64,000 nt of DNA. It comes from an uncultured bacterium. Its GTDB lineage: Bacteria; Cyanobacteriota; Vampirovibrionia; Gastranaerophilales; Gastranaerophilaceae. Below the pieces are notes generated by a model, which did no database searches, was not told the DNA's origin, and saw only the letters and a program-made list of their open reading frames with translations. The number at the start of each line of letters is the position of its first letter. Positions within the stretch are counted from its first letter, which is position 1. The stretch lies in contig CADCKD010000002.1 of assembly GCA_902801985.1 (NCBI GenBank), positions 62,001 to 126,000 of the forward strand, given 5' to 3'. A program made the translations under genes and the position numbers. Below, piece after piece: positions 1 through 64,000 of this stretch.

Positions 1-52
1 TCTTCTACTACACGTATAATAATCCCAAATTTGTGATGAAGTAAACATTTTT

Positions 53-514
53 TTACAAAACTTCAGATTTAGCCTCTTGTAAATACTTTTCAAAAATTTC
101 AACAGCATCGCCTACAAGCTCGACACAAGGGCGTTTTTTGTAATATGTTTCAGTTCTTTCACTCGGAGTAGGAGAAGTCGAACTTTCAACGCCTTGCAAT
201 AATTCTCTGCATATAATGCTGCCGTTTTGTTCTTTAAATCTTTTTGCGAGTTCTTGTATTCGTTTATAATGCTCCCCTTTTTCTAACGGAGAATCACTTG
301 AGGAGGCAAATGCCAACCCCGCAGCCATAAACATACCACTAACAGTACCGCATACTTCTCTCATTCTTCCCATGCCGCCGCCAAATGAGGACGCTACTTT
401 CATTGCGGTATCAAAATCCATTCCAAGCTCCTCACAAAAAACACCCAGTACCGCTTGAGAACAGTTGTAACCTTGTTTAAATAATTCTTTAGCCTTATCT
501 GATTTTATACTCAT
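53..514 (-). CDS. C_GCAxxG_C_C family protein
   Basis: A 153-residue protein with the cysteine spacing of the C-GCAxxG-C-C family: YNCSQAVL (Cys18), Cys27, the glycine-rich FGGGMGRMREVCG segment (Cys55), Cys102 and Cys130 in RPCVELV. Family members are small, probably redox-active or metal-binding soluble proteins of unclear function, often near redox enzymes. The ATG at 514 follows an AAAAAAGGAAATATAA ribosome site. It is transcribed alone toward the window edge, and no partner gene is visible. The family assignment rests on the motif; no reaction can be inferred. Confidence 0.8.
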   Translation of the reverse strand: MSIKSDKAKELFKQGYNCSQAVLGVFCEELGMDFDTAMKVASSFGGGMGRMREVCGTVSGMFMAAGLAFASSSDSPLEKGEHYKRIQELAKRFKEQNGSIICRELLQGVESSTSPTPSERTETYYKKRPCVELVGDAVEIFEKYLQEAKSEVL

Positions 515-643
515 TTATATTTCCTTTTTTACTCTTTATATAAACGATATTATATCATTATTTTATTAAATATTAAAAAATAAAGATAGATAGCAAATTT
601 AATTTTTATAAACATTAATACATCTGAAAAAGGAAAATAAAGA

Positions 644-1126
644 ATGTTATCAATTAATAACCCCGTTCAAATACAACCAAACTTTCAAGGTTCACTTCGT
701 GCATATAATCTTCAACTCCCTGCACAAAAACTTGCAGAAGTACAAAGATTATTTCAAACAAAAACAAAAGGCTTACCGGATGTAACATTGTACAATGAAT
801 GCCCAAAAGACCAATTGGAACAATACGAACATACAACTTATTTTATTTTAGAAAAAGGTTTTGAAAAAATCATAACCTTGGGAAATCGAGCCGGAAACAG
901 TTCCACAAAAGGAACAAAACCATTTGAAAAATATATTTTAGGCACAACTCACGGAACAATTGCAACAAAAAATATACAAAAAATGTTCAAATCTTTATCC
1001 GCAGATGAAATAGCAACAGAATTAGCCAATATAACAAAATGGGCAAATCATAAAGAAAAAATTAAAGAAGCTGTAAATAATGAACAAAAGTATGCAATAG
1101 TATATTCTCCTGTTTGGAAATTTTAG
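644..1126 (+). CDS. FxG-leader hypothetical protein (paralogue A)
   Basis: A 160-residue protein of no recognised family. It begins with a polar leader (MLSINNPVQIQ) followed by PNFQG. The segment from about residue 22 to 50 (LPAQKLAEV, then KTKGLPDVTL) is clearly homologous to the next gene, so the two are tandem paralogues. There is no signal peptide or membrane segment; the body is Lys/Gln/Glu-rich and probably helical. The ATG has a modest AAGGAAAATAAAG site. The pair sits with the 1936 gene in a short same-strand run. The leader resembles those of other hypotheticals in this window. Confidence 0.75.
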   Translation: MLSINNPVQIQPNFQGSLRAYNLQLPAQKLAEVQRLFQTKTKGLPDVTLYNECPKDQLEQYEHTTYFILEKGFEKIITLGNRAGNSSTKGTKPFEKYILGTTHGTIATKNIQKMFKSLSADEIATELANITKWANHKEKIKEAVNNEQKYAIVYSPVWKF

Positions 1127-1222
1127 TATAAAAGATTAATATTTGTAAAATTTCTATACCAAAATGGCAATTTTATTTTTTATACATGTTTATGCATACA
1201 AAATAATGTGAAAGGAGATAAC

Positions 1223-1783
1223 ATGTTAGCAATAAATACCCCGGTACAATCACCACAACAAAGTTTTCAAGGGAGATTACTTGTAGATGGAGTCAAACTT
1301 CCTAAAAGAAAATTAGCGCAAGTTGCACAAATTTTTGAAGAAAAAACCAAAGGTTTGCCTGATGCAACCTTGATAGGAAAACGTAGAAATAGTATAGATG
1401 GGACATTTTACCATACAACAAATTTCATTCAACAAGGAAATGATTTTGCCGCAATATTAACCAGTGAATTCAAAGAATTATTTAAAAAGCTTAGCCCTAA
1501 ACAAATTGCAACCGGTTTAGCTAACATGAGTAAAGCTGTTGCAAAAGAAGAACAAGCAATTGCACTTGAAAAAGAAATACAAAGTTTGAAAATAAAACGT
1601 AAAAACTTAATTGCACAAGCTGAGGCAATGAGAAATAACGGCAAAAACGTAAAATTTGCACAATTTAATGAAGCAAGCTCAAAACGTATGAATTTGAGAA
1701 TAACAAAATTGGAAATGGAACTCGATAAAATCAATAAAGAAGCGCAAAAAGAAATTAAATGTAAAGGCAATTGGCTTTTCTAA
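1223..1783 (+). CDS. FxG-leader hypothetical protein (paralogue B)
   Basis: A 186-residue protein paralogous to the preceding gene: leader MLAINTPVQ, then QSFQG, then LPKRKLAQV and KTKGLPDATL at matching positions. The C-terminal half diverges into a charged, coiled-coil-like stretch (about residues 110-175). I take the ATG at 1223 because AAAGGAGATAAC precedes it at ideal spacing; a GTG at 1208 would put the ribosome site inside the coding region. Function is unknown. Divergence outside the leader and the KTKGLPD block suggests an old duplication. Confidence 0.75.
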   Translation: MLAINTPVQSPQQSFQGRLLVDGVKLPKRKLAQVAQIFEEKTKGLPDATLIGKRRNSIDGTFYHTTNFIQQGNDFAAILTSEFKELFKKLSPKQIATGLANMSKAVAKEEQAIALEKEIQSLKIKRKNLIAQAEAMRNNGKNVKFAQFNEASSKRMNLRITKLEMELDKINKEAQKEIKCKGNWLF

Positions 1784-1935
1784 ATTTGTATTTGGAATTA
1801 TTTAATAGATATTACATTCACCCCCAAAATCTATATCATACCATTAAATAAGCCCTTTAAACAATAATTTAATTCAAATAGCAAAAAAATTTTTGTAAGG
1901 TTTTAAAACATACATGAGATTATGAGGATTTAACT

Positions 1936-2535
1936 ATGCAAATAAATAATATCCAAAGCTACAATATAAACCAAAAACCTTCATTTAAGTCAAAAATTGT
2001 TCCTAACAAAAATTTAGAAAAATTATTAGACAAAGTCACACTTGAAACTCCATGGGACTGGGAAGGGCTTGCAGAAGACAATAAAAACCTTCTTGAATGT
2101 CTTAAAGGAATTCTAAATGACGGTAAAAATGATATCGTAGAATTTTGCGAAAATAAAAACGGAATAGCTTATGTAAATGTTAATGGTAAAAAACGTAACG
2201 GACTTGTAGAATTATCCAACTACATTTATACAAAAATTCTGGACAAAATCGATAAAAAATATGACGGACACGGCACTTTTGAACAAATAATAGATTTCGG
2301 AACAAAAGAAAAGGGAGTTAAATTACCTTATATACCACATCAAAAAAGCGCAGTCATACTAAAAGAAGACGAAATTCACGTATTATCAGAATTAAACAAA
2401 TTCCGTGCACTATCTCCCGCTTATGAAATGTTTTTTGTACAGGCACAAAATCTGTTATTCAGCATGAAATTTAATGTAAGAATGAATTTAGCAAGAGATT
2501 TGAAAAACATTAAAACAGAAATTTTTGGCAAATAA
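1936..2535 (+). CDS. FxG-leader-like hypothetical protein
   Basis: A 199-residue protein without a recognised domain. It starts with an Asn/Gln-rich leader (MQINNIQSYNINQ) and a KPSFKS tripeptide block like the FQG/FKG blocks of neighbouring hypotheticals. The body is mixed charged with no signal peptide or transmembrane helix. GAGGATTTAACT precedes the ATG. It ends 6 bp before the convergent 2542 gene. It could be an effector-like or envelope-associated lineage-specific protein, but the sequence does not decide this. Confidence 0.65.
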   Translation: MQINNIQSYNINQKPSFKSKIVPNKNLEKLLDKVTLETPWDWEGLAEDNKNLLECLKGILNDGKNDIVEFCENKNGIAYVNVNGKKRNGLVELSNYIYTKILDKIDKKYDGHGTFEQIIDFGTKEKGVKLPYIPHQKSAVILKEDEIHVLSELNKFRALSPAYEMFFVQAQNLLFSMKFNVRMNLARDLKNIKTEIFGK

Positions 2536-2541
2536 TTTATC

Positions 2542-3870
2542 TTACAAATTTAAAGAATGAGCAAAAAGTTCTGCTGCTTTTTTGTTATACTCTCTGCCAT
2601 CATCTTTTGCAAATAAATTTTCCCAGTGACTTTGAGGTGTTCCATCAGTCGAATACGAAGGATTTGCCATCATTAGATGATGAGTATTTGTGTCATATCT
2701 TAGCGGGAATAAATCTTCCATCTGCATAAAACTTGCCAATTTATCACTCGGATATTCATAGGCAAAAAGAGAATTATTTATTCTGTGCAAACGCTGTTCA
2801 TAACTTCGGCCGCCTAAATCATTATCGTTTGAAACCTCAACTCCCGGAGAATAATTTTTGGAATACTTGTAATTTACTGCAGAGTCCCTTACTGTATGAA
2901 AATCATTAGGTTCAATAAAACCCGTTCCTGTTGATAAGCCTAAATTTTCGTATCTGGCAAAATCTCCGGAGCTTTTTTCACCTACAAAGCTCAAATGTGT
3001 TTTACCGCTTCTGCTTCGAATTTCATGAATAATATACTGCATTTGCTCATAACTTGGCAAAGCCCCAACACCCGTATAATTCGCCATATCATAACCGCCA
3101 ATATGCTTTGCACTGTCTATAAAAATTGCTTCAAAACCGGTATTAATTAGTTCTATATGAGAATTTAAAAACAAATTGAAATGCTCATCATTGTTCCAAT
3201 CAAATGTAACATCACTTCCGTCAGATTGAACAACTTTTATTTGATCAGCAGAAATAACAGTTCTGAAACCTGTTTTTAGACCATGAAAATGCGCAAGATC
3301 ATTAAACGCAACAAATTGCTCTAATGGACATATTTTATCCGCAATATCATAATCAATAATATTTTTACTATAATCAGTACCGAGTTTAATACCGTAGATA
3401 GAATTTTCTTCTTGTGCGGATTTATAAAAACCATCTCCATATATGTTAGGAAAAATTTGAGAAAGAATTACACAATTTGCCCAGCTCTTTGCACTCGGCG
3501 GAATTGCAGGTAAAAGTTTAATAGTACTCAACAATCCGTTTCTGCAAATATGTTCTCCGCCTTCATTTATCTCCATTTGAGCTATTGCACGATTGTTTAT
3601 CTCAATATAATTCGCACTTACGCCCCAATTATCACCATAATTTGGAGTTTCAATTTTATTTGGGAATTGAGTATAAAAAATCCCATCTTGACTCAACGTA
3701 ATCAGAATTTCGATTGCGTCTTTCACACTTTGTTTCAAAAGCTCGGCAGGAACAATATTAGCAATCCATTTACGCATTCCGGAAACAAACTGATGATCAA
3801 TAGCCCACATATTTGGCTGCATATCAATATTTTCTCCAAGAGATTGCAATAATTTATTAACAAAATTCAT
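2542..3870 (-). CDS. Possible GH13-like TIM-barrel protein
   Basis: A 442-residue protein with no signal peptide. Two blocks resemble alpha-amylase superfamily signatures: IFIDSAKHI (like GFRxDxxKH, nucleophile Asp) and, about 40 residues later, SFVGE (like the acid/base Glu block). An upstream LAHFHGLKTGF block could be an earlier strand of the barrel. Regions I and IV of GH13 are not obvious, so a divergent or non-catalytic member is possible. The ATG has no Shine-Dalgarno site, but TATAAT (3877-3882 on the minus strand) lies exactly 6 nt upstream, suggesting a leaderless mRNA. Existence as a gene is confident; the fold assignment is tentative. Confidence 0.55.
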   Translation of the reverse strand: MNFVNKLLQSLGENIDMQPNMWAIDHQFVSGMRKWIANIVPAELLKQSVKDAIEILITLSQDGIFYTQFPNKIETPNYGDNWGVSANYIEINNRAIAQMEINEGGEHICRNGLLSTIKLLPAIPPSAKSWANCVILSQIFPNIYGDGFYKSAQEENSIYGIKLGTDYSKNIIDYDIADKICPLEQFVAFNDLAHFHGLKTGFRTVISADQIKVVQSDGSDVTFDWNNDEHFNLFLNSHIELINTGFEAIFIDSAKHIGGYDMANYTGVGALPSYEQMQYIIHEIRSRSGKTHLSFVGEKSSGDFARYENLGLSTGTGFIEPNDFHTVRDSAVNYKYSKNYSPGVEVSNDNDLGGRSYEQRLHRINNSLFAYEYPSDKLASFMQMEDLFPLRYDTNTHHLMMANPSYSTDGTPQSHWENLFAKDDGREYNKKAAELFAHSLNL

Positions 3871-3876
3871 AAAATA

Positions 3877-3882
3877 ATTATA
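3877..3882 (-). promoter_or_regulatory. -10 box exactly 6 nt before the 3870 start codon
   Basis: Minus-strand TATAAT followed by TATTTT and the ATG. With a usual -10 to +1 distance, transcription would start at the A of ATG. The -35 region is weak. Confidence 0.45.
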
Positions 3883-3975
3883 TTAATGCAATTCTGTTTT
3901 TACATTCCCCAAAAGGAGAAAATAATATAAAAAAGATTAATTTTTCTGTTTTCTTTGCAACGTGACATTTAAAGC

Positions 3976-4683
3976 TCATTCAAAAATTGAAAATTTCGGT
4001 TTTTCTTTCAGATTATTTTCATATTTAATACCAAGTCTCGCTGCAAGCATTTCCCAAACAACATTCATTGTTTGCCCATATTCTATTGTTCTTTTTTCAA
4101 GCTTTGCCACAACGTCTTTATCATATTCTTTTTCCAATATTTTATATAGCCAATTTGTTTTTTTGTAAAAGTATGCTTGTGAATACCCAAAATTCCTTCT
4201 GGCAAGTTCCATCTTCTTTTTCTTTGCTCTTTTTTGGAAAAATTTATCAAAAAAGCGATATTTTTTCTCCGGTAATCTGGTAATTTTTGAATATCTGCCA
4301 TCAGGGGTATATGCAAGAAGAGATTTTACTTTACTGGTCAAAAATACATAATAATCTGAAACACTCAAAGGGGTATCATGCGGATGGCCATGTTCAATTT
4401 CAATATCCGGCATAGAATAATATTTATCCGGAATATGAGCACTGTCATAATCCCCTTTTCCAATATACAGAATTCTATTCCCATGTGAAACAGTTAGTAC
4501 TTCATGAGGAGAACTACTTTGCAGACCACGCAAACATATTGCCTTTGATGATTTTTTTCTTGCTTCAACTGAAGAAAAAATAATCCCGTCTTTGGTTACA
4601 TAACCCATCCCATCAGGATTGCCTAATTTAGCGATATATTTGCTTCTTAGCATTGCAGGATTTTTGATACAGAAAATACTCAT
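3976..4683 (-). CDS. Hypothetical protein with JAMM-like HxHP motif
   Basis: A 235-residue protein. Near residues 97-110 it has EIEHGHPHDTPLSVSD, matching an HxHPxxxPxSxxD pattern seen in JAB/JAMM-like metalloprotease domains and some phage-head or toxin-linked JAB variants. The S-D spacing is one residue shorter than the classical JAMM HxHx7SxxD. A preceding VLTVSHGNRILYIG strand fits such a fold. The C-terminal half is basic (RAKKKK, about residue 153) and helical. It is divergent from the dipeptidase gene across a palindrome (4709-4733). Peptidase or isopeptidase activity is possible but unproven. Confidence 0.5.
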   Translation of the reverse strand: MSIFCIKNPAMLRSKYIAKLGNPDGMGYVTKDGIIFSSVEARKKSSKAICLRGLQSSSPHEVLTVSHGNRILYIGKGDYDSAHIPDKYYSMPDIEIEHGHPHDTPLSVSDYYVFLTSKVKSLLAYTPDGRYSKITRLPEKKYRFFDKFFQKRAKKKKMELARRNFGYSQAYFYKKTNWLYKILEKEYDKDVVAKLEKRTIEYGQTMNVVWEMLAARLGIKYENNLKEKPKFSIFE

Positions 4684-4708
4684 ATTATGTTAAGGTTTCT
4701 AAAAAATT

Positions 4709-4733
4709 AATTTGCTATATAATATAGCAAATT
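4709..4733. promoter_or_regulatory. Palindromic operator-like site between divergent genes
   Basis: Two 12-bp arms (AATTTGCTATAT and its complement) around one central A, placed between the JAMM-like gene and the dipeptidase gene. The minus-strand arm contains a TATATT -10-like sequence, so a dimeric repressor here could control one or both genes. Confidence 0.45.
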
Positions 4734-4802
4734 TAATAAAATTTAATATAACAAAACTATGTGTTATAATATTTTCAATGATTTTAAAATTTGGAGTATA
4801 AC

Positions 4803-5480
4803 ATGAGGAAATTTTTATTAACAACTTTAGTATTATTTAGTTTTGTACAAATAACATTTGCATCACAAATTTCTTGTGATAAAAGTGATTTTGTACCAAT
4901 ATATACAGTAATTGATGATGCCGCTTATGATATAAGGTATTATTCATCAAACAATTTTACCGGAAACAAAATTAATGGTTACAAAGCCCCTGTTGCATAC
5001 ATGACAAAAGAAGGTGCTAATGCTCTTGCCGCAGCGGCGCAAGATTTGAGAAAACAAGGATACAGATTGCTTATTTGGGATACATACAGACCGCAAAAAG
5101 CAGTTGATAATTTTGTAGAGTGGATAAATAACCCGAATGATATGGGGGATAAGTCTTTTTATCCGACTCTTAAAAAATCTGACTTGCTAAAAGGTCAATA
5201 TATTATGGAAAAATCCGGTCATACGAGAGGCTCAACAGTAGATTTGACATTAATTAAAAAAGACGGTTCTTTTGTTGATATGGGTGGAACTTTTGATTTA
5301 TTTAGCGAAATTTCGCATCCAGATTACAAAAAAATAACAAGAGAACAAAAGAAAAACAGAAAAATATTACATGATGCAATGATAAAAGCAGGATTTAAAG
5401 GAATTGATTCAGAATGGTGGCATTTTACTTTAGACAATGAACCATACACTGACACTTATTTTGATTTTGACATTGAATAA
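4803..5480 (+). CDS. Secreted D-alanyl-D-alanine dipeptidase (VanX/DdpX family, M15D)
   Basis: A 225-residue precursor with a signal peptide (MRKFLLTTLVLFSFVQITFA). The catalytic pattern of zinc D-Ala-D-Ala dipeptidases is complete: Arg96 in TYRP, SGHTRGSTVDL (zinc ligands His140 and Asp147) and EWWHF (base Glu204, zinc ligand His207). It would cleave D-Ala-D-Ala outside the cytoplasm, in peptidoglycan turnover or use of D-Ala as nutrient. No vanHA or resistance cluster is nearby, so vancomycin resistance is not indicated. The ATG at 4803 follows TTGGAGTATAAC; an upstream TTG at 4791 would consume the ribosome site. Confidence 0.9.
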   Translation: MRKFLLTTLVLFSFVQITFASQISCDKSDFVPIYTVIDDAAYDIRYYSSNNFTGNKINGYKAPVAYMTKEGANALAAAAQDLRKQGYRLLIWDTYRPQKAVDNFVEWINNPNDMGDKSFYPTLKKSDLLKGQYIMEKSGHTRGSTVDLTLIKKDGSFVDMGGTFDLFSEISHPDYKKITREQKKNRKILHDAMIKAGFKGIDSEWWHFTLDNEPYTDTYFDFDIE

Positions 5481-5520
5481 AAAAGTACTTTATTGATAAA
5501 AATTTTAAATACTCTACAAG

Positions 5521-6474
5521 CTATGCAAATAACCATTCGATTACATCTGAACAGCCATTTTTATCAGAATCAGTACGCAATACCGCTCCCGGTACTTGAC
5601 TGTGCCCTTTACCAGCAATAATTTTACAATTATCAGCGCCTAAGATACTTTTTAACTTTCCGTTTGTCATATTGCGAGGGGTCGTATCATCTCTACTACC
5701 GGCAAAGGCTTTTGTAGGAATTTTCATTTTTTTGCCTAAATTTCCCGGTTCGTATGGACTAAGCGTTACAGCTTTTTTAAACACATCACTCATTTCATTA
5801 GCAAAATATAATGCACCTGCACCGCCTAAACTGAAGCCCATTAAAGATATATTATCTTTATCCACATTATGTGTTGATTCAAATTCTTTCAAAAGAGTTC
5901 TAAGTTTTTGTTCATTATTTTTATTGCACCAGCCGCTTTTGCCTGCAGATAATTGCGGACAAAGTATATATCCTCTGAAATTCTTCAAATTCCATTTTTT
6001 CATAATAACAGCCGGATCATATTCCTTGCTTTCTAATAAATCAGGATTTGAACCCTTTTGGTATAAACCGTGTAAAGACACAAGTACAGGCAATTTTTCA
6101 TTAGGATCAACTTTTTCAGGCCCGATTAAAAGATAAGGCATTGAACCTTTTTTGACTTTTGTGATACTTAATTTAGTATTTTCATCAAATAATTTTGTAC
6201 TTTTATAAGATTTAGCCGGTGATGACGGGCCTTGAGGTGTTGTGTCATCAGATTTATTTGTTGATGGAGTAGAATTTGATTTTGCACTATTCCCAAAATT
6301 GATTTGCGGCATAGACATCATAGAATTCATTGCAAACATTGGGTTAAATATAAAATTTGGCATACTAAAAATAGACGGGAATGACGGAAATGAATATTGC
6401 ATAAAAGGAAACATCATACCCGAATTAAACATTGGTATATTAAAATTTGACATAATTGGCAATGAATTAAACAT
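5521..6474 (-). CDS. Alpha/beta hydrolase (esterase / dienelactone hydrolase type)
   Basis: A 317-residue protein. An unusual Met/Phe/Asn/Pro-rich N-terminus (about residues 1-60) leads into a Ser/Thr/Lys linker and then a hydrolase domain: LVSLHG oxyanion region, nucleophile elbow GFSLGG (Ser215), acid Asp at GSRDD (about 262-263) and His291 in GKGHSQVP. It most resembles feruloyl-esterase or PHB-depolymerase-like esterases; the substrate is unknown. I chose the ATG at 6474 because GGGGGATATAAA precedes it; a longer frame to 6597 would cross the terminator-like hairpin region. The hydrophobic Met-rich segment may associate with a membrane. It converges with the dipeptidase. Confidence 0.8.
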   Translation of the reverse strand: MFNSLPIMSNFNIPMFNSGMMFPFMQYSFPSFPSIFSMPNFIFNPMFAMNSMMSMPQINFGNSAKSNSTPSTNKSDDTTPQGPSSPAKSYKSTKLFDENTKLSITKVKKGSMPYLLIGPEKVDPNEKLPVLVSLHGLYQKGSNPDLLESKEYDPAVIMKKWNLKNFRGYILCPQLSAGKSGWCNKNNEQKLRTLLKEFESTHNVDKDNISLMGFSLGGAGALYFANEMSDVFKKAVTLSPYEPGNLGKKMKIPTKAFAGSRDDTTPRNMTNGKLKSILGADNCKIIAGKGHSQVPGAVLRTDSDKNGCSDVIEWLFA

Positions 6475-6582
6475 TTTATATCCCCCATCTATATAAAGTA
6501 TATATAAGAATAATAATTGCCTGTTTTGTAACGAAATTTTAAGACTATTAAAAGACCCACTGTATTTACCCACAAAAAAATT

Positions 6583-6612
6583 ACAGACCGAGAACAAATG
6601 TCTTCGGTCTGT
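6583..6612 (-). terminator. Rho-independent terminator
   Basis: Arms ACAGACCGA and TCGGTCTGT around a 12-nt loop, followed on the minus strand by AATTTTTTTG. It would end leftward transcripts coming from the mqsRA operon, about 210 bp past the last gene. Confidence 0.6.
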
Positions 6613-6689
6613 GATTTGGAGGTTGACGTATAATTTAACAATCGGAATTCGCGATTTGGTACACTATTACTATGATTTAGGCCACATAA

Positions 6690-6750
6690 AATATTGCAAT
6701 TTTTCTGATAAGTTTTCCTGAAATCTTGTATCCAAAAAAACTGCAATATT
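6690..6750. repeat. Imperfect inverted repeat in the gap after the mqsRA operon
   Basis: AATATTGCAATTTTT (6690-6704) faces AAAAACTGCAATATT (6736-6750), with one mismatch in 15. It lies in the 6475-6823 gap, which otherwise holds only the terminator hairpin and no convincing gene. It may be an mRNA 3' structure or a remnant of a small mobile element. Confidence 0.35.
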
Positions 6751-6823
6751 GCTCAAAAATTCCACTATATCTGAACAATCAGCTCAAAAGGCTACAAAAT
6801 TCTTCAATTTGATTTAATTATCC

Positions 6824-7489
6824 TTATTGATCAAACAATGCGAAAACTTCATCTATTTTAGCTTTAATTTCGCTTTCTTCAGGTATTAATGCTATTCTAC
6901 GCCATTTTTCACTTACTTCAATAGGAATATTATAGCGTGTAGGATTCATTAGCCTGTTTTTGATTTCTGATAAAATATCGAAGTGATATTTTTTAGTAAT
7001 AGTTTTACTCCCATTTAGAACTTTTGAAACATAATTTTCATCGGTTAACAAGTTCAAATCTATCAAAAGTTTTCTTGCTTTGTTTACCGAAATTTTAGCT
7101 TCATCTTTATCCGTAACAAGATGATAGCATTCAGCAATATGTGTAAAAGAAATTACATGTGCAATATGATAATCTAACGAATTTATTGTAAAATTGGCTT
7201 TTTCATTAGCTCTTGCAACTTTGAAAGAAGAATTGTTTTCATCAACACTTTGTTTTCTAAATTCATTTATCAGTTCTGTTATACCGTTAGTTAATTTGTC
7301 GATTTTTTCAGAATTTCTTTTTAGTTCTTCTCCGACTTGTGTATTCAATTTTATTGCAACTTTATTTGCCAACAAATCATAGTCAACTTTTTGATCACTA
7401 TCTTTGTACAACAAATTATCAAGTTGTTCAGGTGTTAAAGTTGATTCTTTTTGGGAACTTACTAAACGTAATGCTCTTTCTTCTTCCAT
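6824..7489 (-). CDS. Third gene of the mqsRA operon, unknown function
   Basis: A 221-residue hydrophilic, mostly helical protein of no family I recognise. It has Lys/Glu-rich stretches at about 55-90 (possible coiled coil) and an Ala/Lys-rich stretch near 105-145. Its ribosome site AGGGAGG lies inside the last codons of mqsA, and its ATG begins 2 nt after the mqsA stop, so it is translationally coupled to the antitoxin. The position is that of the third gene in tripartite toxin-antitoxin systems, but the sequence does not look like a SecB-type chaperone. Its role in toxin control is inference from position only. Confidence 0.65.
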   Translation of the reverse strand: MEEERALRLVSSQKESTLTPEQLDNLLYKDSDQKVDYDLLANKVAIKLNTQVGEELKRNSEKIDKLTNGITELINEFRKQSVDENNSSFKVARANEKANFTINSLDYHIAHVISFTHIAECYHLVTDKDEAKISVNKARKLLIDLNLLTDENYVSKVLNGSKTITKKYHFDILSEIKNRLMNPTRYNIPIEVSEKWRRIALIPEESEIKAKIDEVFALFDQ

Positions 7490-7490
7490 A

Positions 7491-8126
7491 CTAAACAGCC
7501 TCCCTAAGTGCTAATTGAGAATTTCTTTCTACAACTTTTGTTTCCAATAAACTTTCAATAACTTCTCTGACATAAGAAATGAAATCTCTGCTAAGATTTT
7601 TGATATTTACATCAGGGTAAAATTTTGAAATCAATTCTAAAATAGATATGTTTTCCAAATAAAAACTATGTTCATTTATGATATTGCTAAATTCTTTAAC
7701 TTCTACATTGTTTAACATTTTCAAGAAAAAGCAATAATCATCATTCATATTACGCAAAAGTTTATCTATTGTTTTTGATTGATTAGATTTATATGTTTCC
7801 CATTTTGCAACATTCTTAGGTCCAATTTTCAATAACAATTCTAATTGTAATTGAGTTAGATTGTACTTCTTTCTGATAGTCTTAATTTCTTTGGCTGTCA
7901 AAAGATTTTCACTTTTTCTCTCTTTTTCAAGAGCTTTTTCAAGTTGAATTTCATAATTATCCAAATCATCAGGATTATAGAAAATTTCATTACAATAATC
8001 ACATTTTGAATAGGATAAATTTTCAACAAGAATATCTTTACAACCATTAGAAGTTTTGTACTTTGCCTGTAAAGTTCCGTTTTCTATTCTTTTTAGTTCA
8101 TGATTACATTCTGGACATTTTTTCAT
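7491..8126 (-). CDS. mqsA: MqsA-family antitoxin, extended
   Basis: A 211-residue antitoxin. The N-terminal zinc finger has CPEC (Cys4, Cys7) and CDYC (Cys42, Cys45). The central helix-turn-helix of about residues 77-130 (TAKEIKTIRKKYNLTQ then GPKNVAKWE) is the MqsA/XRE-type DNA-binding domain. E. coli MqsA is about 131 residues; here roughly 80 more follow, of unknown function. It lies 3 bp downstream of the toxin, with an AAAGGAAATAAATT ribosome site. It should neutralise MqsR and repress the operon, probably through the palindrome at 8451-8465. Confidence 0.85.
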   Translation of the reverse strand: MKKCPECNHELKRIENGTLQAKYKTSNGCKDILVENLSYSKCDYCNEIFYNPDDLDNYEIQLEKALEKERKSENLLTAKEIKTIRKKYNLTQLQLELLLKIGPKNVAKWETYKSNQSKTIDKLLRNMNDDYCFFLKMLNNVEVKEFSNIINEHSFYLENISILELISKFYPDVNIKNLSRDFISYVREVIESLLETKVVERNSQLALREAV

Positions 8127-8129
8127 AAT

Positions 8130-8441
8130 TTATTTCCTTTTGAATTGTATAACAACACTTTCATCTGAAACTATTTGAAGTTTAACATAAGCTATATCTT
8201 TACCTATCGGAACATGATATACATCTTGCCATAACTTATTATCATATTCAGATGTCATTGATTTGTAAAAATACGAGTTTTCAATATTAAGTACATAAGA
8301 AATTATATCTTTATGTTTTAAATCAAAATCACACATAGCATTTTCAAGAGCAATTTTGCGAATTTGATATTTTCGTTGTCTTATTAACTCTTTGATAAGG
8401 TTTAGGTTATAGTGTGGAGTCTTTTTCTCATTGTACTTCAT
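8130..8441 (-). CDS. mqsR: MqsR-family toxin (mRNA interferase)
   Basis: A 103-residue protein matching MqsR across its length: KKTPHYNL at the N-terminus, the FYKSMTSEYD block, WQDVYHVP, YVKLQI and a final VIQFKRK. MqsR-type toxins are ribosome-independent RNases of the RelE fold that cut mRNA (mainly at GCU in E. coli). Family alignment fixes the start at 8441 (MKYNEKKTPH). An upstream in-frame extension to 8489 would run through the promoter. With that start the -10 box is exactly 6 nt before ATG, so the mRNA is probably leaderless. Confidence 0.88.
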   Translation of the reverse strand: MKYNEKKTPHYNLNLIKELIRQRKYQIRKIALENAMCDFDLKHKDIISYVLNIENSYFYKSMTSEYDNKLWQDVYHVPIGKDIAYVKLQIVSDESVVIQFKRK

Positions 8442-8447
8442 ATCTAT

Positions 8448-8476
8448 ATTGTAGCATAATGCTACTTTTTTGTCAA
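8448..8476 (-). promoter_or_regulatory. mqsR promoter with embedded palindromic operator
   Basis: Minus-strand TTGACA (8471-8476), a 17-nt spacer and TACAAT (8448-8453). A perfect 7-bp palindrome GTAGCATAATGCTAC (8451-8465) covers half the -10 box and most of the spacer. This is the expected position for antitoxin autorepression; the sequence differs from the E. coli MqsA box. Confidence 0.7.
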
Positions 8477-8538
8477 GATACATGAACAATACCCATAAAG
8501 TTATTGCATTTCGCTAATGAAACGTGTAACATATAAGA

Positions 8539-8570
8539 ACAAACCCCATAGAAGTTTCTACAGGGTTTGT
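8539..8570 (-). terminator. Terminator-like hairpin after the 42-residue gene
   Basis: ACAAACCC and GGGTTTGT arms with further imperfect pairing inside. The minus-strand tail is TCTTATAT, a weak U-tract. It separates the small gene at 8605-8733 from the mqsR promoter. Confidence 0.45.
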
Positions 8571-8604
8571 CTTAAATAGTCTGCTGAGGTCTCAAATCTG
8601 CGGA

Positions 8605-8733
8605 CTATTTTCTTTTTTCTCTTTGTGATAATGCACTTGCGGCAGCAGATTTTGAAGCTTTACTTGTTCTGTTATCCCTTAAAACTTTTGACGCAATACT
8701 TGCAACTTTTTTACTTGTTACTTTCTTTGCCAT
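8605..8733 (-). CDS. 42-residue basic Ser/Ala-rich protein
   Basis: Starts MAKKVTSKKVAS and continues through SKVLRDNRTSKASKSAAASALSQ in two overlapping blocks to a charged REKRK end. This pattern (VTSK-VAS-AS-LRD-RTS-KS-A-SALSQ) is one I recall from small conserved hypotheticals in accessory regions of many bacteria; function is unknown. AGGGAGATGTGAAA precedes the ATG. A TATAAT -10-like box lies at 8795-8800 on the minus strand, and a GTACGA/TCGTAC inverted repeat at 8764-8784 sits in the predicted leader. It is short but well supported by its ribosome site and composition. Confidence 0.7.
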   Translation of the reverse strand: MAKKVTSKKVASIASKVLRDNRTSKASKSAAASALSQREKRK

Positions 8734-8763
8734 TTTCACATCTCCCTGTTTATTTAATCCCCC

Positions 8764-8784
8764 GTACGACTATTGGGTTCGTAC
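8764..8784. promoter_or_regulatory. Inverted repeat in the leader of the 42-residue gene
   Basis: GTACGA (8764-8769) and TCGTAC (8779-8784) separated by 9 bp, just downstream of the minus-strand TATAAT at 8795-8800. It is an operator or 5' hairpin candidate. Confidence 0.35.
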
Positions 8785-8985
8785 TACAAAGATTATTATA
8801 GCAGTTTTTTAATCGGGCATGTGAAAAATCCCCTATTTTTAAGGGATACATGACAAAAATGTTACAAAATTTATCAAAAGTGCATTAATTTATATGTCCA
8901 TATATAGACATTAATTATATCTTGACATTGATATTGAAAAAAATGACAGGGTATTTTGAGAAAAATAAAACCAATTTTATCTTAA

Positions 8986-9180
8986 TTACGGTTCAAATAA
9001 ATATTTATATTTTGTATATATTTCGTTACTATTGTTAAAATTATTCGTAGAAAGGTATTTAAAATATGCAACTTGAACAAAACGTTTTATATTTGAGATT
9101 TTTTCTATTTTTTCTTCAGCTCTTTGATATGCATCTTTTAAAATTTGTTTTTTTAGTTTAAATAAAATTTTTTTTAACAT
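8986..9180 (-). CDS. 64-residue basic hypothetical protein
   Basis: Starts MLKKILFKLKKQILKDAYQ; Lys/Asn/Tyr-rich, probably helical N-terminus, no recognised domain. A strong ribosome site (AAAAGGAGAACGAC) before the ATG supports translation. It stands alone between the 42-residue gene and the putative left end of the transposon. It could be a small cargo or host gene. Confidence 0.5.
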   Translation of the reverse strand: MLKKILFKLKKQILKDAYQRAEEKIEKISNIKRFVQVAYFKYLSTNNFNNSNEIYTKYKYLFEP

Positions 9181-9387
9181 GTCGTTCTCCTTTTATACTT
9201 CCATTATAAAAGTCAACTGCGACAAAATGAGTCGGAATAATTTAATAATAAAAATTTTAATATCTAGCATACAGTAATTACTCTTATTTTAATTAAAAAA
9301 ATAGTGCAAAAAACAAACATTTTTGTTACTAAACTCGGACATTTTGGACATTTTGTACTTAACCAATTTCCGACCTTGCAAAATTGG

Positions 9388-9428
9388 CAAAAGCTGGATT
9401 GCTTCGGGCATTCGCCCTCGCAATGACA
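9388..9428. repeat. REP-like GTCATTGCGAG palindrome
   Basis: On the minus strand GTCATTGCGAGGGCGAATG, then CCCGAAGCAATCCAGC. The ATTGC...GCAAT ends can pair. This resembles GTCATTGCGAG-type interspersed palindromes common in many bacterial genomes. The segment is locally more G+C-rich than its surroundings. Confidence 0.5.
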
Positions 9429-9564
9429 TAAAACCCTTCCGACCAAATGTCCTGTTAAAAGGTATCCAAACTGGAGTTTTCGTCTTTGGGGTTTATTTGG
9501 GACATTTGAATTGTAATTAATTTGCCTGTGTTAGCCGCCACCTTTAGGTGTTAGCGATTTTATA

Positions 9565-9608
9565 CGAATTGACTCAAATGTAACGACGAATTGACTCAAA
9601 TGTAACGA
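9565..9608. repeat. Perfect 22-bp tandem duplication
   Basis: Two identical adjacent copies, 9565-9586 and 9587-9608, each beginning CGAATTGACTCAAATG and ending TAACGA. Length and position downstream of the subtilase gene fit paired transposase-binding sites at an element end. Confidence 0.75.
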
Positions 9609-9860
9609 AACTGCTCTTTTTGTCCAATTTCTGTCACTCAAAAATCCGGTATAAATCCGAGCAAATCGCTAAAACCTAAACATACTCTATATTATAACGA
9701 TGACGCATTTAGGACAAAAATGTACCGCTTAAAGCGCCTATTTTTTAACTCGGAAGCAAGCCGGAAGCATTTACTACATTTGAATAGCAGTAAAATTAAG
9801 ACTCTAAACACATTACGAAATAGTAAAAATCCGTTCCAAAAACTATCGATTTCAGTCAAG

Positions 9861-12089
9861 TTATTGCTGCGGGCGTAATCTGTTATTAACCCTTAAGGCA
9901 TTTGTTACCCAACCCTTTGTTCTGGATGCAACTACGAAATCGTTATAAACTGGAAGTATCTTCGATGGATCCGAAATTGTAACAATAATTGTTGCATCTT
10001 GAGGCTCATCCAATTCAAATTGACTTCTTGTAAGAACACCTACATTTAGCCTCCAATTAATTGCATTAACACCTTTTGGTATTGAACGTTTGTAAACTTT
10101 TACTGGTGACCATTTGTAACCATGCTCTATAAGTATTTTTTCAAAATTTCCTGCACAATCAGGAGTATCTAGAGGTACTTGCTTTGTGTATTTGCCCACA
10201 GTATCAATTGAACCTAATGAAACATCTACATTTGTTCGACAATATTCAGATGCGTTGTTCTCATCTAATGGTTGATTGTACACCAAAGTAACGTATATAT
10301 CTCCGAAGACCTTTCCATCTGAAGTTATTAAACATTCTGGTATAGGAAAATCTTTTTGGTAAATAAGTCCTGGTTGCAATTTAACATTAAAAATTGATGT
10401 AGCTTGCCAATCTGGTGACAATAACATTTCATTTAAGTCACCAGGAACACCAAATCCAAAATAATTTATGTCACTTTCAGATAATTCTTTTTGTTTTAAA
10501 ACAGCAGAATGTATTAACAAAGCTTTTGCTAAGTTAGGATTGAATTCACCATCAATATTATTTACTAAATTGGCCAGTATTGTACTAACTATAGGAGTTG
10601 AAAAGCTCGTTCCTACTCTTTCTGTTAGGTTTCCAGCTTCGTCAAAAGACACTAATCCAGTTTGTTTACAGTCTAATTTTTTATCACAATTGCCACCATA
10701 ATGTACTACTTCTGGTTTAGGAATAAACATTGGTCCGGGTCCTCTTCTAGAAAACGGAGATGGTTCGTTTGGAGAAACAACAGAACTAATTATTTGTTTA
10801 TGTGCTAAAGAACCAACTGTTATTGCACGAACAGAATCTGCAGGAGTTGTAATTCTATCTGTATTATTGGATATATTACTAGGCCACTGCCTTAATGGTG
10901 ATTCACAATAATTACCTGCGGCAATTACAAAAATAACATTAAATCTTTCTTGTAATTCATCCAAAGCCATTCCAAAATCTGAGAAAGAATAATTATCACA
11001 AATTGCATCTGTGCCTAATGATAAGTTCCAAATCTTTATTTCTGGATGTTTCTCAAGTTCAATTTCTAATATAGCAAGTAATTCATCCTCTCTTAAGCTA
11101 TCATCTAAAACAGGTATATCAAAAATACGTGCTTGCACATTAGGAAATATATCGTCATTATTTAAATTGCGAGCGTTTGTTATTAGTCCCGCAATAAAAG
11201 TACCATGCGAATAATCTTGTAGTGCGGGTTTTGCAATATAATTACTTTTCCCTACAATCCATGGCTTCAATATTTCATTTGTTGGCGAAATCCCAGAATC
11301 GACTAAACCAACAATGGGCAATTTTTCGTTTGGTTCATTTAATGCAAGGTTATTACTTGCTACTTTTACTGAATGTTGTTTAATGGGACAAAAATTCATA
11401 AAATTACTTATGCTTTTTAATCCTATAAAATCAGATGCTTCTTCAAATATCTCTTTTGTCTTAAAATTAACAGAATAAATATTTAATTTTTTGGTATATT
11501 TTAGTTTTTTAAAATCAACATCATTTTGCAATCCTAGCTTATTTAAAATTTCGACAAACTTCAACTCATTATTATAATTTAATACATCATTATTGTGATC
11601 AAATAATTTTACTTTTAATACTTGATTATAATTTTTTAGTTCACGTATATCTTTTGAAATAATATCATCCGGTGTATATGGTGCTATTTCTTTAATGGCA
11701 GAAATATTTGCAATATTCTTTTGTTTCTGGCTATTCTTTATCTTTGTTTCGAGTTTGCTTATTGATGAACTATTTACACTTACAAATAATTCACCTAAGG
11801 TTCCTGTTCCTACAATTTTACAATCGGCATCTTTTATGATTTCAGTTGGGCGGTGGCTTTTTGCAAAAGCCTGTTCTCTTAAGTATATCTTTACTACACC
11901 ACTTGTATTTGGATATTTGTTAAATGCTTTTTCAAAATAATTAACAGCATTTGTAGTATATCCAACTAATTCTGTTCTATGTTTATCAAAATTGGCAAAA
12001 TCAAATACAGTATTATCTCCACCACGATTTTGTTTTGCGTGAATATCATTTGTATCATACGCTACGACTAAAAAATTATTCTTATTCAT
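9861..12089 (-). CDS. ietS: Subtilisin-like serine protease, IetS-type defence component
   Basis: A 742-residue cytoplasmic S8 peptidase with no signal peptide. The full triad is present: Asp264 (GLVDSGIS), His295 (YSHGTFIAG) and Ser495 (GTSFSTP), with oxyanion Asn393 (IAAGN). An extra domain of about 250 residues precedes the catalytic domain and about 200 residues follow it. It overlaps the upstream AAA-ATPase gene by 8 bp, and its ribosome site AAGGAGGAAAG is inside the end of that gene, so the two are coupled. The AAA-ATPase plus S8 protease pair is the IetAS architecture reported as anti-phage. The trigger and the protein cleaved here are unknown. Confidence 0.82.
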   Translation of the reverse strand: MNKNNFLVVAYDTNDIHAKQNRGGDNTVFDFANFDKHRTELVGYTTNAVNYFEKAFNKYPNTSGVVKIYLREQAFAKSHRPTEIIKDADCKIVGTGTLGELFVSVNSSSISKLETKIKNSQKQKNIANISAIKEIAPYTPDDIISKDIRELKNYNQVLKVKLFDHNNDVLNYNNELKFVEILNKLGLQNDVDFKKLKYTKKLNIYSVNFKTKEIFEEASDFIGLKSISNFMNFCPIKQHSVKVASNNLALNEPNEKLPIVGLVDSGISPTNEILKPWIVGKSNYIAKPALQDYSHGTFIAGLITNARNLNNDDIFPNVQARIFDIPVLDDSLREDELLAILEIELEKHPEIKIWNLSLGTDAICDNYSFSDFGMALDELQERFNVIFVIAAGNYCESPLRQWPSNISNNTDRITTPADSVRAITVGSLAHKQIISSVVSPNEPSPFSRRGPGPMFIPKPEVVHYGGNCDKKLDCKQTGLVSFDEAGNLTERVGTSFSTPIVSTILANLVNNIDGEFNPNLAKALLIHSAVLKQKELSESDINYFGFGVPGDLNEMLLSPDWQATSIFNVKLQPGLIYQKDFPIPECLITSDGKVFGDIYVTLVYNQPLDENNASEYCRTNVDVSLGSIDTVGKYTKQVPLDTPDCAGNFEKILIEHGYKWSPVKVYKRSIPKGVNAINWRLNVGVLTRSQFELDEPQDATIIVTISDPSKILPVYNDFVVASRTKGWVTNALRVNNRLRPQQ

Positions 12090-13200
12090 TCTTTCCTCCT
12101 TGATTTATGATTTTGGAAATATATCCTGTAGACACCCCAAATATTTTTGACAAATCTCTGTAGGTATATAATTTGTCGTAATGCTGTTTTAAATATTTTA
12201 TTTTATCTTCTATTGGATTTTCGATTATATCTTGCAAATGAATTTTAGATAATTCATTTAAAAGCATTGTTTTATTAAGTATTTTTTTATCTTGAAGAAC
12301 CATTTGGCGATTTATCTCATTACATATTTCTTTAATTTCTGCACCTGATAAGCTCGTACAACTATTTGCGTATAGTTGCAACATTTTATTGTCAATGTCA
12401 AAATTTATAAAACTTTTAATCATTTTTGAAACAATTAATTGATTTGGTTTAATTATTTCAATTTTATATGTAAATCGTCGCCATATAGCAGGGTCCAATA
12501 AATGTTGATGGTTTGTAGCTGCCAATAAAATTGTCTGCTTGTCTAACATATCTATATTTTGCAGCAAGCTAACAACAATACGTTTTAACTCTCCTAATTC
12601 ATTTTGATCGTCTCTTAATTTTGCAATCGCATCAAATTCATCTAAAAATAAAATACACGGTCTTGAATTCGCATAATTAAACAATTCTCTCAAATTTTTA
12701 GATGTACTACCTAGATATGAAGAAATCAGAGAATCTAATCGGGCAGTAACCAGAGGTAGCTCTAGTTCAGAAGCAATGTATTTAGCAAGTTCTGATTTTC
12801 CACAGCCGGGAAGTCCGTATAATAAAAGCGATGGAATAAATTCTACACCTTTTTCCAATAATAAATCATTCGATTTTATATATTTTATAAAATTTTGAAC
12901 TTTTTCCATGATAAATTCGTCAAAAAATATATCTACTTCTCCTTTTTGAAAAAATTCTTTTTCGGCGAGTGAACTCTTAGATTCACTATCAACTGGTAAA
13001 ATATCTCTGATATTTGCACCATTTGGTAATAATTTTAAACTCTTAGAGTTTAATATAGCCTTTTTTAATTTAGAAGATGCAGATTTATCGCCTTCAGCTT
13101 CCAGTTTTTCAGATAAAAGTTCTGTATAATTAACAACTTTTTCTATATCGGCATTTAATGCACCATTTACTATTTTTAAAATTTCAGGTAAATATTCCAT
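12082..13200 (-). CDS. ietA: AAA+ ATPase, IetA-type defence component
   Basis: A 372-residue AAA+ protein: Walker A GLPGCGKS (129-136), Walker B FLDEFD (185-190), sensor-1 region LLAATNHQ and an arginine pair in PAIWRRF. The N-terminal 120 residues are helical. The last 30 residues form a helix-turn-helix-like segment (YRDLSKIFGVSTGYISKII), so it may also bind DNA or regulate its own operon. As the partner of the adjoining subtilase it probably unfolds, recruits or gates the protease. AAAGGGATTGTC precedes the ATG. Six phased TGAACA sites lie immediately upstream (13223-13330). Confidence 0.82.
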   Translation of the reverse strand: MEYLPEILKIVNGALNADIEKVVNYTELLSEKLEAEGDKSASSKLKKAILNSKSLKLLPNGANIRDILPVDSESKSSLAEKEFFQKGEVDIFFDEFIMEKVQNFIKYIKSNDLLLEKGVEFIPSLLLYGLPGCGKSELAKYIASELELPLVTARLDSLISSYLGSTSKNLRELFNYANSRPCILFLDEFDAIAKLRDDQNELGELKRIVVSLLQNIDMLDKQTILLAATNHQHLLDPAIWRRFTYKIEIIKPNQLIVSKMIKSFINFDIDNKMLQLYANSCTSLSGAEIKEICNEINRQMVLQDKKILNKTMLLNELSKIHLQDIIENPIEDKIKYLKQHYDKLYTYRDLSKIFGVSTGYISKIINQGGKNE

Positions 13201-13222
13201 GACAATCCCTTTTTATATTTCA

Positions 13223-13330
13223 TGAACATAATAACATATTTCGTGAACAAAATCAAGATTTTGTGAACAAATTATGTTATTTGGTGAACAAAATGCTAGA
13301 TGTATGAACAGAATAATAAATCATTGAACA
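13223..13330. repeat. Array of six TGAACA sites at 20-21 bp spacing
   Basis: TGAACA starts at 13223, 13244, 13264, 13285, 13305 and 13325: spacings 21, 20, 21, 20 and 20, about two helical turns. The sequence after each core is A/T-rich (commonly AAAAT). The array fills the gap between the transposition operon and ietA and runs into the last codons of the 13296-14078 gene. It could be an iterated operator, a cooperative binding array, or a transposon end with TnsB-like sites. Confidence 0.85.
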
Positions 13331-14078
13331 TGTAATTGGATAACCTAAGTTCTTTTTTTACTTTATAAAAATCTTTTCTGATTTTGCGTTTTAAGAATTT
13401 CTTTTGTTGTTCATCTCCTGTTAAAATCGTGTTCAAAGGCTGTTTTAATGTGATTAAATTTTGAACAATTGAAAGCATGTATGGATATTTCTTTTTCAGG
13501 ATTTTAAAAAGCTGTGCCAGTTGTTCCGGAGTTAATATTTGAATTTGTCTTTTAGGAATATCGGCTATTCTTTTTACTTCAAAAATACAGGTTTTATCAA
13601 TATAACCTTCATTTTGAAAATATTTTATTATTTGATTCAAAAGTGCAAGAATATTCTTAATTCTGCGTTCAGATACTTTATTATTTTGTAAGTATTTTCT
13701 AAAATTCAGAATATCCTGAATAGTTATATCTTTTAATCGAAATTTCATAAAATACGGAATAATTTTTGAATAAACAAAGGTTTTATATACTTGGAAAGAC
13801 ATCTCTGTCAGAGTATTCTGCTTAATTTCTAAAAATATTTCGCAAGCTTCAACAACTGTAATATCCAAATTTTTACTTGGAATATTTTTATCAATAATTT
13901 TAAATTTATCTTCTGCTTTTATTGTTTCCACATATTCAAACTTATCTCCACAGGACTTTATATTCTCCGATTCTTGCAAAAATTTTCTGGCGGTATCTGC
14001 ATCAATATCGCAGAACATAATAATATCTTCAATAGAAAATGTTTTTAATCTTTTTGCAACTTTCAATATCTTATCCAC
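13296..14078 (-). CDS. Recombinase-like protein lacking a catalytic domain (transposition operon gene 3)
   Basis: A 260-residue protein. The N-terminus resembles a winged helix (SIEDIIMFCDIDADTARKFL). Residues of about 77-170 match the SAM-like core-binding domain of tyrosine recombinases (VEACEIFLEIKQ to NQIIKYFQNEGYI), followed by a start of the catalytic fold (LTPEQLAQLF). The box I Arg is not evident, the box II HxxR is replaced by FNDLLF, and the protein ends there, so the tyrosine end is missing. It starts at GTG 14078 after AGGAGG, overlapping tniB by 8 bp. It occupies the slot of TniQ/TnsD-like target selectors, but a degenerate leftover is equally possible. The stop falls inside the TGAACA array. 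Confidence 0.6.
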   Translation of the reverse strand: MDKILKVAKRLKTFSIEDIIMFCDIDADTARKFLQESENIKSCGDKFEYVETIKAEDKFKIIDKNIPSKNLDITVVEACEIFLEIKQNTLTEMSFQVYKTFVYSKIIPYFMKFRLKDITIQDILNFRKYLQNNKVSERRIKNILALLNQIIKYFQNEGYIDKTCIFEVKRIADIPKRQIQILTPEQLAQLFKILKKKYPYMLSIVQNLITLKQPLNTILTGDEQQKKFLKRKIRKDFYKVKKELRLSNYMFNDLLFCSYI

Positions 14079-14757
14079 CCAATACCTCCTGAGCTATATT
14101 TTCATCAATTTCTGTTAATCCGTTTGCTTGCGCCACTTTTTCAAATGTATCAATTGTATTTACAATTTGCCTGAAACTTTTGGCTTTGTTGTGTATTAAA
14201 TGTACTGCCCCTTTTGTAATTTCAACTTCCGAGATTTCCTCAGTAATTTGTTTGATATCTGAATATTCAAATTCAGTAAAATTATATATTTCTGAAATCC
14301 GGTCAAACAGGTGCGTATGCTTTTTGAGTTTGTGTTTTGCAAGCTGCATTCCGACCAAAATTATTGTTACACCCGTTTCATCGTGTAAATCTCTAAGTGT
14401 TTCTATTGTTCTAAAATCTTTTAACAGATAATCAATTTCATCAACTATAATCATCTGCGAATTAGTTTTTAGAGCATTAACGCATTGCCTGAAAATATCT
14501 GCAGTATAAAATCTTGGTATTTCATCAAGCTCTTTGGCGATTTCTTCCAATAACCACTTTGGGCTCATAGAGTTTATTACCCTAATATAAATTGCATCAT
14601 ATTGTATTGAAAGATAAAGTGCAGTCTTTGTTTTGCCTAATCCTGCATTTCCATATACAAGACCAATTTTTGATATATTATCAGGCTTATTATTCAGGTT
14701 ATGAATAAGATTAATAAATCCTTTGACATTCTTAGTTAAGACAAATTTAGGTTTCAT
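14071..14757 (-). CDS. tniB: TniB/MuB-like AAA+ transposition ATPase
   Basis: A 228-residue AAA+ protein with Walker A YGNAGLGKTKTAL (about 34-46) and Walker B MIIVDEIDYLL (about 97-107), followed by LRDLHDETGVTIILVGM, typical of MuB/TniB/IstB-like transposition ATPases. Such proteins bind target DNA, recruit the DDE transposase and mediate target immunity. Its ATG overlaps the transposase stop by 4 bp, and AAGGAATAAACT provides the ribosome site, so it is coupled to tniA. The symbol is by analogy with Tn5053. Confidence 0.85.
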   Translation of the reverse strand: MKPKFVLTKNVKGFINLIHNLNNKPDNISKIGLVYGNAGLGKTKTALYLSIQYDAIYIRVINSMSPKWLLEEIAKELDEIPRFYTADIFRQCVNALKTNSQMIIVDEIDYLLKDFRTIETLRDLHDETGVTIILVGMQLAKHKLKKHTHLFDRISEIYNFTEFEYSDIKQITEEISEVEITKGAVHLIHNKAKSFRQIVNTIDTFEKVAQANGLTEIDENIAQEVLGG

Positions 14758-16808
14758 AGTTTATTCCTTTCTTGGTTGCCGGCGATAAACGGGCACGCTG
14801 ACGCTTCGGCCCTCTGCCGGCAATCCGCAAAATCGGTTTCATATTGCTTATACTCCTTTGATTCTTTATACGCTGTAAGCCAAATTCTATCATCATTACA
14901 AGTGCAGCCATGTTCCATAAGGTATTCATATCTTTCTCTGCTTGTTTTGAATAATGGTTTTACCGCCGGATTATATTTTTGAGACTTTTCTTTTTTAATT
15001 TCTATTTTAGGAACAATAGGCGGTGGTAAAGGTGCATCTTCAGTTTTATCCATTTCACACTCTAAAATTTCCAACTCTTCAATATTCAAAAACTCTTTAC
15101 AATCCTTTATTGTCTTATTTTTAAGCTGTTTTTGTTTTTGGATTTTCTGTTTGTAATCTTCAATATCCTTAACTTCGCCTGTGTAATAAGCAAGCGGATG
15201 TGTTAGTGTAATTCTGTCTGCTCTGCATAAAAACTTACCTGATATCGTATAAACATTAATGTAAGATAAATCAAACAGGCTGTATTTTATTAGCACTTTC
15301 TGCCTCAACCCATAAAGTGCATCGTTATAATAATCAGATTTTAAGAACCTTATACCCTGACTTGTAATTGTTTTAATCTCTTGCGCCAGCATTAAATCGT
15401 CCAACTCTCTTTGGTTTATTTCTTTCTTTTCAACACTGTCAAGCATTTCTTTAATACTTTTTGTCTTATCATTAGGGCAGGGTAGAGAATTTTTATACTC
15501 AAGCCAACTGTTTATCATCTGAATTGTCTGCTGAATAGTGGGCACAAATTCTTGGTGTATTTCACTATGGAACTTTTCATTTCTCCTTAACCTTGCCGGT
15601 TTATTTTCTATATTTGTTCCGATATAACTCGGCAACAGTTTTTCAAAACTTTCCTGCATCTCCAGAAAAAATCGTTCAATAACTTTAGCTCTGGCATTAT
15701 ACGGATTTGCAAAAACAGTTGTTATACCGAGTTTTTCATATACACCTTTAAATCCGTATTGTTCAAATCCATCCTTATATTTACCCCTAAAATATTTACC
15801 CCTGAATGCTCTGCCGTTATCAAGATAAACAAACTTCGGAATTTTACCCAGATTTAATATTGCATTTCTTAGAGCTGACGCAATATTTTGCGTATTTTCT
15901 TCTATCATTATTTCATACCCGACAAGTACAGTCGATTTCCAATCCAAAAATCCGATTAATGTTGCACGACAGGGTTTCCCTGTAAACGGATTTATTACCT
16001 GAAAGTTTAATCTTTTCCCATCTGCTACCAAAATTTCTCCGACTTCGATTTTTGAAATATCCCTTTTGACATGCGGAATGACATCTTCTCTCAGGGCTTT
16101 TTCGCCGTCACGCAAAAGAGTCCATTTGTCAAAATAATTTGCTTTATACCAATTGGCGAATTTTCTGAATGTCGGCGGTGCAGGGATATACTCTGCCCTC
16201 TGAGTTTTTAGAACATATTGGGTTAAAGATATTGCTTTTCCGATACTGAATTTATTCGGGTGCAATAAAAGTTTCAAAAATATTTGTTTTTCGTGTTCTG
16301 TAAGACAGGTTCTTGAATAATCTTCGTAATGGTAATTCGGAATTAAAAGTTCATAGTTACTACTATTTCCTAAAATCCGTTTCCACCTTTGCAAAGTTCC
16401 TATTGAAACATTCCCGAGTTTTGCATAAATATCAGGATACAAAACTTGTGCGTTATATGCACCTAAAAAATCATTATCAAACTGCGTTTTATTCTGCTGA
16501 TTTTTGCGTTCGTTTTTCCAAAGATTTAATAAATTCGATCTTGCAAGTGCAATAACTTTTGCTTTATCGGGTTTGTGAAAATCAGTTGGTACGGGAAGCT
16601 GTTTTTCAGCATAACTCGGAACAATTTTGGAATAATACTTTTCCTGAAGTTCCGGTTCAATGCTTGATAACAGAATCTCAAAACTTTTTCCGCCTTTGAC
16701 AGTGATTTCTCTGGTAATGTATTTACCCTTTGACAGCCTGATAGCTCGTGTACTTACACCTTTGAGTTCTGCTAATTCTTTGATTGTAATGTATTTTTCA
16801 TCTGTCAT
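14754..16808 (-). CDS. tniA: TniA/MuA-like DDE transposase
   Basis: A 684-residue transposase. The N-terminus has a MuA/TniA-type helix-turn-helix (IKELAELKGVSTRAIRLSKG), a second DNA-binding region around 125-145, and then the RNase H-fold integrase core: Asp263 (LVADGKRL), Asp330 (YLDNGRAF) and Glu378 (KVIERFF). A beta-barrel-like Mu C-terminal domain follows at about 480-550 and then a charged tail. It catalyses DNA strand transfer of the element. CAGGAGCCAAGATA precedes the ATG. It is the first gene of a tightly overlapping operon reading toward ietAS and is divergent from the HTH gene at 17065. All catalytic residues are intact. Confidence 0.9.
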   Translation of the reverse strand: MTDEKYITIKELAELKGVSTRAIRLSKGKYITREITVKGGKSFEILLSSIEPELQEKYYSKIVPSYAEKQLPVPTDFHKPDKAKVIALARSNLLNLWKNERKNQQNKTQFDNDFLGAYNAQVLYPDIYAKLGNVSIGTLQRWKRILGNSSNYELLIPNYHYEDYSRTCLTEHEKQIFLKLLLHPNKFSIGKAISLTQYVLKTQRAEYIPAPPTFRKFANWYKANYFDKWTLLRDGEKALREDVIPHVKRDISKIEVGEILVADGKRLNFQVINPFTGKPCRATLIGFLDWKSTVLVGYEIMIEENTQNIASALRNAILNLGKIPKFVYLDNGRAFRGKYFRGKYKDGFEQYGFKGVYEKLGITTVFANPYNARAKVIERFFLEMQESFEKLLPSYIGTNIENKPARLRRNEKFHSEIHQEFVPTIQQTIQMINSWLEYKNSLPCPNDKTKSIKEMLDSVEKKEINQRELDDLMLAQEIKTITSQGIRFLKSDYYNDALYGLRQKVLIKYSLFDLSYINVYTISGKFLCRADRITLTHPLAYYTGEVKDIEDYKQKIQKQKQLKNKTIKDCKEFLNIEELEILECEMDKTEDAPLPPPIVPKIEIKKEKSQKYNPAVKPLFKTSRERYEYLMEHGCTCNDDRIWLTAYKESKEYKQYETDFADCRQRAEASACPFIAGNQERNKL

Positions 16809-16839
16809 TATCTTGGCTCCTGTGGGTATTTCGGCACCA

Positions 16840-17040
16840 TTCGCCTAAGTCGGCTCATTGCCTCAATTATCCTACGTCGCTATCGTAGTGCTTACGCACC
16901 GGCTACGCATTCCATTAATGACTCTGAACTCGGAAAATTGGAACTGTTTCCGACTTAATTTGTATCATTCGGACACATAGTCGGAAACAAATAAGGACTT
17001 GATGTTTCTTTAAAACGAGTTAAAATGTGTGTACCCAAAT
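16840..17040. promoter_or_regulatory. tniA/HTH divergent control region
   Basis: Between tniA and the HTH gene. It contains small hairpins (CTACG/CGTAG near 16871-16887, GTGC/GCAC near 16889-16900) and AACTCGG at 16927. A 9-bp inverted repeat GTTTCCGAC (16946-16954) / GTCGGAAAC (16980-16988) has a 25-bp spacer. TTCCGAC and AACTCGG also occur near 9.3-9.5 kb and 26.0 kb. It is a likely operator or enhancer of the element. Confidence 0.5.
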
Positions 17041-17064
17041 CATCTACCCTAAAGGAGTTACCCC

Positions 17065-17340
17065 ATGAAAAAAGAATTAAGAAAACAGGTTGAATTACTT
17101 GAGCAAAAAATGTCAAAGAGTCCGAATAATAAGAAAAACGGTGGAAGTCATTTTCTGTACCGCAGGGAAAGAATGATACGTTTTAAAATGTTGCAGAAAA
17201 ATATACCGCAAAAAATGCTTGCCAAAAGATTAAATCTAACCGAAAGCTACATATCAAAACTCATAACCGGCAAACGCTATAACAAAGATTTTGAAAGTTA
17301 TATTATACATATTTTAGACATAAATTATTGTTGTATTTGA
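17065..17340 (+). CDS. Ner/XRE-like HTH regulator
   Basis: A 91-residue basic protein with a C-terminal helix-turn-helix (KNIPQKMLAKRLNLTESYIS, recognition helix SYISKLITG). The N-terminal 35 residues are Lys/Asn-rich. TAAAGGAGTTACCCC gives a very strong ribosome site. It is divergent from the transposase across the TTCCGAC inverted repeat, the arrangement of Ner/C-type regulators in Mu-like elements, so it probably controls transposase expression. The last residues (INYCCI) are unusually Cys-rich. Confidence 0.75.
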   Translation: MKKELRKQVELLEQKMSKSPNNKKNGGSHFLYRRERMIRFKMLQKNIPQKMLAKRLNLTESYISKLITGKRYNKDFESYIIHILDINYCCI

Positions 17341-17374
17341 TTAATGTAAAGACATTCAATTGTCATGCCTGCTA

Positions 17375-17701
17375 TTATTTGCATTTAATTTTATATTCAC
17401 TTCCCCATTTATCCATAGCATCAAGTATGGGTTTTAGACTTCTGCCTGTTTCGGTTAGAGTATATTCCACTCTTGGCGGAACTTCGGCATAGACTTTTCT
17501 TGTAACAAGTCCGTCCTCCTCCATCCCTCTGAGGTTTGTTGTCAAAACCTTTTGCGACACTTTTCCGATTGATTTTCTAAGTTCTCCGAATCTTTTTGTG
17601 CCGGTGATTAAATCCCTAATTATCAAAACTTTCCACCTGTCTGAAATCATGCTTAACGTAACTTCAACAGGACATGGCGGTAATTCTTTTTTGTTCTTCA
17701 T
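17375..17701 (-). CDS. HxlR-family transcriptional regulator
   Basis: A 108-residue winged-helix protein of the HxlR/DUF24 family: the CPVEVTLSMISDRWKVLIIR start with the family's N-terminal Cys, then RFGELRKSIGKVSQKVLTTNL and a wing around RVEYTLTETG. HxlR regulators often sense electrophiles or redox stress through the N-terminal Cys and control neighbouring oxidoreductases. It is divergent from the NAD(P)-binding gene at 17830, its most likely target. Confidence 0.9.
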   Translation of the reverse strand: MKNKKELPPCPVEVTLSMISDRWKVLIIRDLITGTKRFGELRKSIGKVSQKVLTTNLRGMEEDGLVTRKVYAEVPPRVEYTLTETGRSLKPILDAMDKWGSEYKIKCK

Positions 17702-17829
17702 AATCTAAAACCTTTCATTTATTAAATAGTTTCTAATAGTTACTATATTACTTTTTTGTGCTTACTTTACAATATATACCGACTAATTTATTATAAAACC
17801 ATAAAAATGAAAAAGCAAAGGAGAGTTTT

Positions 17830-18462
17830 ATGGTAAAAATCGCTATTGTATGCGCTAACGGCAGGGCAGGAAAATTAATCACAAACGAAGCTGTTTCAAG
17901 AGGTTTGGATGTTACAGCAATTGTAAGAGGCGAAAATCAAACGAATGCTAAAAATGCTATTTTAAAAGATTTGTTCGACCTGACAAAAGAAGACTTAAAA
18001 GATTTTGACGTGATAATTGATGCGTTTGGTGCTTGGAGCGAAGATGCGCTGCCTTTACACGTAAAAAGCTCACAATATTTGTGTGATTTGTTGGCAAGAA
18101 CGGATAAAAGATTGTTAATTGTTGGCGGTGCCGGAAGTTTGTATGTTAACCCCGAACATACAATTCAAGTATATCAAACTCCTGATTTCCCTGAAGTTTA
18201 TATTCCGCTTGCAAAAGCTCAAAGCAAAGAACTGGAGGAATTAAGAAAAAGAAATGATGTTAAATGGACATTCTTAAGCCCTGCGGCTGATTTTCAAGCA
18301 GATGGAGAGAGAACGGGGAAATATATCCTAAACGGAGAAGAATTAATACCTAACAGCAAAGGTGAAAGCATAATTTCTTACGCAGATTATGCCGTTGCAA
18401 TGGTCGATATTGCCGTTCAAGATAAATATATTCAACAAAGAATATCTGTAGTAAGAGAATAA
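17830..18462 (+). CDS. NAD(P)-binding atypical SDR protein (NmrA/YwnB-like)
   Basis: A 210-residue single-domain Rossmann protein. It starts VKIAIVCANGRAGKLITNEA, a variant of GxxGxxG in which a Gly is replaced (ANGRAGK). It also has the VIDAFGAW strand-turn, LLIVGGAGSLYV, and a TFLSPAADF block. These are features of NAD(P)H-binding flavin reductase/NmrA-like proteins, paired elsewhere with HxlR regulators. CAAAGGAGAGTTTT precedes the ATG. It is probably an oxidoreductase or redox sensor; the substrate is not predictable. A hairpin at 18477-18510 ends the transcript. Confidence 0.85.
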   Translation: MVKIAIVCANGRAGKLITNEAVSRGLDVTAIVRGENQTNAKNAILKDLFDLTKEDLKDFDVIIDAFGAWSEDALPLHVKSSQYLCDLLARTDKRLLIVGGAGSLYVNPEHTIQVYQTPDFPEVYIPLAKAQSKELEELRKRNDVKWTFLSPAADFQADGERTGKYILNGEELIPNSKGESIISYADYAVAMVDIAVQDKYIQQRISVVRE

Positions 18463-18476
18463 AGAATTTTTATTAA

Positions 18477-18510
18477 AGAGTGCGAAACATAACAGATGTT
18501 TTCGCACTCT
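18477..18510 (+). terminator. Hairpin after the SDR gene
   Basis: Perfect 11-bp arms AGAGTGCGAAA and TTTCGCACTCT, followed by TGTTATAT. It is probably a terminator between the SDR gene and the kinase gene; the U-tract is short. Confidence 0.6.
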
Positions 18511-18539
18511 TGTTATATAATAACCTTGAGAGGTTTATT

Positions 18540-19751
18540 ATGCTGAAGTCGGAAAGTTTTATTAAAATTGCAGGGGTTTGGGTTATTGCCCTGATGTTTA
18601 TCTGGTCAATTTTGATAATAATTTTAAATCATTCCGACTTAATGATTGTATATGGTTTTGGGAACATTTTAAACAGACTTCCTTTTTATTCACCCTCAAA
18701 AATATTGAACGTTGTGTTTGTAAGTTTTTTCTTTATTGTGTATTTGATTTCATTTTTGAAATTAATGCAAAATAAAATTCACGTAAAATCGTACAAAAAC
18801 ATCTGCTGTCTTTTATTAATGGCAATTTCCGGCAGTATTGTCTGTGTTTCTTTGAACTACATCGTAAGTCTGCTTGTTGGCTTTGTTTTAAAGAAAAAAT
18901 ATTCCGTAATTTTAGTTTTGTTAAACATTTTATCTTGTTTAACGGTTGATATTTTAGTTCCCGACGTTAAAAAACTTGAATTCATTGATATTGTAAAAGG
19001 CACTCTGCTTGACCAAATTTTAGCTGATACGGTTTCAACCTGCAGTTTTCATATATTTTTGTTTATTCTTGGGATTGTGTTGGTGCAAGAAATTAAACAG
19101 AGGCTTGAACTTGAAATAACGAACGCTAAATTGAAAGTATTTAAAGAAATTGATGATATTTCAATAAGAAACTCTGAAAGAATTGATATTGCAAGAGAGC
19201 TCCACGACAGCATCGGGCATCATCTCGCTGCAATAAGTACAAATCTTCAGCTTGCAAATGCTCTATGTAAGGATGAAGCAAAAGAACCGATACAAGATGC
19301 TTATGACACATCAAAAGTTTTAATGAATGATATCAGAGGAATAGTTTCTGCCTTAAAACAAGATAAAAGTTTAGATTTATACGAAGCAATAACGAAGATT
19401 ATAAAATCAATAAAATCGCCAAAAATCACTTTTGATATGGATAAATCCCTTGTTATACAAAATCAAAAAATAAAACACGTTTTATTTAGAACTGTTCAGG
19501 AAATTATTACAAACGCAATGAAATACTCGGAAGCCGAAAGCCTTTTTATTTCAATAAAATACGAGAATAATTTTATTATTTTAAACGCTAAAGACGATGG
19601 AGTAGGCTGTGAAAATTTAAAACTCTCAAACGGACTAAGCGGTATGACAGAAAGAATTGAAGAACTTTTTGGATGTGTTGAATTTAGAACCTCAAAAAAT
19701 AACGGCTTTGTTACAAATATAAAAATCCCTTATGGGGGTAACAATGATTAG
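18540..19751 (+). CDS. NarL-type sensor histidine kinase
   Basis: A 403-residue membrane kinase. The first about 190 residues carry roughly six hydrophobic helices. A short coiled coil leads to the HisKA_3 dimerisation box (IARELHDSIGHH, phospho-acceptor His222) and a HATPase domain with EIITNAMKYS and DDGVGC. It should phosphorylate the response regulator whose gene overlaps its 3' end. I chose ATG 18540 after GAGAGGTTTATT; a frame opening at 18480 would run through the terminator hairpin. The location directly before a TolC-RND operon suggests it senses the exported compound or envelope stress. Confidence 0.9.
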   Translation: MLKSESFIKIAGVWVIALMFIWSILIIILNHSDLMIVYGFGNILNRLPFYSPSKILNVVFVSFFFIVYLISFLKLMQNKIHVKSYKNICCLLLMAISGSIVCVSLNYIVSLLVGFVLKKKYSVILVLLNILSCLTVDILVPDVKKLEFIDIVKGTLLDQILADTVSTCSFHIFLFILGIVLVQEIKQRLELEITNAKLKVFKEIDDISIRNSERIDIARELHDSIGHHLAAISTNLQLANALCKDEAKEPIQDAYDTSKVLMNDIRGIVSALKQDKSLDLYEAITKIIKSIKSPKITFDMDKSLVIQNQKIKHVLFRTVQEIITNAMKYSEAESLFISIKYENNFIILNAKDDGVGCENLKLSNGLSGMTERIEELFGCVEFRTSKNNGFVTNIKIPYGGNND

Positions 19752-20385
19752 AATTATTGTTGCAGAGGATCAACATTTAGTCAGGAAAGGAATTGTAGGT
19801 TTGTTGAAGCTAAACAATGATTTTGAGGTAATTGCAGAAGCATCTGATGGGATTGATGCGTATAATAAAATTATTGAACTTAAACCCGATGTTGCGCTTT
19901 TGGATATTAAAATGCCGAAAATGAACGGGATAGATGTTTTGGAAAAATTGAATAATGCAGGTGTCAAAATAAATTCAATACTTTTAACAACGTTTAACGA
20001 CGAGGATTTATACAAAAACGCACTTGTTGCGGGTGCAAATGCTTTTCTTTTAAAGGATGTGTCAATTGAAATTTTATCTGATACTATTTATAAGGCTGCG
20101 AAAGGCGAGCATATAATTAACCCTTTGATAACTCCAAAAACAATAGAAAAAATTCAAGCGGATACAAGGTTCATTTCAATAGATGATATAACAGAGGAGC
20201 TTACAAAAAGAGAAATTGAAGTTTTAAAGCTCATATCAAACGGTTACAGCAACAAAGAAATCGGAGAGTTATTGTCAATTTCAACGGGTGTGGTTAAAAA
20301 TTATACCTCAGCGATTTTTCAAAAATTAAATGTAAGAGATAGAACAAGAGCCGTTTTAAAAGCGATTGAGATGGGGTTGATATAA
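19744..20385 (+). CDS. NarL/FixJ-family response regulator
   Basis: A 213-residue regulator: receiver domain with acidic pair in VAEDQ, phospho-acceptor Asp54 (ALLDIKMP) and the conserved Lys in LLKDVS, then a LuxR-type HTH (LTKREIEVLKLISNGYSNKEIG to VRDRTRAV). It overlaps the kinase gene by 8 bp. The ATG at 19744 is preceded by a GGGGGTAAC ribosome site; a further ATG at 19732 is part of that site. It probably activates the efflux operon that begins 53 bp downstream. Confidence 0.92.
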   Translation: MIRIIVAEDQHLVRKGIVGLLKLNNDFEVIAEASDGIDAYNKIIELKPDVALLDIKMPKMNGIDVLEKLNNAGVKINSILLTTFNDEDLYKNALVAGANAFLLKDVSIEILSDTIYKAAKGEHIINPLITPKTIEKIQADTRFISIDDITEELTKREIEVLKLISNGYSNKEIGELLSISTGVVKNYTSAIFQKLNVRDRTRAVLKAIEMGLI

Positions 20386-20437
20386 TATATGACTTTTGTC
20401 ACGTCAATATAAAAAACATTTATATTAGCATAAATTT

Positions 20438-21718
20438 ATGAAAAAATTTGTGCTTTTTTTATTATTAATAATTCAATTAGGTGCAAGTGCAGAAGAAATA
20501 AAACCAATTTCTTTAAATGAGGCAATCCAAATAGCTTTAGAAAATAATTTGGACTACAAAAGCGGCAAGTTAAACATTGATATTGCAAAAAACAATATAA
20601 AATCTGCAAACAGGCTTCAAAATCCGGGGATTTATACTTTTTGGAACTTTGGTAAATCCGGTCATGGCAACCCTCAGCAAATAGGGATTACACAAACTAT
20701 AGAAATCGCAAAACGAAGTCCTCGAAAAAAACTTGCGCAGGCAAAGTTGAAATTGACTGATAACGATATTTTGTATATGGCGTTTAGACTCAAAACCGAT
20801 GTAAAAATAGCTTATATTGAAACTCTTGGAGCAAAAACAAAATTTCATACCTTGAAAGAACAAGAACAACTTTTACAAACCCTTCTTGACATCGCAAAAA
20901 AGCGAGTTGAAGCAGGAGCGAGTGCTGAAATTGATGTTTTGCAAGCAAAAATCGCCTTAAATCAAATGACAACGACAATTAATAATGCCAAAACCGAGAT
21001 AGATGTAGCAAATATAAATTTTAATAAAGTACTAAATGTTCCAAACGAACAGTATGAAATAGAAGGAAATTTTTTAACTGACAGTAATATTACAAGTGAT
21101 TTCAAAACCCCGCCTTTAAACATAAATTTGCCTGATACTCAAACTGTTGTAAATAATTATCTTGAGCGAAGATTTGATATACAAATAGTAAAAAACAATA
21201 TTGAGGTTGCCGAGAAAAATTTGATTAATGTAGTAAGACAAAGAGTTCCTGATATTGAACTTGAAGGCGGTTATGGGTTTCAATCTAAAGGTATGTCAGA
21301 TGACGGAACATTCCAAAACGGTGGATATATTGGGGCGAATTTAGTAAATATTCCTGTTTTGTATTCATTTAGTCCTGAAATAAAAAATGCGAAATTGGAA
21401 TTGGAGCAAGCTCAATTAAATTATGACTCTACAAAAAACAAAGCAGCTAAAGATATTCAGGCAAAGTACGAAAAGTTTTTAACATCAAGAAAAAATCTAA
21501 ATTACTATAATGAAACCTTGTTAAAAGAGTCAGCAGAATTTATAAGGTTATCAAAAAGAAGCTATGAAGTTGGGAAATCAAACCTCACAACTTTAATTGT
21601 TATGGAGCAAAACTATAGGGATATTATTTTAGGGTATTCGGACACGTTGGCTCAATATTATACAGATTGGCTGGAGTTTTTACTATCAATAAATCAAGAG
21701 GAAATGGATGAACTTTAA
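20438..21718 (+). CDS. TolC/CusC-family outer-membrane efflux protein
   Basis: A 426-residue precursor with signal peptide MKKFVLFLLLIIQLGASA. Two OEP repeats show the typical start (PISLNEAIQIALENN) and long helical coiled-coil stretches (about 100-195 and 320-400), including VEAGASAEIDVLQAKIALNQ and its counterpart KRSYEVGKSNLTTLI. It forms the outer-membrane channel for the RND pump encoded next, whose gene overlaps it by 11 bp. There is no lipobox. The ribosome site is weak. Confidence 0.92.
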   Translation: MKKFVLFLLLIIQLGASAEEIKPISLNEAIQIALENNLDYKSGKLNIDIAKNNIKSANRLQNPGIYTFWNFGKSGHGNPQQIGITQTIEIAKRSPRKKLAQAKLKLTDNDILYMAFRLKTDVKIAYIETLGAKTKFHTLKEQEQLLQTLLDIAKKRVEAGASAEIDVLQAKIALNQMTTTINNAKTEIDVANINFNKVLNVPNEQYEIEGNFLTDSNITSDFKTPPLNINLPDTQTVVNNYLERRFDIQIVKNNIEVAEKNLINVVRQRVPDIELEGGYGFQSKGMSDDGTFQNGGYIGANLVNIPVLYSFSPEIKNAKLELEQAQLNYDSTKNKAAKDIQAKYEKFLTSRKNLNYYNETLLKESAEFIRLSKRSYEVGKSNLTTLIVMEQNYRDIILGYSDTLAQYYTDWLEFLLSINQEEMDEL

Positions 21719-24700
21719 TAAATTAATAAAATATGTTTTAAAAAACAAAAAAATTGTACTAATTTTGTCTGTAATAATGATGCTTACAGGATTGTTTTGC
21801 CTAAAAACTCTTGATATTGAAGCCTATCCGGATTTTACTTCCCCAATGGTTCAAGTCATAACAGAAATGTCCGGAAAAAGTGCCGAAGATGTTGAAAGAC
21901 TTGCTACAATTCCTCTTGAAAAAGAATTAAACGGGATTCCCCATGAAAAAATGCTTTATTCAAATTCATTATTCGGACTTTCGGTTATAAAGGTTGTGTT
22001 TGATGACAACATGCCCTCAAACCTAATCAGACAGCAAGTATTAGAGCGGATTTCACAGGCTGATTTACCGGAGGATATCAAGCCGCAATTAGGGCCTGAT
22101 GCTTCACCTATCGGTGAGATTTTCAGATATACTCTAGAATCCGATTTTTATAACCCTATGACATTGAAAGCTCTTGAAGATTGGGATATGGAGCGAGCTT
22201 TTAAACAGGTAAAAGGTGTTATTAATGTAAATAGTTTTGGCGGGCCTGTTAAAACTTATAAAGTCATTTTAAACCACGAAAAAATAAGGTTTTATAATCT
22301 GGATGTAAGAGAGGTTTATGATGCTATAAAGCAATCAAATTCAACAGCCGGCGGGCATTATATTGATAATAATAATCAGGCTTTTATTGTAAGAGGAATC
22401 GGGTTATTTACAGATATTGAAAGTCTTAAGAATACCGTAATATCTTCTCAAAAAGGAACGCCTATCAGGATAAAAGATGTCGGAGAAGTCGTAATTGAGC
22501 CTGCGGTAAGACTCGGACAAGTCGGTAAAAACTTTAATGATGATACGGTTGAAGGTATTGTTTTAATGAGAAAGAGCGAAAATCCCTCAAAAACAATCAA
22601 AAATTTAAAGCGCTCACTCCCTGATATTATTTCTGAACTGCCAAAAGGAGTAAAACTTGTTCCAATTTATGATAGAAGCACGTTGATTAATAACACGATG
22701 AAAACAATTTCGCACAATGTAATTTTAGGTATATTTTTTGTGGTCGTGATTTTGTACGCTTTTATCAAAAATTTAAGGCTGACGCTTATCACTTCACTGA
22801 CCATTCCCCTTGCTTTATCTTTTGCGTTTATTTTATTTAAAATATTTTCTATCCCTGCAAACCTTTTGAGTATGGGGGCAGTAGATTTTGGGATTTTAGT
22901 CGATGCAGCGGTTATTTTAGCTGAAAATATTTATACAAAAATATCCGGTTATAAAAATAATCTAACCGAATGCAGAAAAAAAGTTTTAGTATATAAAGCA
23001 GTTAAAGAAATGTGGCAGCCGATATTCTTTTCAACATTAATAATTCTTTGCTGTTTTTTGCCGATTTTTGCATTTAATGGTGTTGCAGGAAAACTCTTTC
23101 ACCCTTTAGCTTTTACAATGGGTTTTTCTTTAATAGGTGCCGTTATAACCTCGTTATTTATAATTCCTGTTTTAGTATCAAAATTTTTGCATTCCGTAAA
23201 AATAAAAGAACAGCCTGAAATTTTCGGCAAGTTTTATGAGAAACTTCTTGATAAAACTTTGAAATCACCTAAAAAATTTTTTATCATACTTGGTGGAATT
23301 TTAATTTCTTCATTTATCCTTTTGCCATTTATTGGGTCTGAATTTTTACCGAATTTAGATGAAGGTAATATTTGGCTCAGAGTAACGGTAATCCCGAGGA
23401 GTACAACAATAAACCATAGCGTTGAAGTAGCAAGACAAATAAGGGAAACATTACTAAAATACCCTGAAGTTACAAATGTTATTTCACATATTGGTTCAGC
23501 CGATGATGGCGAAGACCCGAATTTATTATCAAATATAGAAAATATGGTGGATTTAAAACTTTCTAAAAAGTGGCGGTTTAAATTTCATAAAAATAAACAA
23601 AAACTGATTAATGATATGGAAAGAAGTTTAAATGAAATTCCCGGAATTACTACATATTTTACCCAATATATTCAGGATAATGTGGAAGAAGCCGTTTCCG
23701 GCTCAAAAGGTCAAGTTGTCTTGAAAATTTATGGTCACGATTTATATAATCTGCAAAAACTTCAAGATGAAGCGGTTGAGTTGTTAGGAAAAGTGCGAGG
23801 GATTGTAGATATTTCTTATGACCAAATAATCGGGCAGCCGCAGTATCAAATAAAAGCGGACAGGACAAAAGCCGCAAGGTATGGTTTAAAAAGCGACGAT
23901 ATCCAAAAAGTTATTGAAATTGCAATCGGCGGTAAAAATGCTACTCAAATAATTAAAAACGAAAAACGATTTAATGTGTTTTTACGTCTTGAACAGGAGG
24001 ACAGAAACAGTTTAGAAAAGCTCGAAAACATCATCGTCAAAACACCTGACGGAATTTCTGTTCCTTTGTCTAATGTAGCAAATATTACGAACGACAACGG
24101 CGCAATGATTATTACAAGGAGTGAAAATCAAAGAGTAGCAATAATTAGATTTAACATAAGAAATCGAGATTTAGGTTCGACCGTAAATGAAGCGGAAAAG
24201 CTATTAAAAAAAGAACTTAAACTGCCTGATAACTACAGAATAAAATGGGCAGGGCAATCAGAGAGTCAAAAAAGTGCCAATATAAGACTTGGAATAATTT
24301 TACCTCTTACAATTCTTTTAATTTCGGCAATTCTTTTTATCCATTACAAGAAAAAACGCTATGTGGGGATTGCTTTATGCACAATTTTGCCTGTATTATC
24401 AGGGGCTATTTTTATTCTGTTTTTAACTAAGACATATTTTTCAATCTCCGCCGGAGTTGGTCTAATTGCGGCAATAGGAGTATCAATACAAAACAGCGTA
24501 ATAATTCTATCTTCGCTTATAAAAACAAATACCTTAGGTGATGAGGAATTAAAAAGTCTTGCGTGTAAAAGATTACGTCCTGTCCTATCAGCTTCACTTG
24601 TTGCAATACTCGGGCTAATGCCGGCAGCACTTTCAAACGGTATTGGTGCACAAAGCCAGAAACCTTTTGCAATTACTATAATTGGCGGACTTACTTTTGG

Positions 24701-24770
24701 CACCGTTATTACAATATTTTTAGTACCTCTACTGTATAAACTGACAAAGGAGAAAAAATGCGAAATTTAA
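21708..24770 (+). CDS. Heavy-metal-type RND efflux pump (CusA/CzcA family)
   Basis: A 1020-residue RND transporter with an N-terminal helix, two large periplasmic loops and the usual 12-helix layout. Early block EAYPDFTSPMVQV and the TM4 motif GAVDFGILVDAAVILAEN (proton-relay Asp residues) are typical of the metal-exporting HME-RND group rather than the drug-exporting HAE group. The metal (Cu, Ag, Zn, Co or Ni) cannot be fixed from sequence. It overlaps the TolC gene upstream and the adaptor gene downstream. The pump is intact. Length is slightly below the roughly 1040 of E. coli CusA. Confidence 0.92.
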   Translation: MNFNKLIKYVLKNKKIVLILSVIMMLTGLFCLKTLDIEAYPDFTSPMVQVITEMSGKSAEDVERLATIPLEKELNGIPHEKMLYSNSLFGLSVIKVVFDDNMPSNLIRQQVLERISQADLPEDIKPQLGPDASPIGEIFRYTLESDFYNPMTLKALEDWDMERAFKQVKGVINVNSFGGPVKTYKVILNHEKIRFYNLDVREVYDAIKQSNSTAGGHYIDNNNQAFIVRGIGLFTDIESLKNTVISSQKGTPIRIKDVGEVVIEPAVRLGQVGKNFNDDTVEGIVLMRKSENPSKTIKNLKRSLPDIISELPKGVKLVPIYDRSTLINNTMKTISHNVILGIFFVVVILYAFIKNLRLTLITSLTIPLALSFAFILFKIFSIPANLLSMGAVDFGILVDAAVILAENIYTKISGYKNNLTECRKKVLVYKAVKEMWQPIFFSTLIILCCFLPIFAFNGVAGKLFHPLAFTMGFSLIGAVITSLFIIPVLVSKFLHSVKIKEQPEIFGKFYEKLLDKTLKSPKKFFIILGGILISSFILLPFIGSEFLPNLDEGNIWLRVTVIPRSTTINHSVEVARQIRETLLKYPEVTNVISHIGSADDGEDPNLLSNIENMVDLKLSKKWRFKFHKNKQKLINDMERSLNEIPGITTYFTQYIQDNVEEAVSGSKGQVVLKIYGHDLYNLQKLQDEAVELLGKVRGIVDISYDQIIGQPQYQIKADRTKAARYGLKSDDIQKVIEIAIGGKNATQIIKNEKRFNVFLRLEQEDRNSLEKLENIIVKTPDGISVPLSNVANITNDNGAMIITRSENQRVAIIRFNIRNRDLGSTVNEAEKLLKKELKLPDNYRIKWAGQSESQKSANIRLGIILPLTILLISAILFIHYKKKRYVGIALCTILPVLSGAIFILFLTKTYFSISAGVGLIAAIGVSIQNSVIILSSLIKTNTLGDEELKSLACKRLRPVLSASLVAILGLMPAALSNGIGAQSQKPFAITIIGGLTFGTVITIFLVPLLYKLTKEKKCEI

Positions 24771-25933
24771 TAATACTATTGATAGTTTCCCTGATTTGCT
24801 GCGGCTGCGGAAAAATCGAAAACACAAAACATGATGCTATAAAAATAATTAAATTAACCCAGAGCCAAGAAGAAAACGCAAAAATAGAAACAGCAAAAGT
24901 AACATACGAAAAATTGAAAACCGAAATTACACTTCCGGCACAATTTAAAGCGCAAAATAAATCGTTGGAAAAAATTTATGCACCAATGGAAGGTAAAATT
25001 GAAAAAATATATTTTGATATAGGTGATACGATTAAAAAAGGTGATACAATAGCTCTTTTAAAAACCGATGAAATAAGCCAAATTCAGCTTGAATTTTTAG
25101 AAAAAATTATGGATATTGAATCAGACATTAAAACTCAAAGCGCACAATGCACGCTTTCAAACAGCGAATACGAAAGAGAGCGTACTCTATACAATGAAAA
25201 AATATCCTCAAGGGCAGATTATGAAAGAGCATTGGCTGAAAAACAGAAAGATATTGCAAAACTAAATTCCCTAAAATCAAAACGCAGCGCACTCATTAAC
25301 GTTTACCGCAGTCGTTTGGGAGTTTACGGAGCAAACATTGACACTGTTTTAAAAACAAAAAAGGCGCAGCCTTATATTGAATTAAAAGCCTCTATCGGCG
25401 GAGTTTTGCTTGAGCGAAAAGTTAATACGGGAGAATTTGTAGAAGATAACAAAGAAATATTTGCACTGGCGGATTTATCAACGATTTGGCTTGTCGGTTA
25501 TGCTTTTGAAAAAGATTCAGCGAAACTCGCTGTCGGTCAAAAAGTTGAAGCCAAAAGCGGAAATGAAAGTATTGAGGGAGTGTTGTCCTATGTTTCTCCG
25601 ATATTGGATAACGAAACAAAAACTCTTGAAGTCAGAGCAGATATAGAAAATTCCGATTTTAAATTTAAACCGAATATATATGCTGAAATTATTGTAAATA
25701 CAGGAGAGAAAGAAACGCTTGTTGTGCCTGATGGTGCAATAGAAAAATACGGCGATTATAATTTTGCTTATGTTAAGACTAAGGAGGGAACTTACGAGGA
25801 GAGAAAAGTAGAAACAGGGCTAAAAAACGAAAAATACACAGAAATTCTCTCAGGCTTGAAAGAAGGTGAAACAGTAGTAACAAATGGTATATTTTCACTC
25901 TTGGGCGAAAGCATAAAAATGAGTGAAAAATAA
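24758..25933 (+). CDS. RND periplasmic adaptor lipoprotein (CusB/CzcB-like)
   Basis: A 391-residue adaptor with a Cys-rich lipobox region (LICCGCGK), so probably a membrane-anchored lipoprotein. Half-lipoyl motifs (YAPMEGKIEKIYFDIGDTIKK, about 80; ASIGGVLLERKVNTGEFV, about 210) flank a coiled-coil hairpin. Beta-barrel and membrane-proximal domains follow. It links the RND pump to TolC. There are no His- or Met-rich metal-binding extensions as in CusB or CzcB. AAGGAGAAAAA precedes the ATG, 13 bp inside the pump gene. Confidence 0.9.
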   Translation: MRNLIILLIVSLICCGCGKIENTKHDAIKIIKLTQSQEENAKIETAKVTYEKLKTEITLPAQFKAQNKSLEKIYAPMEGKIEKIYFDIGDTIKKGDTIALLKTDEISQIQLEFLEKIMDIESDIKTQSAQCTLSNSEYERERTLYNEKISSRADYERALAEKQKDIAKLNSLKSKRSALINVYRSRLGVYGANIDTVLKTKKAQPYIELKASIGGVLLERKVNTGEFVEDNKEIFALADLSTIWLVGYAFEKDSAKLAVGQKVEAKSGNESIEGVLSYVSPILDNETKTLEVRADIENSDFKFKPNIYAEIIVNTGEKETLVVPDGAIEKYGDYNFAYVKTKEGTYEERKVETGLKNEKYTEILSGLKEGETVVTNGIFSLLGESIKMSEK

Positions 25934-25993
25934 AAATCTGAACACGATTAAAACACTCATTAAACGGCATTTATTGTTAAAATTTTTTGAAAA

Positions 25994-26067
25994 CTTCCGA
26001 CTAAATATGTCAAACTCGGTATACTTTATCTCAAAATCCCTCATACACAGTATGGAGTTTTCGTCTT
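25994..26067. repeat. Composite motif region matching the 9.4-kb region
   Basis: Contains CTTCCGACTAAATATGTC (25994-26011), AACTCGG (26013-26019), GGTATAC and TGGAGTTTTCGTCTT (26053-26067). The same order of CTTCCGAC-AAAT-GTC, GGTAT and an identical 15-mer TGGAGTTTTCGTCTT occurs at 9436-9486, in the same orientation. It could be an element end, an att-like direct repeat or a dispersed genomic repeat. Confidence 0.5.
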
Positions 26068-26084
26068 GCTAATACAACAAAAAA

Positions 26085-26114
26085 GAAGTACATAGAATAA
26101 ATCCTATGTACTTC
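26085..26114 (-). terminator. tRNA-Ala terminator
   Basis: Perfect 11-bp arms GAAGTACATAG and CTATGTACTTC with an 8-nt loop, followed on the minus strand by a run of six T. It begins only 5 nt after the tRNA discriminator base. Confidence 0.85.
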
Positions 26115-26119
26115 TTTTT

Positions 26120-26192
26120 TGGAGGATAGGGGACTCGAACTCCTGACCCTCTGCGTGCAAAGCAGATGCTCTACCAACTGAGCTAATCCCCC
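26120..26192 (-). tRNA. tRNA-Ala (UGC)
   Basis: A 73-nt cloverleaf on the minus strand: acceptor GGGGGAT pairs with ATCCTCC and includes the G3:U70 pair that identifies alanine tRNA. The D arm is TAGCTCAGTTGGTAGAG, the anticodon loop TTTGCAC (anticodon TGC), and the T arm GGTTCGA-like (AGTTCGAGT). The discriminator is A. CCA is not encoded; the next bases are AAAAA. A terminator follows directly. Confidence 0.96.
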
Positions 26193-26288
26193 AAGTTTTC
26201 TTGGGCAAACAACCTTTCGGCTGCCTGTATTACTTATTATACATGGTGATTTTTTTTTGTAAAGAGGTTTTTTATATTTTTAGTAAAA

Positions 26289-27254
26289 TTATATCAAACT
26301 GATTATTTCACCTATTTTTTCGCCATGTAAAGTCTTTAAATCATGACATACTTCAATATCACCCCAATGTATATTTTTTATCAAATCACAAGTCAAGATT
26401 TCTCTTGCTTCCATATTGGCATCACAAATTTTGACAACAAAACCCTCTTCAAGTTTTGTATTAACAACTACACAAAGACCTCCAGCACCAACTTTTGCAA
26501 CAAGTCCGTCCCCTTTTGTAATAATTTTGGTATCTGTTCTGTTTTCTCCGCCAATTATGTACGGATGATTTAAGAATGCATTTTTAATTTTTTCATACTT
26601 CGGGTTACAAAATATATTCAAATAACCCTTCACAATATTTGCTAAAGGCATTGAGTGAATAGGAACACCACACCCGTCTTTTGTAACTTGATATTCTGTT
26701 TTTATATCACACAATTCATATATCTTTTGCTTTATTGCAACTTGCAGGGGATGTGCTATTTCATTATATCTATCCATATCCCACCCTTTTTCTTTGCAAA
26801 TTGCAAGCATCATAGCGTGTTTACCTGAACAGTTATTGTGCAAAGGAGTTATTTCTTCGTTATTTTTTTCCAATTCCTTTTGTGCAGAAACAGATATTGG
26901 TGCGTGAAGACCGCATTTTAATTTGATTTCTGGAATTTCAAACTTATTCAGCAAACTTTTTACAAGTTCTGTGTGAACTTTTTCACCTGCATGGGATGCA
27001 CAGCATATGGCTATTTCTTCTTCTGTTAAATTAAACTTCTCATCCAAGCCGTAATCAATAAGTAATGTGGCTTGAAGTGGTTTTGCACAAGAACGTAAAT
27101 AAAACGGGTAATTTTTGTCATCACCAATTTTTTCAAGTTCTCTTGTTTTGTCGCACCTTACAACAAAACCGAAATGTTCTTGCTCTACAAGCCCATCTCT
27201 TAAATATGCTACGACTTTTTCAGGTTGAGTATTTGTTTTTAAACTATTTAACAT
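26289..27254 (-). CDS. Asparaginase II-family protein
   Basis: A 321-residue protein of the PF06089 asparaginase II family: FYLRSCAKPLQA, CASHAGE, HNNCSGKHAMMLA and TKDGCGVPI are the conserved blocks. It would hydrolyse L-asparagine to aspartate and ammonia; it is unrelated to the classical AnsA/AnsB fold. There is no signal peptide, so it is cytoplasmic. Length fits the family. Its ATG lies 11 bp inside the end of the upstream hypothetical gene, so the two are probably co-transcribed. Confidence 0.88.
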   Translation of the reverse strand: MLNSLKTNTQPEKVVAYLRDGLVEQEHFGFVVRCDKTRELEKIGDDKNYPFYLRSCAKPLQATLLIDYGLDEKFNLTEEEIAICCASHAGEKVHTELVKSLLNKFEIPEIKLKCGLHAPISVSAQKELEKNNEEITPLHNNCSGKHAMMLAICKEKGWDMDRYNEIAHPLQVAIKQKIYELCDIKTEYQVTKDGCGVPIHSMPLANIVKGYLNIFCNPKYEKIKNAFLNHPYIIGGENRTDTKIITKGDGLVAKVGAGGLCVVVNTKLEEGFVVKICDANMEAREILTCDLIKNIHWGDIEVCHDLKTLHGEKIGEIISLI

Positions 27255-27969
27255 TATTTTTCACCATAGATATTAATTTTTCTATCTGCATACGCAATTG
27301 TTTATTTTCAGATTTTAAATCCTCAATTTGTTTTTCATATTCATCAGATTTTTTTACATATTCTTCTTTTAACTTAGGGATTTCATTATGATCAAGAATA
27401 AATCTCTTTTTAGCTTCTTCTTTTATTTTCAAAATCATATCCAAATGTTTTTGAGAAATTAGCCCAAGAGAAATTAGAGATTGGCCAAACTTTTTATTTT
27501 CTTTTGTTTCTTGTTCATACGCATCAACTGCACTATCAAGTTGCTCTTTGGAAATTGCACCGCTTTCAAGAAAATATTCACCTGTTCTGTATTTACCGGC
27601 AAGAAAACCTGCAATACTCAAAATTCTGGAGTCATCCGGAATTTGCAGATATCCTTCATCCACACCAAACAAAAAATATCCGGCGATTTCTTCCAAAGAC
27701 ATAAAAGTATTTAAAGCAACTTCTGAAATACTAAGATTTTTATCGCAAGCATCTAATATATTGTATATGTTAATATCAAAATTAGATTCCTTATAATCAA
27801 GTTCACATTTTCCTTTATACGTTAATGCCGGCTTATAGGTAGAAAATGTATATGATAAATCAACTCCTGTATCAATTTGGTCTGACAAATTTACATATAT
27901 AATTTCCTTTACCCAAACAGGAAAATTCGATATTTTATTTAAAAACTTTTCTAAAAAATTTCTTTGCAC
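27244..27969 (-). CDS. Hypothetical protein with MshEN/GspE-N-like and coiled-coil segments
   Basis: A 241-residue protein starting at GTG. About residues 120-180 (KYRTGEYFLESGAISKEQLDSA, then KKFGQSLISLGLISQKHLDMIL) resemble the two-helix GspE/MshE N-terminal repeat, which in some proteins binds c-di-GMP. The first 110 residues resemble a PqqD- or winged-helix-like domain. The final 50 residues are a coiled coil with leucine-type heptads. No ATPase domain follows. It is coupled to asparaginase II; functional linkage is unknown. Confidence 0.6.
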   Translation of the reverse strand: MQRNFLEKFLNKISNFPVWVKEIIYVNLSDQIDTGVDLSYTFSTYKPALTYKGKCELDYKESNFDINIYNILDACDKNLSISEVALNTFMSLEEIAGYFLFGVDEGYLQIPDDSRILSIAGFLAGKYRTGEYFLESGAISKEQLDSAVDAYEQETKENKKFGQSLISLGLISQKHLDMILKIKEEAKKRFILDHNEIPKLKEEYVKKSDEYEKQIEDLKSENKQLRMQIEKLISMVKNNVK

Positions 27970-28106
27970 TACTCTTGTTCTCTAATTTTTGAGAATATTC
28001 TATCATTAAATACTCAAATCTTCAACAGATATTGAAATATATCTTTGCAGGTTGATTAATTTTTTTAAAACAAGTAAGATAAACCTAGATAAAGGGGAGA
28101 AAAATA

Positions 28107-29321
28107 ATGGAAAATAAAAAGAAATCTATTATCATATTTATACTTGTAATATTAGGTTTATTAGTAACAGTTGATTTAGCATATATTTATTATCAAGCAA
28201 ATTTTAACCAATATGCATTGCCAAGTTTTTGTGCAATAAATGATTTCATTGACTGCGACGGAGTTGCAAGAACAACTGAATCTCAATTTTTGGGGGTTCC
28301 GTTAGCATATTGGGGGATGTTTTTATATGCGTTTATGCTAATGCTTTTGTGCGTAGATTTCTTGAAAAAAATACCGTTCTTAAAATTTTTGGAAGTATTT
28401 AAAAATAAATTCCACTATATTGCCTCATTGGGTATTATTTCTTTTACAATATCAATGATGCTTGCCGGAGTAAGTTTTTTAGTAATTGATAAATTATGCT
28501 TAATGTGTGTTGTTACTTATGTTATAAACTTATTTATAGGTTTAGTTGCGGCAAAAGGACTTGATAAACATTTTGTCGGAGCAATTCAGCAAAGTTGGAA
28601 AGATTTTGTTGATGCATTAAAACCAATTCCTTACAGAATAGCATTTGTTATTGTTATGATTGTTGCAGGATGTTTTTTAGGTTGGACTTATACAAGCGCA
28701 AAATTCTCTCCGGCATTGAAATTTAAAAAATCTTTCGGGGAATTTGTAAATACAAAAGTCAATAAGTATGCAGTAAAAGGGAATATATTAGGTTCAAAAG
28801 ATAAAGATGCAGTAGTTTTGCATATATATTCCGATTATAATTGTCCGATGTGCTTTGCATGTAATGTTATGCTGCACAAACTCGCTAAAGAATTTACAAA
28901 TGTAAGAATTGAAGCTCATAGTCTTCCTTTGGATACAGATTGTAACAAATATCTTGAAAGACCTTTCCACATTGGCTCTTGCACAATGGCAAAATATAGC
29001 GTTGCAGCTAAAAACCAAAATAAATTCTGGGAAGTTGAATCTCTATTTTTTGAAAAGAAACCGGCTGATGAAAACAGTGTAATTGAAACATTGAAAAATT
29101 CAGGTTTGGGTTTAGATATGGACAAACTTGCGCAAGATGTTAAAAAACAAGAAACTATGGAAGAAATTTTAAAAGATATTGATTATGCTATGAATCATAA
29201 TAAAATGGGAACTCCGCTAATGCAATTAGGGGATGAACTTGAAATGGGTATTCAACCTTATCCTGAATTAAAAGAATGGGTCATTAAACATGGCGGGAAA
29301 CCAAAACATAGCTTCTTCTAA
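28107..29321 (+). CDS. VKOR - DsbA-like fusion (disulfide-bond formation)
   Basis: A 404-residue membrane protein. The VKOR domain has four or five helices with loop cysteines Cys42 and Cys50 and the quinone-site pair CLMC (Cys131, Cys134). After a further helix (about 176-196) comes a thioredoxin/DsbA-like domain with YSDYNCPMCFACN (CPMC near 250). VKOR fusions reoxidise their own thioredoxin-like domain with quinone and so drive disulfide formation outside the cytoplasm, replacing DsbB plus DsbA. Such fusions are known in cyanobacteria, in line with the proposed lineage. AAGGGGAGAAAAATA precedes the ATG. Confidence 0.9.
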   Translation: MENKKKSIIIFILVILGLLVTVDLAYIYYQANFNQYALPSFCAINDFIDCDGVARTTESQFLGVPLAYWGMFLYAFMLMLLCVDFLKKIPFLKFLEVFKNKFHYIASLGIISFTISMMLAGVSFLVIDKLCLMCVVTYVINLFIGLVAAKGLDKHFVGAIQQSWKDFVDALKPIPYRIAFVIVMIVAGCFLGWTYTSAKFSPALKFKKSFGEFVNTKVNKYAVKGNILGSKDKDAVVLHIYSDYNCPMCFACNVMLHKLAKEFTNVRIEAHSLPLDTDCNKYLERPFHIGSCTMAKYSVAAKNQNKFWEVESLFFEKKPADENSVIETLKNSGLGLDMDKLAQDVKKQETMEEILKDIDYAMNHNKMGTPLMQLGDELEMGIQPYPELKEWVIKHGGKPKHSFF

Positions 29322-29850
29322 AAAACAAATTCTTTTACATGCCTGCTGCGGAATTTGCTCAGGATATCCCATAACTTATTTAAAAAATATGGGATATGAG
29401 GTTATTGTGTACTTCTATAACCCTAATATTTACCCCCAAGAAGAATACCAAAAACGACTTGATGCCGAAAAAACATTATGTGCTCATTTTGGTTGCAATT
29501 TAATTGAAGGAGAATACGAAACCGATATATATTATGAAACTGTCAAAGGCTTAGAAAATGAACCTGAAAAAGGTTTACGCTGCGACAAGTGTTTTGAATT
29601 GAGGCTTAATAAAGCAGCAAAAAAAGCAGTTGAACTCGGAATTAAAGAATTTACAACATCTATGGTCATAAGTCCGCACAAAAATTATGAAAAACTAACA
29701 GAAATCGGAATGCAAATCGGAGAAAAATATAATTTGACATATAATTCCACAAATTTTAGGAAACAGGACGGATTTTTAAAAACAAATAATATTTCAAAAT
29801 CATTGAATTTATACAGACAAAATTATTGCGGCTGCAAATTTGCAAAATAA
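29290..29850 (+). CDS. queH: Epoxyqueuosine reductase QueH
   Basis: A 186-residue protein of the QueH (DUF208) family: HACCGICSGYP near the N-terminus, RCDKCFELRL in the middle and YCGCKF at the C-terminus supply the iron-sulfur and iron-binding cysteines. It reduces epoxyqueuosine to queuosine in tRNA. The family usually has HACCGPC; here Pro is Ile. The start at 29290 lies 32 bp inside the VKOR gene and has no clear ribosome site, so a coupled start or slightly different start is possible. Confidence 0.9.
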   Translation: MAGNQNIASSKKQILLHACCGICSGYPITYLKNMGYEVIVYFYNPNIYPQEEYQKRLDAEKTLCAHFGCNLIEGEYETDIYYETVKGLENEPEKGLRCDKCFELRLNKAAKKAVELGIKEFTTSMVISPHKNYEKLTEIGMQIGEKYNLTYNSTNFRKQDGFLKTNNISKSLNLYRQNYCGCKFAK

Positions 29851-29945
29851 TAATATTCCAAAACTCATACATTTAGATTATGACGAATAATATTTAATAT
29901 CATATAATGCCTATAAAGTAGAAATTTATGCTAAGAGGGCAAAGT

Positions 29946-30968
29946 ATGTATAAAAAATTTGGTTTAATATTAACAGCATTGATTGCAGTTACGGCACTGC
30001 CAAATAAGGCATACAGTTTTCAAAACCCATTGAAAACATATGATTTATATGCTGATACACATAGAGCAGAAAATACAAACGTATCTTCCGAAAGAGAAAC
30101 CGTCATGGGAGAATACTATAGCAACTCTCTCAGACCGCCCGGACATGGTGCACAATATGCGGCAGAAAGTGCTGCTGCAAATACCGGAGATACTTCTGAA
30201 TTCAATGCAAATGGCGTAAAAAGAAGAAATCAAGTTTTAAGAGAATCTTCTCTTATGATATATGCAAACCCTGATACTCCTCCGGGATGGACTGAAGGGC
30301 CTTCTTTCTATAAAAATCCAAACCTTGAAAGTATAAAAACCAAATATAAAAAGAGTAATTTTGCAGGCTGCTTGCAAGAAAGTATTTCGTACGTAAGACA
30401 ACATCCAAGTGATACTTTAGGATTTTATTATCTTGCAATGAGTTATGCAAAAGTAAATGATAAAGACAATGCTGTCAAAGCATACGAAAAAGTTATAGCA
30501 TTAAATGATAACCCAATGATAGTAAAATATGCAACAAACGGCAGAAATTGTGTTATGGGCAACAAGGAAGCATGCTATGAAAATGTCAATGTACCTGAAT
30601 TGATATACCCGTATGCAAACATTGCAGCAGGCAAAACTGTTGAAGAAATGACTCTTATAGACCCACAAACACTTGTAAATAGAAATATGGATAATTTATA
30701 TAGTCAGATGAGTCAAGTTGCCGGAAGCCCTAATAACGGCAAAGATGGTGACAAGAAAAATGGCGGAGTTGATTTGCCATTCCGCAATCAGGATGAAAAT
30801 TTGGATAAATTTATTAGAGCACCATACGGAACAGGCTTATCTCCTGAATTAGAAAAAGAATATAAACAAATACAGTTGAGAAAACTTCAACAAAGCATCA
30901 ATAACCAAAATTCAGCAGAAAATGACATGGAAAATGTTCAGACATTTGATAATAAACAATCACAATAA
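29946..30968 (+). CDS. Secreted TPR-like protein
   Basis: A 340-residue precursor with a signal peptide (MYKKFGLILTALIAVTALPNKAYS). Mid-protein, about residues 115-175 form at least one or two TPR-like helix pairs (LGFYYLAMSYAKVNDKDNAV, AYEKVIALND). The N-terminal 100 residues and the C-terminus are low-complexity and Asn/Gln/Ser-rich. The ATG at 29946 follows AAGAGGGCAAAGT; an in-frame ATG at 29928 lies before that site. The 30979 TPR gene follows 10 bp later, so the two form an operon. It is probably a periplasmic scaffold. Confidence 0.7.
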   Translation: MYKKFGLILTALIAVTALPNKAYSFQNPLKTYDLYADTHRAENTNVSSERETVMGEYYSNSLRPPGHGAQYAAESAAANTGDTSEFNANGVKRRNQVLRESSLMIYANPDTPPGWTEGPSFYKNPNLESIKTKYKKSNFAGCLQESISYVRQHPSDTLGFYYLAMSYAKVNDKDNAVKAYEKVIALNDNPMIVKYATNGRNCVMGNKEACYENVNVPELIYPYANIAAGKTVEEMTLIDPQTLVNRNMDNLYSQMSQVAGSPNNGKDGDKKNGGVDLPFRNQDENLDKFIRAPYGTGLSPELEKEYKQIQLRKLQQSINNQNSAENDMENVQTFDNKQSQ

Positions 30969-30978
30969 TTAAGAAACA

Positions 30979-31581
30979 ATGACATCAAAGTATGAGCAAG
31001 TAAAAAAAGATTTTTTATCGGGCAGAATAAAAGGCTGCAAAAATTTCTTTGAAAAAAATAAAAACTATGTTGAAGCAGGTTATTGCAATATAATTTTAGA
31101 CAATTTAAAACAAGCAAACGAAGATTTTGATAAAGCTATATCAGATAATATTCGTGCGCATTGGGGAAAATTGTTAATACAAATGATTACAGGGCAGATT
31201 TCATCTGCCCCTACGTATTTTGAGATAAGGAATTTTTTAGAAATTGACTTAAGTATACTTATCACATATTGCAAAGGAGATTATATAGAAAAAATTATTC
31301 GTTATGCTGATTTTATGGCTTTTTATAACATGGAATGCTACAAATTTATAGGGCGGGTATTTTGGGCTCATAATTTGATGCCTGCATCTATGTTTTTTTT
31401 AGAAAGAGCAAAAGAAAAATTATATAAAGATCCGGAATTACATTATCAATTAGCATATATATATTATGACAAGCAAAAAGATACTAAATTGGCACAAAAA
31501 GAGCTTGAAACATGCTTAAATATTCTGCCTGAATATGCACCTGCAACAAGCCTTCTAAAAAAGATTAACAGTTTAAAATAA
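30979..31581 (+). CDS. TPR-like helical protein
   Basis: A 200-residue cytoplasmic all-helical protein. The C-terminal part has a clear TPR (DPELHYQLAYIYYDKQKDTK, then AQKELETCLNILPEYAPA), and the earlier segment NYVEAGYCNIILDNLKQANEDF looks like another. There is no signal peptide. It follows the secreted TPR protein by 10 bp, with only a weak ribosome site (AAGAAACA). A role in protein assembly is possible but unspecific. Confidence 0.65.
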   Translation: MTSKYEQVKKDFLSGRIKGCKNFFEKNKNYVEAGYCNIILDNLKQANEDFDKAISDNIRAHWGKLLIQMITGQISSAPTYFEIRNFLEIDLSILITYCKGDYIEKIIRYADFMAFYNMECYKFIGRVFWAHNLMPASMFFLERAKEKLYKDPELHYQLAYIYYDKQKDTKLAQKELETCLNILPEYAPATSLLKKINSLK

Positions 31582-31714
31582 ATTATTATAACAAATCTTA
31601 CAAATACTTTGCAGCCTGATTTAAAAAACATTTTTATAAATATAATAATATATTCACAAATTGAAAAAATTTAAAAAAACTGATAGACTAAACAAAAGAT
31701 TAAAGGGAAATATA

Positions 31715-32770
31715 ATGGAAAAATTCAGATTTTTAACATCAGGTGAAAGTCACGGAAAATGTTTAAACGCTATAATTGAAGGTTTACCTTCCGGAATAGA
31801 AGTTGATATTGATTTTATAAATAATGAACTAAAACGCCGCCAACAAGGTTACGGTCGGGGCGAAAGAATGAATATTGAAAGTGACAGCGCCGAAATATTA
31901 TCAGGAGTAAGATTTGGTAAAACAATAGGTTCTCCAATAACACTTGTTATTAAAAATCGAGATTTTGAAAACTGGCAAAAAGTAATGAGTACATCTCCGG
32001 ATGATTATACTGATGACAAATCTTTTTCGGTATATCGCCCCGGGCATGCTGATTATGCAGGTTCTGTTAAATATAATCAAAAGGATTTACGCAATATTTT
32101 AGAACGTTCCAGCGCACGCAAAACAGCGATAGAAGTTGCAGTAGGAGCTATTGCAAAGTTATTATTAAAACAATTAAACATACAAGGCTACTCTGAAGTT
32201 ACACAAATAGGTTCAGCCTGCTGTCCGGACAAATTTCACCAAGAAATAGACCATGCAAAAGAAAACGGAGATTCTCTCGGGGGAAAATTTGTGGTTGTAT
32301 ATAAAAATTTGCCTGTTGGGCTTGGTTCTTATGTTCATTGGGACAGAGGCATAGACGGACGACTTGCACAGGCTATTATGAGTATTCCTGCGGTTAAATC
32401 CGTCGAAATTGGTACAAATCCTCTCGGGATTTGCGGAAGCGAATATCATGATGAATTTTCTATAGAAAATGGTGAAATATGCCGTTTATCAAATCATGCC
32501 GGCGGAATTGAAGGCGGAATGACAAACGGACAAGATTTGATAATTTCTGCTGTAATGAAACCAATTCCAACCATGCAAAAGGCGCTTAAATCAGTAGATT
32601 CCAAAACTTGTGAAGCCTCTGAAGCACATTATGAACGCTCAGATGTTTGTGCGGTTGAATCTTGTTCTGTTGTTGCAGAATCAAGAGTGGCATGGGTTCT
32701 TGCGAACGAGATTTTGCTGAAATACGGCGGTGACAATATTGAAGAACTTTTAAAAAACTATCATAAATAA
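31715..32770 (+). CDS. aroC: Chorismate synthase
   Basis: A 351-residue enzyme of the shikimate pathway that converts EPSP to chorismate using reduced FMN. Conserved blocks: [10 protein letters not shown] at the start, [42 protein letters not shown] and the C-terminal [13 protein letters not shown]. The ATG at 31715 follows AAAGGGAAATATA; an upstream TTG at 31661 would add 18 basic residues not typical of the family. It converges with rnhA with a 10-bp overlap. Confidence 0.96.
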
Positions 32771-33231
32771 TTATCTTCAAGCAAATTATCCGAATTTGCG
32801 GAAGCAACAGCCATTTGGTCACAGCGTTCGTTGAATTCGTGACCGGCATGACCTTTTACCCATATAAATTTTACATTATGAGGTTCTTTTGCCTTTAATA
32901 AACGCTGCCAAAGGTCTTTATTTTTCACAGGTTGTTTATTTGCACCCTTCCAGCCTTTATTTATCCAACCATCAATCCAATGTTGATTAAATGCATCAAC
33001 CAAATATTTTGAATCAGAAGTCAATTCTACATCACACGGTTTTTTAAGAGCTTCCAAACCGACAATAGCAGCCAAAAGCTCCATTCTGTTATTAGTTGTG
33101 TTTTTAAAACCTTGAGTTAACTCTTTTTTATGAATATTTCCATTTTCATCTTCTGCATATAAAATAGTCCCGTAACCACCTTTGCCGGGATTACCTGAAC
33201 ACGCTCCATCAGTGTATATTTTTACAAGCAT
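32761..33231 (-). CDS. rnhA: Ribonuclease HI
   Basis: A 156-residue RNase H1. All four catalytic acids are visible: Asp8 ([17 protein letters not shown]), Glu in NRMELLAA, Asp in TSDSKYLV and Asp in ERCDQMA, together with the flexible His (HAGHEFNE). It removes RNA from RNA-DNA hybrids. It starts 10 bp after the helicase stop, with AGAGGTAAAATA as ribosome site, so the two are co-transcribed. Confidence 0.95.
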
Positions 33232-33241
33232 TATTTTACCT

Positions 33242-35245
33242 CTATCCTTCTGTTATATCCCAAAGTTCTAAAATATCGTCAGGTATATTATCTAAAAATC
33301 TTGACGGCTTTGACAAAACCATATTCATAGAATAATCGTACATATCCACAGGGTATGTGATATATAAATTATTTTTTGCACGTGTTGTAGCCACGTACAT
33401 TAGACGCAATTCTTCATCCATTTCTTCTTCCGAATTAAACGAATAAGCGCTCGGGAAACGACCGTCAACTGCACCAATGATAAATACACTATCCCATTCC
33501 AAACCTTTTGCACTATGTATAGTTGAAATAGTAAGAGCTTCGTCATCAATATTGTTCTTATACATACCCTCTACACTAGCATCAGGCGGTTCTAGCGCCA
33601 TATCACTTATAAAATCCTCCAGATTTGAATATTGAGTTGCAAGATATTGAAAATGATCCAAATCCTTTTCACGCTTATTAAAATCATCATATTTATCTTT
33701 CAAAATCGGACGATAATACCTAATTATTTCTTCTACAATTTCAGAAGGTTTTTTAGTTGCAATTTTAGACTGTTCTTTACTTAAAACCTTTAATAACGGA
33801 GCAAGACTTGTCATTTTATTTGACGGTAAAAGTTTTATATCAGGATTGAGATTTCCTTTCAAAACCGGTATTATGTTGTTGACTGCCGCATTACCCACCC
33901 CGCGCAGCAAAAGTAAAATTCTGGTCAAACTTATCACATCATCAGGATTAACTAAAACCCTCAAATGCGAGATTATATCTTTTATATGGGCCGTTTCCAT
34001 AAATTTTGGGCCGCCAAATTTTCGGTAAGGAATTGCTCGTTTTGAAAGTTCAATTTCTAAAGAATATGACATTCTGGCGTTACGGGCAAGTACACAAATA
34101 TCCGAAAGGCTGACATCTTCGTCCAAAAGTTCCAAAATCCTTTGACATATAAAATCTGCTTCCATCTGAGTATTTTTTGCACAAATCAGCGCGGGTTTTA
34201 CAGGAGAAACAATTTGAGAAAACAACTCTTTATCATACTTTTCCTTTGCTTTTCCGATTATTGTATTAGTTAATTTAAGAATATTTTGAGTGCTTCTGTA
34301 ATTCTGTTCAAGTTTAATAATTTTAGTATTTGGAAAAATCTTAGGAAAATCAAATATATTCCTATAATTTGCCCCTCTAAAAGAATAAATACTTTGAGCA
34401 TCGTCCCCAACAGCCATAATATTACCGTGAACAGAAGCCAAAAGTTTTATTACATCTGCCTGCAGAGTATTTGTATCTTGGTATTCATCCACCATAATAT
34501 ATTTATATTCACCTGAAATTTTTCTGCGCAGCGCATCATTATTTTCAAGCAGAATTTTTAAATATACAAGCAAATCATCATAATCTAAAATTGAATTTTC
34601 ACGTTTATATGTAACATAATTTTTATGGATTTCAATAATTTTATCAATGCAGTGCTCAAATTGCGGGAATTCATTTTCAATAATTTCTTTTACCGGTGTT
34701 ACTTTATTTACGCTTTTTGAATACATATCAAGAATTGTGGATTTTTTAGGGAAACGTTTTTCTTTTTTAGGGAAAATTTGGCCGACAATGTGGTTTATGA
34801 CATCTTCACAATCACTTCTGTCCATAATAGTAAAATTGTTTTTTAATTTTAGAGCTGAAGCATATTTGCGCAAAATTATATTTGCAAAAGAGTGGAAAGT
34901 TCCTCCGGCAACTTTTTCACATCTCTCATCCAAAACTAACGCTGCACGAGAAAGCATTTCATGAGCAGCTTTTTTGGTGAAAGTTAATAATAAAATATTA
35001 TTAGGTGGTGTACCGTCTTCAATAAGTCTTGCAACTCGGTATGTTAATGTTTTGGTTTTCCCTGAGCCTGCGCCTGCAATTACAAGCAAAGCGCCCTCAT
35101 TCGACATAACTGCTTCAAGTTGTTTTTCATTGAGGTCTTCGGAGTAATTGACCTTATAATCAGTTTTTACTCCGGAACGCTTTTTGAGTACATATTTTTT
35201 ATGTACTACTTTTTTATCCCCTAATATTTCTACTTCATTTGGCAT
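33242..35245 (-). CDS. UvrD/PcrA-like superfamily 1 DNA helicase
   Basis: A 667-residue SF1A helicase: Q-motif region LNEKQLEAV, Walker [12 protein letters not shown], motif [11 protein letters not shown], motif [16 protein letters not shown], motif [10 protein letters not shown], motif [19 protein letters not shown] and motif [18 protein letters not shown]. There is no RecB-type nuclease domain. It would unwind DNA 3'-5' in repair or replication restart. It lacks the C-terminal basic Tudor-like tail of PcrA, and the N-terminal 30 residues are an additional basic extension. It is the first gene of an operon with rnhA. Confidence 0.93.
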
Positions 35246-35387
35246 AAATTATCCCAATCCTTATTATAGTTTACCTGATAAAGTGTTTTAAATATATATT
35301 TTGTAAATTTTTTATAAGATTTAAAGAAAATATTAAACTTTTATCCTTTTTAGCCGATAAGAAATTTGTTATAGAAGGAGAGCAAAA

Positions 35388-35945
35388 TTGAAAAAATTTA
35401 TATATGCAATAGTAGTATTTTTAGTACTTTGTGTCGGAGTTCTATTAAACAGCGCATTTGCAGAAGAGGTACCTAATGTATCATGGAAAAATCCGACACA
35501 AATTAAAACATACATACAACCAAACCACAAATATACAGAAAAAATGAAACGTGCCTGCCATAGATGGTCTGTAATGACACGTGACGGGATTATTTTTAAA
35601 TATGTAAATTCTCCAACTAATGCCCAAATAGTAGTATATTTTGTAAAACAGATACCGGCAGAACTCAATAATGATTCCGCTGTTGGAATTACCAAATATA
35701 CATATACAACAAATAACGGTTTATTTCACAATGCCGAAATATATATAGCCGATTATTCAAAATATGGAAAACTGACAGATGATGAAGTATTTACTTCAAT
35801 GCTGCATGAACTTGGCCACGCAATCGGTCTTGGGCATTCCGATAACCCGAATAGTATTATGTACCCAAGCACTGAACACGTAAAAACCATGGAAATATCG
35901 AAAGAAGATTTAAATCTTTTATCTAAAAAATACAGATGGAAATAA
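35388..35945 (+). CDS. Secreted matrixin-like metalloprotease
   Basis: A 185-residue precursor with a signal peptide (about residues 1-25, ending SAFA). The metzincin zinc motif HELGHAIGLGHS and the Met-turn SIMYP are complete, so it is a probable active M10A-like zinc protease of minimal size with no hemopexin or extra domains. The start codon is TTG at 35388, supported by GAAGGAGAGCAAAA; no ATG is available near it. Substrate unknown; in a gut bacterium it may act on host or envelope proteins (inference). Confidence 0.9.
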   Translation: MKKFIYAIVVFLVLCVGVLLNSAFAEEVPNVSWKNPTQIKTYIQPNHKYTEKMKRACHRWSVMTRDGIIFKYVNSPTNAQIVVYFVKQIPAELNNDSAVGITKYTYTTNNGLFHNAEIYIADYSKYGKLTDDEVFTSMLHELGHAIGLGHSDNPNSIMYPSTEHVKTMEISKEDLNLLSKKYRWK

Positions 35946-35989
35946 GAGGGCTTTAATGCTAATATAAGTTCTATGTTAGGAGAATTTAT

Positions 35990-36550
35990 ATGGCAGATGA
36001 AAAAAACAAAATGGTTAATGGAGAAATATACAATCCGGAGTGTGATGAATTAGTCAAAGCCAGACACCGTGCAAAAGAATTATGCATAAAATATAATCAG
36101 CTTTTACCGACACAAAAAACAGAAAAAGAAAATATCCTAAAATCATTACTGGCAAAATATGGAAATAATCCGCATATTGAACCGAATTTTTTTTGTGATT
36201 ACGGATTTAATATTGAATTTGACGGTTTTGTATATATAAATCATAACAGTGTATTTTTAGATTGTGCCAAAATTAAAATAGGCAATAATACTTTTATTGG
36301 TCCTAATTGCGGATTTTATACCGCAATACATCCAATTAAAGCGCAAGAACGAATTAAAGGGCTTGAAAGTGCAAAACCCATAATCATCGGTTCAGAAGTT
36401 TGGATTGGCGGGAATGTCACAATTCTTCCCGGAGTTACAATTGGGAATAAATCCGTCATTGGCGCAGGATCTGTTGTTACAAAAGATATTCCGCCAAATG
36501 TAGTTGCCTTTGGCAATCCATGCAAAATAATTAAAACAATAGATGACTAA
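35990..36550 (+). CDS. maa: Maltose/galactoside O-acetyltransferase family (LbH hexapeptide)
   Basis: A 186-residue acetyltransferase. The N-terminal Mac domain (MVNGEIYNPECDELVKARHR) precedes a left-handed beta-helix with hexapeptide repeats, catalytic His in YTAIHP, and the C-terminal IGAGSVVTKDIPPNVVAFGNPCK block. It transfers acetyl from acetyl-CoA to sugars (maltose, galactosides or nodulation-type oligosaccharides); the exact acceptor is uncertain. TAGGAGAATTTAT precedes the ATG. It converges with the thioredoxin gene with 4 bp overlap. Confidence 0.88.
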   Translation: MADEKNKMVNGEIYNPECDELVKARHRAKELCIKYNQLLPTQKTEKENILKSLLAKYGNNPHIEPNFFCDYGFNIEFDGFVYINHNSVFLDCAKIKIGNNTFIGPNCGFYTAIHPIKAQERIKGLESAKPIIIGSEVWIGGNVTILPGVTIGNKSVIGAGSVVTKDIPPNVVAFGNPCKIIKTIDD

Positions 36551-36858
36551 TCCTTGTACATATATGCCATTAAACGATTCAGCAGCTTGGATTTGTCATG
36601 AAAACCGTCAAATCTGGCAACTTCTTGACCGTTTTTTAACAAAACAAAAGTCGGATATCCGTCTATATTAAATTTTCTGGCAATATTTGGACTCTCATCG
36701 CCATCGACAATCCCAATCCAAATATCAGAACTTTCAAATTCCTGAAGTTCTATCCTTTGGCGTTTACAGTACATACACCAAGTTGCATAAAACTCTACCA
36801 ATTTTAAGCCGTGATTTGTTTCTTTTTGAAAATTTTCTTCATTTAACTCTATAATCAT
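36547..36858 (-). CDS. Thioredoxin-family protein (WCMYC active site)
   Basis: A 103-residue thioredoxin fold with FYATWCMYCKRQ as the active-site CxxC, the cis-Pro at DGYPTFVLL and a GFHDK turn. There is no signal peptide, so it is cytoplasmic. The CMYC dipeptide differs from CGPC of housekeeping thioredoxin, and KxxRIEL replaces the usual Pro helix kink, so it is likely a specialised reductase. AAAAGGAGTGAAAT gives a strong ribosome site. Confidence 0.88.
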   Translation of the reverse strand: MIIELNEENFQKETNHGLKLVEFYATWCMYCKRQRIELQEFESSDIWIGIVDGDESPNIARKFNIDGYPTFVLLKNGQEVARFDGFHDKSKLLNRLMAYMYKD

Positions 36859-36930
36859 ATTTCACTCCTTTTATAATATTTTATAGCAGCATGCTTTTCA
36901 ATTACATTACACCAAATATCTAACCTGCAT

Positions 36931-36966
36931 AAAAAAAGTAACTGCTATACGGTAGTTACTTTTTTT
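36931..36966 (-). terminator. Terminator after the 61-residue gene
   Basis: AGTAACT (36938-36944) and AGTTACT (36954-36960) arms with T-runs on both sides (A7 before, T7 after). It can act on either strand and sits between the 36992 gene and the thioredoxin gene. Confidence 0.6.
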
Positions 36967-36991
36967 AATATTCTATCTTAAAAATTATGCA

Positions 36992-37180
36992 TTATTTTAC
37001 ATCATCTTTAATAACAATAAGATTATTCATAATTTTCATTGCGGTTGTCGGAAGAACTACATGTTCCAAGCCATCCGCAATACTGATAATTTTTCCTGCC
37101 CTTAAAACAACTTCTTCACCTTTGTAAGTAAATTTGTAATCCGTTGCCCTATCTGAACGAATAGTAATCTGTGATGTCAT
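36992..37180 (-). CDS. Small hypothetical protein
   Basis: 62 residues, starting MTSQITIRSDRATDYKF and ending VIKDDVK. It looks like a small all-beta protein (alternating short hydrophobic strands, VVLRAGKIISI, NNLIVIK). I use the ATG at 37180 because AAGGAGTATATAT precedes it. An upstream ATG at 37243 would put a hydrophobic helix in the promoter region. No family recognised; it stands alone and is followed by a terminator. Confidence 0.6.
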   Translation of the reverse strand: MTSQITIRSDRATDYKFTYKGEEVVLRAGKIISIADGLEHVVLPTTAMKIMNNLIVIKDDVK

Positions 37181-37261
37181 ATATATACTCCTTAATTCGG
37201 CTGTAACAACGATTATTATAACGAATAGAGTAAAAAAAATCAAGATATTGATATGTATTTA

Positions 37262-37290
37262 TTTACTTTGAGAAAAAAATATTGTATTAT
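37262..37290 (+). promoter_or_regulatory. Promoter of the LicD operon
   Basis: TTTACT (37262-37267), 17-nt spacer, TATTAT (37285-37290), about 30 bp before the ATG. Confidence 0.45.
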
Positions 37291-37320
37291 GGCATAGTAA
37301 TTAAAAGGTTAAACGATTTT

Positions 37321-38262
37321 ATGAAAAAAGAAGATTTTATAAAAAAACTTTTTTCAATTGATACTAAAAGTTCCAACAGAACTATTGTAAATATTTTTGG
37401 AATTAAGATTAAAGTATTAAAAAAAGCTGCAAAAGATATTAGCAAAAAATACTTTGAATTTGACGGAAATATTACTGAAATACCTAAAGCAACAGGATAT
37501 TTGAGAAAAATTCAACTTGCCGATTTAAAATTATTAAAAATTTTTGATAAATTATGCAAAGATAATAACCTTGAATATTTTCTGAATTATGGAAATTTAC
37601 TCGGAGCGGTTAGACACAAAGGCTTTATTCCTTGGGATGATGATGTCGATGTCAGTATGATGCGAAAAGATTATGACAAACTCGTTAAATTATTTTATAA
37701 CGGAATTCCTAATTATGACGATTTATATTTTGAATTCCAAAATAACGGAGTAAATAAATGTTTGTTAAAACTTAAGCATAAAAACGTAAAAAATATAGCA
37801 ATAGATATTTTTATGACAGATTTTTATTATAAGAAAACAACTCCGGAAGAAAAAGAAAAACTGAATTTCCTAATTCACAAAATTATAAACCGTCGCATAT
37901 ATAAATTATTCCGTTATATTTATAAAAATAACAATGACAAAATGAGAACAAGAATTCTTAAAACTGTTAATGAAGAAATTTTACAAGGTAATACTGTTGA
38001 TGAATCAATACATCCGGCTATTTTTGACAGTATAGAATTCCCGCATTCCAATAAATATTTGGTATTTGATTATGAAGCAATATTCCCGCTTAATGAACTT
38101 GAATACGAAGGATATAAATTCCCTTGTCCAAACGATTTTGACAAAGTTTTAAAAACAGAATTCGGAAATTACATGTCGATGCCCAAAAATTGCTATCCAA
38201 GACATTCATACTCCGGAGATACGACAATTGATGAAAATTTAGAAAAATTTATAAACGAATAG
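37321..38262 (+). CDS. LicD-family phosphotransferase
   Basis: A 313-residue protein with the LicD nucleotidyltransferase-fold core: LQLADLKLLKIFDKLC-like helix, NYGNLLGAVRHKGFIPWDDDVDV (catalytic Asp cluster) and a terminal block near FGNYMSMP. LicD proteins transfer phosphorylcholine or related phospho-alcohols to surface glycans (LPS, teichoic acid, capsule). ATG 37321 is preceded by AAAAGGTTAAACGA. The cytidylyltransferase starting 11 bp downstream fits a CDP-activated donor, so the pair probably decorates a cell-surface polymer. Confidence 0.85.
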   Translation: MKKEDFIKKLFSIDTKSSNRTIVNIFGIKIKVLKKAAKDISKKYFEFDGNITEIPKATGYLRKIQLADLKLLKIFDKLCKDNNLEYFLNYGNLLGAVRHKGFIPWDDDVDVSMMRKDYDKLVKLFYNGIPNYDDLYFEFQNNGVNKCLLKLKHKNVKNIAIDIFMTDFYYKKTTPEEKEKLNFLIHKIINRRIYKLFRYIYKNNNDKMRTRILKTVNEEILQGNTVDESIHPAIFDSIEFPHSNKYLVFDYEAIFPLNELEYEGYKFPCPNDFDKVLKTEFGNYMSMPKNCYPRHSYSGDTTIDENLEKFINE

Positions 38263-38273
38263 GGGTTAAAAAC

Positions 38274-38681
38274 ATGACTAAAAAAACAATTGGCTTTACA
38301 TTAGGATGTTTTGACGTATTGCATACAGGACACATAAACTTATTAAAAAATGCAAAAGGTTTGTGCGACAAATTGATTGTAGGAGTTTGTTCTGATGAAT
38401 ATATAGACAAAAATAAGAAAAACAGATGTTTTAACCTTGAAGAAAGAATTAAAATCTTAGATGCATTAAAATATTGCGATGTTGTAGTTCCTGAAGATAC
38501 ACTTGATAAATTGACACTATGGAATAAATACAAATTTGATTATCTGTTCGTTGGCAGTGATTGGTATGGAACCGAACAATACAAAAAATGGGAAGAAGAT
38601 TTAAAATCTGTTGATTGCACAGTAATATATTATCCTTATACAAAAGGGGTTTGTTCTTCAGATTTAAAAACTAAAATTTAA
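38274..38681 (+). CDS. Cytidylyltransferase (TagD/glycerol-3-phosphate type)
   Basis: A 135-residue nucleotidyltransferase with GCFDVLHTGHINLL (HxGH motif), SDEYIDKNKK, DYLFVGSDWYGTE, and the late TKGVCSSDLK that takes the place of RTEGISTTxI. It would make a CDP-alcohol from CTP and a phospho-alcohol; glycerol-3-phosphate, ethanolamine-phosphate and similar substrates cannot be distinguished. AGGGGTTAAAAAC precedes the ATG, 11 bp after licD. The two form a compact surface-decoration operon. Confidence 0.82.
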   Translation: MTKKTIGFTLGCFDVLHTGHINLLKNAKGLCDKLIVGVCSDEYIDKNKKNRCFNLEERIKILDALKYCDVVVPEDTLDKLTLWNKYKFDYLFVGSDWYGTEQYKKWEEDLKSVDCTVIYYPYTKGVCSSDLKTKI

Positions 38682-38685
38682 CAAA

Positions 38686-39915
38686 TTATAGTTTTAAATT
38701 TTTTCTGTCCACAACAATTTGCTCACCGGTTTCAAGATTTTTAACAGAAACTTGACCGTTTGATATTTCATCTTCACCCAATATCAATGCTTTTTGCGCC
38801 ACTTTTGAGGCTTTCTCAAGTTGTTTTGTAAATTTTTTATTTGCCAGATCAAATTCAACACTGCAACCTTGATTTCTTAATTCCTGAGCCAATTTGAACG
38901 CTTCTTGAGTATTATTTGAAACAATATAACCATCGAGTTTTTTACTATTTTTCTCAGGTAACAGTGAAATTAATCTCTCCATACCCATAGCAAAACCTAC
39001 AGCAGGAGTGTCTTCCCCGCCCAGTTGAGATACAAGTCCATCATATCTCCCGCCGCCGCATACAGCATTTTGAGAGCCCAAATTGTTTGATTTTATTTCA
39101 AACACCGTTCTTGTATAATAATCTAAACCTCTTACTAAAAGTTTATTTTCGGAATATTTTACACCCATTGCGTCCAAATATGATTTTAATTCGGTATAGT
39201 GCTCTCTGCATTCATCACACAAAAAGTCTGACATTATGACTTTTTGGATTTCCGGTTTTGAATATATTTTTTGGCAATCTTCAACTTTGCAGTCTAATAA
39301 ACGTAAAGGATTTTTTTCATAACGATTTTGGCAATCTTCGCACAAATCATTTAAATACGGTCTTAATACAGATTTTAATTTCTCTTTAAATTCTGCACGA
39401 CACTTTGGACATCCAAGAGAATTGATTTCGACTTCCAAATCGTTTAAGCCAATTGATTTTAAAAAATCTACCGCAGACATAATAACTTCTGCATCCGCAG
39501 CAGGCTGTTTTATCCCAAACATTTCAACCCCGACTTGGTGGAATTGTCTTTGACGACCTGCTTGTGGTCTTTCATATCGAAACATCGGGCCTTTATACCA
39601 CAGTTTTACAGGCGCAGATAGCCTTGCCATGCCGTTTTCTATATACGAACGAACAACACCCGCTGTATTTTCAGGGCGCAATGTAATTGAACGTTCACTT
39701 TTTTCAAAAGTGTACATTTCTTTATTAACAATATCTGTTGTGTCACCTACCCCGCGAGAAAATAAATCTGTCACTTCTATAATAGGGGTTCTTATTTCTT
39801 TAAAACCGTACGCGCCAAATATTTTTTGGGCTTTTTCTTCTACAAATTGCCACATATCTACATCTTGCGGCAATATATCCTTTGTTCCTTTTAATACTTT
39901 TATAATCTGTGCCAT
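38686..39915 (-). CDS. hisS: Histidyl-tRNA synthetase
   Basis: A 409-residue class II synthetase: motif 1 around FGAYGFKEIRTPIIE, motif 2 FRYERPQAGRQRQFHQVGVE and the histidine-binding block LVRGLDYYTRTVFE, then GGGRYDGLV and motif 3 GFAMGMERL. A C-terminal anticodon-binding domain follows. An insert with four Cys (CPKC, then CEDC) is a zinc-ribbon-like insertion found in some bacterial HisS. There is no Shine-Dalgarno site; the -10 box is exactly 6 nt before the ATG, so the mRNA is probably leaderless. Confidence 0.96.
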   Translation of the reverse strand: MAQIIKVLKGTKDILPQDVDMWQFVEEKAQKIFGAYGFKEIRTPIIEVTDLFSRGVGDTTDIVNKEMYTFEKSERSITLRPENTAGVVRSYIENGMARLSAPVKLWYKGPMFRYERPQAGRQRQFHQVGVEMFGIKQPAADAEVIMSAVDFLKSIGLNDLEVEINSLGCPKCRAEFKEKLKSVLRPYLNDLCEDCQNRYEKNPLRLLDCKVEDCQKIYSKPEIQKVIMSDFLCDECREHYTELKSYLDAMGVKYSENKLLVRGLDYYTRTVFEIKSNNLGSQNAVCGGGRYDGLVSQLGGEDTPAVGFAMGMERLISLLPEKNSKKLDGYIVSNNTQEAFKLAQELRNQGCSVEFDLANKKFTKQLEKASKVAQKALILGEDEISNGQVSVKNLETGEQIVVDRKNLKL

Positions 39916-39921
39916 AATTTG

Positions 39922-39949
39922 ATTATATTATTTCAAAGTTAGTAGTCAA
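39922..39949 (-). promoter_or_regulatory. hisS promoter, leaderless configuration
   Basis: Minus-strand TTGACT (39944-39949), 16-nt spacer, TATAAT (39922-39927), then CAAATT and the ATG. A near-consensus promoter whose predicted +1 is the A of the start codon. Confidence 0.65.
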
Positions 39950-39980
39950 ATATGATATAATTACAAAAAAGGAGAGAAAA

Positions 39981-40355
39981 ATGAAATTTCTTCATACAAT
40001 GATTAGGGTAAAAGATATCGAAAAAAGTCTTGATTTTTATACAAAATTATTCAATTTAGAAATTGTAAAAAAAATGCGCCTTGAAGATTGTTGGTTATAT
40101 TTTTTGCAAGATAAAGAATCAGGAGCTCAAATAGAATTGACATACAATGATGAAACTCCAAAAGAAGGATACCAATTAGGTTCAGGCTTTGGACATTTTG
40201 CATTTGAAGTGGACTCAATGGAAAATTTTACGCAAAAGCTGAATTCTCTTGGATACAAGTACTTGTATGAACCTTTTGATTTAACAGGGGATAATGATAT
40301 TATTGCATTTGTACAAGATCCTGACGGATACGAAGTAGAACTAATAAAAAAATAA
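39981..40355 (+). CDS. gloA: Glyoxalase I (lactoylglutathione lyase)
   Basis: A 124-residue vicinal-oxygen-chelate protein. Metal ligands are in place: His5 (FLHTMIRV), Glu in AQIELTYN, His in GFGHFAFEVD and Glu in DGYEVELIKK. Length and sequence fit the Ni-type bacterial GloA that isomerises the methylglyoxal-thiol hemithioacetal. The thiol cofactor in this lineage is not evident. AAAGGAGAGAAAA precedes the ATG, and it converges with the 40357 gene with 1 bp between. Confidence 0.93.
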   Translation: MKFLHTMIRVKDIEKSLDFYTKLFNLEIVKKMRLEDCWLYFLQDKESGAQIELTYNDETPKEGYQLGSGFGHFAFEVDSMENFTQKLNSLGYKYLYEPFDLTGDNDIIAFVQDPDGYEVELIKK

Positions 40356-40356
40356 T

Positions 40357-42894
40357 CTAAATTTTATCTTTTTTGTTTAAATCATCAATATTCTCAAACA
40401 TTACTCTCTTAATAGCGTCCATTTCTTTTAAAGATACCGGAGGTTTTTGAGGGGTTTGAACAGAATTTGATTGAGCAATTTCATAAGATTTTATTGAACG
40501 TTTACCGGTTAAACGCTGCATAAAATTGTAATATTTTTTCTTAAAGCCGGTTGAATTGTTTTGTCTTGTTTCAATGTCAATCAATTCATCTCTTGTATGA
40601 GTTTTAATAGGAATACCAACAGATGATCTTGTAAGCATTTCACCCAGAGTTGTATCCGCTAAAGTTACCCAGCTCATTCCTAAAAGAGAACCGTTATAAG
40701 ATTTCATAAATGTAGAATTAAATAAATCAATCAATAAAGTTTGATAGAATAATCTTGAACCTTCTTGAACAAATCTTTCTTTGAATTTGGTATTAGCACC
40801 ATCTTTATCATTACCGTTAGATTTTAACATTACCATATTATAATTGTCTGTCATCAAGAACCATATCGTTGCAATCGATGCGGCGGTTTTTGCCAAATTT
40901 GACAATTCAGCATTTGATACACTTGATAAAGAATCTACATTAAATGCTTTTAATAAATTGATTTGAACATAATCTTTAAATTCTTTTTCACTGATTTTTT
41001 TATTTGTGAAGTCTTGAGCTTTTTTACTTATTTTTTCAAAACTTTTTGCGAGTGAATCTATATCTTTAGACGCTGATTTTGGTTTTGCTTTTCTAAATAC
41101 GCTCATAATTTTTTCATCAATCATCCAATATGGGAGCGTTATAGTATTCCACATAAATTTGAACGGTGCAATAACAAAATTCACGGCAGGTTTTATTTTT
41201 TTATCACGCATACCTAAATCTAAAATCTTTTTGCCGTCCTCAATTTTTATTTTGTCATTACCTATTTTTTCATATTGAGCAGCAAGCTCACCAAATCCGT
41301 TTTTCCTTAATACTTCAACTACTGACTTAAATTTATCTGCATCAACTATATATTTTTCGGTAGTCAATTTTTTATAAAGTTCCGTAAACGGTCTGTATAA
41401 AACTTTTTGCTCAAAAATTTTGACTGCATTTTTCAAAGAAACTTCTTTATCCGTCAAAAGAGGTTTTTCCCTGTCAATTGCAGTACCGTCCAAACGTTGG
41501 AGAGGATTAGACTTTTTATAATTCTCAATTACATTTTGAAATGCTTTTTCTATTTTCAGTTTTTCATATTTTTCAGGATTTGAAGTCTTCATTTTTTCAA
41601 AATATTTTAAAACCGCCTCCTGAATTTTAGGAATATTTTTAAAACCTTTAATTCCATATCCGGCAGCCAAAACTACCGCAGAAGCCTTCATCAAAGTATC
41701 AAATGACAATAAAGGTTTTTGTTGTTCTTTTGGTTGAGCAATAGGAGCACCTGTTGATGATACAGGGTCTTTTTCAGGTTTTTGCTCAACAGGTTTGATG
41801 TTTGCTTCGGGAGCATTTTCTTTTTTATTTATTTCACGAGCCTGTTCCGGAGTTAATCTTGTGATATATTTCCCGTTAGACAGACGTGAAAACATTTCTG
41901 TTAATAATACTGTGGTACCGGTTAAAATTACAATGCCTAATTTTGATTTGTTAATGAACTTTTGGAAAGCGCCCATTGTAATCAAGGTTAAATAACCGCT
42001 TGTTAAAATTCTGCTTGTTTCTTGTTTAAATCTTATTTTTCTTTCTTTATTAGCAGCTTTTGAATCATCATCCATCATTCTTGACAAGTTATACGCATCA
42101 TTTGCCAAAAATATCGCAGGGGGAAGTCCTGAAACAAGTCTATTTAAAGCTCTTTCATGCTTTGTATCATAATTGCCTGTTTTGGGGTCAAACATTTTCA
42201 TTTCACTTTGAAAAACACTTGAATCAAGATTAGACTCAACTTTTTCACGCAATTTTTGAATTTCAGCTTCTGTTAAATCTTTAACTTTTTTACCTATTTT
42301 TTTAGCATAAGCATTCTTCGCATCTTCAAGTTTTACATCTCTGTAAGTTATTAAACCAACTAAAGAGTTTACTTTCGAGTCAATTTTAGAACGCTGTCTG
42401 ATATTTTTGAAAAACTCACTCTCATATTTTTCACTTGCCCAAGTTTTAAATCCCGGAACTTTTCTTAATGCCCCGACAATACCGTTTAACATGTCTGCCG
42501 GAAGTATTTTAAACGGGTAAAGAATACCATCCATAGCCAAATGAGGAATAGTTTTTTTACGGATTGAAATATTATCACCGTCAACTGTAATTAAATTTTT
42601 TGTTCTATCGCTATGGGTTTTTGTTATATTTTCAAACAAATCCTCTCCCATATTGCCAAGATATTTTCGTGAAAAATCTAAAAACTCTTCTTTGCTATAA
42701 ACTTTTTTGAGAGGTTTATATAGAGAAAGACCTTTAAAGCTTATTTCATTATTTTCAGTCTTTAAAGGTCTCTCAATATCTCGATAATTATTTTGTGACA
42801 GTAATTCCGAATTAGGCACAGAATTAGGGGATAGATATCCCTCCTTATGCTTGAGTTTATCTATTCGAAACTGTAAATTACTATTCACTAACAT
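40357..42894 (-). CDS. Large FKG-leader hypothetical membrane protein
   Basis: An 845-residue protein of no known family. The N-terminal 55 residues are polar and end in NNEISFKGLSLYKPL, the same F-K-G block seen after leaders of small hypotheticals in this window. Hydrophobic segments near 295-315 (SGYLTLITMGAF), 320-335, 400-420 and 660-680 could span or associate with a membrane. The rest is Lys-rich and helical, with a Pro/Gln-rich linker at about 355-390. It has the same genomic isolation as the other FxG proteins. Host-interaction or envelope roles are speculation. Confidence 0.7.
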   Translation of the reverse strand: MLVNSNLQFRIDKLKHKEGYLSPNSVPNSELLSQNNYRDIERPLKTENNEISFKGLSLYKPLKKVYSKEEFLDFSRKYLGNMGEDLFENITKTHSDRTKNLITVDGDNISIRKKTIPHLAMDGILYPFKILPADMLNGIVGALRKVPGFKTWASEKYESEFFKNIRQRSKIDSKVNSLVGLITYRDVKLEDAKNAYAKKIGKKVKDLTEAEIQKLREKVESNLDSSVFQSEMKMFDPKTGNYDTKHERALNRLVSGLPPAIFLANDAYNLSRMMDDDSKAANKERKIRFKQETSRILTSGYLTLITMGAFQKFINKSKLGIVILTGTTVLLTEMFSRLSNGKYITRLTPEQAREINKKENAPEANIKPVEQKPEKDPVSSTGAPIAQPKEQQKPLLSFDTLMKASAVVLAAGYGIKGFKNIPKIQEAVLKYFEKMKTSNPEKYEKLKIEKAFQNVIENYKKSNPLQRLDGTAIDREKPLLTDKEVSLKNAVKIFEQKVLYRPFTELYKKLTTEKYIVDADKFKSVVEVLRKNGFGELAAQYEKIGNDKIKIEDGKKILDLGMRDKKIKPAVNFVIAPFKFMWNTITLPYWMIDEKIMSVFRKAKPKSASKDIDSLAKSFEKISKKAQDFTNKKISEKEFKDYVQINLLKAFNVDSLSSVSNAELSNLAKTAASIATIWFLMTDNYNMVMLKSNGNDKDGANTKFKERFVQEGSRLFYQTLLIDLFNSTFMKSYNGSLLGMSWVTLADTTLGEMLTRSSVGIPIKTHTRDELIDIETRQNNSTGFKKKYYNFMQRLTGKRSIKSYEIAQSNSVQTPQKPPVSLKEMDAIKRVMFENIDDLNKKDKI

Positions 42895-42980
42895 ATTATT
42901 TGAAATCCGTTTTAACTATTCTCTTTCATATTAAAAACAAAGGCAATATTTTTTTGCTATTTATTTACTTAAATTTACAA

Positions 42981-43010
42981 AAAAAGATGCTTATTAAAAG
43001 CATCTTTTCA
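42981..43010 (-). terminator. ilvE terminator
   Basis: AAAAGATGCTT (42984-42994) and AAGCATCTTTT (43000-43010), ending on the minus strand in seven T. It lies directly after the ilvE stop codon. Confidence 0.8.
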
Positions 43011-43014
43011 TCAT

Positions 43015-44052
43015 CTATTTTATTTCTTTAATCCATCCGTCTGGAGCGTCAATCTTGCCATACTGAATTCCGGTTAAAGTATCATATAATTTTTTAGTTA
43101 TCTCACCAGGAGCCTCCATGCCTGACGGGAAGCAAATTTCTCTGCCATGGTCAACAATTTTTCCAACAGGAGAGATGACCGCAGCCGTTCCGCAAAGTCC
43201 GCATTCGGCAAAATCATCAAGTTCTTTTAAATAAACTTCTCTTTCTTCTACTTCCAATCCCAAATACTCTTTTGCTACATACATCAAAGATCTGCGTGTA
43301 ATTGAAGGTAAAATACTCGGAGATTTTGGAGTGACAACCTTATGATCTTTTGTTATAAATATAAAGTTCGCACCACCCGTTTCTTCAACTTTTGTTCTTG
43401 TTTGAGGATCAAGATATAAGTTTTCTGCATAGCCTTCCTTATGAGCTGTAACACCAGCATGAAGGCTCATTGCATAATTAAGTCCGGCTTTAATATGCCC
43501 TGTACCATGCGGTGCAGCCCTATCAAAATCGCTTACTTTTAAGGCAATGGGTTTTGAACCTCCCTTGAAATATGGTCCAACAGGAGATACGAAAACTCTA
43601 AACATAAAGTCTTGAGCAGGTTTTACTCCCATTACAGGAGAATAACCAAACAAATATGGTCTTATATACAGACTTGCACCTGTTCCGTATGGCGGAACAT
43701 ATTTCAAATTAGCTTTAACTGTTTTGATAACAGCGTCAACAAATTTATCTTCAGGATATGGCTGCATTTCAAGTCTTAATGCTGTATCATGCATTCTTTG
43801 TGCATTCAAATCAGGACGAAAAATAACAACCCTGCCATCAGCTGTTTCATAAGCTTTCATTCCCTCAAAACAAGTTTGGGCATACTGAAGAACACATGCA
43901 CATTCATTCATTGTTATATTTTCATCATCAGTTAGAATTCCTTCGTCCCACTGACCATCTTGAAACATTGAAACAAATCTTTTATCTGTCTTGAAATAAC
44001 CAAAACCTAAATTTGCCCAATCTATATTTGCTTTTTCCATTGTCATTACCAT
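43015..44052 (-). CDS. ilvE: Branched-chain amino-acid aminotransferase
   Basis: A 345-residue PLP enzyme of fold type IV (class II ilvE type): LQYAQTCFEGMKAY, YIRPYLFGYSPVMGV, GHIKAGLNYAMSL with the PLP-binding Lys region, VEETGGANFIFI and GTAAVISPVG. It makes or degrades Leu, Ile and Val. AGGGAGTCAAA before the ATG at 44052 supports this start. dnaN lies 30 bp upstream on the same strand. A terminator follows. Confidence 0.95.
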   Translation of the reverse strand: MVMTMEKANIDWANLGFGYFKTDKRFVSMFQDGQWDEGILTDDENITMNECACVLQYAQTCFEGMKAYETADGRVVIFRPDLNAQRMHDTALRLEMQPYPEDKFVDAVIKTVKANLKYVPPYGTGASLYIRPYLFGYSPVMGVKPAQDFMFRVFVSPVGPYFKGGSKPIALKVSDFDRAAPHGTGHIKAGLNYAMSLHAGVTAHKEGYAENLYLDPQTRTKVEETGGANFIFITKDHKVVTPKSPSILPSITRRSLMYVAKEYLGLEVEEREVYLKELDDFAECGLCGTAAVISPVGKIVDHGREICFPSGMEAPGEITKKLYDTLTGIQYGKIDAPDGWIKEIK

Positions 44053-44082
44053 TTTGACTCCCTATATATTATCTTGAAAATT

Positions 44083-45204
44083 TTATCTTATCTGTACAGG
44101 CATAATCAAACAGATAAAATCATCCTCACTGTTTGGTTTTAATACAGTTGCAGATAACGGTGCATTCAAACCGATTACAACTTCGTCACTTTCAATAATT
44201 CTTAAAGCATCCAATACAAACTTGTAATTAAACGCTATTAAAAGTTCTTCATCTGTATATTCAATATCAATAGTATCTTCAGATTTTCCGGCTTCCGGAG
44301 TATCAGCTGTAAGAGTTAATTCATTATCGGCAAAATGCATTTTAACAATACTTGTCTTATCATTAACCATAACAGAAACTCTTTCTAATGCCGCAATTAA
44401 TTGAGATACATTTACCACCGCTTTTTTAGGACTTTCAGACGGAATTAATTGGTTATATCTTGGGAATTGACCTTCTAAAAGCCTTGAAATTACTAAAATC
44501 TTTTCTGATTTAAATATAATCGTTGATTTATCTTTGCAAATTTTTACAGCTTCTTCATCAATAAAGGAGCTCATCTTAAGTAATTCATTCAATGTTCTTG
44601 AAGGTATAATTAATTGAGTTTGTTCTTTTATGCCGCTGGTTAATTTTTCTCTAACTCTTGCCAGCCTGTTACCGTCTGTTGAAGCAATTTCAAGCATGCC
44701 ATCATTAAATTCACAAACAATACCTGACAAAAGGTTACTAACTTCGTAACTTGCAGCAGCGAAACCCGCTTGTTTGATACCTTTTAAGAACGGATTTAAT
44801 TCCACATCAAAACATTTTGATTCCTCAATTTCATAATTAAATACATCTTGAGGGAATTCTGATGCGGAAATCCCGATTATGTCAAATTTGGATTTTTGGC
44901 AGGTGATAGTAACATTTGTACTGCCTTCTTCTACTTCAATAGTTACCAAATCGTTTCCTAATTTTGAAACAATTTCATTCAATTTTTTAGCAGGAAGTGT
45001 AATTTTCCCTTGCTCTTGAACTTGTGCATCAACTTTTGTAATAACAGTTAACACTAAATCTGTTGCAGATAAACGAATTTGATTATTTTCTAATGTTTCA
45101 ATCAAAATATTGTATAACACAGGCTGAACAGCTTTTTGAGATGTAGCTCTTTCAACAATTCTTATACCGTTTAATAAATCCTCTTTTCCTATAATAAATT
45201 TCAT
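44083..45204 (-). CDS. dnaN: DNA polymerase III beta sliding clamp
   Basis: A 373-residue clamp with the three repeated domains: MKFIIGKEDLLNGI start, PSRTLNELLKM, RLLEGQFPRYNQLIPSE and a C-terminal CLIMPVQIR, typical of MPMR-like clamp termini. It tethers polymerase III to DNA. AAGGAGTAGGGT before the ATG. It is not beside dnaA or recF here, which is unusual for many phyla but common in cyanobacteria-related groups. Confidence 0.96.
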   Translation of the reverse strand: MKFIIGKEDLLNGIRIVERATSQKAVQPVLYNILIETLENNQIRLSATDLVLTVITKVDAQVQEQGKITLPAKKLNEIVSKLGNDLVTIEVEEGSTNVTITCQKSKFDIIGISASEFPQDVFNYEIEESKCFDVELNPFLKGIKQAGFAAASYEVSNLLSGIVCEFNDGMLEIASTDGNRLARVREKLTSGIKEQTQLIIPSRTLNELLKMSSFIDEEAVKICKDKSTIIFKSEKILVISRLLEGQFPRYNQLIPSESPKKAVVNVSQLIAALERVSVMVNDKTSIVKMHFADNELTLTADTPEAGKSEDTIDIEYTDEELLIAFNYKFVLDALRIIESDEVVIGLNAPLSATVLKPNSEDDFICLIMPVQIR

Positions 45205-45296
45205 ACCCTACTCCTTAAGTTATTTGAATTATAGTACAAACATAGCAAAAAAGATAGAAAAATTGTAAAAATACATGTTTATAATAAAATTGTTAT

Positions 45297-46748
45297 ATGA
45301 ATTTAGATAGCCGAATTGATAGTTTACTATCTCCTATTGCAAACAAAATTTCAGCAGTAATATTTTCACACGTCACAATAAATGGAGTCCGTGTAGAGTT
45401 TTTGATTGCATTACTAATAATCGCGGCATTATTTTTTACTATAAGAACAAGGTTTATCGGATTTTGGGGATTTAAACACGCACTGGATTTATTAACTCAA
45501 AAATACAAACACCAAGATGCTATAAAAAAGAAAAAGAAAGGTGAGGTTTCATCCTTTCAAGCTCTTACTGCGACAATTTCAGCTTCTGCAGGAATGGGAA
45601 ATATCGTAGGTTCTGCATTAGCAGTTTCAATCGGCGGACCCGGAGTAATTTTTTGGATGATTATTGCCGGAATTTTTTCTATGGCATTAAAATTTTCTGA
45701 AGTGTTATTGGGAATTAAATTCAGACAAATTAATCCTGACGGTTCATCATCAGGCGGTCCGATGTACTACATAATAAACGGATTAAAAGCACCTTGGATT
45801 AAGCCATATACTCCATACCTTGCAAATATTTATGCTGTATGCTGTTTGTTTGCAATGATTGGAGGTTGGAATTTGTTCCAAATAAACGCAATAACAACTC
45901 AAATAACCAATGTGACAGGACTTTTTAACGGCCAAAGATGGTTATTTGGTTTAATTGTTGCTACAATTACATACATTACAGTTATTGGCGGAATAAAAGC
46001 TATCGGAAAATTTACATCAAAAGTTACACCTGTAATGTGCAGTTTATACGTATTTTCGGCATTTATTATTTGTTTATTAAATATCCATAACGTTCCTCAT
46101 ACTATCGAAATTATTATTCGCGAAGCATTTAAACCGCAAGCCCTTGTTGGCGGAGGAGTTTTTGGCTGCATGCTATGGGGATTTAGGCGCGCAATGTTTG
46201 CGAACGAAGCCGGACTTGGCACAGCACCTATTGCTTTTTCTGCTGTTAAAACAAGCAAGCCCGTTGCTCAAGCATTTATTGCAATGCTTCAACCTTTTGT
46301 AGATACCGTAATTGTTGGAGCTTCAACCGCTTTTATAATTGTTGTAACCGGAGCATATAAAGACTTTTTAGGCCATGCAGCCGGAATTGAATTGACTTCT
46401 CATGCGTTTGAAACAGTTTGTCCGTTTTTCCCGATATTATTAACAATTATGGCTGCATTTTTCGTACTTTCTACAATGTTATGCGGTTCATATTACGGAG
46501 TAAAAAGCTGGACTTTTCTGTTTGGAGAATCAACTCTTAAAACAAGAACTTTCCAAGTTATTTATTGTATATTCATTGTAATAGGTTCTGCAATGAATTT
46601 AAAAAGTGTAGTAAATCTATCTGATGCTTTTACTTTATTTCTTGCGGTACCAAACTTGTTTGCAGTATTCCTATTATCAGGTATTATAATGAAAGAACTA
46701 AAAAGATATTGTAGAAGATACGAAATCGGATTTTTTAAAGAAAAATAG
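45297..46748 (+). CDS. Sodium:alanine symporter (AGCS family)
   Basis: A 483-residue transporter with about 10-11 helices. Signature blocks are ALTATISASAGMGNIVGSALA, GGPGVIFWM, SSGGPMYYI and RAMFANEAGLGTAPIAFSA. It imports alanine or glycine with Na+ or H+. No ribosome site is visible; TATAAT at 45280-45285 is 11 nt before the ATG, so a very short leader is likely. It is divergent from dnaN. Confidence 0.93.
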   Translation: MNLDSRIDSLLSPIANKISAVIFSHVTINGVRVEFLIALLIIAALFFTIRTRFIGFWGFKHALDLLTQKYKHQDAIKKKKKGEVSSFQALTATISASAGMGNIVGSALAVSIGGPGVIFWMIIAGIFSMALKFSEVLLGIKFRQINPDGSSSGGPMYYIINGLKAPWIKPYTPYLANIYAVCCLFAMIGGWNLFQINAITTQITNVTGLFNGQRWLFGLIVATITYITVIGGIKAIGKFTSKVTPVMCSLYVFSAFIICLLNIHNVPHTIEIIIREAFKPQALVGGGVFGCMLWGFRRAMFANEAGLGTAPIAFSAVKTSKPVAQAFIAMLQPFVDTVIVGASTAFIIVVTGAYKDFLGHAAGIELTSHAFETVCPFFPILLTIMAAFFVLSTMLCGSYYGVKSWTFLFGESTLKTRTFQVIYCIFIVIGSAMNLKSVVNLSDAFTLFLAVPNLFAVFLLSGIIMKELKRYCRRYEIGFFKEK

Positions 46749-46832
46749 TCCCCTTAATGGATAGACAGGGGTAAATATTTTAATCATAATGTATAGATAG
46801 ACTGGTAAAATTATTAGAAAGAGGAGAGATAA

Positions 46833-47471
46833 ATGATTAAAAAAGGATGTCTTGATATCGTTCAAGAGAAATGTAATAGTTGCCACGACTGCGTTTTAGG
46901 AAATTGCAGAAAAAATGTAGTGTTTTCTGACGGAAATCCTGAAAGCGCAAAAGTGATGTTTATAACAGATGTTCCAAATGAACTTGAAGATGAAGCAGGA
47001 AAACCATTCGTCGGAAAATGCGGCGATCTTTTCAATACATTTTTAAAAGATGCAGGAATTTCAAGAGAACATGATGTATATATAACAAATACCGTAAAAT
47101 GCAGACCTCCTGAAAATAGAGTTCCGACTGAAATTGAAAAAGCTTTATGCCACAAATTCTTGTCTGCACAAATTGATATTATGAATCCAAAAGCTATTGT
47201 TTTCTGCGGAACAACTGCTCTAAAATCATTCCGTGATGAAAAGAAAATGCAAATTTCTAAAATCAGAGGGCAATGGTTTGATTTAACAATAAATGGTGTA
47301 ACATACAAAGCTATGGCAGTTTATCACCCATCATATCTTATGAGAAACCGCTCAACAGAAGAAGGTTCTCCAAGATATCTTATGGCTCAGGATTTGAGAG
47401 AAATTAAAAATACTGTTATTGGCGAAAACTCTAACCCATTTAGCAATGAATTAGTTGCCATGACTGTATAG
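46833..47471 (+). CDS. Family 4-like uracil-DNA glycosylase with altered motif 1
   Basis: A 212-residue protein with N-terminal cysteines CNSCHDCVLGNC, KPFVGKCGDLFNTFLKDAG, NTVKCRPPENR and the HPSYLMRN motif, all typical of 4Fe-4S family 4 UDGs. The usual GExPGxxED motif 1 is here TDVPNELED: the Glu and Gly of GEAPG are replaced while ED is kept. Either specificity differs or activity is reduced. GAAAGAGGAGAGATAA precedes the ATG. A bidirectional terminator follows. Confidence 0.85.
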   Translation: MIKKGCLDIVQEKCNSCHDCVLGNCRKNVVFSDGNPESAKVMFITDVPNELEDEAGKPFVGKCGDLFNTFLKDAGISREHDVYITNTVKCRPPENRVPTEIEKALCHKFLSAQIDIMNPKAIVFCGTTALKSFRDEKKMQISKIRGQWFDLTINGVTYKAMAVYHPSYLMRNRSTEEGSPRYLMAQDLREIKNTVIGENSNPFSNELVAMTV

Positions 47472-47530
47472 TTGTATTTAATGTTTTTTGATATATAAAA
47501 GATCATAACTAAGTTCAAGATAGCAGAAAA

Positions 47531-47569
47531 TACAAAAAGACCGTTAATATTATCAACGGTCTTTTTGTA
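47531..47569. terminator. Bidirectional terminator
   Basis: 15-bp arms TACAAAAAGACCGTT and AACGGTCTTTTTGTA around a 9-nt loop, between the convergent UDG gene and the 47592 gene. Confidence 0.85.
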
Positions 47570-47591
47570 TATTTAACTTAAGATGTAAAAA

Positions 47592-48713
47592 TTAGTGATT
47601 AGCAGCTTCTGCATCATCTCTTCTTCTTACATATAAGTTTTTCAATGTTTCATCGTCTACTGCAGATACGTGAACATCAACTAAATGATCTTCTGTATCA
47701 TAACGACCAATTAAGTTTTTAAACAATACTGAGCTTGTTTGTAAATAACCTTTAGAAGCAGTACCATCTTCAACAAAATTGCCATCTTCGCCTCTTGAGT
47801 ATACTCTGATAACATTGTTGTTTGCATCTGTTTGACAGAAGAATTGTTTTTCTCTTGTGCAATCTAAAATATCTGCATCCATACGGTTTGAAGGGTTGCT
47901 ATACATTTCAACAAAGAAACCTTTTGGAGAATTTACAACTTTTCCATCAGCTGTTTTTAATGAGAATGGAGAAGAAGGTATTCTAAATACTGTTTTACCA
48001 TAGCTTAAATGTCTTCCTTTATAATCTTGAATTTCAGTATTATAAATTAGATTGTATTTAGATGAATTTAATACATCCATATCACCGATTTCACGGTTGT
48101 TGTATTCCCATTCACGAGTTCCTACATAGTGGATAATGTTGCGGTTTGAATTACCGTTGAAAATGTTTGCTCCTGCAGTACCATCAATATCCCAGCTATG
48201 AAGATTTTTCATTAATGTATCCAAAGGAATAGGTCTTACGTAGTTGTCTTTCCATTGAATAATTGTATCGTGAGTAACATGGTAACTACCGGTATCAACA
48301 TAAACTGTATCGAATTTTGTTCTATCGATATAGACAGTATCTCTAATTGTATCACCTTTACCGCCACAGCCGTGACCATTTGTTATAACAGTAACATTTG
48401 TAGTATCACTTGCATTAGCTTCTGCATAAGCATATGAAGGTTCTTCTGTACAAGCATTTAAGCCTACAAGAGCACCTAATGCGGCAGGAGTAAGAGCTAT
48501 AATCATAGCACCTTTTCTTAAACCATTTACTGATTTGTGGTCATCATCTTTTTTAGAACCGAAATAAACTGATTTCTTTTCTTCAGAAGTTTCCGGTTGT
48601 GGAGCCGGAGCCGGTTGTGGAGCCGGAGCCGGTTGTGGAGCCGGTTGTGGTGTATCATTCATCACTCTGCGTGGTTGGCAGCATGAAAAACTACTAATTG
48701 AATTAACTTGCAT
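47592..48713 (-). CDS. FxG-leader hypothetical with Pro-Ala-Pro-Gln linker
   Basis: A 373-residue protein. Leader MQVNSISSFSC is followed by a 5-6 fold PAPQ repeat, then KKSVYFGSKK (an F-G-S block like the other leaders). A hydrophobic helix with a lipobox-like end lies at about 68-87 (GALVGLNAC). Beyond it is a Thr/Asp-rich extracellular-looking domain containing DTIRDTVYIDRT-type repeats (DT-DTVY periodicity, about 118-150). The type is unknown: surface-exposed or envelope lipoprotein. AGGAGGCAAATATATT precedes the ATG. Confidence 0.65.
   Translation of the reverse strand: MQVNSISSFSCCQPRRVMNDTPQPAPQPAPAPQPAPAPQPETSEEKKSVYFGSKKDDDHKSVNGLRKGAMIIALTPAALGALVGLNACTEEPSYAYAEANASDTTNVTVITNGHGCGGKGDTIRDTVYIDRTKFDTVYVDTGSYHVTHDTIIQWKDNYVRPIPLDTLMKNLHSWDIDGTAGANIFNGNSNRNIIHYVGTREWEYNNREIGDMDVLNSSKYNLIYNTEIQDYKGRHLSYGKTVFRIPSSPFSLKTADGKVVNSPKGFFVEMYSNPSNRMDADILDCTREKQFFCQTDANNNVIRVYSRGEDGNFVEDGTASKGYLQTSSVLFKNLIGRYDTEDHLVDVHVSAVDDETLKNLYVRRRDDAEAANH
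48602..48655 (-). repeat. In-frame tandem repeat coding PAPQ
   Basis: GGAGCCGGAGCCGGTTGT units repeat inside the 47592 gene and encode alternating Pro-Ala-Pro-Gln. It is a slippage-prone low-complexity linker. Confidence 0.7.
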
Positions 48714-48868
48714 AATATATTTGCCTCCTATTTTTCTATATGCATACTTTAAAACAGAACATAAAATAACTTGCTAGTATTTTATCCCTATTAAAAAAGA
48801 ATAAAACAAAAATCAAGCTATGTCTAGCATTTAGGGGCAAATCAGCCTTAATATATCTTAATATATAT

Positions 48869-49888
48869 CTATTGTTGAGCCAATTTTTCTCTTACTAATG
48901 CCTCAATTTGAGCAAGTATATCTGGGTTTTCTTCCAAATATTCTTTGGCTTTTTCTCTTCCTTGACCAAGTTTTTCATCATTAAAGCTAAACCATGCTCC
49001 TGCCTTATTTACAATATTAAAGTTAACGGCTACATCTAAAATATTACCTATTTTAGAAATACCTTTACCAAAAATAATATCAAATTCCGCAGATCTAAAT
49101 GGAGGAGCAACTTTATTTTTCAAAACTCTAACTCTTACATGGATACCAACTTCACCATCATCCCCTTTAAGAGTTTCAGTTTTTCTGATTTCCATACGAA
49201 CTGAAGAATAATATTTTAAAGCATTACCGCCTGTTGTTGTTTCAGGGTTGCCGTACATGACACCAATTTTCATACGTAATTGGTTAATAAATATAACAGT
49301 AGTACTGGTTTTACCGATAATACCGGTCAATTTTCTCAATGCCTTTGACATCAAACGCGCCTGCAAACCCATTTGTTGATCTTCCATAGAGCCCTCAATC
49401 TCAGCCTTTGGAACCAAAGCAGCAACGGAGTCAACAACAACGATATCAACCGCTCCGGAACGAACGAGTTCTTCTGTAATATCAAGTGCCTGTTCTCCTG
49501 TATCAGGTTGTGAAATAAGCAAATTATCAACATCTACGCCTAAATTTCTTGCATATTCAGGGTCAAGAGCATGTTCCGCATCCACATAGGCGGCAATTCC
49601 GCCTTTTTTCTGGCATTCTGCAACAATATGTTGTGCAAGAGTAGTTTTACCTGAAGATTCAGGACCATAAACCTCAATAATACGTCCGCGTGGTATGCCG
49701 CCAATACCCAATGCAATATCCAAAGACAAAGCTCCGGTTGGAATAGCATCAACACTAACTGTTGCCTTTTCGCCCAATTTCATTATTGAACCTTTACCAA
49801 AATCTTTTTCAATTTTTTCTATTGCAAGTTTTAGCGCTTTATTTCTTTCTTCACTTATATTTACTACCGGTGCTTCTTTTGTTGCCAT
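48869..49888 (-). CDS. recA: Recombinase RecA
   Basis: A 339-residue RecA: Walker [69 protein letters not shown] and a short C-terminus. It promotes homologous recombination and SOS co-protease activity. The ATG at 49888 follows AAAGAGGATATAAAA; a TTG at 49906 adds six residues upstream but hides the ribosome site. No SOS-box palindrome is obvious upstream. Confidence 0.97.
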
Positions 49889-50057
49889 TTTTATATCCTC
49901 TTTCAATTTTATATTACACTTTCACATAAAATAAGGAGACTCTTCGGGATAAATTCCAAGAATGCTCTGCGAAGAATCTCTTTATTATACAAAATTATAC
50001 ATCCTACACTTTTAATGCCTTAAAGCAACACACTCTAAAGTATAGATATATTTACCC

Positions 50058-50588
50058 CTACTCCCAAACGTATACTTCTTTTTTCTTATAGAAACCTAAA
50101 CCAACAGGTCTGTAGCTGTTTAGTTCATTTTTCAATTGGTATACTTCTTTATTCAAGTCAACAATCTTTTGTTTCAAAGTTTCGTTATCTGTTTTGCAGC
50201 GAATTAATTCAACTACAACATCGTCCATTCCTTCAAGTTTTTCATCAATAACTTTAGAAATTCTGTCACTTAACTTTGTTTCTAAATCTTGTAATGAAGT
50301 CAAAATATTTCTAATAGCAGCTTCGTTGCCTTTCAAAGCAGCGCCGGAGCTAACAGTAGCAGGCACATTAGATGTAATCGGGTTTGAGACAACTCCATTT
50401 ACTTTTGCCTGTACTTTTCTCAAATTTTTCACTTCATCATATGAAAAATAAGTATGTCCTTTTTCATTTTTTCTTGGTCTTATATCGGCCTTTTTACATA
50501 ATTCAACAATCTCTTTGTTGTCTGTTCTCAAGATGGTTCTTACTTCTTGAGGTGTTAAAGTTCTCTCTTTCAAATTGTCTTGTATCAT
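50058..50588 (-). CDS. MerR-like DNA-binding protein with coiled coil
   Basis: A 176-residue protein. Residues of about 9-60 (RTLTPQEVRTILRTDNKEIVELCKK then RPRKNEKGHTYFSYDEVKNL) form a MerR/excisionase-type HTH. Residues 90-165 are two coiled-coil stretches (LQDLETKLSDRISKVIDEKLEG; LKQKIVDLNKEVYQLKNEL). Architecture suggests a nucleoid or segregation-type regulator (RacA- or DivIVA-like), but no name is warranted. AAGGGATAAATGGA precedes the ATG. It lies upstream of recA with a hairpin-containing 170-bp gap. Confidence 0.6.
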   Translation of the reverse strand: MIQDNLKERTLTPQEVRTILRTDNKEIVELCKKADIRPRKNEKGHTYFSYDEVKNLRKVQAKVNGVVSNPITSNVPATVSSGAALKGNEAAIRNILTSLQDLETKLSDRISKVIDEKLEGMDDVVVELIRCKTDNETLKQKIVDLNKEVYQLKNELNSYRPVGLGFYKKKEVYVWE

Positions 50589-50711
50589 TCCATTTATCCC
50601 TTAAATAAAAAACATTCCCACTTTCATTCTATAATATATTTTTTTAATAGACAAATACTTTTTATGTATTCATGAAGAAATGTAAAGATGAATTTACGTC
50701 TAAAACTTTAA

Positions 50712-50738
50712 GCGCTTCAAATATTAAATTTGAAGCGC
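50712..50738 (-). terminator. Hairpin after the 50760 gene
   Basis: Perfect 11-bp arms GCGCTTCAAAT and ATTTGAAGCGC with a 5-nt loop. The minus-strand tail is TTAAAGTTTTAG. It lies 22 bp past the gene end. Confidence 0.6.
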
Positions 50739-50759
50739 CCGTAATTTTTATTCTTTATA

Positions 50760-51176
50760 TTATTTTGTATACGTTTTCATTTCTTTAATTGTATCATCAG
50801 CATCACTTGTAATTTGTATATTTTGTCCATCTTTATAATTTACAACATCTCTGCCGCCACCGGACACATCAACTTTTGCTCCGTCACAATTCCAAATGTT
50901 GTATAAATCATCATTTTTAGAACCTTCTATTGATAAACCCTGTATACCAAAGAAAGATGTCGTTTTTTTTGCTTCTTCAGGATGTAAAATATCGCGTATT
51001 CCTATTTTTGCACTTGCATTTGAATCTGCTTTTTGGTCAGGGAATGATAGTTTTGTTCCGTTTTGTAAGAATACACAATTTAACTTTTGTCCATCTTTAA
51101 CCTCTTGTGTAATTTTTTGAACATCGTTTTTTGAAAAAGTAACATTCCCGATATTTATTTTACCTGTTTGTTCCAT
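50760..51176 (-). CDS. Hypothetical protein (operon partner 2)
   Basis: A 138-residue protein starting MEQTGKINIGNVTFSKND. The second half has short beta-type repeats (SFFGIQGLSIEGSKNDDLY, GAKVDVSGGGRDVVNYKDGQ) resembling a small right-handed beta-helix or haemolysin-type repeat (GGxxD-like). No signal peptide. TAAGAAAGGAGTATAAA supports ATG 51176. It follows the 51199 gene by 22 bp, and both have nearly identical ribosome sites. Confidence 0.6.
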   Translation of the reverse strand: MEQTGKINIGNVTFSKNDVQKITQEVKDGQKLNCVFLQNGTKLSFPDQKADSNASAKIGIRDILHPEEAKKTTSFFGIQGLSIEGSKNDDLYNIWNCDGAKVDVSGGGRDVVNYKDGQNIQITSDADDTIKEMKTYTK

Positions 51177-51198
51177 TTTATACTCCTTTCTTAAAATT

Positions 51199-51798
51199 TT
51201 ATGTTCGGACTTCATATTGTTTATGACTGCTATTATCACGTGCGTCAGCGATTTTATCTCCGACAAAACTACCCTCACCTTTCCCTAAAACAAAATCTGC
51301 AAACATCAAATACGGCCCAAGTAAAACAGAACCAAAAGTACGCAAAAATCCTTTTTTAGGCGCATCCATACCAAATTGTTCTTTAAATGCATCTTTTGCG
51401 GCATTTTTCAATTCTTTTTTAGACATATCAGGGTTTTCAGCTTTTAATGATTCCATTTTCTTATTTAACCAAGCCTGTGAATTGTCATAAGAAATAAATC
51501 CTTTTTCACAGTATTGCGCACGGATATTCTCTTTTTCAGTTTTTAAAGCTTTTTTTAGTTCTTTACCTTTAAGTCCGCTTTCTTTCAATCTTTCTTCCGC
51601 TGCTTTGAAGTCTGCTTTCATTTCTTTGTTAAAATCTTTACCGCTTTTTGTCTCTTTTTCCGCTGCAGGTTTGCCTCTTAATGCTTCTCCAATATCTATT
51701 TTAGGGGCTTGAATTTCAACTTTTGCAGCACCTGCAGCACCTGAAGATTGAGCAATACTTGCAGTAAGCTTTGGATTAACACCACTTAAATTTTCCAT
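51199..51798 (-). CDS. Hypothetical Lys/Ala-rich protein (operon partner 1)
   Basis: A 199-residue protein: MENLSGVNPKLTASIA, a Gly/Ala stretch, then a strongly charged helical region (KDFNKEMKADFKAAEERLKE) to about residue 150, and a hydrophobic segment (FLRTFGSVLLGPYLMFADFVLG) near 155-180. AAAGGAGTATAAAA before ATG 51798 fixes the start, which leaves out an upstream in-frame extension. It could be a secreted or membrane-inserting effector-like protein; no family is recognised. Confidence 0.6.
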   Translation of the reverse strand: MENLSGVNPKLTASIAQSSGAAGAAKVEIQAPKIDIGEALRGKPAAEKETKSGKDFNKEMKADFKAAEERLKESGLKGKELKKALKTEKENIRAQYCEKGFISYDNSQAWLNKKMESLKAENPDMSKKELKNAAKDAFKEQFGMDAPKKGFLRTFGSVLLGPYLMFADFVLGKGEGSFVGDKIADARDNSSHKQYEVRT

Positions 51799-51998
51799 TT
51801 TTATACTCCTTTCAATAGAAAACAAGCACTCACTCAATTAATAATAGTTGATAACAAGTATATACATGTTAACGGTATTTTTTTAGAAAAATTTACTTAA
51901 AAATATAAAATCTTTACATTTTTTAACAGTTATTGACATATAAAAGATAGTTATCAGTAATTAGAAATTTGTTAATACAAAAACTATAATGGTTAAGT

Positions 51999-52223
51999 AT
52001 GGACAAAAATTTTGAGCTTGAAAAACGTTTTGGCGCTAAGTTAGCTTATATAAGAAAATCAAAAAAGCTATCTCAGATGAAACTCGCAGAAATTGTAGAT
52101 ATGAATTTTAATTATATCGGACAAATTGAGAGAGGGGAAGCTAATGTAACTATTAAAACCATGCGAATTTTAGCTAATGCTCTTGATATTGAATTAAGAG
52201 AATTATTTGATTTTTCTTTTTAG
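51999..52223 (+). CDS. XRE-family HTH regulator
   Basis: A 74-residue single-domain Cro/C1-type regulator: RFGAKLAYIRKSKKLSQMKLAEI, recognition helix MNFNYIGQIERGEANVT, then TMRILANALDIELRELF. No sensor domain. There is no ribosome site; TATAAT (51985-51990) lies 8 nt before the ATG, so the transcript may be nearly leaderless. It is divergent from the 51798 operon, a candidate target. Confidence 0.85.
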   Translation: MDKNFELEKRFGAKLAYIRKSKKLSQMKLAEIVDMNFNYIGQIERGEANVTIKTMRILANALDIELRELFDFSF

Positions 52224-52317
52224 AATTTTATTTTATTTATATTTTGTCAATTATAAGAATGATTTAATATTTCATTATTTGGGGTAGAATAATGAAAAGA
52301 GAAATGCGAGGAATGAT

Positions 52318-53367
52318 ATGTATAAAGGATTGATAAACAAATACAGAGAATTTTTACCGGTAACTGATGAAACACCTATTGTTACGCTTAATGAGGGGAA
52401 TACACCACTTATAAAAGCTGACAATTTAGCTAAAAAAATTGGAATTGATGCAGAAATTTATTTAAAATTTGAAGGCTGTAATCCGACAGGAAGCTTTAAA
52501 GACCGCGGAATGACCATGGCAGTATCAAAAGCGAAAGAAGAAGGAAGCGGCGCAATCATTTGTGCTTCAACCGGAAATACCTCTGCTTCTGCTGCTGCAT
52601 ACGGGGCTAAAGCGGGATTGAAAACCTTTGTTTTAATTCCTGACGGGTACATAGCACTTGGCAAACTATCTCAAGCCATGATGTATGGGGCTGAGATTAT
52701 TGCAATACAGGGAAATTTTGACAGAGCACTTGAACTTGTTCGGGAAATCTCTGACAAATACCCGATTACACTTGTAAACTCTGTTAATCCATATCGTATT
52801 GAAGGTCAAAAAACAGGAGCATTTGAAATTTGTGAAGCTTTATGCGGAGCTCCCGATTATCATTTTATTCCTGTCGGTAACGCAGGTAATATAACTGCTT
52901 ATTGGAAAGGATACAGAGAATGGTATTTGGCAGAAAAGCTAATAACTTTGCCTAAAATGATGGGGTTTGAAGCGGAAGGAGCTGCTGCTATTGTTAAAGG
53001 AGAAAGAATATTAAATCCTGAAACACTCGCAACAGCAATAAGAATTGGCAATCCTGCAAGCTGGAAACAAGCTGAAGCCGCTCGTGATGAAAGCGAAGGA
53101 ATGATTAATAGTGTAACAGATGACGAAATAGTCAATGCATACAAACTTATTGCTTCAACTGAAGGTATTTTAGCAGAACCTGCCTCAGCAGCCTCAGTTG
53201 CAGGACTGATAAAAGTTAAAGATCAGATCAAAGAGGGCTCAAGAATTGTTTGTATCCTTACAGGAAACGGCCTAAAAGATCCTGACAACGCCATAAAATA
53301 TTCAAATGCAGACGTCAAAAAGACTTCTTCTGATATGAATGATATTTTGAGAGTTATGAATATATAA
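52318..53367 (+). CDS. thrC: Threonine synthase
   Basis: A 349-residue PLP fold type II enzyme: [27 protein letters not shown] with the PLP Lys, [38 protein letters not shown] and [12 protein letters not shown]. It converts O-phosphohomoserine to threonine. ATGCGAGGAATGAT lies just before the ATG. It is the short form without the long N-terminal domain. No thrA or thrB is nearby. Confidence 0.95.
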
Positions 53368-53371
53368 AATA

Positions 53372-53956
53372 TCAATTTATAATATCTACATAAGCGTATG
53401 CATTAAAATCCAGAGATCCATAAATTATTTTTAATTTATCCGGATTTTGCTCATCTGTAAGCCAATTTGCAAACAAAATTTCTTCTTGATCAAAATCTTC
53501 ATTAGTTTCGATTGCCGGAATTTTTGCAACAAGAAAATGTGCCTGATACAAACTCAAAACAGGTCTGCCGTTTACCATTTCTCCTTGTACTTGGTAATGC
53601 CCAACAGGAACAATACCTTCTCCTATTTTCAACTCAACAGGCAAAGAAACTACTGGCAAAGATGCATCTTCACCTTGCTCATTATTTATTATTTCAGTTT
53701 CATTGCTCTGGCTGAATTCCTCGCCTTTAGGACGCTTCCTACGCTCTGCCCAATTTTTCCATTTATTAACTTTTGAATCAATTTTTTGTATAGCATCCTC
53801 AAAATCTTCATCAGTAACAAATTGTGGCTCTTTGGCATTATTTATTATTTCATCATTATTGTAGTTGTCCCACAAATCAGTATTAAAATCCGCATCTGCA
53901 CTGTATGCGGGACACATAATTAATGAACATAAAAAAAGTATAATAAATCTTTTCAT
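53372..53956 (-). CDS. Secreted hypothetical protein
   Basis: A 194-residue precursor with signal peptide MKRFIILFLCSLIMCPAYSA. The mature part is acidic, then has a KWKNWAERRKRPKG stretch and a C-terminal beta-rich domain (VELKIGEGIVPVGHYQVQGE, LSLYQAHFLVAKIPA). No family recognised. I choose ATG 53956 because TATGAT lies exactly 6 nt upstream with TAGACT 16 bp before it, so the mRNA appears leaderless. It converges with thrC with 4 bp between. Confidence 0.65.
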   Translation of the reverse strand: MKRFIILFLCSLIMCPAYSADADFNTDLWDNYNNDEIINNAKEPQFVTDEDFEDAIQKIDSKVNKWKNWAERRKRPKGEEFSQSNETEIINNEQGEDASLPVVSLPVELKIGEGIVPVGHYQVQGEMVNGRPVLSLYQAHFLVAKIPAIETNEDFDQEEILFANWLTDEQNPDKLKIIYGSLDFNAYAYVDIIN

Positions 53957-53962
53957 ACACAT

Positions 53963-53990
53963 ATCATAATGCTTTTTATTAAAAAGTCTA
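53963..53990 (-). promoter_or_regulatory. Leaderless promoter of the secreted-protein gene
   Basis: Minus-strand TAGACT (53985-53990), 16-nt spacer, TATGAT (53963-53968), then ATGTGT and the ATG start. Confidence 0.5.
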
Positions 53991-54087
53991 TATTGATGTG
54001 TGATAAAATAGGGCATTTAATGTATATAAAGGAATAATTACGGAAAATATGTTATAATATTAATATAGATTTGAAAGGTTTTTTGCA

Positions 54088-54999
54088 ATGTCCTATTATG
54101 ACGATTTACTTACTAAAATTCCGAAAATTAAAAAAATCTTAGACAACGATACAGATTCTACAATTTATCATTACACAAAGCCGGAAAAACTTTTAGGCAT
54201 AGTTGAAAACGGGACTTTGAGATTTTCTAATGTGCTTTATTTGAATGATAAAGCAGAAGTTGCATATTCATACAAACTCATTATCAATCTGATTGATGAA
54301 ACACCAAATTTAAATTCTGATTTATTTAATAAAATAAAAAAACACTTTGCAGATAAATATAAACACATCGTTGACGGAAGCGGAGAACTTTTAAATAATC
54401 TTGAATATTTTACTACCTCTTTTTCTTCTGAAAATGACAACCTGACATTGTGGAACAATTACGCAAAAGGCAAAAGCTACACCGGATATAACATAGGATT
54501 TAATAAGAAAAAACTTATCAAAGAAATGATTGACAAAGGCTTTTTGCCAATATATGGCAGTGTTATTTATGAAAGATCAAAACAAATAAAAATAATACGC
54601 AATATATTCAAAAAATGGAACAATCTTTTTGAAAAAGCATTACAGAAAAAACGTAATAACAAAGTCAAACTTTTTGATATATTATTTGAGCTTGTTGATG
54701 TTTTGAATATTGTCAGTATATTTTTCAAAACACCTCAATTTAAAAATGAGAAAGAGTACAGAATAGTTATAGTCAGCGCTTTTGGGGTAGAAGATTCAAA
54801 ACCTACTAAAATTGTTGAAAAAAATGGATTATTTGTACCGTACATAGAATATTTCTTTGATAAAACATCAGTTTCATCTGTTAATATAGGGCCGACATTT
54901 GAAGAAAACATATTCTACACAAGCACAAACAGAATGCTTTTAAACTACGGATACGAAAATATTGAGGTAAATCGCTCTAAAATCCCACTTAGATACTAA
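54088..54999 (+). CDS. DUF2971 family protein
   Basis: A 303-residue protein with the family pattern: IYHYTKPEKLLGIVENGTLRFSN, LYLNDKAE, TTSFSSENDNLTLWNNYAKG, the GFNKKKL turn, NEKEYRIVI and a final NIGPTFEEN. DUF2971 proteins are scattered in accessory regions of many bacteria and occur near defence genes in some. Enzymatic function is unestablished; some resemblance to ADP-ribosyl-transferase-like folds has been suggested, which I cannot test. GAAAGGTTTTTTGCA precedes the ATG. It stands alone. Confidence 0.85.
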   Translation: MSYYDDLLTKIPKIKKILDNDTDSTIYHYTKPEKLLGIVENGTLRFSNVLYLNDKAEVAYSYKLIINLIDETPNLNSDLFNKIKKHFADKYKHIVDGSGELLNNLEYFTTSFSSENDNLTLWNNYAKGKSYTGYNIGFNKKKLIKEMIDKGFLPIYGSVIYERSKQIKIIRNIFKKWNNLFEKALQKKRNNKVKLFDILFELVDVLNIVSIFFKTPQFKNEKEYRIVIVSAFGVEDSKPTKIVEKNGLFVPYIEYFFDKTSVSSVNIGPTFEENIFYTSTNRMLLNYGYENIEVNRSKIPLRY

Positions 55000-55003
55000 A
55001 AAA

Positions 55004-55369
55004 TTATTTTCTGTTGTTTTCTTTAAACGGATTGCTTACTTTTTTTACTCGGAGCATTTCTTTCAAATCATCAATAATAAGTTCTTCTTCCTCTTCCAAT
55101 TCAGGTTTTCGCTTGTTGGAATTGATGACATTTGCAACATTCATCATAGCAAGCGAATTTAGAGTTGCCCTTAATACGGCACTTTGATCCATATAAGGAT
55201 TTTGCTGTTCTTGGTCTTCGCCTTCTTGGGCTTGTTGTTGAGCAAAATACTCCCCTCCCTGCCCCATTTTATCATCTGTTAATTTGGCTGCAGTTCCGGA
55301 AATATCACCACTTTTAAAATTGAATGCTCCACCGATTCCAAAAAATCCGGCAGACCTGTTATCGACCAT
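55004..55369 (-). CDS. Hypothetical FKS-leader-like protein
   Basis: A 121-residue protein starting MVDNRSAGFFGIGGAFNFKSG, so with an F-K-S block near residue 18 like the FxG-leader proteins. The middle is Gln/Glu-rich (QQQAQEGEDQEQQ) and the rest acidic and helical. No domain recognised. Start by ATG 55369 or GTG 55375, with AGAAGGTAAGTG upstream. It converges with the DUF2971 gene. Confidence 0.55.
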   Translation of the reverse strand: MVDNRSAGFFGIGGAFNFKSGDISGTAAKLTDDKMGQGGEYFAQQQAQEGEDQEQQNPYMDQSAVLRATLNSLAMMNVANVINSNKRKPELEEEEELIIDDLKEMLRVKKVSNPFKENNRK

Positions 55370-55608
55370 AATCACTTACCTTCTTTTGGCAATCTGAAAC
55401 TTATAGTTCCAAATCTCCGTGTTTATACTTTCTCACATATATTTTGCAATATACGATAAGATATTAAATCGTCTGAATGTATTATTTTGCTATATTCTTA
55501 ACAAAAATTTACTTTTGCCGAAATTATTTTGCATAGTATAGCACATTTAATTGTAAAAAACAATAAAATATGGTATAATCGTAATATATAATTATATACG
55601 AGGTGAAT

Positions 55609-56385
55609 ATGAAATTTAATAAAAAGGCGTTCACACTTACTGAACTTATAATTGCATTAGGAGTTATTGGGGTTTTAGCAACTATTTTGATGCCTGTAAT
55701 TACTAATATGATACCGGATCAGAATGCTATTATGGCAAAAAGAGCATATTATGCCGTACAAACTATTGTCAGTGACATAATTAATGACGGAGATTGTTAT
55801 CCTGACACTTCAAAATCATCAAGTGAAGACTTACAAAGAATAGGTTTTGATGACGGCTACAAATATCCTGACTGCAAAGACTGGAAAGCAGAAAATGATG
55901 ATTATTACACCGAAGATGAAATAGAAACACTGGAAGATGGGACAGAAGTAATAAAACATCGCAAAGGGGACCCAAAAGAATATTCAGCAAAGGTTAAATT
56001 TATTACTCTATTCAAAAAAGAACTGGATATAAAAGATGGAGAAAAAACTGAAACCGGCAGGGAAAAATTCGTAACCCGTGATGGTATTAGGTGGGGATTT
56101 GAAAATACCGCAGAATTTGACTCAAGAAAGATGGATAAAGATGCAGGTATTTGGTTATATATAGATATTAACGGGACAAAGAAACCAAATAAAATATATC
56201 ATGCTCCAAGTACAAATCCTTTTGGTTCTACACAGACAAAAGATGCTTCAACATACGACACATTTGCAATAAGAATTTTTGCAGATGGCAGTATACGAAT
56301 CAATCCTGACGATGGATGGTTAAACAGAGTTCTTGATATAGATTACGATATATCAGGAAATAATGAAGGCGAAGATGAGTATTAA
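55609..56385 (+). CDS. Prepilin-like protein with N-terminal methylation motif
   Basis: A 258-residue protein: short basic leader MKFNKKAFTLTELIIALGVIGVLATILMP, a type IV pilin/pseudopilin signal cleaved before Phe with Glu at +5. The mature domain has DGDCYPDTSK, a Cys pair and a late DTFAIRIFADGSIR, typical of secreted pseudopilin-like proteins of this lineage. No pilus assembly genes are nearby. ATG 55609 follows GAGGTGAAT. It ends exactly where rnpB begins. Confidence 0.8.
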   Translation: MKFNKKAFTLTELIIALGVIGVLATILMPVITNMIPDQNAIMAKRAYYAVQTIVSDIINDGDCYPDTSKSSSEDLQRIGFDDGYKYPDCKDWKAENDDYYTEDEIETLEDGTEVIKHRKGDPKEYSAKVKFITLFKKELDIKDGEKTETGREKFVTRDGIRWGFENTAEFDSRKMDKDAGIWLYIDINGTKKPNKIYHAPSTNPFGSTQTKDASTYDTFAIRIFADGSIRINPDDGWLNRVLDIDYDISGNNEGEDEY

Positions 56386-56728
56386 AGCAGCCGGATAATC
56401 GCGGGCAAAGAATTTTGTCTGAGGAAAGTCCGTGCATCCAAGAACAGGCCTCCGGAGAAACTCCGGGCGGTGCGAGCCGGCGGATAGTGCCACAGAAATG
56501 TAGACTGCCGATGGATTGAAAAATCACAGGCGATGGTGCAACGGTGAGTTAAGAGCTTCACCAGTGATATCGAAAGGTATCAGCTAGGTAAACCCAGGTC
56601 GGATGCAAGATTGAATTCAAAGGTTTGAGGTTGTTCGCCGACTTTGAAAAAAATCGCTAGAGACTATCGGCAACGATAGTACCAGATAGATGATTATCTA
56701 AAACAGAACACGGCTTACGGGCTGCTTT
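56386..56728 (+). ncRNA. rnpB: RNase P RNA
   Basis: The catalytic RNA of RNase P. Conserved elements are GAGGAAAGTCCGTGC (CR-I region), ACAGAAA, GGTAAACCC and the 3' AACACGGCTTACGGGCTGCTT. The P1 helix is AAGCAGCC at the 5' end with GGCTGCTT at the 3' end. The 5' end touches the pilin stop codon. A terminator follows at once. It matures the 5' ends of tRNAs. Confidence 0.96.
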
Positions 56729-56736
56729 ATTTTTTA

Positions 56737-56771
56737 AAAAGGGAATGGTATATATGCTATTCCCTTTTTTA
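56737..56771 (+). terminator. rnpB terminator
   Basis: AAAAAGGGAAT and ATTCCCTTTTT arms around a GGTATATATGCT-like loop, ending in T6. Confidence 0.85.
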
Positions 56772-56777
56772 AGTTAG

Positions 56778-56822
56778 ATAAGTTTGATAAGTTGGATAAG
56801 TTGGATAAGTTGGATAAGTTCA
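56778..56822. repeat. Five-copy 9-bp tandem repeat
   Basis: GATAAGTT plus one variable base (T, G, G, G, C), five times head to tail, directly after the rnpB terminator and before miaB. Probable replication slippage minisatellite. Confidence 0.8.
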
Positions 56823-56970
56823 TATAGGTTTATTTATTTTATTATCCGTTCGGATATTTAATATTTCTAAATCACTGTAAATAACTTAGTACATATCAAA
56901 CTTACCCTACACCCTACATCTGACTTTTTGTGTATAATAGAGAATATAAATAGCTTATAAGGGAATAAAA

Positions 56971-58296
56971 ATGAAAAAAGTTTATATAGAAACAATGGGC
57001 TGTCAGATGAATAAATCAGATTCAGAAAGAATGTATGGCATGCTTTCAAATTTCGGTTACGAAGAAACAAATGAACCTAAAGATGCAGATTTACTTATGG
57101 TTAATACATGCTCTATCAGACAATTAAGCGAAGATAAAGCATACAGTCTTATCGGTACTTGGGGAAAATGGAAAAAATCCAACCCTGAATTAAAAATCGG
57201 CTTTTGCGGTTGCGTTGCCCAACAAAAAGCTCAAGAAATTTTTAAACGTGCACATTATGTAGATTTTGTTTTGGGAACCCATAAAATTTATTCACTCCCT
57301 GCTATTATTGAAAAAATTAATCAAGGCGAAAAAATTTGTGAATGCGAAGAAACTAACCAAACAGAAGATTCTGAAGCTGTTAAATATGACATAAACCGCG
57401 TAAAATCAGTGAATGCTTGGATTCCTATTACAGAAGGATGTAATAATTTCTGCACATACTGTATAGTTCCTTATACAAGGGGCAGAGAGCGTTCAAGACT
57501 TCCTGAAACAATTATAAAAGAAGTTAAGGATGCACTAAATTCCGGTTTTAAAGAAGTAACTTTATTGGGACAAAATGTAGATAGCTATGGAAAAGACTTT
57601 AAAGACAGAAATTATCGCCTTGCAGATTTGTTAAAAGAAGTAAACGCAATAGAAGGTAATTTTAGAATCAGATTTGTAACCTCATATCCTACTGACATAA
57701 CGGATGAACTTATTGAAACTGTTGTAGCTCTTGATAAAGTGTGTGAATATTTTCATATTCCTATGCAATCAGGCAATAGCGAAGTCTTAAAAGCTATGAA
57801 CAGACGTTATGACAGGGAAACATACTCAAAAATTGCACAAAAAATCCGTAAAATGGTTCCTGATGTAACAATTACAAGTGATTTTATTGCAGGTTTTCCG
57901 GGAGAAACAGAAGAACAATTTTTGGACACACTCAGCGCAATGGAAGAACTTGAACTGGATTATTCAAATACTGCAGCATATTCTCCTCGAGAAAAAACTG
58001 TTGCTGCACGCTGGGTAGACAAATTTATTGATGAAGATACAAAATTTGAACGTCTGGCTCGTCTAAATGAACAAAACAGAAAATGCTGTCTTGCATCAAA
58101 CAAAAAATTTGTCGGACGCACTATGGAAGTACTTGTTGAAAGTTTTGAAAACCACAAGGGTAAAAATATTATTACAGGAAGAACAAGAAATAATAAAATT
58201 GTTCATATCCCTTATGATGTTGATATTACCGGCGAGTTTGTCAATGCTAAAATAACAGGCTGCAAAACCTGGTATCTAAACGGAGAAATTCAATAA
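56971..58296 (+). CDS. miaB: tRNA-2-methylthio-N6-dimethylallyladenosine synthase
   Basis: A 441-residue methylthiotransferase: N-terminal UPF0004 domain with cysteines in ETMGCQMNKSDSERM, MVNTCSIR and FCGCVA; radical SAM cluster CNNFCTYCIVPYTRGRERSR; YFHIPMQSGNSEVLKAMNRRY; and a C-terminal TRAM domain. It adds the methylthio group to i6A37 in tRNA. AAGGGAATAAAA before the ATG. Full length, followed by a hairpin terminator. Confidence 0.96.
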   Translation: MKKVYIETMGCQMNKSDSERMYGMLSNFGYEETNEPKDADLLMVNTCSIRQLSEDKAYSLIGTWGKWKKSNPELKIGFCGCVAQQKAQEIFKRAHYVDFVLGTHKIYSLPAIIEKINQGEKICECEETNQTEDSEAVKYDINRVKSVNAWIPITEGCNNFCTYCIVPYTRGRERSRLPETIIKEVKDALNSGFKEVTLLGQNVDSYGKDFKDRNYRLADLLKEVNAIEGNFRIRFVTSYPTDITDELIETVVALDKVCEYFHIPMQSGNSEVLKAMNRRYDRETYSKIAQKIRKMVPDVTITSDFIAGFPGETEEQFLDTLSAMEELELDYSNTAAYSPREKTVAARWVDKFIDEDTKFERLARLNEQNRKCCLASNKKFVGRTMEVLVESFENHKGKNIITGRTRNNKIVHIPYDVDITGEFVNAKITGCKTWYLNGEIQ

Positions 58297-58333
58297 CGAA
58301 AAAGGCAGTCCCTCCCAAGGCTGCCGTTTTTCG
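58297..58333 (+). terminator. miaB terminator
   Basis: CGAAAAAGGCAG and CTGCCGTTTTTCG arms with a CCTCCC loop region and a T5 tail, right after the stop codon. Confidence 0.8.
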
Positions 58334-58433
58334 TTACACATAAAGGGTGTAACGAAGTACAATCCTTTTCAACTTTTCGCAAACCGTACAAATTTATGTA
58401 CGTCTCGATCCTCATAAAACCGTGTTACTAAGT

Positions 58434-58613
58434 CTATCGTTTAAGCAAATCACGCACTGAAAATTTGCGGGTTTTGTTAGACAAGCTAAAGTCCAGCAAC
58501 TTTCGCGCAATCGGATTTGTCTGGCGAGAGGGTTCAGATTTTTCAATAACCTCATTTACTCTTTCTCTGTTCTCATCCATCATTTTTAAGTTTTGTTCTG
58601 TTCTCTCATCCAT
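58434..58613 (-). CDS. 59-residue hypothetical protein
   Basis: A short charged protein: MDERTEQNLKMMDENRERVNE, an apparent internal duplication of the MDExxE block, then NPIARKLLDFSLSNKT and FSVRDLLKR. It is probably helical. TATAAT (58621-58626 on the minus strand) with TTGTTT 17 bp upstream lies 7 nt before the ATG, so transcription may begin almost at the start codon. It is divergent from tmk. It may be a toxin-antitoxin-type or regulatory peptide; no family is recognised. Confidence 0.5.
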   Translation of the reverse strand: MDERTEQNLKMMDENRERVNEVIEKSEPSRQTNPIARKLLDFSLSNKTRKFSVRDLLKR

Positions 58614-58620
58614 GATTTCG

Positions 58621-58649
58621 ATTATACCTCGTTACTCTTATATAAACAA
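58621..58649 (-). promoter_or_regulatory. Near-leaderless promoter of the 59-residue gene
   Basis: Minus-strand TTGTTT (58644-58649), 17-nt spacer, TATAAT (58621-58626), then 7 nt to the ATG. Confidence 0.5.
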
Positions 58650-58706
58650 TTTTTATTTTGATTAATTGCCTAATTTTATATATTTTATATATAATCTTTA
58701 CATATT

Positions 58707-58735
58707 GTTACATAAATTTCTATTTGGGTTATAAT
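58707..58735 (+). promoter_or_regulatory. Leaderless promoter of tmk
   Basis: GTTACA (58707-58712), 17-nt spacer, TATAAT (58730-58735), then TAAGTT and the ATG. No Shine-Dalgarno sequence is possible between them. Confidence 0.6.
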
Positions 58736-58741
58736 TAAGTT

Positions 58742-59356
58742 ATGAAAAAAGGTTTGTTTATTACATTTGAGGGCGCAGACGGTTGCGGTAAAACAACTCA
58801 ACTGAATTTGCTAAAAGATTATTTAATATCAAAAGGTTTTGATGTCGTAATTACAAGGGAACCCGGGGGAAAAGGACTCGGAGAAAAAGTTCGTGAAATA
58901 TTGTTGAATTATGACGGAGTTGTGTCAGATAGATGTGAATCTTTTTTATTTTTGGCAGACAGGGCTCAAAATATTGATATTATTGTGAACCCTGCAGTAG
59001 AACAAGGAAAAATTGTACTATGTGACAGACATACGGATAGTACAGTTGCTTATCAGGGATATGGCAGAGGCCTTGATATTACAGAAATCAACATGCTGAA
59101 CAATCTGGCAACCCACAATAAAAAACCTGATTTAACTTTGGTTTTTGATGTAGATATAGAAACTTCAATGCAGAGAGTCGGACAAAATAAAGACAGAATG
59201 GAAAGCGCCGGAAAAGAATTCTTTAATAGAGTCAGAAACGGTTATTTGGAACTTGCAAAACAAGAACCTCAAAGAATTAAAGTGATAAATTCCACAAAAT
59301 CCATTGAAGAAGTTTTTGAAAATGTAAAAGAAATAATTAATTCTTATATTATTTAA
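58742..59356 (+). CDS. tmk: Thymidylate kinase
   Basis: A 204-residue P-loop kinase: FEGADGCGKTTQLNLL (P-loop), TREPGGKGLGEKVRE, CDRHTDSTVAYQGYGRG (DR motif) and a LID near VGQNKDRMES. It phosphorylates dTMP to dTDP. Catalytic and fold residues are intact. There is no ribosome site; a leaderless promoter is proposed. It converges with the binding-protein gene with 8 bp overlap. Confidence 0.95.
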   Translation: MKKGLFITFEGADGCGKTTQLNLLKDYLISKGFDVVITREPGGKGLGEKVREILLNYDGVVSDRCESFLFLADRAQNIDIIVNPAVEQGKIVLCDRHTDSTVAYQGYGRGLDITEINMLNNLATHNKKPDLTLVFDVDIETSMQRVGQNKDRMESAGKEFFNRVRNGYLELAKQEPQRIKVINSTKSIEEVFENVKEIINSYII

Positions 59357-60134
59357 TTCCGTACGATTTTAATATTTTTCTCAAATTCCCGTTTCTGGTT
59401 TCTTCAGAAATAACGGTGTTTACTGCGTGAATTAAACCTTCTGATTCAGGACCTTTTCTGAAGGCAACAGCATACGGTTCTTTTGAAAATCTTTTTGGAA
59501 GTAATTTTACGGAACGGTCTTTTAAAGCATATCCGACCAAAATTGTATCATCCGAAACAACAGCATCCGCTTTTCCTTGTTTTAGTGCTCTGTATGCTTC
59601 ACCATAAGTCCTATATCCAATAATGCCAAGGTTTTGTACTGCACCTCTCAAACTTTGTTCACTTGTTGAACCAAATACAATAATCGCTTTTCGGCCTTTC
59701 AAATCCCTCAGGCTTTTTATAGGACTATTTGCTCTAACAAGTAATGATTGACCAGCCACATAATACGGATTGGAAAAATCAAGGATTTGTGCTCTGTTTT
59801 TTGTTATTGACATCGTTGCAATAACCATATCAATATCTTCTGAATATAATTTCATTATACGATTTGAAGATGTAACAGGAACAAATTTAACTCTACCGCC
59901 GGCACCAAAAAGTTTTTTACCGATTAATTTTCCAAGTTCAACATCATATCCGGCATAATTACCGTTTTTGTCCAAATACCCGAAAGGATATGCATCAGTT
60001 TTCACACCAATTACAACTTGACCGCGCTTCATTATTTGGCTTAAAGTCGTTTCTACACTTTCTTCATCCTGTTTCCCGCAGCCAACACAAAAAAACATTA
60101 TCAGTAAAAATGTTGCAATTATTTTCTTATACAT
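59349..60134 (-). CDS. Amino-acid-type ABC transporter solute-binding lipoprotein
   Basis: A 261-residue family 3 binding protein. A lipobox (FFCVGCGK) suggests a lipoprotein anchor. The two lobes include RGQVVIGVKTDAYPFGYLD, YAGYDVELGKLIGKKLFG, DFSNPYYVAGQSLLVRA and KADAVVSDDTILVGYA, typical of cystine/glutamine/arginine-type binders. No permease or ATPase genes are adjacent, so it is an orphan component here. AAAGAGATTTTATT precedes the ATG. Ligand unknown. Confidence 0.88.
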   Translation of the reverse strand: MYKKIIATFLLIMFFCVGCGKQDEESVETTLSQIMKRGQVVIGVKTDAYPFGYLDKNGNYAGYDVELGKLIGKKLFGAGGRVKFVPVTSSNRIMKLYSEDIDMVIATMSITKNRAQILDFSNPYYVAGQSLLVRANSPIKSLRDLKGRKAIIVFGSTSEQSLRGAVQNLGIIGYRTYGEAYRALKQGKADAVVSDDTILVGYALKDRSVKLLPKRFSKEPYAVAFRKGPESEGLIHAVNTVISEETRNGNLRKILKSYGIK

Positions 60135-60275
60135 AATAAAATCTCTTTCTTGTTTTAATAATATATTATCAGAGAAATATTGTAAATAGAAAGTTTACAA
60201 TACAGGCACAAATTGAATTTTTCGAAAAAAAATGTTATAATGGTATATCTGTGAAAATTTTACCTAAAGGATTTT

Positions 60276-62183
60276 ATGGGATTATTTGATAAATTTAAAG
60301 AAGTAACAAAAAAAGTTTCAGAAGTTGAAAATAATATATATAACGAAAAACGCGATTATCTTGAAATATATGAACGCAATTTGGAGTTAGAAAAGGAAAT
60401 TGCACAACGAACTTCAGAATTGCACGATGCAAACAGAAGAATGCTCACCCTGCAGCATATATGGGATATGATGAATTCTTCTACCCCGCTGGAAAACGTT
60501 ATGGAAGCTATAGTAAACAGTACTCAAGGCGAACTCGGGTATATGCATTGCGTTATTATAGAAAAATGTACAGATGCTGACGGTGAGTACCTAAAAATTC
60601 TGGCACAATCAAAAGACGAACTTATTGCGAGGTTAAATAGTATTATCGGAGCACCTGCAATACAATCAAGACGCTTAAATTATGATAAAAAAAGTGTTTT
60701 TGCAGATGCTTTAAACCAAAAAACAATCATTCAATCACGTTCACTAGATTTATCATTAAAAGCTGTTTTACCTGAAATCGGCCAAGAAACTGTTGCCAAA
60801 GTTCTTACAAACCAGCCTATAAAATCAGTAATTATAATACCTCTATTTTCCAGAGAACAAGAATTTGGATGGTTTTGCGTATTCTCATCCCGTGAAGAAC
60901 TTGCGGATGCAGAAACAGATTTTTTAGGCTTATTTGCAAAACAAATTGAAATGGCAATTACGATTGCAAACTTATTCCAAGCAGTAAAACAAGAAGCTGT
61001 AACAGATGCACTGACAGGACTATATAACAGAAGATACTTTGAAGAAGAATTGAACAAAGAAATTGCCCGTGCCAAACGTTTAAAACAGCCTTTCTCGGTT
61101 ATTGGAATAGACTTAGACTTTTTGAAAAAGATAAATGACACATACGGACATTCTTACGGGGATTTAGCAATAAAAACAATAGCAGAAGTATTAAAATCCA
61201 ATGCTCGTTCAATCGATATTCCGGCAAGAATAGGCGGAGAAGAATTCAATGTTCTTCTTCCGGGTATTAGTTCAGAAGGTGCAATGATTGCAGCAGAAAG
61301 AATTAGAAAGTCCATTGAATGCCAAGAAATTGACACTATCGGGCATATAACAGGCAGCTTGGGAGTAGCAACATTCCTTGAACACACAGATAATGCCGAA
61401 GAATTGTTAGAATTAACAGACCAAGCAATGTATACTTCAAAACGCAACGGCAGAAACCAAGTTACACTTGCAAAACCTATCGGAGAAACTTCTTGGCAGG
61501 AAATTGCCGTAAATACATTTATAGATATTTTATCTAAAAATAGAGTCCCTATGGCGCAAAAACTCTCAAAAGATCTTTGCTCAAAACTCAAAGCTGCAAA
61601 TGATGAAGGAGAACAAAAACAAGAAGTTCTTTATACAGTTGCAGATATGTTAAATAAACTGTATAACCCTATGCATGAACAGGGAATAGTTAAAAATAAA
61701 GTCCTGATGGCAACAACTTTGGCAAAAAGATTTGACCTGCCGAAGCAGGAAGTAGACAATTTACGTGTTGCAATTTTATTGTATGATATCGGGAATTTGA
61801 TGATTTCACCGGGTCTTTTACAAAAAGCAACTCCGTTAACCGAAGAAGAATTAGCGAAAATCAAAAACCACCCAATTATTGCGGCTCGTGAAATTTTGAA
61901 ACCTATATCATATATTCAAGATGTAATACCAATCATTGAACATCATCACGAAAATTGGGACGGAACAGGTTATCCTAATAAAATATCAAAAGAAGAAATA
62001 CCTTTAACTTCACAAATTATTTTAATTATTGATGAATATTTTGCCTTGATAGAAGCTCGCCCATATCGTGCAAAAATGTCTTCTAAAGATGCACTGAACG
62101 TTATTCATGCAGAGGGCAACAAAAAATGGAACATGACTCTTGTTAATGAATTTATATCCTTAATTGAGCATGATATAGTTTAA
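60276..62183 (+). CDS. GAF-GGDEF-degenerate HD-GYP protein (c-di-GMP)
   Basis: A 635-residue cytoplasmic signalling protein. Coiled coil at about 25-70, GAF-like domain at about 70-230, then GGDEF with active-site RIGGEEF and an intact I-site (RSID, five residues before GGEEF). It is therefore likely an active, feedback-inhibited diguanylate cyclase. The C-terminal HD-GYP-like domain keeps HHHENWDGTGYP, but the HDIGK metal motif is YDIGN, with both His and Lys lost, so phosphodiesterase activity is doubtful. AAAGGATTTT before the ATG. It is followed by thiL after 5 bp. Confidence 0.88.
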   Translation: MGLFDKFKEVTKKVSEVENNIYNEKRDYLEIYERNLELEKEIAQRTSELHDANRRMLTLQHIWDMMNSSTPLENVMEAIVNSTQGELGYMHCVIIEKCTDADGEYLKILAQSKDELIARLNSIIGAPAIQSRRLNYDKKSVFADALNQKTIIQSRSLDLSLKAVLPEIGQETVAKVLTNQPIKSVIIIPLFSREQEFGWFCVFSSREELADAETDFLGLFAKQIEMAITIANLFQAVKQEAVTDALTGLYNRRYFEEELNKEIARAKRLKQPFSVIGIDLDFLKKINDTYGHSYGDLAIKTIAEVLKSNARSIDIPARIGGEEFNVLLPGISSEGAMIAAERIRKSIECQEIDTIGHITGSLGVATFLEHTDNAEELLELTDQAMYTSKRNGRNQVTLAKPIGETSWQEIAVNTFIDILSKNRVPMAQKLSKDLCSKLKAANDEGEQKQEVLYTVADMLNKLYNPMHEQGIVKNKVLMATTLAKRFDLPKQEVDNLRVAILLYDIGNLMISPGLLQKATPLTEEELAKIKNHPIIAAREILKPISYIQDVIPIIEHHHENWDGTGYPNKISKEEIPLTSQIILIIDEYFALIEARPYRAKMSSKDALNVIHAEGNKKWNMTLVNEFISLIEHDIV

Positions 62184-62188
62184 TTATT

Positions 62189-63097
62189 ATGAAAGAAAAA
62201 GAATTTATATCGACAATAAAACAGATTTTGGGTTCTGAATATATTGGAGATGATTGTGCTTATTTGAAAGATTTGGGTATAGTTATTACTCAAGACAGTT
62301 TAGTTGAAGGGGTACATTTTAAAAAAAATTTGATAACACCATATCAGCTTGGTTATAAATCTGTTATGGTAAATATTTCTGATGTTTCGGCATCCGGAGC
62401 AAAACCTGCATACTTAACTATATCAATATCTTTACCTTCTAATATTGAAACAGATTTTATTGAGCAGTTTTATCTTGGCTGTCAAAAAGCCTGCAATAAT
62501 GATGTAAAAATCGTTGGCGGTGATATTACGTCTGCTGATAAAATTTATATCTCAGTTTGCGCAATAGGGACAACAGAAAACAGAAATATATCCTCAAGAA
62601 AAAGCGCTAAAATTGGACAAAAAGTAATTGTTTCAGGAATACACGGTTCAAGCGGAGCGGGTTTAAAATTACTTCTAAGCGGCAAAAAAGAACCTGAAAA
62701 ATTCATTAAATCTCATCTTGAACCACAAGCACAAACAGAATTTGGGAAATACTTGGGAGAAAACGTTAAAGAATTATATGCTGCGATGGACACATCAGAC
62801 GGCTTAATGGATGCACTATCAACAATAGCAAATGAAAGCGGAGTTCTTTTGGACATAGATTTTGAAAAAATCCCTTATGATAAAGAGATAACACAATTCC
62901 AAAATTGGCAAGATTTAATATTGTTTGGCGGAGAAGATTATCAAATCGTTGCAACAGTTCCGCAAGATATCAATATCGGTACAACAATCGGAGAAGTTAA
63001 ACAAGGACTCGGAGTTAATTTAAAAATAAACAATAATTACATTTTTTACGACAAACAAATGGTAGAAAAATCCATTTATAATCACTTTAGCAATTAG
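62189..63097 (+). CDS. thiL: Thiamine-monophosphate kinase
   Basis: A 302-residue ThiL: GDDCAYL near residue 20, TQDSLVEGVHFKKNL, MVNISDVSASGAKPAYL, IVGGDITSADKI, MDTSDGLMDALSTIA and LFGGEDYQIVATV. It makes thiamine diphosphate from thiamine phosphate using ATP. The first metal-binding block has GDDCAYL rather than the common GDDAAVL. Start 5 bp after the c-di-GMP gene, with no strong ribosome site, so it depends on coupling. It converges with panE with a 4-bp overlap. Confidence 0.94.
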   Translation: MKEKEFISTIKQILGSEYIGDDCAYLKDLGIVITQDSLVEGVHFKKNLITPYQLGYKSVMVNISDVSASGAKPAYLTISISLPSNIETDFIEQFYLGCQKACNNDVKIVGGDITSADKIYISVCAIGTTENRNISSRKSAKIGQKVIVSGIHGSSGAGLKLLLSGKKEPEKFIKSHLEPQAQTEFGKYLGENVKELYAAMDTSDGLMDALSTIANESGVLLDIDFEKIPYDKEITQFQNWQDLILFGGEDYQIVATVPQDINIGTTIGEVKQGLGVNLKINNNYIFYDKQMVEKSIYNHFSN

Positions 63098-64000
63098 TAA
63101 TTCTGATGAATAACTTCAATCATTTCTTTTAACACTTGATTATACGGTGTTTGAATATTATATTTTTTGCCAAATTCAATCATTGCGCCGGCAAACATAT
63201 CAACTTCCGTTTTTCTTTTTGCCTCAACATCTTGAAGCATTGATGTTTTCCCCTCAGGAATCATTTTGTCAAACGCACATAATGCTTCATCTATCATCGT
63301 TTCAGTATTATTGACTCCTGCTGCTTTTGCAACATATTGAACTTCTTTCATAATATTTGTAAAAAATTGTCTAAAAGTTTTATTCTTCTGCATCTGACCA
63401 AAAGTCATCCCCAAAATTGCAGATGGCTGATTAGAACCGACATTCAGCATATACTTTAGCCACAGGGCTCTATACATATCTTCAGGAATATTATAAGAAA
63501 TTCCAACCCTGTCAAAATAATTTTTTACAAGCTCTATATTCTTCTTGTCATTGTCATTATTAAATCTTGCGCCAAAAACAATATCTCCAATTCCGTCAAA
63601 AACAATATTATTGCCTTTTCTCATTGCACTATGGCCGATAAAATACGATAACAATAAGTGCTCCCAGCCATATTCTGCGGCAATCATTTCTTCACTCGTA
63701 ACACCATTTAAGAGTGAAAGAATAATAGTATCTTCTTTTACAAAATTTTTGATATTTTTAATCGCTTCGCAAAGTCCGTCATATTTTGTTGCAATAATTA
63801 TCAAATCTGCTTTATAATCAGTGTTTTCGGGCAAAATATAATTTAATTCTAAGATTTTGCCGTTGAAAACCTTTGGATTTTTTAAATATTTCTCATACCT
63901 TGTTTTATCAACAAGAACACGCAAATTTGGGCTATCAAAATTATTTATCTTATTTGCATAGATTGAACCGACAGCCCCGATTCCGCATATCAAAATTTTT
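63094..64000 (-). CDS. panE: 2-dehydropantoate 2-reductase (5' end outside the window)
   Basis: At least 299 residues of an ApbA/PanE-type enzyme. The Rossmann motif CGIGAVGSIYANKI lies at the very start, and the frame stays open through Lys-Ile-Leu codons to the window edge, so the true start is beyond 64000. Later blocks are LIIATKYDGL, LLNGVTSEE, LWLKYMLNVGSNQPSAI with the catalytic Lys, and KTSMLQDVEAKRKTEVDMFAG. It would reduce ketopantoate to pantoate with NADPH in CoA synthesis. Confidence 0.92.
   Translation of the reverse strand, partial: KILICGIGAVGSIYANKINNFDSPNLRVLVDKTRYEKYLKNPKVFNGKILELNYILPENTDYKADLIIIATKYDGLCEAIKNIKNFVKEDTIILSLLNGVTSEEMIAAEYGWEHLLLSYFIGHSAMRKGNNIVFDGIGDIVFGARFNNDNDKKNIELVKNYFDRVGISYNIPEDMYRALWLKYMLNVGSNQPSAILGMTFGQMQKNKTFRQFFTNIMKEVQYVAKAAGVNNTETMIDEALCAFDKMIPEGKTSMLQDVEAKRKTEVDMFAGAMIEFGKKYNIQTPYNQVLKEMIEVIHQNY

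Follow-up and report, generated by a model that had tools for sequence, protein, structure and literature searches.

A phased array of direct repeats upstream of ietAS as a candidate operator for the antitoxin IetA

The ietAS pair and the tni element that carries it

The window (the whole stretch of 64,000 nucleotides analysed here) encodes on its minus strand the two proteins of an IetAS system: ietA (12082–13200), for an AAA+ ATPase with a C-terminal helix-turn-helix (HTH) whose characterised relatives act as the antitoxin partner, and ietS (9861–12089), for a subtilisin-like serine protease that is the toxin in characterised relatives. The second gene lies directly downstream of the first, the reading frames sharing 8 bp, and both products fit the PADLOC family models over nearly their full length (IetA versus PDLC02196, E 2.5e-132, residues 1–368 of 372; IetS versus PDLC02197, E 3.3e-250). 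The same two genes occur in the same order in the IetAS/IteAS systems pTiC58 ietA-ietS, SGI1 sgiAT and mycoplasma A132/T133. Such relatives, with an AAA-ATPase antitoxin and a protease toxin, have been shown experimentally to be toxin–antitoxin pairs: toxicity and its neutralisation are on record, and sgiAT and the mycoplasma pair are functional modules (PMC5006074, PMC8562856).

Structure searches with an IetA query that included the core returned AAA+ core matches only (Vps4, FtsH, PAN and Rpt; Z about 22); the core is a Vps4/FtsH/PAN-type AAA+ domain. A C-terminal HTH is confidently predicted at residues 330–367 (12100–12213, minus strand), where AlphaFold2 places three helices (330–340, 347–354 and 358–367) with pLDDT in blocks of 95–97 for residues 331–360 and 84 for 361–370, against 91 overall. 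Since the Pfam HTH models matched this tail only below threshold, its assignment relies on the structure model together with comparison. We propose it as the domain that would bind the array described below.

IetAS is cargo of a tni element of 16.6 kb (9487–26052, limits drawn from homology), and the close matches of the genome assembly it comes from are gut Gastranaerophilales. The tni operon (13296–16808, minus strand) consists of tniA (14754–16808), whose product carries Mu-transpos_C, tniB (14071–14757) and a third, integrase-like gene (13296–14078). The latter encodes a phage-integrase SAM-like N-terminal domain only, without a catalytic domain, and is kept by the majority of the closer sister elements. 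Also kept in most of these, at a variable distance from tniA, is a small HTH gene (17065–17340) divergent from tniA. The left end of the element starts with TGGGGTTTATTTGGGACAT at 9487, which is common to sister elements with different flanks, and the right end at 26052 is the limit of homology among copies of the window element. An exact 15-bp direct repeat, TGGAGTTTTCGTCTT, adjoins both ends (9472–9486 and 26053–26067); Mu/Tn7-type transposition usually yields a duplication of 5 bp, and a 15-bp target-site duplication sought in the sister elements was found in none. Directly to the left of the element lie an MqsRA-like toxin–antitoxin pair and one further gene (6824–8489).

The array and the putative ietA promoter

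Between the tni operon and ietA, positions 13223–13330 contain the phased array noted in a sequence-only reading of the window, and our count agrees with it: six TGAACA sites on the plus strand, at 13223, 13244, 13264, 13285, 13305 and 13325, in steps of 21, 20, 21, 20 and 20 bp. Read in the ietA sense (minus strand) these are six direct copies of TGTTCA (13223–13228, 13244–13249, 13264–13269, 13285–13290, 13305–13310 and 13325–13330), which we propose as an IetA operator. As that reading also held, conservation of the spacers is loose, with a consensus of about ATTtTGTTCAcnAA in the ietA sense, and the final codons of the integrase-like gene, whose stop codon is at 13296–13298, hold the copies at 13305 and 13325. 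TGAACA was the sole 6-mer in the 64 kb to form a chain of at least four copies at 19–22 bp spacing, and no comparable hexamer chain arose in 30 windows simulated with a first-order Markov model fitted to the window. Because the word itself is about as frequent as expected (50 occurrences in the window versus 49 expected), the signal of the array is its phasing. No inverted counterpart of the array was found in the window, and a nucleotide search of the 2.1 Mb assembly of its own genome with the array gave the self-match only.

A sigma-70-like match, TTGATT-17-TATTAT (13228–13256, minus strand), sits within the array and overlaps the two ietA-proximal TGTTCA copies. It is a putative ietA promoter by consensus match only and, taken by itself, is not above chance (1 found versus 2.2 expected).

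Phased repeats upstream of other ietA genes

We drew IetA homologues from genomes, plasmids, phages and 80 IMG/VR contigs, pTiC58 ietA and SGI1 sgiA being left out; a viral-contig search with the window IetA as single query retrieved no relative, an alignment query being needed for that. The homologues fall into genes with the HTH tail, of which 58 non-redundant ones (<65% identity) were kept, and tail-less genes, a small control (n = 14) drawn largely from the same phylum as the window. For each, the best three-copy repeat in the 150 bp upstream was scored at lags of 8 to 45 bp against dinucleotide-preserving shuffles. Tailed genes gave a mean z of 2.9 at lag 20 (p ≤ 0.02 in 32/58) and of 1.8 at lag 21 (p ≤ 0.02 in 19/58), with further peaks at 41 and, smaller, at 10, the remaining lags being flat. 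None of the 14 tail-less genes had a 20–21 bp repeat signal, and 136 other genes of the same loci stayed at chance level at lag 20 (4/136). A z of at least 3 was reached by 30/58 tailed versus 0/14 tail-less genes (Fisher p = 2e-4). At p ≤ 0.01, 40/58 tailed and 0/14 tail-less genes were positive at any helical-phase lag, versus 4/58 tailed genes at anti-phase lags, the two lag sets being of unequal size (8 and 12 lags, respectively). As the idea had come from viewing some of the loci, we scored separately 37 IMG/VR loci unseen before the test, and 23 were positive, as were four of the six plasmid loci fetched after it. An IetS-like gene lies directly downstream of 57/58 tailed genes and of 8/14 tail-less ones, so that the contrast between the two classes is not merely one with unrelated ATPases.

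The 20–21 bp spacing is thus present in related ietAS loci, where the sequence-only reading had advised looking for it, with a word that differs from operon to operon. A significant 19–21 bp signal is missing in 25 of the 58 tailed operons (about 43%); some of these have a 41 or 10 bp spacing and others nothing clear. By eye, ~10 bp tandem repeats replace the 20 bp spacing in four tailed operons (L088, L089, phage L151 and L160), at times as two pairs flanking the promoter.

The repeated words include TTACA (five copies, L075), CGTTC (three, L120), GAACRA (three, E. faecium plasmid L154), AGAAAC (three, Hymenobacter L159), a CGCAAC-like word (three, Roseomonas L157) and TGCA, the latter in six copies with every step 20 bp in Bradyrhizobium L243 and in five copies in A. 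vitis L242. Phage L162 has the word of the window, TGTTCA, in three copies at 20 bp. Its IetA is 46% identical to that of the window, the two recognition helices are nearly alike (VSTGYISKIINQ in the window, VSTGKISKILNS in the phage), and the upstream DNA outside TGTTCA is without significant similarity. Further pairings of helix and word, made by inspection, are SSGK with CTTCA, SK(T/S) with CGTTC, and DKST or DPST with TGCA or CGCAAC. Over 30 arrays, HTH and motif similarity were correlated when motifs were compared on the same strand (Mantel r = 0.25, p = 5e-4), also with AAA similarity controlled (partial Mantel r = 0.16, p = 0.0015). With motifs compared on either strand, significance was lost once AAA similarity was controlled, and we therefore consider the link between HTH and word specificity suggestive: the repeat word appears to track the HTH, most strongly in a few close groups. 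Tailed ietAS operons would provide a natural set for matching HTH sequences to probable DNA words, the probable word being directly readable for dozens of operons, whose regulation is immediately testable.

The array as a putative operator of ietAS

We conclude from these comparisons that the array is probably the operator of ietAS, bound by IetA on one face of the DNA and autoregulatory. That it is a binding platform for the IetA HTH, one of the options in the sequence-only reading, is strongly supported by the comparison across operons. Because about 43% of the tailed operons have no clear 19–21 bp array, we grade the parts of this proposal differently: the link between IetA tail and array is well supported and IetA is the likely binder, while we infer IetA binding itself, its cooperativity, repression of ietAS and the trigger. 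In the mechanism that we propose, several IetA subunits would use their tails to occupy the six TGTTCA words cooperatively, all on the same side of the DNA and at intervals of two helical turns; IetA on the array would cover the ietA promoter and repress the operon; and a drop in free IetA, for example upon phage infection or loss of the element, would relieve repression and release IetS. Binding of the antitoxin to its own promoter is a common logic of toxin–antitoxin operons. Such autoregulation would be a plausible form of another role suggested for the array, that of silencing the defence operon, given that its sites overlap the likely ietA promoter; silencing as such we infer. Tight repression would also fit SGI1 sgiAT, for which no killing was seen under the native promoter, an inactivity in E. 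coli for which an operator role of IetA may account and for which the authors proposed a need for positive activation (PMC5006074).

The proposed arrangement resembles antitoxin-autoregulated operons of the AbiEi, MazE and HigA type, which likewise have a DNA-binding domain on the antitoxin and a repeated operator over the promoter. In ietAS these correspond to the predicted HTH of IetA and to operator-like repeats that lie across the putative promoter and recur in homologous operons. In those systems, however, operators are mostly inverted repeats and antitoxins are small, whereas ietAS arrays are three to six direct repeats two helical turns apart and the proposed binder is an AAA+ ATPase. 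Plasmid iterons and centromere-like arrays also consist of several direct repeats that recur about every 20–22 bp on one face of the DNA. The ietAS array shares this one-face, multi-copy geometry and similar spacing, but it has no adjoining replication initiator or Par gene (no neighbour of the array, that is, ietA and the tni operon, matched a replication-initiator family), overlies a defence-operon promoter and varies in its word by operon.

Other explanations concern who, if anyone, occupies the sites. A host regulator, TniA or the 17065 HTH protein might bind them and thereby silence or time the cargo, as the element does encode a divergent HTH protein and TniA is a DNA-binding transposase. 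Yet arrays with matching geometry also stand before ietA on plasmids and phages that lack this element, array presence depends on the IetA tail, and sister elements that have the 17065 HTH gene and TniA and not ietA have no array, so we hold another binder to be improbable. Intrinsic curvature from phased A/T tracts, modulating the promoter without a sequence-specific binder, would agree with AT-rich upstream regions (mean GC 36%) and with a spacing that matches the helical repeat. But the words contain G/C (TGTTCA, CGTTC, TGCA, CGCAAC), differ among operons and tend to follow the HTH, and tail-less IetA genes and other genes of the same loci lack the signal, which makes this account very unlikely.

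Sites of the TnsB/MuA/TniA type marking an element end, as the sequence-only reading had also suggested, are the least credible of these explanations, and we reject them on the element boundaries and on the array-free sister elements. Their appeal lies in the 20–21 bp direct repeats beside tniA and tniB, since sites at Tn7, Tn5053 and Mu ends have a similar spacing. With the ends at 9487 and 26052, however, the array is internal, 3.7 kb away from the nearer boundary, and unrelated plasmids and phages carry ietAS operons with equivalent arrays. Moreover, some 30 sister tni elements whose cargo differs (TniA 77–92% identical) do not have the array, whereas all copies with the window's ietA (L006, L007 and L087) do. 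By this comparison, the array belongs to ietAS and not to the transposon.

A less conventional extension of the proposed IetA operator, which we regard as unlikely though less so than the explanations above, is that IetA assembles on the array as an AAA+ oligomer with one HTH per site, a DNA-tethered antitoxin store or sensor from which IetS would be freed if a phage took over the DNA or if extra array copies arriving with a related element titrated IetA. If true, this would also explain the role of ietAS in plasmid incompatibility as well as stability that is reported for pTiC58 in the title of a paper cited in PMC8562856.

In the literature within reach of our search, which did not extend to the founding pTiC58 paper (PMC2704731), we found no description of the phased array or of an operator-binding function of the HTH tail, nor an account of the control or trigger of IetAS, a widespread defence/toxin–antitoxin system. 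The array in the window apparently belongs to a widespread, undescribed control element of IetAS operons, and with the HTH tail it would imply a further, testable function for IetA, that of a regulator binding its operator.

At the slot occupied by ietAS, sister elements carry a DUF4143 ATPase, a DUF6088 protein, an HTH antitoxin-like protein or, judged by eye, a Fic-like protein. In L010, L013, L019, L024, L011, L014 and L034, other toxin–antitoxin or defence-like cargo comes right after the integrase-like gene. Several of the cargo modules at this slot have short upstream repeats of their own, such as GTCGTGTAAAAAATGTG, TTAGGTCATATTAGGTC and ATGTCGTATAATATAA, and hence repeats appear to come with the cargo. 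In L006 and L087, a deletion took most of IetS together with the recognition helix of IetA and left the array intact; these copies are a natural toxin-loss derivative.
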